Shown: positions 1-29,104 of the stretch, piece by piece | Layout of the letters: every line of letters begins with the position of its first letter | How positions within the stretch are numbered: the first letter of the stretch is position 1 | From: a virus | Strand: one strand, 5' to 3' | IMG/VR virus record: IMGVR_UViG_3300030333_002785 | Coordinates: 1 to 29,104 of that record | DNA: 29,104 bases | Translations under genes and position numbers: made by a program | The notes under the pieces: model-generated | Databases searched by the model: none | What the model saw: the letters and a program-made list of their open reading frames with translations, nothing else | Told to the model about the DNA's origin: nothing

Positions 1-2232
1 ATCAAGAGCTGAACTTGAAATTATTGTTTGTGAGCCCGATACAGTTAAATTACCTGGTATGAATACATCGTTTCCTGTAAACGTTATACCCTCAACCAAA
101 ACACTTGCATTAGTTGATGTGATTTGGAAATTATTCGAACCGTGGTCTGCTGTTAAGTTACCACTTATTGTTTGGTTTCCATCAACATCTAATGTATCAG
201 TAACTTGAACCGTTCCACCAGCACTATCTAATATCAAGTTACCACTTGAAGTATCTATCTCCTGATCGCCTGTTACACCAACTTGAATATTTCCTAATGT
301 ACCACCTGCGAAAGTTGGATTAGCATCACTTGTTAAATCTTGGTTTACAGCAGAATCATTCTCAACTGTAAGTGTTTTAGAACCAGCACTATACGTTAGT
401 GTACCAGCGTGTCCACCACCTATTGTGAAATCTTCTGTTAGAGTAAGGGTTCTTTCTGCATCAGCTGCGTTAATAATAACATTGTTATTTTGAGTTGTTA
501 AATCACCAGCTAATGTAAGTGTGTTACCACCACCTGATAGTGTTGTGGTATCAGATACAGTTAGAGTTTTACTTGCTCCACTATAAGTTAACGTTCCTGA
601 ATTTCCACCACCTATTGTGAAATCTTCAGTTAACGTTAGAGTTCTAGCCGCATCTGCAGCATTTATTGTTAAATTATTGTTTTGGGTTGTTAGATTACCA
701 GCTAATGTAACTATCTTTCCTCCGAGACTAGCGTTAGCTTGATGAGTTTGTAATCTACCAAATGAACCAGTAGATGCTTGTGAACCACTAATTGTTGAAT
801 CTGTCTCTATTCTAGCAAACGAACCAGTTGATGTAGCCGAACCACTAACTTTTGTTGCAGTTACATCGAATAAATGTACACCAGCATCATCAACCTTGAA
901 GTCTCCACCATCAACGTCTACAATCAAATCTCCAGCTACGTCTATGGTTAAATCACCACTTGATAAATCAATCTCCGTACCATCTATAGTTATATTGTCT
1001 ATACTCACACCACCATCTGCAGTTACATCTCCAAAAGTTACACTTGCATCTGAAGTAACATCTTGGTTTATTGTTGAGTTATCCTCAACCGTAAGTGTTT
1101 TAGATGCCCCACTATATGTTAGTGTACCACTATTTCCATCACCAATCGTGAATGATTCATTCATTGTGAAAGTGTTTGCTTGTCCAGCTGCAGCTAATAC
1201 TACATTCTGTCCATCACTAACAGTCAAATCTTCATTTAAAGTTAAAGTTTTATCAGCTGCAAAATCTATAGTACCAGCACCCGTTGATGTGGTTAGATTA
1301 CCAGCTAACGTTAATATTTTACCACCAAAACTAGCATTAGCTTGATGTGTTTGTAGTCTACCAAATGAACCTGTAGCACTTTGTGAAGAACTTACATTCG
1401 AAACAGTTTCTATTGTAGCAAATGAGCCAGTAGCGGTTTCTGAACCACTAATCTTAGTAGAGGATACATCGAACAATGAAACTCCAGCATCATCAATTTT
1501 AAAATCTCCACCATCTGCATCTATAATTACATCACCTGCAACATCAATAGTTAAATCACCACTACTTAAATCTATTTCAGTTCCGTCTATAGTTATGTTA
1601 TCTACTTTAACACCACCATCTACTGTAAGAGTTCCTCCAGCTACAGCCACATCATTAGAACTATGTGTAAATGTTACATCTCCACCATCAAAATTAACTA
1701 CACCACCACTACCTAAGTGTAAATCATTCCAACCTTTAGTTGAACTACCCAAATCATAAGTTGCATCTGCATCAGGAACAATATTTGATTTGATTTCACC
1801 ACCAAGTGTGATATCATCGGTATCGGCATCTCCTATATTGATACTACCACCAAGTGTTAAATCACCTGTAATTTTTCCACTACCCTCTATATGTAGTGCT
1901 GAACCACTTATTGTTGAACCACTAACATCAGCTGATACACCTGTAGAACCACTTGTAAAGGTAACTCCAGCCTTTGTAGCTTTCATTGTTGATATGACAT
2001 CACCGTCAGAAGTAACAAATTTGATAGAACTTGTTGATACAAATAATTCTTTCCAAGGTCTTGTAGCACTTCCTAAGTCGTATTCGTTAGCTGCGTGAGG
2101 TACTATACTCGCACTTGCACTCACTGCGTAAATTGATTGAGATACAACTAATACCGTACTAGTACCCTCGACTCCGATACCTTTAGGATTGTGTAAATCT
2201 GTTCCTGTTAGGGCGTTATGTAGTTTTGCCAT
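1..2232 (-). CDS. Tail fibre-like repeat protein (partial, 3' end beyond window)
   Basis: This frame starts at the ATG at 2232 and stays open for 744 codons to the left edge, so the C-terminus is missing. It begins MAKLHNALTGTDLHNPKG, a kind of N-terminus often seen in phage tail-fibre proteins. Next comes a YDLGSATRPWKELF-type peptide, repeated later as YDLGSSTKGWNDL, then low-complexity beta-rich sequence full of SGS, TGSFG, LTV and GNLT motifs. Two kinds of internal repeat are visible: a segment of about 100 residues present twice at a 201-residue offset, and a 64-residue unit in tandem. This architecture is typical of long trimeric fibres or of a structural shaft. It is last in a run of similar fibre genes and starts 15 bp after the 88-residue gene stops. 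A virion fibre role is inference from composition; no receptor-binding tip or chaperone domain is visible. Confidence 0.8.
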   Translation of the reverse strand, partial: MAKLHNALTGTDLHNPKGIGVEGTSTVLVVSQSIYAVSASASIVPHAANEYDLGSATRPWKELFVSTSSIKFVTSDGDVISTMKATKAGVTFTSGSTGVSADVSGSTISGSALHIEGSGKITGDLTLGGSINIGDADTDDITLGGEIKSNIVPDADATYDLGSSTKGWNDLHLGSGGVVNFDGGDVTFTHSSNDVAVAGGTLTVDGGVKVDNITIDGTEIDLSSGDLTIDVAGDVIIDADGGDFKIDDAGVSLFDVSSTKISGSETATGSFATIETVSNVSSSQSATGSFGRLQTHQANASFGGKILTLAGNLTTSTGAGTIDFAADKTLTLNEDLTVSDGQNVVLAAAGQANTFTMNESFTIGDGNSGTLTYSGASKTLTVEDNSTINQDVTSDASVTFGDVTADGGVSIDNITIDGTEIDLSSGDLTIDVAGDLIVDVDGGDFKVDDAGVHLFDVTATKVSGSATSTGSFARIETDSTISGSQASTGSFGRLQTHQANASLGGKIVTLAGNLTTQNNNLTINAADAARTLTLTEDFTIGGGNSGTLTYSGASKTLTVSDTTTLSGGGNTLTLAGDLTTQNNNVIINAADAERTLTLTEDFTIGGGHAGTLTYSAGSKTLTVENDSAVNQDLTSDANPTFAGGTLGNIQVGVTGDQEIDTSSGNLILDSAGGTVQVTDTLDVDGNQTISGNLTADHGSNNFQITSTNASVLVEGITFTGNDVFIPGNLTVSGSQTIISSSALD
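365..748 (-). repeat. Two tandem 192-bp (64-residue) repeats in the fibre gene
   Basis: Copies at about 365-556 and 557-748 align without gaps over most of their length. Both encode a unit containing LTLTEDFTIGGG followed by a GTLTYSGA(S)KTLTV-like stretch and an NNN-rich segment. A more diverged relative lies near 1090-1330. The copies differ at many third positions, so the duplication is not recent. Confidence 0.7.
725..1626 (-). repeat. Duplicated ~300-bp segment at 603-bp offset in the fibre gene
   Basis: Segments 725-1023 and 1328-1626 encode nearly the same ~100 residues. Shared landmarks include GSFGRLQTHQANAS, VDDAGV.LFDV and IDNITIDGTEIDLSSGDLT-type text. The offset is exactly 603 bp (201 codons), which keeps the frame. 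The copies have drifted mainly at synonymous sites, consistent with an old in-frame duplication that lengthened the shaft. Confidence 0.75.
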
Positions 2233-2246
2233 TTTTTATTCCTATG

Positions 2247-2513
2247 TTAAAATTCTTCAGCAAGTATGACTTCACCATCAGTTGCAGATGTAATGAACTT
2301 CATACCTATGAAAGTTCCATCTCCAATAACAATACCTCTTTCTAAAGTATCTAAAGATAAGCCAGTATCTATACCAGATAAATTACCACCATCTCCGAAA
2401 TATGTTCCAAATGATGCTGTTGATTCCGATGAACCACTTACGTTTCCACTTGCGGTAACGTGGTTTAAATGAGCAGAACTGCCCGAAACTACGACTTTTT
2501 TCCAATTTGGCAT
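2247..2513 (-). CDS. Short fibre-like virion protein (88 aa)
   Basis: An 88-residue protein starting MPNWKKVVVSGSSAHLNHVT. This N-terminal module recurs in the 299-residue protein starting at 3808 (MAQWRKVIVSGSNSELHQVT), so the two probably share an attachment or assembly tag. It is followed by an SGSSESTASFG motif and a short DGEVILAEEF tail. The start is supported by AAGGAG, which lies inside the end of the preceding 26-codon ORF whose TAG abuts this ATG. I infer a small virion or fibre-associated protein; it is too short to be a complete fibre. Confidence 0.7.
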   Translation of the reverse strand: MPNWKKVVVSGSSAHLNHVTASGNVSGSSESTASFGTYFGDGGNLSGIDTGLSLDTLERGIVIGDGTFIGMKFITSATDGEVILAEEF

Positions 2514-2594
2514 CTATTTTATCTCCTTACGGTTGGTTACTCTTTCGAGCCCACTTCCCAACGTTGCCACACATCGAGCCAATAAGTTATTCAT
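2514..2594 (-). CDS. 26-codon ORF coupled to both neighbours
   Basis: The gap between the 101-residue and 88-residue genes is filled exactly by an ORF encoding MNNLLARCVATLGSGLERVT plus six residues. Its ATG overlaps the preceding stop in an ATGAATAA arrangement, with GGAAG just upstream. Its TAG is immediately followed by the next ATG, and its last codons carry the AAGGAG of the next gene. The region is more GC-rich than its surroundings. It may be a real small protein or a coupling leader. I do not recognise the peptide. Confidence 0.5.
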   Translation of the reverse strand: MNNLLARCVATLGSGLERVTNRKEIK

Positions 2595-2892
2595 CTACTT
2601 CCAAGTAAAGCTCACCTTCAATCTCTTTTGTTTTAGCGATTTCATCTTGAGCTTTAGAAATCTTTTCTTTAAGAATCTCACTACTACCTTTTTTAGTATT
2701 TAAGATTCTCTCTTTCTTATCTAACAAATGATATTGGTTTCTTAACTTATCTACCGCCCTTGTAGCTATAGGTAAGTATTTACCAGGTATCATCGCCTCT
2801 TTAATTACCTCAAATAGAAACTCTATTTCTATTTTTTCAAACTTAGCCATCTCATCGACAACTACTTTTTTCTTTCCAGCTTTTACAGCCAT
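2587..2892 (-). CDS. Small coiled-coil protein of unknown function (101 aa)
   Basis: A highly charged 101-residue protein with a basic start (MAVKAGKKKVVVDEM) and a long predicted helix. The C-terminal half is rich in Lys, Glu, Ile and Leu with heptad-like spacing (ILKEKISKAQDEIAKTKEIEGEL). It lies between two fibre-like genes, 16 bp after the 299-residue gene, so an assembly or chaperone-like role is possible, but no family is recognised. There is no signal peptide or membrane segment. Coding status is supported by the tight spacing and the AGAGG upstream of the start. Confidence 0.65.
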   Translation of the reverse strand: MAVKAGKKKVVVDEMAKFEKIEIEFLFEVIKEAMIPGKYLPIATRAVDKLRNQYHLLDKKERILNTKKGSSEILKEKISKAQDEIAKTKEIEGELYLEVDE

Positions 2893-2908
2893 TGTAACCT
2901 CTTAAAGT

Positions 2909-3808
2909 TTATGAGAATATAAAAATATCACCTGTATCAGTATTGATATGAATCATACCTCTACGTGTTGCAGCATCAGCTCCAAAATCATTTGGATTTC
3001 CTGTTGGGTCAACTGCTGATTGTGATACTGTAGTAACATATTGTCTTGGTACAGCAGTTGTTTGTGAATCACCTACTTCATCAACTCCTGTTATTCCCCA
3101 TCTTGTTGCACTATCATCAAACATAAATGCACTACCACTACCATTTGCTGCTGTACTAGCAATTAAACCACTATCTCCACTTGTTGAACCACTAGCCATA
3201 ATAATAAATTTATCTGCAACTCTTAAATTCGTAGTATCAATGGTTGTAAGTGTACCATTTACATCTAAGTCGCCACCTATTGTTGCATCACCTGTAACAG
3301 TCAAATTATCACCAATAGTAGTTTCTGAAGTTGAATGTCCTATACTTACAGTCTTACCACTAATATTATTCAATGTAAGGTTTTGACTATCATCAATCGA
3401 GATTACAGTAGCACTACCCTCTTGTATATTTACACCACCAGCACCATCAATAGTTAATGCACCTGCTGAAGTTTTTACAGTACCGGCATCAGTAAGTGTA
3501 ATATCACCCTCTAAAAATAAATCTTGCCAAGCTTGGGTTGCTGAACCTAAATCATAGGTATCATCTGTATTTGGTATAAGGTTAGAATCAATATCTGCAC
3601 CAAAACTAACTGAATCTGTGTTAGCATCACCAAATGTTAGGTTTCCACCAAATACACCATCACCGTGTACATTTAAGTACCCAAATGAACCTGTAGATAC
3701 TGAAGAACCACTTATACTAGTGCCTTCTATATCTATACCACCACTTGAGGTGACCTGATGTAGTTCCGAATTACTTCCCGAAACTATTACTTTACGCCAT
3801 TGTGCCAT
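2909..3808 (-). CDS. Tail fibre-like virion protein (299 aa)
   Basis: Begins MAQWRKVIVSGSNSELHQVT, the same N-terminal module as the 88-residue protein, followed by SISGSSVSTGSFGYL. The middle has the phage-fibre pattern NLIPNTDDTYDLGSATQAW and then GDLDVNGTLTTIDTTNLRV, typical of beta-structured fibre shafts. The C-terminal ~100 residues (FIIMASGSTSGDSGLIA, then WGITGVDE, ending GDIFIFS) look like a distinct globular end. The start has AGGAG at a good distance, a leader hairpin at 3825-3841, and a TATTTATA box 36 bp upstream, so this gene probably heads a transcription unit. The virion role is inferred from composition and context. Confidence 0.75.
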   Translation of the reverse strand: MAQWRKVIVSGSNSELHQVTSSGGIDIEGTSISGSSVSTGSFGYLNVHGDGVFGGNLTFGDANTDSVSFGADIDSNLIPNTDDTYDLGSATQAWQDLFLEGDITLTDAGTVKTSAGALTIDGAGGVNIQEGSATVISIDDSQNLTLNNISGKTVSIGHSTSETTIGDNLTVTGDATIGGDLDVNGTLTTIDTTNLRVADKFIIMASGSTSGDSGLIASTAANGSGSAFMFDDSATRWGITGVDEVGDSQTTAVPRQYVTTVSQSAVDPTGNPNDFGADAATRRGMIHINTDTGDIFIFS

Positions 3809-3824
3809 TGTTATCTCCTAAATT

Positions 3825-3841
3825 TAGACATTAACTGTCTA
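3825..3841 (-). promoter_or_regulatory. Leader hairpin upstream of the 299-aa fibre gene
   Basis: A perfect 6-bp inverted repeat, TAGACA and TGTCTA around a 5-base loop, sits between the TATTTATA box and the ribosome-binding site. It could shape the 5' end of the message. It is short, so functional status is uncertain. Confidence 0.35.
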
Positions 3842-3843
3842 TC

Positions 3844-3851
3844 TATAAATA
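3844..3851 (-). promoter_or_regulatory. TATTTATA box (candidate late promoter)
   Basis: The coding strand reads ATATTTATAGATAGAC in the 58-bp gap before the 299-residue fibre gene, 36 bp from its ATG. It is one of a family of such boxes in the larger intergenic gaps of this window. The complement is TATAAATA, the T4 late-promoter octamer, in opposite orientation. Confidence 0.45.
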
Positions 3852-3866
3852 TTATTTTCATACAAA

Positions 3867-4796
3867 TTATGGTAGTCCACTTCCTTCAAATCCTAAGAAC
3901 CAATGGTCTGAACCACTATAATAAAGTCCTCCAGCTACTGCAGTAGGTGTAGCACCTGTTTTAGCTCCAAGAACAACTACCTTATTATCTACTTGAAGAA
4001 CCAACTCATCATCATCATTACGTAGTGTTAGTAAATCACTACTATCTGTAGCCTTAAAAACAAAACTTGAACCTGTTATAGATACATCAGAACCATCACT
4101 ATTGAAAGTAGATGTTCCTAATGTCAATGTATTAGCCTCTAAGGAATCAAACGAACCCGTACCACTTAAACTTAAACCATCTGCAAGTGTCTCACCAACA
4201 TATTGATAAGCAGTCATATACACATTTACGTTTGAACTTAATGCGGTTTCAAATTGTAATACACCTGTTTTGTAATCAAACTGATAATCATTCGTTGAAA
4301 CAACATCACCACTACCTAAAGAACCACTATCCGTAGAAGTTGATTTTAAAACTTGAACGTTGTAGCCAGGTGTTGAATCTTCTGCATTTGCATTAGCTAA
4401 TGAAACATCAGAATACTTTGGTGATATAAAGTTTCCTTGTTGATTTGAATCTATCAACTGAGGTGTAATACCAGCAGCACTACCTGTATGTGGTGGTGAA
4501 GTAGAATATGAAAAAAAGAATACATCTTCTTCAACGTTAGATGGAGTTAATTTTTGTCTGAAATAATATTTCATTATACCTTTATTACCACTACCACTTG
4601 TAAACGTTTTACCACTTTGTGAACTACCACTAAAAGGTAAAGAGCCTGTAGGTATAAGACTAGCTTGAGTGTAAACCTCACTAGCTCTTATATCCAATAC
4701 TGAAGCAAATGCCTCTTGAGAAGCGTTTAAATCAGCGCTTGTAAATCTTCTTCCACCTAACAGTCTATTTGATTTTTTTTCTAAATTTATCGCCAT
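3867..4796 (-). CDS. Putative virion structural protein (309 aa)
   Basis: The first ~40 residues (MAINLEKKSNRLLGGRRFTS, then ADLNASQEAFASVLDIRASE) are helical and basic and unlike the fibre N-termini. The rest is Ser/Thr/Gly-rich beta sequence with TGSLPFSGSS, SLSGTGSFDSLEAN and a C-terminus ending YSGSDHWFLGFEGSGLP. The LSGTGSF text resembles the SGS/TGSFG signature of neighbouring fibres. The gene follows the 739-residue gene by 8 bp. I infer a tail, fibre or fibre-connector component. No catalytic motif or known family is recognised. Confidence 0.65.
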   Translation of the reverse strand: MAINLEKKSNRLLGGRRFTSADLNASQEAFASVLDIRASEVYTQASLIPTGSLPFSGSSQSGKTFTSGSGNKGIMKYYFRQKLTPSNVEEDVFFFSYSTSPPHTGSAAGITPQLIDSNQQGNFISPKYSDVSLANANAEDSTPGYNVQVLKSTSTDSGSLGSGDVVSTNDYQFDYKTGVLQFETALSSNVNVYMTAYQYVGETLADGLSLSGTGSFDSLEANTLTLGTSTFNSDGSDVSITGSSFVFKATDSSDLLTLRNDDDELVLQVDNKVVVLGAKTGATPTAVAGGLYYSGSDHWFLGFEGSGLP

Positions 4797-4804
4797 TACT
4801 TACC

Positions 4805-7024
4805 TTAACTATAGCTTAATGTTATAGCTGATATAGGTGCCGGGTCACCTTTATATCTTACTACCACGTAAAGTTCATTATCACTCGCATCTAAAAACAT
4901 TCCATCTGCGTTTCTTATTGGAACTGTGTAAGTTCCACTATTTACACTACCACCCGTATTACCATATAAATCTATATCACTTGAGAATGGATTTTTAAAG
5001 TTATCTGCACTCACACCTGCTTCTATCAAGTTACTTGTTGTTGCACTTGGGTCATATAATCTAGCGGTGCTTATACTTGTATTAGTTCCTGCACTCGTAC
5101 CACTTTTTAATATCAATGCACAAGCTATTCCATCCGAAGTAGAATTCCAATTTACTAATGTTTTACTACTTAAATTTACAGTCATACTTGTTTTTGTACC
5201 ACTTGTTTTTTGGAATCTTCTTATATAATATTTGTATGTACCACTACCGAAGTTATTTTTAAACCAATATCTGTAACTACCGCCTGGATCTACTAAGAAT
5301 CCTGGCTTAACTTGTAAATCATAATTACCTAATACAGAATTACCAGCATCATTTGTTTGATAAGAATCTGTAGTAAAGTATGCTCCATTAAATGCAGTTA
5401 CATTATCTGCAATCACTATTCTGAAATCTTCACCACTAAATGTTTCTGTAGTATCTTGTAAACTATTACCATCGTATCCTTGAGCTCTTCCATATATTCC
5501 TAAACTTCCACTATCCGTATGTTGTCCAAATGTTCCAGCAGTATGATATGTAATAGTTTGTGTATCTAATGTGGATTGTGAACTATTTCTATTTCTCGCT
5601 TTTGTAGCAACTGTAAATGATGTATCTGAAAATCCACTTTGATTAATATTATCATCATTACCACTATCAAATGTAACTGAACCTGTAATTTTTGCAATAT
5701 CATTATATCTTGGAACACCACTATTTACTGCAGTAGTTCCATCACTTTGGAAAACTTTACCACTCGTTTGAATTGTTCCCCCGCTCGTAGAAATTGTATC
5801 ACCACTTATTGAAACACTACCTACCCCAACTGAACCTGCTGTCATATCAACTAAAGTTGTTGATGCGGCATACATTGGATTAAATAATCCTGTAATTTTA
5901 GTTGAGACTTCATAAGTACCATCTAACATATAAGGAGCACCACTTAAACTTCTTGATGTTACAGTTAAACTTCTATGTGTTGTTTCTGAATCAGCAAGTG
6001 AATTTGTTCCAATAGCAGATTCTATAGTATCCACTGGAGCCCAAAATCTATTTTTATCTGAACCATTTACAAAAGTAAATGCACCAGAAGAGCCAGTTGC
6101 TATACCAACTTTCATATCGTGAAACTTGTAATATCCACTAGCTGAAACTGAAGTAAAATCATTCATTAGACTTGCATTTGAGCCAGAAAATCTTCTTGTT
6201 AAAGAACCACTCATAGTAGTTCCACCCACATCAGCAAATTTACCATCTTGAAATGCTGATGGAATTACTGCTGGTTGAGCAGTTACCATTTTAGCTAATG
6301 TTACACCATTTGATGTACCAAACGATGTAGTTGTAATATCGTGAAATGATTGGGTTGTAAATTTATTAGAACCTTCATCTGGATTTGAATTAGAAGATAC
6401 ATCACTAAAAGATTGTGTTGCAATAATTCTAACTTTAAACTCAGTAGCGTTACCACTTGTTAACCCACCTAAACCAAATAACTCACTATCTGCAGATGAA
6501 CTTACGATCGTAGAACCACCTGAGTTTGAATCAAAATCTATTTTGTAAGTAGGACCATTATCGTGATAAACTGAGATACCACTAAAAATTGTTGCACCTA
6601 CACTAGTCCAACCTTTTGTTACTAAATAATTTAATGTTGCATTACTTAATGCAGTATAATTTGTTGGTAAATATCCAGATATACTATCAGTAGAACCTAA
6701 ACTATTTTCATTAGTATCTACACTTGCAAATGTTTTTGTGTTTGGTGCGGCATCTGATACATCTAAAGAATGACTCATCGCACCAGCTATAAACCTAAGA
6801 ATCTCACTTACGTGTGTAGTGTTATCAAAATTATTAAAATAACTACCTTCTAAACTTACACCCCACGGATTAGAAGTTGGATATCCGTTTTGTATATTAT
6901 TAGTTTTTATAGCAGTTGAACCACTATCAGCCTGCTCAACTTGCAGAAAAGTATTACTATCAGAACCCGTTATTACAAGTGTCTGTTTACTTATCTTTTT
7001 ACCAAGATAACTCAATTCACCCAT
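4805..7024 (-). CDS. Large putative virion structural protein (739 aa)
   Basis: A 739-residue Ser/Thr/Asn/Gly-rich protein with no visible membrane segment or enzyme motif. It starts MGELSYLGKKISKQTLVITG. The body contains beta-rich repeats such as NGVTLAKMVTAQPAVIPSAF and aromatic stretches near the C-terminus (GGSYRYWFKNNFGSGTYKYY), ending in VVRYKGDPAPISAITLSYS. Its ATG overlaps the preceding TAA by one base (TAATG), implying coupled translation with the 108-residue gene. Size, composition and place among fibre genes suggest a tail-fibre, baseplate-peripheral or capsid-fibre protein. I cannot assign it to a named family. Confidence 0.65.
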   Translation of the reverse strand: MGELSYLGKKISKQTLVITGSDSNTFLQVEQADSGSTAIKTNNIQNGYPTSNPWGVSLEGSYFNNFDNTTHVSEILRFIAGAMSHSLDVSDAAPNTKTFASVDTNENSLGSTDSISGYLPTNYTALSNATLNYLVTKGWTSVGATIFSGISVYHDNGPTYKIDFDSNSGGSTIVSSSADSELFGLGGLTSGNATEFKVRIIATQSFSDVSSNSNPDEGSNKFTTQSFHDITTTSFGTSNGVTLAKMVTAQPAVIPSAFQDGKFADVGGTTMSGSLTRRFSGSNASLMNDFTSVSASGYYKFHDMKVGIATGSSGAFTFVNGSDKNRFWAPVDTIESAIGTNSLADSETTHRSLTVTSRSLSGAPYMLDGTYEVSTKITGLFNPMYAASTTLVDMTAGSVGVGSVSISGDTISTSGGTIQTSGKVFQSDGTTAVNSGVPRYNDIAKITGSVTFDSGNDDNINQSGFSDTSFTVATKARNRNSSQSTLDTQTITYHTAGTFGQHTDSGSLGIYGRAQGYDGNSLQDTTETFSGEDFRIVIADNVTAFNGAYFTTDSYQTNDAGNSVLGNYDLQVKPGFLVDPGGSYRYWFKNNFGSGTYKYYIRRFQKTSGTKTSMTVNLSSKTLVNWNSTSDGIACALILKSGTSAGTNTSISTARLYDPSATTSNLIEAGVSADNFKNPFSSDIDLYGNTGGSVNSGTYTVPIRNADGMFLDASDNELYVVVRYKGDPAPISAITLSYS

Positions 7025-7350
7025 TAAGTTATCTCCAATATACTAGCAAACACATCAAGGTCACTATTAGCATTAGCTTGAGTTTCTAATTTATCCCCCG
7101 CTCCCAAGTTAATTGGTTTCTCGATTACAGTTGTAGAATCTGCTGGAACTAAAACTGTTTTTAAGAGATATCGTCTTGTATTAAAATTAGCACTACCACT
7201 AATAGCTATATCAATAGTAGCATCATTTGTTCCATCAACATTACTAACATACATAGCGTGTACAACTGAGGTTGTATCAGCTGGGCAAGTGTAAATTGGT
7301 TGTAAGGTTGTAGTTGAACCTGTTGCTGCACTTTTAAAGGTTTGAGCCAT
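7024..7350 (-). CDS. Small beta-rich virion protein (108 aa)
   Basis: A compact 108-residue protein with the layout TCPADTTSVVHAMYVSNVDG, then a TIDIAISG strand, LLKTVLVPADSTTVIEKP and a terminal DLDVFASILEIT. From memory, similar small proteins with a 'TCPA.TT.VVH..Y.SN' opening and a 'FASILE' end are annotated as virion structural proteins in marine T4-like phages. It stands 2 bp after the 71-residue gene and overlaps the 739-residue gene by one base. A virion surface or fibre-associated role is likely, but the exact location in the particle is unknown. Confidence 0.65.
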   Translation of the reverse strand: MAQTFKSAATGSTTTLQPIYTCPADTTSVVHAMYVSNVDGTNDATIDIAISGSANFNTRRYLLKTVLVPADSTTVIEKPINLGAGDKLETQANANSDLDVFASILEIT

Positions 7351-7352
7351 TA

Positions 7353-7568
7353 TTATCCTCCAAATACTATGGCTAAAGCAGTTGCTGTATCAACAACACT
7401 TGTGCCTTGTTCAAAAACTCTACCTGTTGTGTTTACACTACCTGAAGTTACTAAAACGTATTCTCCTTGTGTTGTATTCTCACTACCACTAATAAAAAGT
7501 GAACCAGTATTTATTTGAAATGAACCTGATAAATCTTTACTTAGTTGTTTCGAGTCTATTAAAGCCAT
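7353..7568 (-). CDS. Small putative virion protein (71 aa)
   Basis: A 71-residue Ser/Thr/Gly-rich protein (MALIDSKQLSKDLSGSFQIN, then TGSLFISGSENTTQGEYVLV) carrying the GS-rich style of the surrounding fibre proteins and a hydrophobic end (ATALAIVFGG). It is immediately followed by the 108-residue gene. Its start lies 31 bp inside the end of the zinc-finger gene at 7537-7821, an overlap larger than elsewhere in the window. It is probably a minor fibre or adaptor protein; no family is recognised. Confidence 0.6.
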   Translation of the reverse strand: MALIDSKQLSKDLSGSFQINTGSLFISGSENTTQGEYVLVTSGSVNTTGRVFEQGTSVVDTATALAIVFGG

Positions 7569-7821
7569 AATCTTCTTGCTTTCTTTCTTCCCACCACGAA
7601 GTTATTGATTTTGAAATCTTCTTTTTGTGTTGGTAAGATTTTGGTTGTTTCATTTTCTCGATTGTTTCGAGAGTAAATTTTCTATCTAACTGAGCGCAGG
7701 ATTTACATACAGTATTATTTTCCACTGCTCTATCAAAAGCATCTTTTCTTGTATATGTTAAAATTTTACTACAATCGGGACACTTTCTATTTTTTCTATT
7801 CTTCCAATGTCTTTTTCTCAT
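7537..7821 (-). CDS. Zn-finger protein resembling homing endonuclease N-termini (94 aa)
   Basis: A very basic 94-residue protein with a four-cysteine cluster, C14-x2-C17 and C39-x2-C42 (KCPDCSKILTY and TVCKSCAQ). This is followed by IEKMKQPKSYQHKKKISKSI, which resembles the NUMOD3-like helix found in phage HNH and GIY-YIG homing endonucleases. The catalytic HNH or GIY-YIG domain itself is absent, so this could be a truncated or degraded endonuclease or a small independent DNA-binding protein. It interrupts a run of fibre genes, overlaps the next one by 32 bp, and its ATG sits only 6 bp after a TATTTATA box with no clear ribosome-binding site. Endonuclease ancestry is inference. Confidence 0.6.
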   Translation of the reverse strand: MRKRHWKNRKNRKCPDCSKILTYTRKDAFDRAVENNTVCKSCAQLDRKFTLETIEKMKQPKSYQHKKKISKSITSWWEERKQEDYGFNRLETTK

Positions 7822-7827
7822 CTTATA

Positions 7828-7835
7828 TATAAATA
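7828..7835 (-). promoter_or_regulatory. TATTTATA box (candidate late promoter)
   Basis: The coding strand reads GATATTTATATATAAGATG, the last ATG being the zinc-finger gene start. If this is a -10 element, the message would be leaderless or nearly so, or else it serves the downstream fibre genes. It matches the shared consensus TATTTATAtaTaAG. Confidence 0.4.
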
Positions 7836-7862
7836 TCTAAGAATGGTAAAACCAAAGTGGAA

Positions 7863-8696
7863 TTATGAATTAAATTTACCAAAACCAACAATTTCATCAT
7901 CACTTGATAGGTTATAACCTAAATTAGATGTATTAACGTGCAATTCAAGTGTTGAACCTTTTTGTTGTATGTTTAACGCATCATATTCCATAATCATACC
8001 ATTTATAAAAAACATAAAATCATCTTTACTTGTAGAAGTCATAGTGTCTGTAGAAGCTGTTACTGCAGCAAAACTTGCAGTTGTCGTACTGATACTAGCA
8101 GTATGTGTAAATGATTTTCTAAGATATTCATTTTGTGTAATACTTGTATTGAATGATAATCGAGCTGCTCGTTCCGTAGCTAAATCACTCGCATCATTTG
8201 CTACAGCACTATTAGCAATCTCATCGATAGCTGTACTTGAGTTTATACTAAGGGAACCTGTTAGTGCTAGACTTCCTGTAAATTCGTGTTTATCATCAAG
8301 GGTGTTTCCAAATAGTGTTGAACCACTTCTTTGTATTTGAAATGATTGAGTTAATTCACTTCGAATAACTTCAGCAACTATACTACCTGTTACAGTCAGA
8401 TTACCATCTATAGTAGTATCCCCAGTAACCGATAACGAACCTGTAATATGTGTATCACCACCAAAACTAGCAGTTCCATTTGCACTACCAGATATACTTT
8501 TAGTTTTTAGCTCTAAAGGATTTTCTGTTGTAAAAGAATTAAAAGTTACGTTAGATGATGATTCTACCGCCTGTCCGATTGATAAAGTTATACTTTCTGC
8601 TTCTTGAAGATATATGAATTTAGAATCATCGTGTGATGCCGTTACACCTGTACTTCCACTTATCCTTATTGGTGATTTTACTATTAAGTTAGCCAT
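7863..8696 (-). CDS. Fibre-like virion protein (277 aa), paralogue of upstream C-terminal domain
   Basis: A 277-residue protein whose full length resembles the C-terminal ~270 residues of the 592-residue protein just upstream. Shared blocks include TIDGNLTV, a TGSLALTGSL stretch, YLRKSF, FFINGMIMEYDAL and the end GYNLSSDDEIVGFGKFNS. It also has an SISGSANGTASFG motif and starts MANLIVKSPIRISGSTGVTA. The FFING...E.DAL.I block and the DDEI..GKFN end look like a globular terminal domain after a beta shaft. It starts one base after its paralogue stops. It probably forms a fibre or neck appendage; the duplication is direct sequence evidence, the role is inferred. Confidence 0.7.
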   Translation of the reverse strand: MANLIVKSPIRISGSTGVTASHDDSKFIYLQEAESITLSIGQAVESSSNVTFNSFTTENPLELKTKSISGSANGTASFGGDTHITGSLSVTGDTTIDGNLTVTGSIVAEVIRSELTQSFQIQRSGSTLFGNTLDDKHEFTGSLALTGSLSINSSTAIDEIANSAVANDASDLATERAARLSFNTSITQNEYLRKSFTHTASISTTTASFAAVTASTDTMTSTSKDDFMFFINGMIMEYDALNIQQKGSTLELHVNTSNLGYNLSSDDEIVGFGKFNS

Positions 8697-8697
8697 C

Positions 8698-10476
8698 TTA
8701 TGTATTGAATTTGCCGAGTGCTATTATCTCATCATCACTTTCTAAATTATATCCTATTGAAGAGTTATCAACCATTAAGTGAAAACTACCAGTAGAAACT
8801 TGTTTGATGGATAATGCATCGTGTTCCATATATTGTCCATTGATAAAAAATACAAAGTCATTTTCATTTGTTGCAGTCATATCAGTAGGTGCTGATGCAG
8901 TTGTTGCGTTAAAACTAGCAGTCGCAATGTTTACTATTGAATTAGATGTTTTAAAGAAACTTTTTCTCAAATAATCTTGTTTTGTTCCCAAATCAGTTGT
9001 AGCGAATTGTTTTACAGCATTTTCTGTAACTAATGCTGTAGTACTTGAATCTGTTAGAGAAGTATCATTTGATATTTCGTTAATTGTATATCCATTTAAA
9101 ACAAGTGAACCTGTTAGTGCTAAACTACCCGTGTAGGTATGTGAATCATCTTGAGTATCTCCAAACTTACTAGAACCACTTGTAAACAAAATAGATGCAG
9201 ATACAAATTCTGTTTTAACTTCTTGAGCAGTTAGTATACCACCTACAGTTAAATTACCATCTATAGTAGAATTAGATGTTACATCTAAACTACCAGTTAC
9301 TTTTACACTACCTTGTATACCATCACTACCATATGATATACCACCTATTTGTGCACTACTAGCTGATATGGTATTGAAAGTTACATCAGCTGATGTACCA
9401 ACCGCTTGTCCTATTGATATAGTTTGTTGTAAGTTATTAGAACCATCCCAAGCAACACCAGTATTACTTATTGTTATACCAGTTCCTTGTAGTAAGGTTA
9501 ATGGGTTTGAAGTTGAAATACGTACTTCTGTTCCAACTCGTGGTAGCGTATCTTCAGTTTCAGGATCGGGTGCTTCAGGATCGAATTCAGAAAATGGGCG
9601 TTGTACATCAAAACCTCTTCCAACTACAATCGGTGATTGTCTATGATGTGCTGTTTTACTATAATCTAAATTACCATAACCTGTTTTATCTTTACCTAAA
9701 TCTGCTACCTCTGTACCAAAAACTAATCTCTTTGGTGATAAGAATCTTTTTGTTGTTAATTCATCATTAAATTTTTCAGGTAGTAGGTAACCACGAAAGT
9801 TAAAATTAAACTCTGTTCTTATAAGTCTTTCTTCTGTACTGATTTCACTAGCATCAGTAAATTCTTCTACGTTAACTCTGAACTTAAACTTACCTGGCTC
9901 ACCCCAATATGAACCATCAGAATATGTTATTTGTTCTATTAGGTGATTCATTTGTTCTACGTAAGTAGTCCAAACTCTAGCTTGATATTGCATAGTAACA
10001 AAATCAGGCATAGAAACTCTAAATATTTCTTTTTGAGGTCTTAAGCCTGTTTGTGTTGAAAACTGGTCATATCTATTTACGTTACTATACTTTTGTTTAA
10101 ACGTTTGAAATATGGCTGGTTTGTTAGCATCTAACTTATCCACTGTTACTTGTTCATCTTTTTGAAGTGATATTCTTCTAAAAAGAATAACAGGTGTTAT
10201 TATCTGTCCACCCTTATCTCTTATATAACCATCTGCTCTTGAAGCTTTCCATCTTTCAGGATTACCATAGAATACAGGAACTTTTACTTTCTCACCTTGT
10301 TCACTAACTTCTGGTTTAATAACCTCATTGAAGTAGTACATAATCGCAGCATCAAAGTCTTTAATCGTAGCGGTGATGTTCTTTACATCATCTTTATCTC
10401 TTCTTAATAATTCACCACGATTGAACTCATTTCCTATATATCTCAGAGCTCGTGGTAACGGCTTATTTCTTGCCAT
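8698..10476 (-). CDS. gp15: gp15-like neck/tail-completion protein fused to fibre-like domain (592 aa)
   Basis: The N-terminal ~290 residues show the sequence pattern of T4 gp15, the tail completion and sheath-stabilising protein. VKVPVFYGNPERW is followed by TPVILFRRISLQKDE, VWTTYVEQMNHLIEQITYSD and an end RLIRTEFNFNFRGYLLPEKF; T4-like gp15 has comparable blocks in this order. The remaining ~270 residues are unrelated to gp15 (T4 gp15 is 272 residues in total). They are instead homologous to the separately encoded 277-residue protein downstream, ending DDEIIALGKFNT. The ATG overlaps the preceding TAA by one base. The gp15 call rests on pattern recall and on its place after gp13- and gp14-like genes, so it is moderate. 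The two-part layout and paralogy are clear. Confidence 0.55.
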   Translation of the reverse strand: MARNKPLPRALRYIGNEFNRGELLRRDKDDVKNITATIKDFDAAIMYYFNEVIKPEVSEQGEKVKVPVFYGNPERWKASRADGYIRDKGGQIITPVILFRRISLQKDEQVTVDKLDANKPAIFQTFKQKYSNVNRYDQFSTQTGLRPQKEIFRVSMPDFVTMQYQARVWTTYVEQMNHLIEQITYSDGSYWGEPGKFKFRVNVEEFTDASEISTEERLIRTEFNFNFRGYLLPEKFNDELTTKRFLSPKRLVFGTEVADLGKDKTGYGNLDYSKTAHHRQSPIVVGRGFDVQRPFSEFDPEAPDPETEDTLPRVGTEVRISTSNPLTLLQGTGITISNTGVAWDGSNNLQQTISIGQAVGTSADVTFNTISASSAQIGGISYGSDGIQGSVKVTGSLDVTSNSTIDGNLTVGGILTAQEVKTEFVSASILFTSGSSKFGDTQDDSHTYTGSLALTGSLVLNGYTINEISNDTSLTDSSTTALVTENAVKQFATTDLGTKQDYLRKSFFKTSNSIVNIATASFNATTASAPTDMTATNENDFVFFINGQYMEHDALSIKQVSTGSFHLMVDNSSIGYNLESDDEIIALGKFNT

Positions 10477-10961
10477 TAGATACTCCTAACTCTCTCAATT
10501 TGTAACTGTGTTCTTCTCACTAAGAATGTTATGGCTTGAATACCAAACTTTGCATCATCTCTACCACCAACCATCTGAGAATCATTTAAACTCTGTATTT
10601 CCCAATAGTTGTCAAACCAATCTATGATATCACCTGGTTCTAATACAAAACTAATTTCTGTTAATGATTTTCTTAAAAAGTTGAAAGTAGCATTTGTTTT
10701 TTTATCAGGTCCATATTCACTATTAAAAGTTTCAGCAGGATCTTGTGCAACTAATGCAGCTAACTTAACGCCTGGTTTGTAAAACTTACCACTAGCAGCT
10801 TCACCATACATATTTACTTTTGTATCTTGTTCAGATACTTTGTAAACATATACAATAGAATTAACTATACCATCTTGGTCTGTATATGGATTTCCAATTA
10901 GCTCTTTATTAAACTCTTGGAATCTTTCTACATCTCTATCATTAAAAAATCTTCCAGCCAT
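10476..10961 (-). CDS. gp14: Probable neck protein, gp14-like (161 aa)
   Basis: A 161-residue soluble protein beginning MAGRFFNDRDVERFQEFNKE. It contains KVNMYGEAASGKFYKPGVKL and later FVLEPGDIIDWFDNYWEIQS. These resemble, in order, the 'LYGEA' and 'GDLIYFP...FEI' blocks of T4-like gp14 neck proteins, although it is shorter than T4 gp14 (256 residues). Position between a gp13-like and a gp15-like gene, with a 1-bp overlap downstream and a 4-bp gap upstream, supports the assignment. In T4, gp13 and gp14 complete the head so a tail can dock. The family call is tentative. Confidence 0.5.
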   Translation of the reverse strand: MAGRFFNDRDVERFQEFNKELIGNPYTDQDGIVNSIVYVYKVSEQDTKVNMYGEAASGKFYKPGVKLAALVAQDPAETFNSEYGPDKKTNATFNFLRKSLTEISFVLEPGDIIDWFDNYWEIQSLNDSQMVGGRDDAKFGIQAITFLVRRTQLQIERVRSI

Positions 10962-10965
10962 ATTA

Positions 10966-12132
10966 TTAACCTATGTAAATTGGAAGTGGAACTTTAGTTA
11001 GTTTTTCTTGTAATAACGTAGCACTATCTCTATCTGCTTCAGTTAGGTTTCGTTGACTTGTTTTTTCTAACATTTCTCTAAGTTGTGATACTAAACCCTC
11101 TTTTTCAGCAGCTGCCTCGTTTCTTAAAGTATCTCCATCCATTTGAGTTTCACCATTTGGTATAGGTAAGTTTTGGTATTTACTTCGTACTAACCCTAAA
11201 CTCTCTTTACACAAAGCTAATGCATATTTTCTTATCCATTGTTTACCCACATCATTAATTTGTTTATAGACAATATTATCATATGGTGCATTTGAAAAAT
11301 CTGATATCTCATCTGCTACTGAAGCACTATAGTAATTCTTAGTTACTGAATCTCTATCACTAATTGTTAGGTAATCAAAGTATAATGTAAACTCATCGGT
11401 AGGTATAGGAAATATTCTCATTTGATTATTCATCATTTGGAATGAATAAGCAGATTTTCTAATCTGGTCATTTAATTCTATAGCCTGTACTCTTAGTATA
11501 TCCTCATATATTGGCATCAAAGTGTAGGTTACTGCAGGTGAGTAAGTGCCAAATCCAAATCCATCTAATAGATTGTGAGTTCCCATACCTGTAGATGCGT
11601 ATGGGTCAAAAAATCTTCTTATTGCAGGTGTTTGTGAATGATATATTCTTTTTACTTGTATAGCACCACTTTCACTAACATCGGTAAATAATTTATCAAA
11701 GTCATATACTTGGCTACCACTTGTTATTTGTATTGAACCAGTCTTAAAACTTGTCAAACCACCCACACCAGCTGCTGTACCATATTCTTCTGCTAATCGT
11801 ATGGTTCTTCCCATAGTTGGTGTAATATTCTTTTGTGATAGATTAGAACCTGTACTTTGTCCTTTTAACGATAATAAATTATCTGTAATATTAAATTGAT
11901 TAACTTGTGCTGAATACTCTGTAACTGCTTCTTCAAAGTTAGCATAAAAACTACCTGAAGTTAATTCTACAGCGACAATCGGATATCCTAATCTTTTAGC
12001 TGCCCATTCTGCAAATCTATCCACAGAATTAGCGCTTGAGCCTGAAAATTCTGTATCTGAATCATAAAATCCGTAAGGTGTTTGACCTGATGCGAATGAA
12101 CTACTTCCGGGCCAGATTGGTTCTGCTGCCAT
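10966..12132 (-). CDS. gp13: Probable neck protein, gp13-like (388 aa)
   Basis: A 388-residue protein whose start region has FAEWAAKRLGYPIVAVELTS, similar to the 'RLGAPVI.I..' opening of T4-like gp13. It is followed by DLSL-type helices and YFDYLTISDRDSV. Near the C-terminus, KYALALCKESLGLVRSKYQN then PIPNGETQMDGDTLRNEA and KEGLVSQLREML match a block I recall from cyanophage gp13 and neck proteins. T4 gp13 is 309 residues. It heads a four-gene run (gp13-, gp14-, gp15-like and fibre), with a TATTTATT box 35 bp upstream and GGAG before the ATG. The role in head completion is family inference. Confidence 0.5.
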   Translation of the reverse strand: MAAEPIWPGSSSFASGQTPYGFYDSDTEFSGSSANSVDRFAEWAAKRLGYPIVAVELTSGSFYANFEEAVTEYSAQVNQFNITDNLLSLKGQSTGSNLSQKNITPTMGRTIRLAEEYGTAAGVGGLTSFKTGSIQITSGSQVYDFDKLFTDVSESGAIQVKRIYHSQTPAIRRFFDPYASTGMGTHNLLDGFGFGTYSPAVTYTLMPIYEDILRVQAIELNDQIRKSAYSFQMMNNQMRIFPIPTDEFTLYFDYLTISDRDSVTKNYYSASVADEISDFSNAPYDNIVYKQINDVGKQWIRKYALALCKESLGLVRSKYQNLPIPNGETQMDGDTLRNEAAAEKEGLVSQLREMLEKTSQRNLTEADRDSATLLQEKLTKVPLPIYIG

Positions 12133-12166
12133 AATAAATCTCCAAAATTTGATATTTTAACTCATT

Positions 12167-12174
12167 AATAAATA
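12167..12174 (-). promoter_or_regulatory. TATTTATT box (candidate late promoter, variant)
   Basis: The coding strand reads GATATTTATTAATGAG, 35 bp before the gp13-like ATG and just downstream of the terminator at 12187-12212. That is where a new promoter would be expected. It differs by one base from the octamer in the other gaps. It is also part of a GATATTT/AAATATC inverted repeat. Confidence 0.4.
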
Positions 12175-12186
12175 TCATCGCCAACC

Positions 12187-12212
12187 AAAAAAGGGGAAAC
12201 CGAAGTTCCCCC
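12187..12212 (-). terminator. Rho-independent terminator after the 154-aa gene
   Basis: On the coding strand GGGGGAAC, loop TTCG, GTTTCCCC form an 8-bp stem (one G-U pair) followed by six T. It lies 48 bp after the stop of the 154-residue gene. The C(UUCG)G tetraloop is an exceptionally stable cap also used by T4 terminators. The other strand also has a T-run, so it may work in both directions. Confidence 0.9.
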
Positions 12213-12259
12213 TCTTTTTTTCATTTTTGTATAATAAATCAGCTTCAGGACTGATATTA

Positions 12260-12724
12260 TTATGCACCAACTATAGGTAACTCTGAACCGAACCACTGTG
12301 TTGCATCCAATGCAATACACAATAGAATAGTATCAGCTGCTACAGTAATAGCAGCATCGTCTGATGCTGGATTAATTTTATCACCTGAACCTGGAAATAC
12401 TTCTAAAGCATTAGATCCATTGTTGTTCAAGATAACAAAGATTGTTCCAAGTGTTACAGAAGCGATAGTAGGTAATACTACTGCTTTTGTTCCATCAGCA
12501 GCAGTTACATTAACGATTGAACCACCAGTAGCGCTGATTGATGCAGCGTTACCCTGATTAGCTCCTGTTGCTGTTACTGCCTGAATACCTAATCCAAAGA
12601 CACTACCAGCAGCCATTACACCACCATCTACTAATGTCATTATTGAATCAGTTAAGTTATCCATATAATTAGCATTTGATTCTCTTAACTTTGATTTAAG
12701 AGCAGCTCTTCCGGTACTTGCCAT
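12260..12724 (-). CDS. Probable head decoration or small virion protein (154 aa)
   Basis: A 154-residue protein with a helical N-terminus (MASTGRAALKSKLRESNANY, then MDNLTDSIMTLVDGG). The C-terminal ~110 residues are beta-rich: TKAVVLPTIASVTLGTIFVI, NNNGSNALEVFPGSGDKINP and ADTILLCIALDATQWFGSEL. The 'G..FVI.N.G...L.VFP.SGD.I' pattern is one I associate with small phage capsid or tail accessory domains. It stands alone between two strong terminators, with its own TATTTATA box and structured 107-base leader directly after the major capsid gene. That suggests high independent expression and fits a decoration protein, but this is inference. No T4 Soc or Hoc similarity is visible. Confidence 0.65.
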   Translation of the reverse strand: MASTGRAALKSKLRESNANYMDNLTDSIMTLVDGGVMAAGSVFGLGIQAVTATGANQGNAASISATGGSIVNVTAADGTKAVVLPTIASVTLGTIFVILNNNGSNALEVFPGSGDKINPASDDAAITVAADTILLCIALDATQWFGSELPIVGA

Positions 12725-12739
12725 TATATTTCTCCATTC

Positions 12740-12767
12740 GATAAGAGGATTTCCTGCTTCTCTTATC
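12740..12767 (-). promoter_or_regulatory. 8-bp hairpin just before the RBS of the 154-aa gene
   Basis: GATAAGAG and CTCTTATC form a perfect 8-bp stem around a 12-base loop. It ends two bases before the ATGGAG segment that carries the ribosome-binding site. It could stabilise the message or keep the start region open. The pairing is visible directly; the role is inferred. Confidence 0.5.
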
Positions 12768-12789
12768 CCTTAATTGTTAGATTACAATA

Positions 12790-12811
12790 CCCACGACATC
12801 CGTCGCCAGGG
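12790..12811 (-). promoter_or_regulatory. 5' leader stem-loop of the 154-aa gene
   Basis: The coding strand can fold as CCC/GGG outside and CGAC-GGAT-GTCG inside. It begins about 20 bp after the TATTTATA box, so near the predicted 5' end of the transcript. The local GC content is well above the surroundings. A similarly placed hairpin sharing TCGTGGGTA occurs in the scaffold leader. Confidence 0.4.
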
Positions 12812-12830
12812 CTGGAAATTAATCTTCATA

Positions 12831-12838
12831 TATAAATA
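12831..12838 (-). promoter_or_regulatory. TATTTATA box before the 154-aa gene
   Basis: The coding strand reads CTATTTATATATGAAG, between the capsid-gene terminator (12857-12882) and the 154-residue gene. This placement immediately after a terminator supports a promoter role. The distance to the ATG is 107 bp. Confidence 0.5.
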
Positions 12839-12856
12839 GAGTATATATTGAAAACC

Positions 12857-12882
12857 AAAAAAGGGGAAACCGAAGTTTCCCC
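12857..12882 (-). terminator. Rho-independent terminator after the major capsid gene
   Basis: GGGGAAAC, loop TTCG, GTTTCCCC form a perfect 8-bp stem followed by six T on the coding strand, 32 bp after the capsid stop codon. It is almost identical to the terminator at 12187-12212, including flanking bases, which points to duplication or strong selection for this hairpin. Confidence 0.92.
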
Positions 12883-12913
12883 TTTTAAGTTAACTTAACT
12901 TAGTTTAAATTAA

Positions 12914-14545
12914 TTAAACGTAGTTAACGTCAGCAACAATGATTTTACCGTAGAATTCACTACGAACCATTTTCTTAGCGTAACGAGTCATAACACCTTT
13001 ACGTGGTGTAAAGTTCTTAGGATCGTATACTAATGGTGTCATTATTAATGGTACGTATGGAGCGTAAACAGCACCTGTTTCTAAGAAGTTAGATCCTCTA
13101 AATCCAACAAGGATTTGGTTCTCTAACATATAAGGGTTCTTATAAACAGTAAATCTGTTATTGATTTGTCCAACTCTCTGTACACCCATTGCGTAGGATG
13201 CAGTAGAAGCATCACCATCAGCTGAGCTAGCATATCCAGGAATTGATTCTAAGATTGTAGCTGTCTCAGGAGAAACAACTATGAAGTTTGCACCACCTCT
13301 TAGAGTCTTTTGATGAATTGCGTTAGATACTGCTTGTATCTTGTTTCCAAGTGTTTGGAACCACTCGCCTTTAGTGTATGCGTTGGAAGCGCCACTTGAT
13401 TCAGTAAATGAACCTACGCCGTCATACTCATATCCAACTCTTGCTGACCATCTTTCAGTCTTAGCAGATGCATTTGCAAATAACATATCAAGGATTTCTA
13501 AGTCGATTTCCATTGAGATGTACTCACTTAACATAGAAGTCAATTCTGCTTCAGCGTCAACTGAATGATAAGCGTTAAGATCCTGAGCAAGCTCTGGAGT
13601 CCAAACAGCTTTTAACTTACGTGTTTTTGCAATTATTGGAATACTCTTTAAGCTAATATCAACTTCTGGTATGTCGATGTCAGCTTCAGGATTTGCGTCA
13701 ACTGCACCTGCACTAGCTTCAAACTCAGTACGTGAGTAGTTTGTTGTTGATTGCTTGTGGAACTTAACTCCAACGCCGTTAGCAGCGTTGAAAGTACCAG
13801 CAGCAATAAAACGAACTTCACTTTCATCAGCTGATGCTGAGGTGTATGCTGGGTAGAATGCGGTTACGCCAGAACCAGAAAGTTCGAATGCACGAACTCC
13901 ATTAAGATCTGCACTTGATAAGTCAGCTGCTCTAACGTGAACGTTATGTATTGAGCCTGAAGCGACAGAAGCAGATAGATCTGGTTCATAATTAACATCT
14001 TTCCAAACTACGGAAGATGTTGTGTATTTATTAGCACTAAGTGATGAAGCAATTTCAATTACACTTGAGCTAAAGTCATTGATGGAATATCCAAAACGAC
14101 CTGCACCATACAAACCGCCAGATGCATCGCCAGAAGATGATGTATCACCAAAGATATCAGCATTCTCTGTATGCAAACCTGTAGCTTGTGCTGAGCCGTA
14201 CTTGAAGTCCAAGTAGAAAATAAGACCAGATGGTAAGTTCATTGGCTGAACAGAAACGAATTCCTGTGCTGCTAATTCACCAAAGATTCTACGAACCAAA
14301 GGTAGAGCAACTCCGCTCCACTCTTCAGAATTTGCAGAAGTACCAGTCTGAGAAGATTCATCAATTAATTGACGAGCCTGATTCTCAAGAAGAACTGCCA
14401 TACCGTGTGTCTTTGTTTCATTACCAATACCTTCTAAAAGACCGGTTGGTTCCCATTTTTCTACCAACTTACGTGTTTGCTCTAAAAGCGCACGTTGTGG
14501 ATTATATCCATCCATAATTTCAGATAATTGTTCGAATTTTGGCAT
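12914..14545 (-). CDS. gp23: Major capsid protein, T4 gp23-like (543 aa)
   Basis: The main shell protein, close to T4 gp23 in length (521). It opens with MPKFEQLSEIMDGYNPQRAL. GVALPLVRRIFGELAAQEFV and PMNLPSGLIFYLDFKYGS are hallmark gp23 blocks near residues 80-115; TRKLKAVWTPELAQDLNAYH, IDLEILDMLFANA and FIVVSPETATILESIPGY follow. Gp23 is made as a precursor and trimmed by the prohead protease after an (I/L)-x-E site; LIDE ending at residue 63 fits well (T4 cuts after residue 65). The gene follows the scaffold by 31 bp, presumably in one transcript, and is closed by a strong terminator. Ser/Ala-rich insertions in the middle (about 130-260) are likely surface domain. Confidence 0.95.
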   Translation of the reverse strand: MPKFEQLSEIMDGYNPQRALLEQTRKLVEKWEPTGLLEGIGNETKTHGMAVLLENQARQLIDESSQTGTSANSEEWSGVALPLVRRIFGELAAQEFVSVQPMNLPSGLIFYLDFKYGSAQATGLHTENADIFGDTSSSGDASGGLYGAGRFGYSINDFSSSVIEIASSLSANKYTTSSVVWKDVNYEPDLSASVASGSIHNVHVRAADLSSADLNGVRAFELSGSGVTAFYPAYTSASADESEVRFIAAGTFNAANGVGVKFHKQSTTNYSRTEFEASAGAVDANPEADIDIPEVDISLKSIPIIAKTRKLKAVWTPELAQDLNAYHSVDAEAELTSMLSEYISMEIDLEILDMLFANASAKTERWSARVGYEYDGVGSFTESSGASNAYTKGEWFQTLGNKIQAVSNAIHQKTLRGGANFIVVSPETATILESIPGYASSADGDASTASYAMGVQRVGQINNRFTVYKNPYMLENQILVGFRGSNFLETGAVYAPYVPLIMTPLVYDPKNFTPRKGVMTRYAKKMVRSEFYGKIIVADVNYV

Positions 14546-14576
14546 TATATTTTCCTTATTTCTTTCAATTTATCCA

Positions 14577-15743
14577 TTAAAGGATGTTAGCTAATTTCTT
14601 AAATCGGTTACGCATCTCACTGCCTTCAGTAATTACTTCCTCTGTTTTTTCAGATTTGGTGCTTGCTGTTGCTTTTGATGCAGAACCCTTCACTTTGACT
14701 GATTCATTTACTACTTCGTTCTTAGAACCAAAAGATTCTGCTAATGTTGAGTAAACCAACTTAACTTCTCTAATATTCTTTGCACGATCAAATGTTTCAA
14801 TCACTTTAACTTTTTGTGCCTCGCTTAAGCCATAAGCACGGAAGAGTTTGTTTGTGAATAAAAGTTTTGCGTTAAGCATATTAACTTCAGAAAGTTCACC
14901 TCTTAATACTTCTACAGTATCACGGTATTCTTTCAATTCAGCTTCTAATGCTTCAACTTTATTTTCTTCTTCTTCAACTTCATTCTCTTCTTCGAGTGAT
15001 TTAAGGATTTCTTCTAAGTCGATTTCTTCATCAACTTCCTCTTCCTCTTCACCTTCAGTCATTTTACCTTTACCAGCTTTGCCAATATCGGTTGAACTAC
15101 CTGATTTTTTGTCGTGAGCGTTGTCGCCTTTGCCGATTCCTGAGGAAACATCATTTTCATCAACTGTTTCTTCCTCTTCGTCGCCCTCTGCAACAGGCTC
15201 TTCATCTGCAGGTTCGTCATCTTCTTCAAGTTCAGATTCGAGTTCCTTAATTACAGCTTCTAGATCTAACTCCTCATCCATTTCATCTTCGTCGTCTTTT
15301 TCATCTTCCATCTCATCTTCTTCTTCATCTTTCATTTTCATTTCATCGACTTCGACTTCATCAACTACAGGAGCATACTTTACACCATCAATCTCGATAA
15401 TTTCAGATTCATCAACTTCTTCTTCTTCATCTTCATCTTTCATTCTCATCTCATCCATATCGTCATCTTCTTTAGAATCTTCGTCAGATGGATCTTCATC
15501 GGCATCTTTCATTCTCATCTCATCCATATCTTCATCTTCATCATCTTTCTTCATTTTCATTTCTTCAACTTCGTCATCTTCAGTTACTTCTTCTTCACCA
15601 TCGATTTCTGATTGAAGTTTCTTAGAAAGCATAGACTGTATAGTAGGTGTGAAAGCTTCTTCTAATGCTAATTTAGCATTTTCTATTGCTGTTTCACGGA
15701 CTGCTTTAGCGTCTGCGATGGCTTCTTTCAATAAGTCATCCAT
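14577..15743 (-). CDS. gp22: Prohead core scaffold, T4 gp22-like (388 aa)
   Basis: This fills the slot of T4 gene 22, between protease and capsid genes, and encodes the internal scaffold that is degraded by gp21 during maturation. The N-terminus (MDDLLKEAIADAKAVRETAI) and C-terminal third (LNAKLLFTNKLFRAYGLSEA, then KVKVIETFDRAKNIREVKLV) match the conserved ends of gp22 in marine T4-like phages. Between them, about residues 47-262 are extremely acidic, with four copies of an E-M-(K/R)-M-K motif (60-66, 74-80, 97-103, 133-139). A second repeat, E(L/I)DLE..(I/L)K.LE, occurs at ~157-170 and ~239-252. At 388 residues it exceeds T4 gp22 (269) because of this insert. It has its own box and hairpin leader. 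Confidence 0.88.
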   Translation of the reverse strand: MDDLLKEAIADAKAVRETAIENAKLALEEAFTPTIQSMLSKKLQSEIDGEEEVTEDDEVEEMKMKKDDEDEDMDEMRMKDADEDPSDEDSKEDDDMDEMRMKDEDEEEEVDESEIIEIDGVKYAPVVDEVEVDEMKMKDEEEDEMEDEKDDEDEMDEELDLEAVIKELESELEEDDEPADEEPVAEGDEEEETVDENDVSSGIGKGDNAHDKKSGSSTDIGKAGKGKMTEGEEEEEVDEEIDLEEILKSLEEENEVEEEENKVEALEAELKEYRDTVEVLRGELSEVNMLNAKLLFTNKLFRAYGLSEAQKVKVIETFDRAKNIREVKLVYSTLAESFGSKNEVVNESVKVKGSASKATASTKSEKTEEVITEGSEMRNRFKKLANIL

Positions 15744-15768
15744 TACTAAATCTCCATTTAGGATTCAA

Positions 15769-15788
15769 TATAGTTATTTTGAACTATA
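15769..15788 (-). promoter_or_regulatory. Hairpin before the scaffold RBS
   Basis: TATAGTT and AACTATA form a perfect 7-bp stem with a 6-base loop, about 15 bp before the GGAG of the scaffold gene. It is AT-only, so of modest stability. The placement resembles the hairpin before the 154-residue gene. Confidence 0.4.
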
Positions 15789-15810
15789 ATATGATTAAGT
15801 TTAAAGCGGA

Positions 15811-15842
15811 ACATCGTATGTCGGTAGAATTACCCACGATGT
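15811..15842 (-). promoter_or_regulatory. 5' leader hairpin of the scaffold-capsid transcript
   Basis: ACATCGT and ACGATGT form a 7-bp outer stem enclosing a GGTA/TACC inner stem. It starts about 19 bp after the TATTTATA box, so probably at the 5' end of the message. No T-run follows on the coding strand, which argues against a terminator. Confidence 0.5.
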
Positions 15843-15860
15843 ATTTTTACTTTTCTTACA

Positions 15861-15868
15861 TATAAATA
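15861..15868 (-). promoter_or_regulatory. TATTTATA box before scaffold/capsid genes
   Basis: The coding strand reads ATATATTTATATGTAAG, 18 bp after the bS21 stop codon and 118 bp before the scaffold ATG. It is placed to drive the scaffold-capsid unit that ends at the terminator at 12857. Confidence 0.5.
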
Positions 15869-15886
15869 TATATAAAGTAAAAAATA

Positions 15887-16075
15887 TCAGTTGTTTTGAG
15901 AATTTTTTTTCATTCTCAATTTTGCTTTCAAACGTTTTTTTCTTTTTGTTATAGATGGTTTTTCATAGAACCGTCTGTCTTGTAACTCTAAAAGTATTTT
16001 AGAATCTTTTACTTTTCGTTTGAACTGACTTATAGCCTTTTCTATATTATTTTTACGAACCTTTACTTCTATCAA
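15887..16075 (-). CDS. rpsU: Ribosomal protein bS21 homologue (62 aa)
   Basis: A 62-residue basic protein matching bacterial small-subunit protein bS21 along its length. The EVKVRKNN start, AISQFKRKVKDSKIL helix, LQDRRFYEKPS block and the terminal KRKKRLKAKLRMKK helix all correspond to bS21, whose hallmark is 'FKR...(R/E)R..YEKPS..RK'. In cells bS21 sits near the 3' end of 16S rRNA and aids initiation. Phage-encoded bS21 has been reported in several tailed phages, including marine ones, and may bias host ribosomes to phage messages. The start is TTG (no in-frame ATG) with GAGG five bases upstream, directly after the preceding stop. Location inside the head-assembly genes implies late expression. 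Confidence 0.93.
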   Translation of the reverse strand: MIEVKVRKNNIEKAISQFKRKVKDSKILLELQDRRFYEKPSITKRKKRLKAKLRMKKNSQNN

Positions 16076-16083
16076 GTTAACCT

Positions 16084-16656
16084 CTACTTATCTTTACGAG
16101 CTGCTATAGCTTTTGCTATTGCTTTTCTTCTTTTTGCTAGATACTCATCTGAATCATCTTTATCACCATCGTTATCAATATCACCATCTTCTTTACCAAC
16201 TGGATCCATAGCTTCACCTAATTCAAAGTATCTTCCAAGAATGTTACCCATATCCTCATATAATACAGCCATTCTTTCTTTTAGTTGTTGTGCTTCACCA
16301 GCTATCTTACCAAATTGTTTGGAAAAGCCAGTTAATTCTTTCATATTACGATTTACTGTAATCTTATCAAAATTCTCATCAGCTTCAGTAAGAGCATATT
16401 GTTTAGCATATTCTGCTAATTCAGAAAGTCCTTTAGCTACTTCTCTCAAATCATTCTCACCAAAAATGGTTTTTCTATAGTTACCAAATGTGGATAACTT
16501 TTCTGTTAACTCAGATGCAGATACGCTTGTTTCTTCTTCATCCATACTTTCTTGCTTAATAAGTTTTGATAACTGAATACCATTCCCTATTGGCTTCTCA
16601 GTAACAACACCACCTATTGTTGCAAATTCTTTGATAATATCTTTCATTTTAACCAT
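16084..16656 (-). CDS. Unknown head-region protein with dockerin/EF-hand-like loop (190 aa)
   Basis: I start this at the ATG at 16656 because AAGGAG lies six bases upstream; an 18-codon longer reading would run into the preceding gene. The body is helical and charged (FATIGGVVTEKP, TVNRNMKELTGFSKQFGKIA, LKERMAVLYEDMGNILGRYF). Near the C-terminus DIDNDGDKDDSDEYL (residues 159-173) has Asp at loop positions 1, 3, 5 and 12 with Gly at 6, as in dockerin/EF-hand calcium loops, followed by a basic helix KRRKAIAKAIAARKDK. Similar acidic loops plus basic tails occur in proteins of other marine T4-like phages, from memory. It may be a prohead-core or internal head protein, but function is unknown. Confidence 0.7.
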   Translation of the reverse strand: MVKMKDIIKEFATIGGVVTEKPIGNGIQLSKLIKQESMDEEETSVSASELTEKLSTFGNYRKTIFGENDLREVAKGLSELAEYAKQYALTEADENFDKITVNRNMKELTGFSKQFGKIAGEAQQLKERMAVLYEDMGNILGRYFELGEAMDPVGKEDGDIDNDGDKDDSDEYLAKRRKAIAKAIAARKDK

Positions 16657-16666
16657 TATTGGCTCC

Positions 16667-17011
16667 TTACTTTCTAAGTTTTCCTCGTTTAGAGTATCTT
16701 CTGAAACCATCTCTTACTCGGTTCCATAAAGCCCTCATTAAATCTTTTTGTCCTGTACCAGTATCTCTAACTGGACCTGACATAATTGCTCTTTGTAAAT
16801 CCATAGCATCGTACTTACCAGCTTTTACACCATCCATCATCATTTTTACAGTTTGTGCTGATGCTTTACCAATCATCTTTCCCATCTTTATAACATCTTG
16901 TTCAACCATTTTCTTTGCTTCTGGCGAACTAAATGGTAATTGTGATGGTGAACTAAAAGGTGCTTCATCAACCATATTTTCCATTAGTCTTTTATAAATA
17001 GATTTTTTCAT
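16667..17011 (-). CDS. Unknown basic head-region protein (114 aa)
   Basis: A 114-residue protein with a Pro/Ser stretch (EAPFSSPSQLPFSSPEAKK) containing a repeated PFSSP, then Met/Lys-rich helices (VKMMMDGVKAGKYDAMDLQR) and a basic end (LWNRVRDGFRRYSKRGKLRK). The ATG overlaps the preceding TAA by one base. It lies in the block between protease and scaffold where T4-like phages often keep small core proteins. I do not recognise a family; the basic C-terminus could bind DNA or the acidic scaffold. Confidence 0.65.
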   Translation of the reverse strand: MKKSIYKRLMENMVDEAPFSSPSQLPFSSPEAKKMVEQDVIKMGKMIGKASAQTVKMMMDGVKAGKYDAMDLQRAIMSGPVRDTGTGQKDLMRALWNRVRDGFRRYSKRGKLRK

Positions 17012-17376
17012 TATCTTCTTAGTCCTAATGATTTTCTAAGTCTTAATGACTTCATTCTTTTTCTTAAAATTCTTTTACCTTTTGCTTTTCTTTTTATAGC
17101 AGCTCTTCTCTGCCCCCTTTTCTTTCTAACTCTTTCACCTGTACTTACCATCACACAAGCTTTTTTGGATGGACTATACTTCATACGAGGTGGACAAAAG
17201 GCTTTTAACTTAACCCTACGATTTCGTATTACTCTACGTTTTCTTAGTTCAGTTAGAAAAGCTAATGCAATTTCATCAACTGTTTTTGAATTCTCCCACA
17301 TTTCATCTTCAACTAAGTCAAAGAATCCATTCCTATCAGCGTATTCTATTAAACCATATATCTCGGTTAGTTTCAT
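17011..17376 (-). CDS. Unknown protein with strongly basic C-terminal half (121 aa)
   Basis: The first ~45 residues form an acidic helical region (IYGLIEYADRNGFFDLVEDE). Then comes KLKAFCPPRMKYSPSKKACV with two cysteines 15 residues apart, and a very Arg/Lys-rich tail (QRRAAIKRKAKGKRILRKRM, then SLRLRKSLGLRR). The switch from acidic to highly basic suggests binding to nucleic acid or to the acidic scaffold inside the prohead. It is coupled by a TAATG overlap to the next gene. Similar QRRAAIKRK..RKR text occurs, as I recall, in other T4-like marine phages, but no function is known. Confidence 0.68.
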   Translation of the reverse strand: MKLTEIYGLIEYADRNGFFDLVEDEMWENSKTVDEIALAFLTELRKRRVIRNRRVKLKAFCPPRMKYSPSKKACVMVSTGERVRKKRGQRRAAIKRKAKGKRILRKRMKSLRLRKSLGLRR

Positions 17377-17380
17377 TAAA

Positions 17381-17680
17381 TTAACTTACCTTTGGATTTT
17401 TCTTTAATACGTAAACCACTTTGTTGTTAGTAGCCATATGTTTTGGTGCAAATTCATATAATTGATTTTGTTGAAGTTTAGATATATCTATTCTTCCACC
17501 ATCCCATAAATCTATATGTCCTGTAGTACCTGATTCAGCAACAATAACACCACCCATTCCAAAGTCGGAACCTGTGAAACTAGCACTTGTATTACTAACT
17601 TGAATTACTCTAGTCCATTTGCCAGGAACTCCAAATTTTTGAGCCTGGTTATAATCGGTTGGGTGATCGTTCATTCCCAT
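17381..17680 (-). CDS. Small beta-rich putative virion protein (99 aa)
   Basis: A 99-residue protein whose sequence alternates short hydrophobic strands: WTRVIQVSNTSASFTGSDFG, GGVIVAESGTTGHIDLWDGG and LYEFAPKHMATNNKVVYVLK. This resembles small structural virion proteins more than its basic helical neighbours. The first of two close ATGs is chosen because AGGAG lies seven bases before it. No family is recognised; a minor capsid or decoration role is possible. Confidence 0.62.
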   Translation of the reverse strand: MGMNDHPTDYNQAQKFGVPGKWTRVIQVSNTSASFTGSDFGMGGVIVAESGTTGHIDLWDGGRIDISKLQQNQLYEFAPKHMATNNKVVYVLKKNPKVS

Positions 17681-17689
17681 AATTTACTC

Positions 17690-17968
17690 CTAAGTATTTT
17701 TTCTTTTCCAGTCAGCTAATTTGACTTTCATTTCAATCACATATTTTTTATAAAAACGCTGTAGCTCTAATACTTGTCTTTTGTAATCAGCATCTTTATC
17801 TTTTGCTAAATCTTTCATAAGAGTTTTCATATTTCTATCAACTCTATCCATAGCACTTTCAATAGATTTAAAGTAATTATCATATCCAGCAAAACCCATC
17901 TTTATCTTTCCTTCAGATAATCTAAAATTTCTCCACTTAGTCCACATTTCTTTTGTGTATTCTGGCAT
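17690..17968 (-). CDS. Unknown helical protein (92 aa)
   Basis: A 92-residue charged helical protein (MPEYTKEMWTKWRNFRLSEG, then AMDRVDRNMKTLMKDLAKDK and QRFYKKYVIEMKVKLADWKR). It has no cysteine and no membrane segment. Its ATG overlaps the protease stop by one base (TAATG), so translation is coupled to the prohead protease. A core or scaffold accessory role is possible from position only. Confidence 0.62.
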   Translation of the reverse strand: MPEYTKEMWTKWRNFRLSEGKIKMGFAGYDNYFKSIESAMDRVDRNMKTLMKDLAKDKDADYKRQVLELQRFYKKYVIEMKVKLADWKRKNT

Positions 17969-18585
17969 TATTCTTCTCTCATTATCTGATTAATAACGTG
18001 TTCTACTTTACAATAATCTCCACAAGTTCTACCTTGTGTCTTATCTACTGATTCATTCATTGGATACATAAATGCACCGTGTGTAGATGGGTTAGATACG
18101 AAATCAAAAGCGATGAGTTCAAAATCTTTTTGAACTTCCTGTGCCTCTTTACCACTATCTTCAGTTACAGTCTCTACTGAACCAACACCTCTTGATGAAA
18201 TACCTAACTTGATACCATTTTTAAATAACTCTCTTAAAATATTACCACTTGGTGTTGTTAAAATTTCTACTTCACCTATTAAATCGTTTCCTCTCCAATT
18301 CATATCAGTAATATTATGTGAAACGTTAGCAAGGTTTACTACTGAACTATCTGGATGGTCAAGTTCACCCATAGCTCTCTTTTCTTTTACAAAATTCTTT
18401 GAATACTCGTTAGCTTCTCTAACTAATATTTCTTTAGGATAAACTCTACCATTTTGGTTTTTAGCTTCTGCTCTTTGTAATACACCACGTACAACTAACT
18501 TTCCGTTGTTCTCTTTTACAGATTCAGTTATCTGTTCAGGTGTTACTTCAAAAGGTAGATAATCTACTATAAGTTGTTTATTCAT
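17968..18585 (-). CDS. gp21: Prohead maturation protease, T4 gp21-like (205 aa)
   Basis: A serine protease of the T4 gp21 family, which shares the herpesvirus-assemblin fold. It sits in the prohead core and cleaves capsid and scaffold proteins before packaging. Length is 205 (T4 gp21 is 212). Visible features are an early VVRGVLQRAEAKNQNGRVYP segment, GELDHPDSS with the likely catalytic His77, and KLGISSRGVG with the likely nucleophile Ser130 or Ser131, then FELIAFDFVSNPSTHGAFM. The C-terminal tail with two cysteines (GRTCGDYCKVEH) is extra. It starts one base after the 81-residue gene and is coupled to the next gene. A TATTTATA box lies 16 bp upstream. Confidence 0.93.
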   Translation of the reverse strand: MNKQLIVDYLPFEVTPEQITESVKENNGKLVVRGVLQRAEAKNQNGRVYPKEILVREANEYSKNFVKEKRAMGELDHPDSSVVNLANVSHNITDMNWRGNDLIGEVEILTTPSGNILRELFKNGIKLGISSRGVGSVETVTEDSGKEAQEVQKDFELIAFDFVSNPSTHGAFMYPMNESVDKTQGRTCGDYCKVEHVINQIMREE

Positions 18586-18586
18586 A

Positions 18587-18832
18587 CTATTTCACTTTCT
18601 TATAAATACGTTCAACCTCTTTCATAAAAGAAGTTATATTCTTTTTATACATTCTACCTATCTCTTTTGAAAGTTGTACGTTAGTTGGATTAGCATCTTT
18701 TAATATCGCTTGTTGCATATCAAACATAGATTTTCTTAATCCAGCTTCTTTTTTCATCAGTTTCATCTTAGAAGCTTTAACAGCCTTTTTATCGAGAGGT
18801 GATTCTACTAAAAAATCTTTTAGCTTTATCAT
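18587..18832 (-). CDS. Small helical head-region protein (81 aa)
   Basis: An 81-residue Lys/Met-rich helical protein (MIKLKDFLVESPLDKKAVKA through SLSKEIGRMYKKN-type helices to VERIYKKVK). It occupies the place between portal and protease where T4 has the core genes 67 and 68. Similarity to either cannot be established by eye. The ATGA overlap with the 145-residue gene and the one-base gap to the protease place it in the same operon. Confidence 0.6.
   Translation of the reverse strand: MIKLKDFLVESPLDKKAVKASKMKLMKKEAGLRKSMFDMQQAILKDANPTNVQLSKEIGRMYKKNITSFMKEVERIYKKVK
18601..18608 (-). promoter_or_regulatory. Possible TATTTATA box before the protease gene
   Basis: The coding strand reads GTATTTATAAGAAAG inside the last codons of the 81-residue gene, 16 bp before the protease ATG. 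It matches the intergenic octamer, but being in coding sequence it could be chance in AT-rich DNA. Confidence 0.25.
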
Positions 18833-19266
18833 TGTAATTTACCGATTTTGTTAGATAGTCTAACTAATCTTTCTGCTATTTTACCTAAAGCCTTATGTGT
18901 ATTTTTCCAATATGAACTTGAGTCTACTTTTAATTCACTTTTTAGTCTAACAGCCATATCGATTTGTTTACTTAAATTTTTCAATGTGTAATTTACTTCA
19001 CGCATTGATTTACCAATTTTTTGTCTTGGTGTGAACTCTTCATTATTTCTCCAGTCGTGGTATCTACCCTCATTTATATCCTCAGATACATAACCACTAC
19101 CACTAGCTATTTGCTTTCTTCTATCCAATGGAACACCATCCTTAGTACCTTTACCACTAAAGGCTCTTGGTGTCATATAGCCTGGCGTAGCTGAAGAAGT
19201 TGATACCTCTTCAAGTTCTTGTCTTATTAGTTCTTTAAGAAGTTCTATTAGTTCACTTTTTTTCAT
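18829..19266 (-). CDS. Unknown head-region protein (145 aa)
   Basis: The N-terminus is a helical ELIELLKELIRQELEEVSTS, followed by ATPGYMTPRAFSGKG and later QIASGSGYVSED. Similar 'GY.TP.AF' linkers occur, as I recall, in small proteins of T4-like marine phages. The C-terminal half is a basic helical segment (MREVNYTLKNLSKQIDMAVR, then ALGKIAERLVRLSNKIGKL). It overlaps the preceding gene by 14 bp and the following gene by 4 bp. Position between portal and protease suggests a prohead-core component, but no function is known. Confidence 0.65.
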   Translation of the reverse strand: MKKSELIELLKELIRQELEEVSTSSATPGYMTPRAFSGKGTKDGVPLDRRKQIASGSGYVSEDINEGRYHDWRNNEEFTPRQKIGKSMREVNYTLKNLSKQIDMAVRLKSELKVDSSSYWKNTHKALGKIAERLVRLSNKIGKLQ

Positions 19267-20128
19267 TAACTTTTCCTAATTCAGTTACTAAATCATAATA
19301 ACGTAAAACAGAAGTAAGTGTTTTCTCTGATACGTGTTTTGTATTCTTGATTTCTTGTATCTTATTGATAGCACCGTGTAACTTAATTCGTGTGATTTCA
19401 TCGTTAACTTTATTAACGTGTTTTTCAAGTTTTGCTTCAATAATATCTAATTTATCATTAACAAAAGTTTTTAATTCTTCATTATCAGAAACATTGTAAA
19501 TATATTTCTTCAATACTTCTTTTTGCTCTGTAGTTAACTTAGAGTATTTTTTATTAAACTTATCAACCAATGTTTTGTAAGCAAGTAATCTAACATCTGT
19601 ATCACTTTTTGAAAATTCACTAAATACTTCATTCTCTTGTACTGGCTTTTTCTTTGGTGATGTTGATATAGTTTCGATTAGAGTAAATTTACTGTTTACC
19701 TTTGCAACTGGATTGAGTATTTTATCAGAAGATACTTCTTCAAATAGATTGTAAACAGAAGCGTAAAATTTATAATTTGGAATTCTTGCGTTAAAAAATT
19801 CTTTTGAATCAAATGATTCGTTTACTTTTTTAACTAAGTTATATTTTTCTTTACGTAACTTAGAATTAGATAGTTTTTGTCTAGTTTCTAAAACTACGTT
19901 AAGTAAATCAGTCGCCATAGCCTGATTCTTGGTTTTTTTATTTTGTAAGATGTTGTATAATTCTAACTCTTTTGATATTTCAGTATCTTTTCCAAAAAAT
20001 TCTTTAAAGATGTTAACTGCTTTACTTTTAGTGTTATCATTGAGAACATCGGCAGTTAACTTCCTCGCTAGAAGTTCATACAATATACCAACATTCTTTA
20101 CTTTGGAATGTTTTATTTTATTCATCAC
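19253..20128 (-). CDS. Unknown conserved-looking protein downstream of portal (291 aa)
   Basis: A 291-residue, Lys-rich, mainly helical protein (KNVGILYELLARKLTADVLN, ELELYNILQNKKTKNQAMAT, FFNARIPNYKFYASVYNLFE). No cysteine pairs, membrane segments or enzyme motifs are visible. GTG at 20128 and ATG at 20125 are both possible starts; CGGAG is seven bases before the GTG. Two tandem TATTTATA boxes lie about 35 bp upstream in the gap after the portal, so this is probably the first gene of a unit running through the protease to bS21. A role in capsid assembly is inferred from position only. Confidence 0.68.
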   Translation of the reverse strand: MMNKIKHSKVKNVGILYELLARKLTADVLNDNTKSKAVNIFKEFFGKDTEISKELELYNILQNKKTKNQAMATDLLNVVLETRQKLSNSKLRKEKYNLVKKVNESFDSKEFFNARIPNYKFYASVYNLFEEVSSDKILNPVAKVNSKFTLIETISTSPKKKPVQENEVFSEFSKSDTDVRLLAYKTLVDKFNKKYSKLTTEQKEVLKKYIYNVSDNEELKTFVNDKLDIIEAKLEKHVNKVNDEITRIKLHGAINKIQEIKNTKHVSEKTLTSVLRYYDLVTELGKVNEKK

Positions 20129-20162
20129 ACAAATGCTCCGTGTTATCGTAATTTCTCTTAAC

Positions 20163-20178
20163 TATAAATATATAAATA
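20163..20178 (-). promoter_or_regulatory. Tandem TATTTATA boxes after the portal gene
   Basis: The coding strand reads TATTTATATATTTATA, two adjacent octamers, starting three bases after the portal stop. The nearer one is about 35 bp before the next gene, the same spacing as two other boxes in this window. Confidence 0.45.
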
Positions 20179-20180
20179 CA

Positions 20181-22007
20181 TTAAATTTTGTTATTTAGAG
20201 TAGAATCTACTTCTTTTTCATACTCTTTTTTTAACTCTTCTGATTCATTTATGATTTTTTTATCGTTTTTAGCTATCTTTTTTAGAGATGTTTTCATATT
20301 ATCATAATGAGATAGAGCTAAATTAGTTGCAGCAACTACTCTATCGTGTTTACCTAAAGGATCTCTTCCTCTAGCACTTCCATCTTTACTGTATTTTGGT
20401 AATTCTTTTGGTCTTCCAGCGCCTTCGTGTCCACCCTCTGGTGCTCCACCCTCTTCATCAAACTCATCTAACTCGTGTCCTGTTCTACCCATAGCCAAAT
20501 CTGCTGGTGTTCCTTGTGATTGTCCTGATTTTTCAGGATCATTACCCTCATTTTCTATCTGAGAGCGTCTGAACTTTTCTTTAGTATCATCTATTATCTT
20601 GTCTCTCTCTGTTTTAATATCATCTTTACTGAAATTAAATACATTTGAGTAAATCCAATCAGAAGAAACTAACCCATCTTGTAACATCGAAGATGCTAAT
20701 TGTGTCTTACTACTCCACAACTCTACTTTTTCTGTTTCATATATTGTAGATGGGTTTGTTAAATTTAATTCAAAGTTTACTAATTCAGCATCTTTAAATC
20801 CTTGTGCATATAAATGAACAATAGCTATCTTAGTTAACTCTGATACTGTAATTCTTTGTAATCTTTCTATGGTACGAGCAAATCTTACATCCTCAGCTGC
20901 TAATGTAGCTTTAGCACCCAATCCCTCTTCATATCCTAAGAAAGCTTTTGGCACTCTTAATGCAGCCATCATTTTATTTCTGAGGTATTCTATATCATCA
21001 GTAGCCTCATATGTTAAGCCTGGTAATGAATCGATTTGTGTTCCACTATCACCACCACGAACTGGTAAGAAGAAATCTTCAGTTATGTTTTGCATATTGT
21101 ATTTGAGATTATATTCGCCTGTTGTTTGGTCTATAATAGGTGCCTTCTTCATCTTATCAACAATTTGCCCCATATAGTTATCAACTTCATTTGGTGGTAT
21201 GTTTCCAATATCTACTCTAAACACTCTCTTTTCAGGTGCTCTCATAATACGATGAATTAACATCGCATCTTCCATAAGAGATAATTGTTTCCATATTTTT
21301 CTACCACTCTCAATCATTGATTTACCGTAAGGTAGATAGTTTGTATCAGCCAACATTCTAAAATGTGCTATTTCAAAATTTTCAAACTCTGTCTTAATAG
21401 TTGATACTGAACGTCTTGGGTCTGATGTTTCTTGTACAAATTTTACCATCTCAGGATTCTCAGGATCCATTCCCTCTATCCTTGATAAATCATATGGAGA
21501 CATTGGTTCTACATTTGTAATACCATATTTCTCTGCGATGTTTAACTTTAAAAAGAAATCTCCATACTTACACATATTACGAATCCACGGCCAGAGATTA
21601 AATTCTATATTTAAAATATCATAAAATAAGTTATTTAAGATTTCTTGTATATTCTTATTACTTGAATTTATGGTTAATACGTTTCCATACTCTGATTTCA
21701 TTGTTGATTCATCAGCGTAAATATCTAATGCAGAACTAATGATTGGGTCAGCATCCATCGATTCATAATCTTTAAATAATCCCAACCTTACAGTACGAAC
21801 CATAGCGGTATCTGAATAACCACTTAATCCTAAAGGACCTGCGCTACCTTTATACAGCTTAGTATATCTATCTACTAAATGTGATTTAGCATTAGCTTGT
21901 ATTTCATCGGTATCTATTACTTTTAATTTTCTTCCACCAACGTTTCTGATTATTACATTTGTAGAAAACAATCTTTGTAGTCTACCAAATAATGATGTAT
22001 CAGCCAT
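20181..22007 (-). CDS. gp20: Portal protein, T4 gp20-like (608 aa)
   Basis: The dodecameric portal at the unique capsid vertex, through which DNA is packaged and ejected. Portal blocks visible in order are MADTSLFGRLQRLFS, MDADPIISSALDIYADESTM, FFLKLNIAEKYGITNVEPMS, AHFRMLADTNYLPYGKSMIE, EDAMLIHRIMRAPEKRVFRV, MRVPKAFLGYEEGLG-type text near 'ALRVPKAFLGYEEG', and AEDVRFARTIERLQR. T4 gp20 is 524 residues; this one is longer mainly through a C-terminal tail of Gly/Glu/Pro-rich sequence followed by basic helices (from about residue 500). It begins 11 bp after the terminase with GAGG before the ATG. Confidence 0.94.
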   Translation of the reverse strand: MADTSLFGRLQRLFSTNVIIRNVGGRKLKVIDTDEIQANAKSHLVDRYTKLYKGSAGPLGLSGYSDTAMVRTVRLGLFKDYESMDADPIISSALDIYADESTMKSEYGNVLTINSSNKNIQEILNNLFYDILNIEFNLWPWIRNMCKYGDFFLKLNIAEKYGITNVEPMSPYDLSRIEGMDPENPEMVKFVQETSDPRRSVSTIKTEFENFEIAHFRMLADTNYLPYGKSMIESGRKIWKQLSLMEDAMLIHRIMRAPEKRVFRVDIGNIPPNEVDNYMGQIVDKMKKAPIIDQTTGEYNLKYNMQNITEDFFLPVRGGDSGTQIDSLPGLTYEATDDIEYLRNKMMAALRVPKAFLGYEEGLGAKATLAAEDVRFARTIERLQRITVSELTKIAIVHLYAQGFKDAELVNFELNLTNPSTIYETEKVELWSSKTQLASSMLQDGLVSSDWIYSNVFNFSKDDIKTERDKIIDDTKEKFRRSQIENEGNDPEKSGQSQGTPADLAMGRTGHELDEFDEEGGAPEGGHEGAGRPKELPKYSKDGSARGRDPLGKHDRVVAATNLALSHYDNMKTSLKKIAKNDKKIINESEELKKEYEKEVDSTLNNKI

Positions 22008-22018
22008 TTTTTACCTCA

Positions 22019-23599
22019 CTATAAAAGCCATTCAAGGCTTTCCTTATTTTTACCGACTTCCCATTTCCAAGAATCGGCTTTATCTGTTTTGTTAGTATAG
22101 ACTCCTTGACTATTATACTGATTCATACTATCAAGAGCTTTTCTCTGTAATTGAACACCTTCAGCACGTAATCTAAGAGCAGTTTCTCTTACCCATAGAG
22201 CTACAGCATATGACATAACTAAGTCATCATTGTATCCTCTCATTGCCTCAGCGCGTTGCCCGTTATATATAAATACAAACAACTCATCAATTAAACGATT
22301 TGAACTAACTTCTACTAACTTTTCTCTAAAAAATTCTTCTAATTTAGCAACAACTAATGGTCTTGTTTTCATTGACATTGTGAAACCAGGCACCATCTTC
22401 TTTTCTTCTCTATAATGTTTATTTGTCATTTGATGTTCTACATCAACATACTTTAAATCTTTACTCATATAGAATAGGTTAGGGTAACCTCTATCTATAA
22501 TTTGTTGAATAGCTGCCCAACCAATATTGTTATTCTCCACAACGAGTAATGCATTGTTATACTCTGCAGATATATTAACTAACAAGTTACCAAAATCTCT
22601 TGTAGACAAAACACCTTTGTATTCTGCTACTTGTTTTAAAGTTTCTAACTCAAGTATATGAAATGCTGAAAAGTCTGTAGAATCTCCCCTACTAACGTCA
22701 GCACTAACTATGTAATCTTTAGTATAATTTGGTGGTTCCCATATCCATAAATTACTATCCACTCCACGTTTTTCCATAGGTTCATTAACAAACTTAGTTT
22801 TTTGTTCTTCAAGTAGAACACCATCAATTACAGTTTGTCCTGAACTTATAAAATCACAATCACATTCTTGAGCTGCAAGTGATGGACCAAGTAATTTATC
22901 TTGTTCATCTCTCCACTCTTGCCCTCTATCTGGATGTACAGTCCAATGAAGTTTGATAAAATTAAAATCATTAATACCATCTTCAGCATCCATCCAAGTT
23001 TTGTGAAACCAATTACCAATACCATTAGGTGTAGATAGTGCGATACATTGTCCACCAGTTGATAGTGTCTGAGAAGCCGCTGCCCATATCCCATCAATCT
23101 TTTCAATGAATGCTGCCTCATCAAGTATCAGTAACGATAGTGCTTCAGAACGACCACTATCCTCACCACTTGATACAGCTTTAATTTGAGAACCATTTTT
23201 ATATCTAAGATTTAATTTATTATCTTCAACACACTTTGCCTTTAACCAAGTAGGTAAATTTGCGTGCATCACACGAACTTTAGTAACCAAGTTTTTAGCA
23301 ACATCTTGTTTAGTTGCTATAACCAATATATTCTTATCTTGATTAAAAGTCATCATCCATAGTGAGTAAGCAGCTGTAAGAGTTGATATACCTAATTGTC
23401 TAGCTTTTAAGATAACGTTAAATCTATGTAACAATAAATCAGACATAGTTTTTTCTTGAAACTCATACAAATCAAAAGGTATCTTACCTTTCATTGGATG
23501 TTGAATGACACAATACTTCTTTACAAAGTAGCTTGGGTCACTAGCACATTTAAGATATTCTTTTTTAATAGCTTCTTTTAGTGGTGCTGGATTAGCCAA
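22019..23599 (-). CDS. gp17: Terminase large subunit, T4 gp17-like (526 aa)
   Basis: The packaging motor ATPase-nuclease. The ATPase domain has a Walker A-like KARQLGIST (65-73), Walker B LLILDE (156-161) and the coupling motif ALSTPNGIGNWFHKTW (187-202). The RNase H-like nuclease domain has acidic residues at D301 (VSADVSRGDSTDF), E355 (LLVVENNN) and D458/D459 (GYNDDLVMSYAVAL). It is shorter than T4 gp17 (610). The start must be TTG at 23599 or later, since a stop codon directly precedes it in frame; AGGAAAG gives a ribosome-binding site and homologous-looking sequence starts within a few residues. It overlaps the upstream membrane-protein gene by 8 bp. No intein is visible. Confidence 0.95.
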   Translation of the reverse strand: MANPAPLKEAIKKEYLKCASDPSYFVKKYCVIQHPMKGKIPFDLYEFQEKTMSDLLLHRFNVILKARQLGISTLTAAYSLWMMTFNQDKNILVIATKQDVAKNLVTKVRVMHANLPTWLKAKCVEDNKLNLRYKNGSQIKAVSSGEDSGRSEALSLLILDEAAFIEKIDGIWAAASQTLSTGGQCIALSTPNGIGNWFHKTWMDAEDGINDFNFIKLHWTVHPDRGQEWRDEQDKLLGPSLAAQECDCDFISSGQTVIDGVLLEEQKTKFVNEPMEKRGVDSNLWIWEPPNYTKDYIVSADVSRGDSTDFSAFHILELETLKQVAEYKGVLSTRDFGNLLVNISAEYNNALLVVENNNIGWAAIQQIIDRGYPNLFYMSKDLKYVDVEHQMTNKHYREEKKMVPGFTMSMKTRPLVVAKLEEFFREKLVEVSSNRLIDELFVFIYNGQRAEAMRGYNDDLVMSYAVALWVRETALRLRAEGVQLQRKALDSMNQYNSQGVYTNKTDKADSWKWEVGKNKESLEWLL

Positions 23600-23987
23600 T
23601 TATCTTTCCTGTTTGGTTAATAAGTGTGATTACTGCATACGATAATACAGAACCATATCCAAAATATAACCATTTGTTTTCATACCAACTTGGTTTAACT
23701 AACTTAACCTTTTTCTCTGTAAGAGCTAATTGTTCGTTAGTTAGTTTTATTTCTTCTTCAAGTGTAGTAATCATTATAGCTTTCAAACTATCTTGATATG
23801 TTAGAGAATCTACTTTGTTTTCTAAATAGATAAAATCATTTTCAAGGTTAATCATTTCCTCATCAGTAAATGTAGTTTGTGCACCAAGACTTACCATAAG
23901 TAGTGCAATAGCAGTTATCATACTAACAACAAATTTTATTGTAAACTCTGGATTATCAGAGAAAAATAAATCTAAAATTCTTTTCAT
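23592..23987 (-). CDS. Two-TM coiled-coil membrane protein (131 aa)
   Basis: A 131-residue protein with a probable membrane helix at about 18-37 (IKFVVSMITAIALLMVSLGA). A charged coiled-coil segment follows (INLENDFIYLENKVDSL through TTLEEEIKLTNEQLALTEKK), and a second hydrophobic helix lies at about 108-126 (WLYFGYGSVLSYAVITLINQ). The layout puts a helical hairpin-like domain between two membrane anchors. Holin or spanin functions are conceivable but not shown. It is coupled by ATGA to the lysine-rich gene and by an 8-bp overlap to the terminase, where a small terminase might be expected in T4 order. Confidence 0.65.
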   Translation of the reverse strand: MKRILDLFFSDNPEFTIKFVVSMITAIALLMVSLGAQTTFTDEEMINLENDFIYLENKVDSLTYQDSLKAIMITTLEEEIKLTNEQLALTEKKVKLVKPSWYENKWLYFGYGSVLSYAVITLINQTGKIIG

Positions 23988-24235
23988 TTTTTAGCTCTCG
24001 CTTTCAACGATGTTCTAGCAGCTTTTGCTGTCTTGACATTTGGTTTCTTTTTAGGTGTTTTTTTAACAGCTTTCTTTACTGTAGCTTTTTTCTTTTGTAC
24101 TACCTTTTTAGCTTTCTTAACTTCTTTTACTTTCTTATCAATCTTCTTAACTTCTGCTTTTTTCTTAGCAGATGCCTTACCACTTAATCCTAAGATACCT
24201 AAGATAGCCATTATTATTTTTACTAAGCCTTTCAT
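23984..24235 (-). CDS. Lysine-rich protein with N-terminal membrane/signal segment (83 aa)
   Basis: After MKGLVK there is a short hydrophobic helix (IIMAILGILGLSG), then ASAKKK and about 55 residues made almost entirely of Lys, Ala, Val and Arg, with KKA/KKTPKKK repeats similar in style to histone H1-like tails. It could be a membrane-tethered DNA- or lipid-binding peptide, or a secreted basic peptide if ASA is a signal-peptidase site. The gene overlaps the downstream membrane-protein gene by four bases. No homologue is recognised. Confidence 0.6.
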   Translation of the reverse strand: MKGLVKIIMAILGILGLSGKASAKKKAEVKKIDKKVKEVKKAKKVVQKKKATVKKAVKKTPKKKPNVKTAKAARTSLKARAKK

Positions 24236-24236
24236 A

Positions 24237-24470
24237 CTATGCCTCTCCGTGTCTTGTTAAACCGATGTTTGTTAATATATCATCAAGGGATACTCCCTCT
24301 TTACCAGCAAATTTGTGAATTTCGTTTTCTACTTCAGTAAAAGCGTGTAAAGCACTATCTAAATCTTTATGATTATCTGCGTGATATACTCTACATATCT
24401 CTTTTAAATTAGATACTAAATCTAATAATCTATCAAGTACTTTTGTACTAATCGTTACTGATTGTTTCAT
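24237..24470 (-). CDS. Small unknown protein (77 aa)
   Basis: A 77-residue helical protein (KVLDRLLDLVSNLKEICRVY, then DSALHAFTEVENEIHKFAGK and LDDILTNIGLTRHGEA). No motif is recognised. It overlaps the zinc-finger gene by 23 bp and is followed one base later by the lysine-rich gene. Its place upstream of the large terminase invites comparison with a small terminase, but there is no visible helix-turn-helix or similarity to gp16. Confidence 0.58.
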   Translation of the reverse strand: MKQSVTISTKVLDRLLDLVSNLKEICRVYHADNHKDLDSALHAFTEVENEIHKFAGKEGVSLDDILTNIGLTRHGEA

Positions 24471-25008
24471 CTTCTACCAAACTATGTAAATATTTTTCTG
24501 CTTCATCTGCCATCTTGTTCATATGTTCTCTTGTCTTTTCACTAATCTCTAATTTTTCTCTATCAACACTATATCCATCAACATATGGTTGGTGTAGAAC
24601 TTCAGGACTTTCTTGCTCTCTCCACTCCTTTAATCCTTGTAACATATCTTTTACAAATGCTTTTTTATTTTCTTTTATCTTATTCTGTTCCCACTCTTCA
24701 TATTCACCTTTGATACGAAGTTTATTTTCTATAGTTACTTGACAATCAAAACAATGTCCAAATAATCTCCACATTTTATCATCTAAATTATTTTTCATTG
24801 TTTTTTTACACTCGGGACAAAACCACGGCATCCGTACTTCTTTCATTATCTCCGATAATCTATCTATCTTATCACCTTGCTTTTCCCAAGCCTTTCCATC
24901 TTTATCTCCATTATATCCTACTTGTACTCTTTTCTCAGGAGTTTCTCCACGTAAGATAGATTTTAACGCTTTGTTTTGTCTTTCCGATTCTTTACTATAA
25001 CCAGCCAT
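24448..25008 (-). CDS. Zinc-ribbon protein of unknown function (186 aa)
   Basis: A 186-residue charged protein with a clear four-cysteine zinc site, C64-x2-C67 and C86-x2-C89 (WFCPECKKTM and FGHCFDCQV), in an otherwise helical Glu/Lys-rich chain. The N-terminus (MAGYSKESERQNKALKSILR) is basic and the C-terminus acidic. Such a ribbon could bind nucleic acid or a protein partner in packaging or head assembly. It follows the 1173-residue gene by 5 bp. Family unknown to me; the zinc site is well supported. Confidence 0.7.
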   Translation of the reverse strand: MAGYSKESERQNKALKSILRGETPEKRVQVGYNGDKDGKAWEKQGDKIDRLSEIMKEVRMPWFCPECKKTMKNNLDDKMWRLFGHCFDCQVTIENKLRIKGEYEEWEQNKIKENKKAFVKDMLQGLKEWREQESPEVLHQPYVDGYSVDREKLEISEKTREHMNKMADEAEKYLHSLVEDETISND

Positions 25009-25013
25009 ATAAT

Positions 25014-28000
25014 TTATCCAAACTTTAATAATCCGAGGATTTGATTGATTGGTGCGAATGCACCTGTAAATTTATATATCTTATTTTTATACTTAAAAAC
25101 AATTCCCTCTGATGGAACGATAGCATCTGAACCACCAATAGCCTCAAACTTCTCTAACTGCCTTTTTAGAGTATCTAACTTAGATACATCTTTTGCAGAT
25201 TTGAGTTGTTTAACTGCAGCATCAACTTCTTTCTTCATCTTAGCCACGGTTGCTTTTGGATTCGCTGCTAAGAAACCACTAACGTTTTTAAGTATCTCTG
25301 CACCCAATTCAAAAAATAAAATTTCAAATGGTTTTATATTATCTTTTTGTAACTTTTTCAAATCTTTTTTGTCTGTAGATTTAGCCCAATCTAAAAACTT
25401 TTCATTCTTTATATTCTTTTTATCTAACCTAAAACTTTTGTCTAAGAATGCCCATCTTTTTGTTAATTTAAGTAAAACAGTTCTTGGAATTCTATACTTG
25501 TATTGTTTAGATGCATTATATATGAATTCCATCCAATAAGTTTCGTGATACTTACCTAAAGTATCATTATCCTTTAGTCTATAAATATTCTGTAATTTCT
25601 GTAACTTCGATAAAAAATATTTTTGTCTTTTAGCAAAATCTTGTGTTTTAGCTACTTTTAAAAAATTAGGTTTAGAAATAGTAAATTTTTTCTGTACGTG
25701 TTGATTTACTTGTCTAATCATACCCTCTAGTATACGAGCTAAAGATGCATCAATTTTTTTAGCTACACCAGCTTCAGTATACTCTGTAGCGTTATGAAAA
25801 ACTAAGTAAGCTCCATCATAATTGACTACATTAGCAGATGCTGGATACATAACCTCTAAGTTCATCCACCTCTTACCATTACCAAAAACTTTTTCTTTTT
25901 GTTTATCTGATAACTTAGTTATAGCTTTACTTAAATCTTTCATAGCAAAAACAAATGTATCCTTAATAACTCCTCTACCAGCAAACAAACTTTTTACAGC
26001 ATTGATGTTTAAAGCGTTTTCTCCAAAACCTTTTAGCTGTCCTTTGTTTCTAGCTGCTACTAACTGATTACCTTTCCAACTAATTAGTAAGTTTTGTCCA
26101 TCAAGTTTTTCTGTAACGTTATCCTCACGATTAAGTTTACCACTTAGTCCTAATTTTATTATCTTCTTTAAATCTCCAAAAGTTAAATCAGCATCATCAA
26201 ATGGATGATTCATATGTCCAGCAGCACCACCCTCAAGTAATTGAACACGAAGTGATTTTGAAATCCACTTCTTATAGGATTCGTAATCTTTTTCATCCAC
26301 AAATCCTTTATACCCACCAATTTCTTCAGAACCTTTTGGGGTGCCTGTTTTACTTACCTCAGATAAACTCTTTGCATATTTTAAAGCTGCTTTATTACCT
26401 TTGTTTTTTGCTACCCACCTAACTGCACTTTGTTTAGACACCATCTTTTTTCTACCACGTGGGTTTGGGTTCTTTACAGTATCAGGCATTTTAGTCTTTT
26501 GTGGTTCTTTCTTTTTGTCTGCTCCCTTTTTCTTTTTATATGCACGTATCGCACCAAACCCTAATCCTGCAGCCATTGTACCAACATTACCTAATATCTT
26601 TGTGTAAGGTGCTGTCAAACCTGTAGTAGCACCTACAGCTGTAAGAACTAAAAACTTAGTTCCCATCTCACCACCAAACATATCAGCAAGTGAATAATCT
26701 CCACCTGAAGCGGCTGATGCTACTGCTGATAAATCTAAATCATATTCGGGATCACCTATAAATGTCATCTTAGTCCAAGCATAAGTAACAGCGGATGCTG
26801 CACCTAAACCCATAACCTTTTTTAGTTTTGGATTTTTTTGTAAGAAGTTATCCAACTTCTTCAATCCTTTTTCTTTCTTTTGTCCAAACTTTGTACCTGC
26901 TAACTTTTTAGCGATTTTATTAGGAACTACATTTAGAATTTTTTGATATGCTTGGAAACCTCTTTTAGCACCATCTAATACTTTGTCTACACTAAAATCA
27001 TTTAGTTTAGCAACAACAAAAGTATTTTTGTTGTTCATAGTTTGTTTTATTTTACTGAAAGGTTGCTTTGCTTTTTTACTAAAATCTTTTAGAAAGTTAT
27101 CAAATCTTATACCCTCTTCTATCGTCATAGTTTCAAACAAGATAGATTCGGATAGTTTTTTTCTATCTGTATTTTGTTGACTACCATCTGCACCTGCTGC
27201 TACAGGAGCTAATACTGATACACCTGTTACTTCTGTATCTGATTTCAATCCCATCCACTTTACAACTTCAAAACCTATGTTTTGTAGAACTCTGTTATTG
27301 ATATGATTTTTATAACGGGCTATTGATTTACGTGGTGATAATGTAGTACCATGTGCAACTGCAGAAACAATTCTTGTTTTCAACAAAGGATCGTATGCAG
27401 GGTCTTGTGCTTTATTACTAACTATATAATCTATAACCTCTGCACCTAAATCACCCAACCAATCTTTACTAACATCCATATAGTCAGCAAAGTTTGCATA
27501 AAACGATACAGGTCCATCATCCACGTGTGCGATTGTAGACACGTTACTTTCTGATAAAAACTTTTCTATGATTTCATTCATAGATTTAAATCTTGTAGTC
27601 AATAACTTATACATTGTATTGTCTGAATACCCAAACAACTTTTTGAATAATTTTTTTCTATTAGGTTCTGATATTTTATTACTACCCAATACTTTTCTCA
27701 TCACAGTACCACTAACATCCTCACCTGCTAACTTTACTGAAACATGAGGTGCTATCATCACATAACCATTTTCTAAAAACCCATTCATGTCTCCACCTTT
27801 TTTATAAGGTTGAAAGTATTTACCACCTGATAATCTACTTGCATCTTTCTTACCAAGTGCGAATACTGCAGCAGTTTCATTTTCATCAAAGTATTTGAAA
27901 ACTTCTACAGGTTTATATGGTTGTTTTGATTTGAATATATTTTTAGCAGGTACACCCATCTTTACCATATGTGCTTTTTTCTCTCTGAAGTTTAGTGGGT

Positions 28001-28535
28001 GACGTGGTGGTTTCTTGATATCGGATGTGACGATATAGACATCATCAAATTGTCTTTTCAATCTATCGAAGACTGCTTTGTGATGAGGACCGAATGGTTG
28101 AAAACGGCCAGGATATATTGCTATTGTTTTTTTGATTTCTTTTTGCTCAGTTACAGGCTCATAACCTTTTTTCTTTTTATCTTTTTCTTTTTGATGTCCA
28201 CCTTTTTCTTTATCATCATCATCCCAATCATAGGTATCGGGCTCAGCTATGTTACCCATAGAGTCAGCACCCATAGAGTATTGATGATGTTTGACGAAAT
28301 CTTTATCGATATCTTTTTTTGATGTTGATTTTACTTTTTTGAATTTATCTGTAACTTTCGTAGGCAAAGATTCTTCAATTTCATCCTCTGAATATACGGA
28401 CCTTTGGCCATACTTGTCAAGCTTTTTTTTAGTTTTTTTTATCTTTTTTTGACTTGGGGATGGTAGTGTTCCTGCGGGAGCTCCAAACTCTTCTTCAAGA
28501 AAAGGTGATATTAACCATTTGGTAAGTTTGTTCAC
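25014..28535 (-). CDS. Large fusion: HxGH-type nucleotidyltransferase plus KxDG ligase-like nucleotidyltransferase (1173 aa)
   Basis: Starts at GTG (28535). After a low-complexity lysine-rich lead (1-135), residues ~137-285 form a HIGH-superfamily nucleotidyltransferase: GRFQPFGPHH at 143-152 and DVSGTVMR at 273-280 match the two nucleotide-binding motifs of NMN/pantetheine-phosphate adenylyltransferases and cytidylyltransferases. A helical middle and a hydrophobic Gly/Ala-rich zone (about 585-690) follow. Residues ~780-1173 resemble the DNA/RNA ligase and capping superfamily: EKLDGQN with candidate nucleotidyl-Lys810, R829, NLEVMYP with E894, EGIVFK at 1143-1148 and KIYKFTG at 1152-1158. So two unrelated nucleotidyl-transfer modules seem joined. 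Substrate is unknown; NAD, a nucleic acid end or a protein are all possible. Hydrophobic segments and late position hint at virion packaging, which is speculation. Confidence 0.75.
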   Translation of the reverse strand: MNKLTKWLISPFLEEEFGAPAGTLPSPSQKKIKKTKKKLDKYGQRSVYSEDEIEESLPTKVTDKFKKVKSTSKKDIDKDFVKHHQYSMGADSMGNIAEPDTYDWDDDDKEKGGHQKEKDKKKKGYEPVTEQKEIKKTIAIYPGRFQPFGPHHKAVFDRLKRQFDDVYIVTSDIKKPPRHPLNFREKKAHMVKMGVPAKNIFKSKQPYKPVEVFKYFDENETAAVFALGKKDASRLSGGKYFQPYKKGGDMNGFLENGYVMIAPHVSVKLAGEDVSGTVMRKVLGSNKISEPNRKKLFKKLFGYSDNTMYKLLTTRFKSMNEIIEKFLSESNVSTIAHVDDGPVSFYANFADYMDVSKDWLGDLGAEVIDYIVSNKAQDPAYDPLLKTRIVSAVAHGTTLSPRKSIARYKNHINNRVLQNIGFEVVKWMGLKSDTEVTGVSVLAPVAAGADGSQQNTDRKKLSESILFETMTIEEGIRFDNFLKDFSKKAKQPFSKIKQTMNNKNTFVVAKLNDFSVDKVLDGAKRGFQAYQKILNVVPNKIAKKLAGTKFGQKKEKGLKKLDNFLQKNPKLKKVMGLGAASAVTYAWTKMTFIGDPEYDLDLSAVASAASGGDYSLADMFGGEMGTKFLVLTAVGATTGLTAPYTKILGNVGTMAAGLGFGAIRAYKKKKGADKKKEPQKTKMPDTVKNPNPRGRKKMVSKQSAVRWVAKNKGNKAALKYAKSLSEVSKTGTPKGSEEIGGYKGFVDEKDYESYKKWISKSLRVQLLEGGAAGHMNHPFDDADLTFGDLKKIIKLGLSGKLNREDNVTEKLDGQNLLISWKGNQLVAARNKGQLKGFGENALNINAVKSLFAGRGVIKDTFVFAMKDLSKAITKLSDKQKEKVFGNGKRWMNLEVMYPASANVVNYDGAYLVFHNATEYTEAGVAKKIDASLARILEGMIRQVNQHVQKKFTISKPNFLKVAKTQDFAKRQKYFLSKLQKLQNIYRLKDNDTLGKYHETYWMEFIYNASKQYKYRIPRTVLLKLTKRWAFLDKSFRLDKKNIKNEKFLDWAKSTDKKDLKKLQKDNIKPFEILFFELGAEILKNVSGFLAANPKATVAKMKKEVDAAVKQLKSAKDVSKLDTLKRQLEKFEAIGGSDAIVPSEGIVFKYKNKIYKFTGAFAPINQILGLLKFG

Positions 28536-28538
28536 GAC

Positions 28539-28910
28539 TTACCACTTTCTACAAGACCAATATCTCGCTTTATGTCTTGGTCCTGGATTATCACAATTAT
28601 GACGTGCTCTAAAGTTTCTACGAGCTGCAGGATTAGATTTCCTTATTCTCATAGTTCCACCTTTAGCACCACCACCTTGACCAAAATTAACTTTAACTAC
28701 GTTCCCTTTTGGATTCTTTACATATACTTTGAACTTTTTAGTATCACCCTGCATAATCTTACCGAGCTTTACTTTTCTTCCTTGATACTCAGCTTCCGAC
28801 ATTGGTTGTTCGTCTTCAGGAAATTCAAAAGTATATCCACAACTCTCACCCATTTCGTTTTCCCAATAGATGTGAGTTTCTCCGTTACTTGATTCTAAAA
28901 ATACATCCAT
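28539..28910 (-). CDS. Basic Cys-containing protein with RARHNC/ARYWSC motifs (123 aa)
   Basis: I start this at the ATG at 28910, two bases after the preceding stop, rather than at an upstream codon that would overlap that gene by about 60 bp. The first ~70 residues are acidic and beta-like (ETHIYWENEMGESCGYTFEF, then KVKLGKIMQGDTKKFKVYVK). The C-terminus has NPAARRNFRARHNCDNPGPR followed by HKARYWSCRKW, a Cys/His/Arg/Trp block I recall from many T4-like marine phages. It may be a metal or nucleic-acid binding module, but the function is unknown. It stops 3 bp before the large fusion gene begins. Confidence 0.7.
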   Translation of the reverse strand: MDVFLESSNGETHIYWENEMGESCGYTFEFPEDEQPMSEAEYQGRKVKLGKIMQGDTKKFKVYVKNPKGNVVKVNFGQGGGAKGGTMRIRKSNPAARRNFRARHNCDNPGPRHKARYWSCRKW

Positions 28911-28912
28911 GT

Positions 28913-29104
28913 CTAACCCTTTACTTTTCTCCAACCACCACCTGCAGCTTTGTATTGTTTTGCAGCCCAAGCGTTTGCGTAAGCTGATGGATATACATCA
29001 AACTTCTTTTTAGCTTGTGACTTATAGTAAGCCCACTTAGCGGGTTTTGTTGGTACATTTTTTTCTAAAAATAATCCAAGTTTTTGTTCAGCTAGTTTTT
29101 TGTC
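28913..29104 (-). CDS. Partial gene with YPSAYAN motif (5' end beyond window)
   Basis: The minus-strand frame is open from the right edge to a TAG at 28913-28915, giving 63 residues of a C-terminus. It includes KLGLFLEKNVPTKPAKWAYY, then AKKKFDVYPSAYANAWAAKQ and YKAAGGGWRKVKG. The FDVYPSAYAN..A...Y....GGGW pattern is, from memory, a recurrent short domain in marine phage proteins, often near the RARHNC-type block encoded by the next gene. The start codon is outside the window. Function is unknown. Confidence 0.7.
   Translation of the reverse strand, partial: DKKLAEQKLGLFLEKNVPTKPAKWAYYKSQAKKKFDVYPSAYANAWAAKQYKAAGGGWRKVKG

Follow-up and report, generated by a model that had tools for sequence, protein, structure and literature searches.

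The window, a stretch of 29,104 nucleotides covering positions 1 to 29,104 of the IMG/VR virus record IMGVR_UViG_3300030333_002785, carries on its minus strand a large open reading frame (ORF) whose residues 1-1173 run from position 28535 down to 25017. The plus-strand frame over 25014-28535 contains many stops. The features of the ORF and its context genes are as follows.

25014..28535, minus: whole ORF, 1173 aa, GTG start, stop at 25014-25016
28491..28535, minus: leader VNKLTKWLISPFLEE, residues 1-15, candidate capsid-targeting peptide ending in hydrophobic-x-Glu (hxE); similar leaders in relatives
28146..28154, minus: VTE, residues 128-130, candidate cleavage site directly before the nucleotidyltransferase-like (NT) domain
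27549..28145, minus: HIGH-type nucleotidyltransferase-fold domain, residues 131-329 (PHROG_395, PF01467 below cut-off, predicted fold)
28080..28109, minus: GRFQPFGPHH, residues 143-152, variant of GRFQPFHxGH
27696..27719, minus: DVSGTVMR, residues 273-280, SGTxxR motif (S, G, T and R in 29/29)
27549..27557, minus: LSE, residues 327-329, candidate cleavage site near the one-gene/two-gene boundary of loci L004 and L008
27114..27548, minus: module, residues 330-474, whose relatives open the second gene in L004 and L008 (covered in 121 ORFs; low AF2 confidence)
26232..27113, minus: variable linker with hydrophobic helices, residues 475-768 (covered in 29 ORFs by blastp)
26232..26240, minus: LLE, residues 766-768, directly before the ligase core
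25017..26231, minus: ATP-dependent RNA-ligase-like (covalent nucleotidyltransferase) domain, residues 769-1173 (AF2 pTM 0.64, Foldseek, VIA; PF09414 weak)
26091..26111, minus: motif I, EKLDGQN, residues 809-815, candidate nucleotidylated Lys810
25842..25868, minus: motif III, WMNLEVMYP, residues 890-898
25062..25109, minus: motifs IV and V, EGIVFK...YKFTG, residues 1143-1158
22019..23599, minus: terminase large subunit (PHROG_2, E 3.6e-48)
20181..22007, minus: portal protein (PHROG_213, E 9.8e-68)
17968..18585, minus: prohead (head maturation) protease, which may process the precursor (PHROG_207, E 5.2e-56)
12914..14545, minus: major head protein (PHROG_138, E 1.5e-76)

The original prediction had placed two unrelated nucleotidyltransferase active sites in this protein, and all the motifs that it quoted were found at the residues it gave, R829, EGIVFK (1143-1148) and KIYKFTG (1152-1158) included. 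They are more than chance resemblances, since the catalytic residues are identical across the aligned relatives of the ligase-like domain (82/82) and of the NT domain (29/29). The latter is matched over residues 130-327 by the PHROG_395 'cytidyltransferase' profile (E 2.9e-8). PF01467 gave E 1.3e-3 and 19.4 bits on the window protein, below its cut-off of 21, and exceeded that cut-off in four of seven relatives (L022, L144, L147 and L008). The AF2 model of the domain was closest to NadM 2r5w in VIA (Z 10.8, rmsd 3.9, 174 aligned); all 50 VIA rows were NMNAT, NaMNAT or PPAT, and phosphopantetheine adenylyltransferases came less than 1 Z below the best match. Residues H152, K186, G228, K230, S275, G276, T277 and R280 are identical in 29/29 sequences, window included, and the (I/V)SxTxxR motif is present as VSGTVMR. 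Compared with GRFQPFHxGH, the window protein reads G149-P150-H151-H152, with Gly in place of the first His of HxGH, and the 76 unique NT sequences (window included) divide into 69 with GxHH and 7 with HSGH or HRGH. The HIGH-type assignment is thus upheld by profile, conservation and predicted fold, with the reservation that the HIGH motif is not canonical. Because GPHH replaces HxGH, the domain is called NT-like and not filed as an NMNAT; a nucleotidyltransferase fold is supported for it by the predicted model.

The Gly149 substitution could indicate that the domain is a degenerate pseudoenzyme, kept as a structural or binding module. This is fairly unlikely: H152 and SGTxxR are invariant, H151 goes with the Gly form, HxGH is kept in 7/76 sequences, and phosphopantetheine adenylyltransferases function with TxGH. 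Loss of key residues in close homologues had been named as damaging to the original prediction; K810 (82/82) and H152 (29/29) are kept, and it is the first His of HxGH that is absent, in 69/76.

In the C-terminal domain, K810, D812, G813, R829, E894, E1143, G1144 and K1155 are identical in 82/82 aligned sequences (window included), the lowest identity to the window in this alignment being 38-39%. Motif V has a single Lys, K1155, followed by F-T and not KxK; T1157 at the second position is again found in 82/82, and position 1152 is Lys in only 53/82. The proposed membership of the ligase/capping superfamily stands for motifs I, III and IV, for conservation and for fold; motif V agrees with it in the first Lys and differs at the second position. 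The AF2 model of residues 751-1173 gave a moderate best match in VIA (Z 7.8, rmsd 4.7, 184 aligned). Ligases or capping enzymes of this one superfamily made up 49 of the 50 rows; RNA ligases occupied ranks 1-25 (Z 7.8 to 6.4), and DNA ligases and capping enzymes appeared from Z 6.4 downward, level with the lower RNA ligases. Foldseek also placed RNA ligases first (best E 0.023). Both domains thus match the claimed superfamilies by structure prediction (best Z 10.8 and 7.8).

Profile comparisons of the ligase-like domain gave weaker signals. PF09414 (RNA_ligase) scored 15.9 bits on the window, below its cut-off of 27, and matched weakly in 21/24 ligase members (best E 9.5e-4), being the sole Pfam family to touch most of them. 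No PHROG family matched more than three of these 24 members (best E 0.032). Searched against the PDB, the ligase profile returned only two matches, to unrelated proteins (E 0.15 and 1.6), and no solved relative was found. The anticipated match to Rnl1 or Rnl2 profiles was not significant: hhalign with low-diversity profiles gave probabilities of 0.2% for T4 Rnl1 and 0.9% for T4 Rnl2, which hardly exceed, if at all, the values of unrelated controls (0.2% for NT against Rnl2 and 0.2% for ligase against NT). By eye, motif I is collinear with that of Rnl1 and Rnl2 in the hhalign alignments, and motif III with that of Rnl1.

At least 593 viral-contig stretches encode a relative. Both domains lie in one ORF at 128 of 185 loci, and in 50 of the other 57 the ligase ORF is interrupted by a contig end. 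Domain order is fixed, the ligase being C-terminal with at most two residues beyond it in all 128 fused ORFs. A terminase homologue lies downstream in 155 of the 157 loci with room for one, at a median of 1239 bases. One scan of genome contigs returned two loci only, both in MAGs. The fusion is also held by Microcystis phage Mel-JY01 (190 kb, titled complete genome) and by LR756508 (484 kb); no relative on viral contigs turned up when the LR756508 protein served as query. The nearest isolates by terminase apart from Mel-JY01 are Flavobacterium immuto phages, in which neither domain profile matched among 12 scanned proteins around the terminase.

The region between the two domains is far less constant. 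The NT-to-ligase gap ranges from -14 to 781 aa in the 128 fused ORFs, and an AF2 model of residues 125-760 was poor outside the NT domain (mean pLDDT 59.3). Among 40 relatives scanned, the P-loop kinase families Zeta_toxin and AAA_33 matched 18 each and PolyA_pol (CCA-adding enzyme) matched one. In L144 and L147 the polypeptide also contains a CCA-adding enzyme module, in the latter as PolyA_pol plus HD. No match to any end-healing phosphatase family was obtained among the window proteins scanned. In L004 (L006 and L151 are of the same type) and in L008, NT and ligase are separate adjacent genes, the second starting with its own leader. A single coupled dual enzyme, as first proposed, was rejected as the leading idea because linkers vary, modules are added and genes are split.

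The window leader carries FLEE (residues 12-15), a gp21-like site, and resembles by eye the N-terminus of T4 Alt, which starts MELITELFDEDTTLPIT. Most complete ORFs open with a T4-Alt-like leader, a crude leader pattern being absent from 16/86. The leader hxE occurs in 52 of 53 unique N-termini, taken from the first possible start codon, against 156 of 464 other ORFs, which are not curated genes. T4 gp21 is reported to cleave after L/I-X-E, and for packaging IPIII is reported to have needed no more than its 10 N-terminal residues (PMC9026906). The leader is accordingly a candidate capsid-targeting peptide, as judged from its sequence. Similar patterns precede the modules. The hxE is found before the NT domain in 49/51 unique contexts (shuffled mean 16.9, maximum 25), before the kinase in 25/25, with Gly next each time (shuffled maximum 18), and weakly before the ligase in 64/84 (shuffled maximum 62), in statistics that ignore the common descent of these junctions. 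Immediately before the GG of the ligase, 60 of 84 unique contexts have Glu and the other 24 have Met or Cys. The strict L/I-x-E form is seen in 24/51 pre-NT contexts (shuffled maximum 18) and 16/25 pre-kinase contexts (shuffled maximum 12), many sites being V-x-E. Kinase modules outside the precursors have a short leader directly before them in 5/9 contexts.

The best explanation, to which somewhat better than even chances are given, is a virion-packaged, protease-processed precursor supplying separate RNA-repair enzymes; we infer the packaging, cleavage and injection as well as the activities and the RNA substrate. In a T4-like phage, the gene would encode a precursor built of modules, which its leader targets to the prohead core. 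A gp21-type phage protease would cut after hydrophobic-x-Glu at the module borders, and the separate enzymes would stay in the head and enter the host together with the DNA. The C-terminal unit would be an ATP-dependent RNA ligase, nucleotidylated at Lys810, that seals RNA breaks, and the NT unit an adenylyltransferase-fold enzyme of the NMN, NaMN or phosphopantetheine type with an altered HxGH. Together with the kinase and CCA-adding modules of relatives, the set would most likely act ahead of phage gene expression, mending RNA (tRNA or another kind) that host defence has cleaved. Delivery with the virion, at first only thought conceivable, has gained ground because terminase synteny, the T4-like leader and the protease-site patterns point the same way. 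As for the suggestion that RNA-cutting defences are countered, the finding that the polypeptide of some relatives also includes a CCA-adding enzyme or a P-loop kinase favours RNA repair over NAD rescue. Possible, and put forward more tentatively, is a kind of phage weapon not described before, a set of injected RNA-repair tools made as one precursor, in which kinase, CCA-adding, adenylyltransferase and ligase cassettes are swapped between prohead-protease sites and which mends defence-cut tRNA before phage gene expression.

It is unlikely that the protein stays uncut and unpackaged, as a multi-domain RNA-repair enzyme of late synthesis that acts in the producing cell. Both domains and the RNA-repair modules could be present with no need of packaging, the pre-ligase Glu is absent in 24/84 contexts, and hxE is found also within folded domains of the window protein; the leader would then be used otherwise, e.g. 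for docking on assembling heads. Against this stand the downstream terminase in 155/157 loci and the similar leaders carried by 5/9 kinase genes outside precursors and, where loci are split, by the second gene. Quite unlikely is that the NT unit serves as an NMN adenylyltransferase restoring NAD after an NAD-depleting defence, with the ligase as a separate passenger. NadM, NMNAT and NaMNAT are its closest folds, but phosphopantetheine adenylyltransferases are within 1 Z of the best and 69/76 sequences have Gly where HxGH has its first His. NadM phages are all reported to have NadV as well (PMC9503650). PF04095 (NadV family) had no match in eight of ten records searched, six of them contigs of 53-94 kb that are probably fragments, and the others Mel-JY01 and LR756508, both with the fusion, which weakens the NAD rescue role. 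The two records matched are jumbo records, probably of one phage, which have a stand-alone ligase. It is highly doubtful that the C-terminal domain works on the ends of packaged DNA as a DNA ligase or capping-type enzyme, or catalyses phage assembly as T4 Rnl1 does in its tail-fibre function: folds of DNA ligases and capping enzymes do occur from Z 6.4 down and the gene adjoins the terminase, but ranks 1-25 are all RNA ligases, RNA_ligase is the sole Pfam family touching most members (21/24) and CCA-adding modules lie within the same polypeptide in L144 and L147.

The proposed precursor of separate RNA-repair enzymes touches on several known systems. T4 injects single leader-tagged proteins, multi-domain polyvalent proteins are predicted to be injected by other phages, and phage tRNA repair is known, with T4 Rnl1 and polynucleotide kinase among its enzymes. 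If true, the proposal would join leader-tagged injection, polyvalent proteins and tRNA repair in one precursor cut by the capsid protease. It would account for the large, poorly annotated gene that hundreds of viral contigs have next to the terminase. It would also be a source of RNA ligases and, in the leader plus hydrophobic-x-Glu, of a delivery code, all directly testable in cultured phage. No description of a ligase/NT polyprotein was found in open-licence PMC papers, nor any literature naming Mel-JY01. The Mel-JY01 protein WWT39297.1, 'cytidylyltransferase like protein', is a homologue upstream of the terminase in which NT is joined directly to ligase, without the variable linker, and its record name describes the NT part alone.

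NadM, archaeal NMNAT and CoaD have in common with the NT domain the nucleotidyltransferase fold, GRFQP and SGTxxR; the NT domain differs by GxHH instead of HxGH, and it is joined to a ligase-like partner, not to Nudix or ribosylnicotinamide kinase. T4 Rnl1 and Rnl2, Naegleria Rnl and fungal tRNA ligase share motifs I, III, IV and part of V and the predicted fold. They differ from the ligase domain in that identity is only 10-14% in structural alignments, that about 250 residues separate motifs III and IV here, and that KxT replaces the KxK of motif V. T4 Alt and IPI-III also have a short N-terminal leader and an L/I-x-E site, with one unit behind each leader, whereas here several modules stand behind one leader. 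Like polyvalent proteins, which are predicted to be injected, the protein is a single polypeptide, encoded among late genes, that unites a number of disparate enzyme domains; polyvalent proteins are large and multi-domain, with unrelated enzymes, variable make-up and late virion genes (Iyer et al. 2017, PMC5512222). Passages of that paper name domains that include ART, zincin and 2H, without the pair of RNA ligase and HIGH-type NT. Processing there is assigned to an internal zincin metallopeptidase (PMC5512222), whereas the junctions here are prohead-protease-like, with a Zn_protease match in 1/40 relatives scanned.

The protein under study is encoded by a single open reading frame of the window:

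25014-28535, minus strand, ORF of 1173 aa with a GTG start

The record of 29104 bases is probably a fragment of the virus genome. HIGH-type nucleotidyltransferases are defined by the motifs HxGH and SxTxxR, and the covalent ligase/capping superfamily by motifs I to V. Each motif named in the original prediction was found in this ORF at the residue assigned to it. An AF2 model of residues 125-760 (whole-model mean pLDDT 59.3) was used for fold comparison of the N-terminal nucleotidyltransferase (NT) domain and is reliable over that domain only, with pLDDT of 62-93 (10-residue blocks, fragment positions 11-200). Its top Foldseek match was NadM 2r5w (E 3.3e-4), and NMNAT, NaMNAT or PPAT filled 50 out of 50 VIA rows with a best Z of 10.8, in agreement with the predicted HIGH-type fold. 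The domain also matched PHROG_395 (E 2.9e-8), and a profile of 29 NT sequences matched archaeal NMNAT 1f9a (E 3.3e-4) and NadM 2qjo (E 1.3e-3). Pfam CTP_transf_like was matched above cut-off by four of seven relatives and just below it by the window. Of the 76 unique NT sequences, 69 read GxHH instead of HxGH, that of the window being one of these, and seven keep HxGH. These matches do not discriminate among the substrates of NMN, NaMN and phosphopantetheine enzymes.

The C-terminal domain was modelled with AF2 at a mean pLDDT of 75.9 and a pTM of 0.64. RNA ligases ranked first in Foldseek (best E 0.023, with no match at E 0.001 or better; probability 0.96 for T4 Rnl2 2hvr_B) and in VIA, where the Naegleria RNA ligase (Z 7.8) preceded the fungal tRNA ligase (7.2), T4 Rnl1 (6.8) and T4 Rnl2 (6.6), moderate values that differ by no more than 1-2. 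Pfam RNA_ligase, the only family touched by most of 24 ligase-domain members, was matched by 21 of them (best E 9.5e-4), the window falling below cut-off. The assignment draws its strength from the uniform VIA list (49 of 50 rows belong to the ligase/capping superfamily) and from the catalytic residues K810, R829, E894, E1143 and K1155, which are invariant across all 82 sequences of the alignment, window counted. It places the modelled domain at superfamily level, as originally predicted, and does not extend to one ligase subfamily.

Relatives are encoded by at least 593 viral-contig stretches (593 of 600 candidates listed). Among records that bear a name, relatives were found in Microcystis phage Mel-JY01, LR756508 and LR756500. 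The 185 loci compared, window's locus included and several being overlapping pieces of one contig, gave 133 unique ligase sequences. NT and ligase are fused in one ORF at 128 loci (complete in 75), always in this order (128/128), separated by -14 to 781 aa and with at most two residues beyond the ligase. Of the 57 loci left, 50 have a ligase ORF truncated by the contig end. Adjacent genes encode the two domains in L004, L006 and L151 (one type) and in L008, and the jumbo-phage records of L084 and L146 encode an identical stand-alone ligase. L145 carries a diverged NT motif, GSFKPMTGGH, that the NT profile did not pick up. This MAG contig, labelled Bacillus sp. and possibly a phage contig within the MAG, encodes at 2392-4440 a 683-aa protein with the ligase and this NT-like motif, motif IV reading EGIVFE.

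Forty long ORFs, picked from the fused set by length and completeness, were scanned for domains at E 1e-3. CTP_transf_like was present in 28, Zeta_toxin and AAA_33 in 18 each, and PolyA_pol, PolyA_pol_RNAbd, Zn_protease and ParB_N in one each. A tRNA-nucleotidyltransferase module occurs in L144 and L147 (PolyA_pol E 1.5e-29 and 4.5e-31), with an HD domain in L147, and a PAP2 domain in L004. In many precursors (L022, L051, L144 and others) the leader is followed by a small module, VGDTxxxGxFKNKKxxVKxI, also present in the hypothetical protein AGE60462.1 of Pelagibacter phage HTVC008M (55% identity). In the window, linker segments at about residues 585-690 (26466-26783, minus strand) are hydrophobic and Gly/Ala-rich and may act on membranes. 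Coverage of the region around them is limited to 29 ORFs.

RNA repair is the favoured putative function of the precursor, because a CCA-adding enzyme or P-loop kinase shares the relatives' polypeptide with the RNA-ligase-like domain. A role in NAD rescue is less favoured, because PF04095 was not found in either fusion-bearing record of 190 kb and 484 kb and was matched only in two jumbo records with the stand-alone ligase. In these records (L146 and L084; 429 and 462 kb) the PF04095 gene is NadV-like, and the L146 record has two PF09414 RNA-ligase matches elsewhere. Mel-JY01 has one PF09414 match, below cut-off. The available parts of the literature on polyvalent proteins (PMC5512222), NAD/ADP-ribose systems (PMC9503650), jumbo-phage RNA repair (PMC7824862), SPN3US head processing (PMC5694885) and the T4 head (PMC3012670, PMC9026906, PMC10229621, PMC9958956) do not describe the NT/ligase combination.

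The window holds a T4-like head operon, in which the ORF is followed by terminase, portal, prohead protease and major head protein. With the window's terminase as query, 184 loci were examined, 157 of them with at least 2.5 kb downstream; a homologue lies downstream of the ligase ORF on the same strand in 155 (median distance 1239 bases) and is missing at the two jumbo-record loci with a stand-alone ligase, L084 and L146, despite 4.5 kb downstream. Among named phages, the closest terminases belong to Mel-JY01, at 53.7%, and to Flavobacterium immuto phages, at 53.4%. Elsewhere in the window, the protein at 16084-16710 (minus) ends in a DGDIDNDGDKDDSDEYLAKRRKAI stretch, EF-hand/dockerin-like by eye, that matches five PHROGs, one a 'cytidyltransferase' family; a similar stretch, with a weak Dockerin_1 match, occurs in an 841-aa protein upstream of the terminase in Flavobacterium phage immuto. 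A small Cys-rich, basic ORF among the structural genes (7537-7821, minus) is possibly a mobile-element remnant. At 1-9000 (minus), SGS/TGSF repeats recur in several ORFs rich in Ser and Gly, whose products resemble fibre or appendage proteins.

Of the 86 complete ORFs, 70 fit a crude pattern for leaders of type MNKLTEWLTKPFLEE; by eye, several of the 16 that do not fit are similar, L145 not. In the following counts related sequences are unweighted. The candidate prohead-protease site [LIVMF]xE lies within residues 8-30 of 52 of 53 unique N-termini, versus 156 of 464 other ORFs and a mean of 58% (maximum 77%) in shuffled leaders. Before the kinase module, [LIVM]xE followed by Gly occurs in 25 of 25 unique contexts (shuffled maximum 17) and is kept though residues further upstream differ; in a fuller list of 27, the single context without it has one residue left by the contig end. 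Outside precursors, a short leader immediately precedes the module in five of nine kinase contexts. [LIVMF]xE precedes the NT domain in 49 of 51 contexts (shuffled maximum 25; exceptions L004 and L027) and, weakly, the ligase in 64 of 84 (shuffled maximum 62), where Glu is the residue immediately ahead of GG in 60 contexts and is replaced by Met or Cys in 24. The strict L/I-x-E form was found in 24 of 51 pre-NT, 16 of 25 pre-kinase and 64 of 84 pre-ligase contexts (shuffled maxima 18, 12 and 54). L004 and L008 have a gene break after the NT domain, close to LSE329 of the window's protein, and their second gene starts with a leader. Together, leader and junctions suggest, without proving, that the precursor is packaged and processed. 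According to the accessible part of one T4 account, L/I-X-E is the site after which gp21 cleaves, and packaging of IPIII needed no more than its first 10 residues (PMC9026906). The N-terminus of T4 Alt reads MELITELFDEDTTLPIT, by eye similar to the window's leader; its database record places this protein in the capsid and states that it enters the host.
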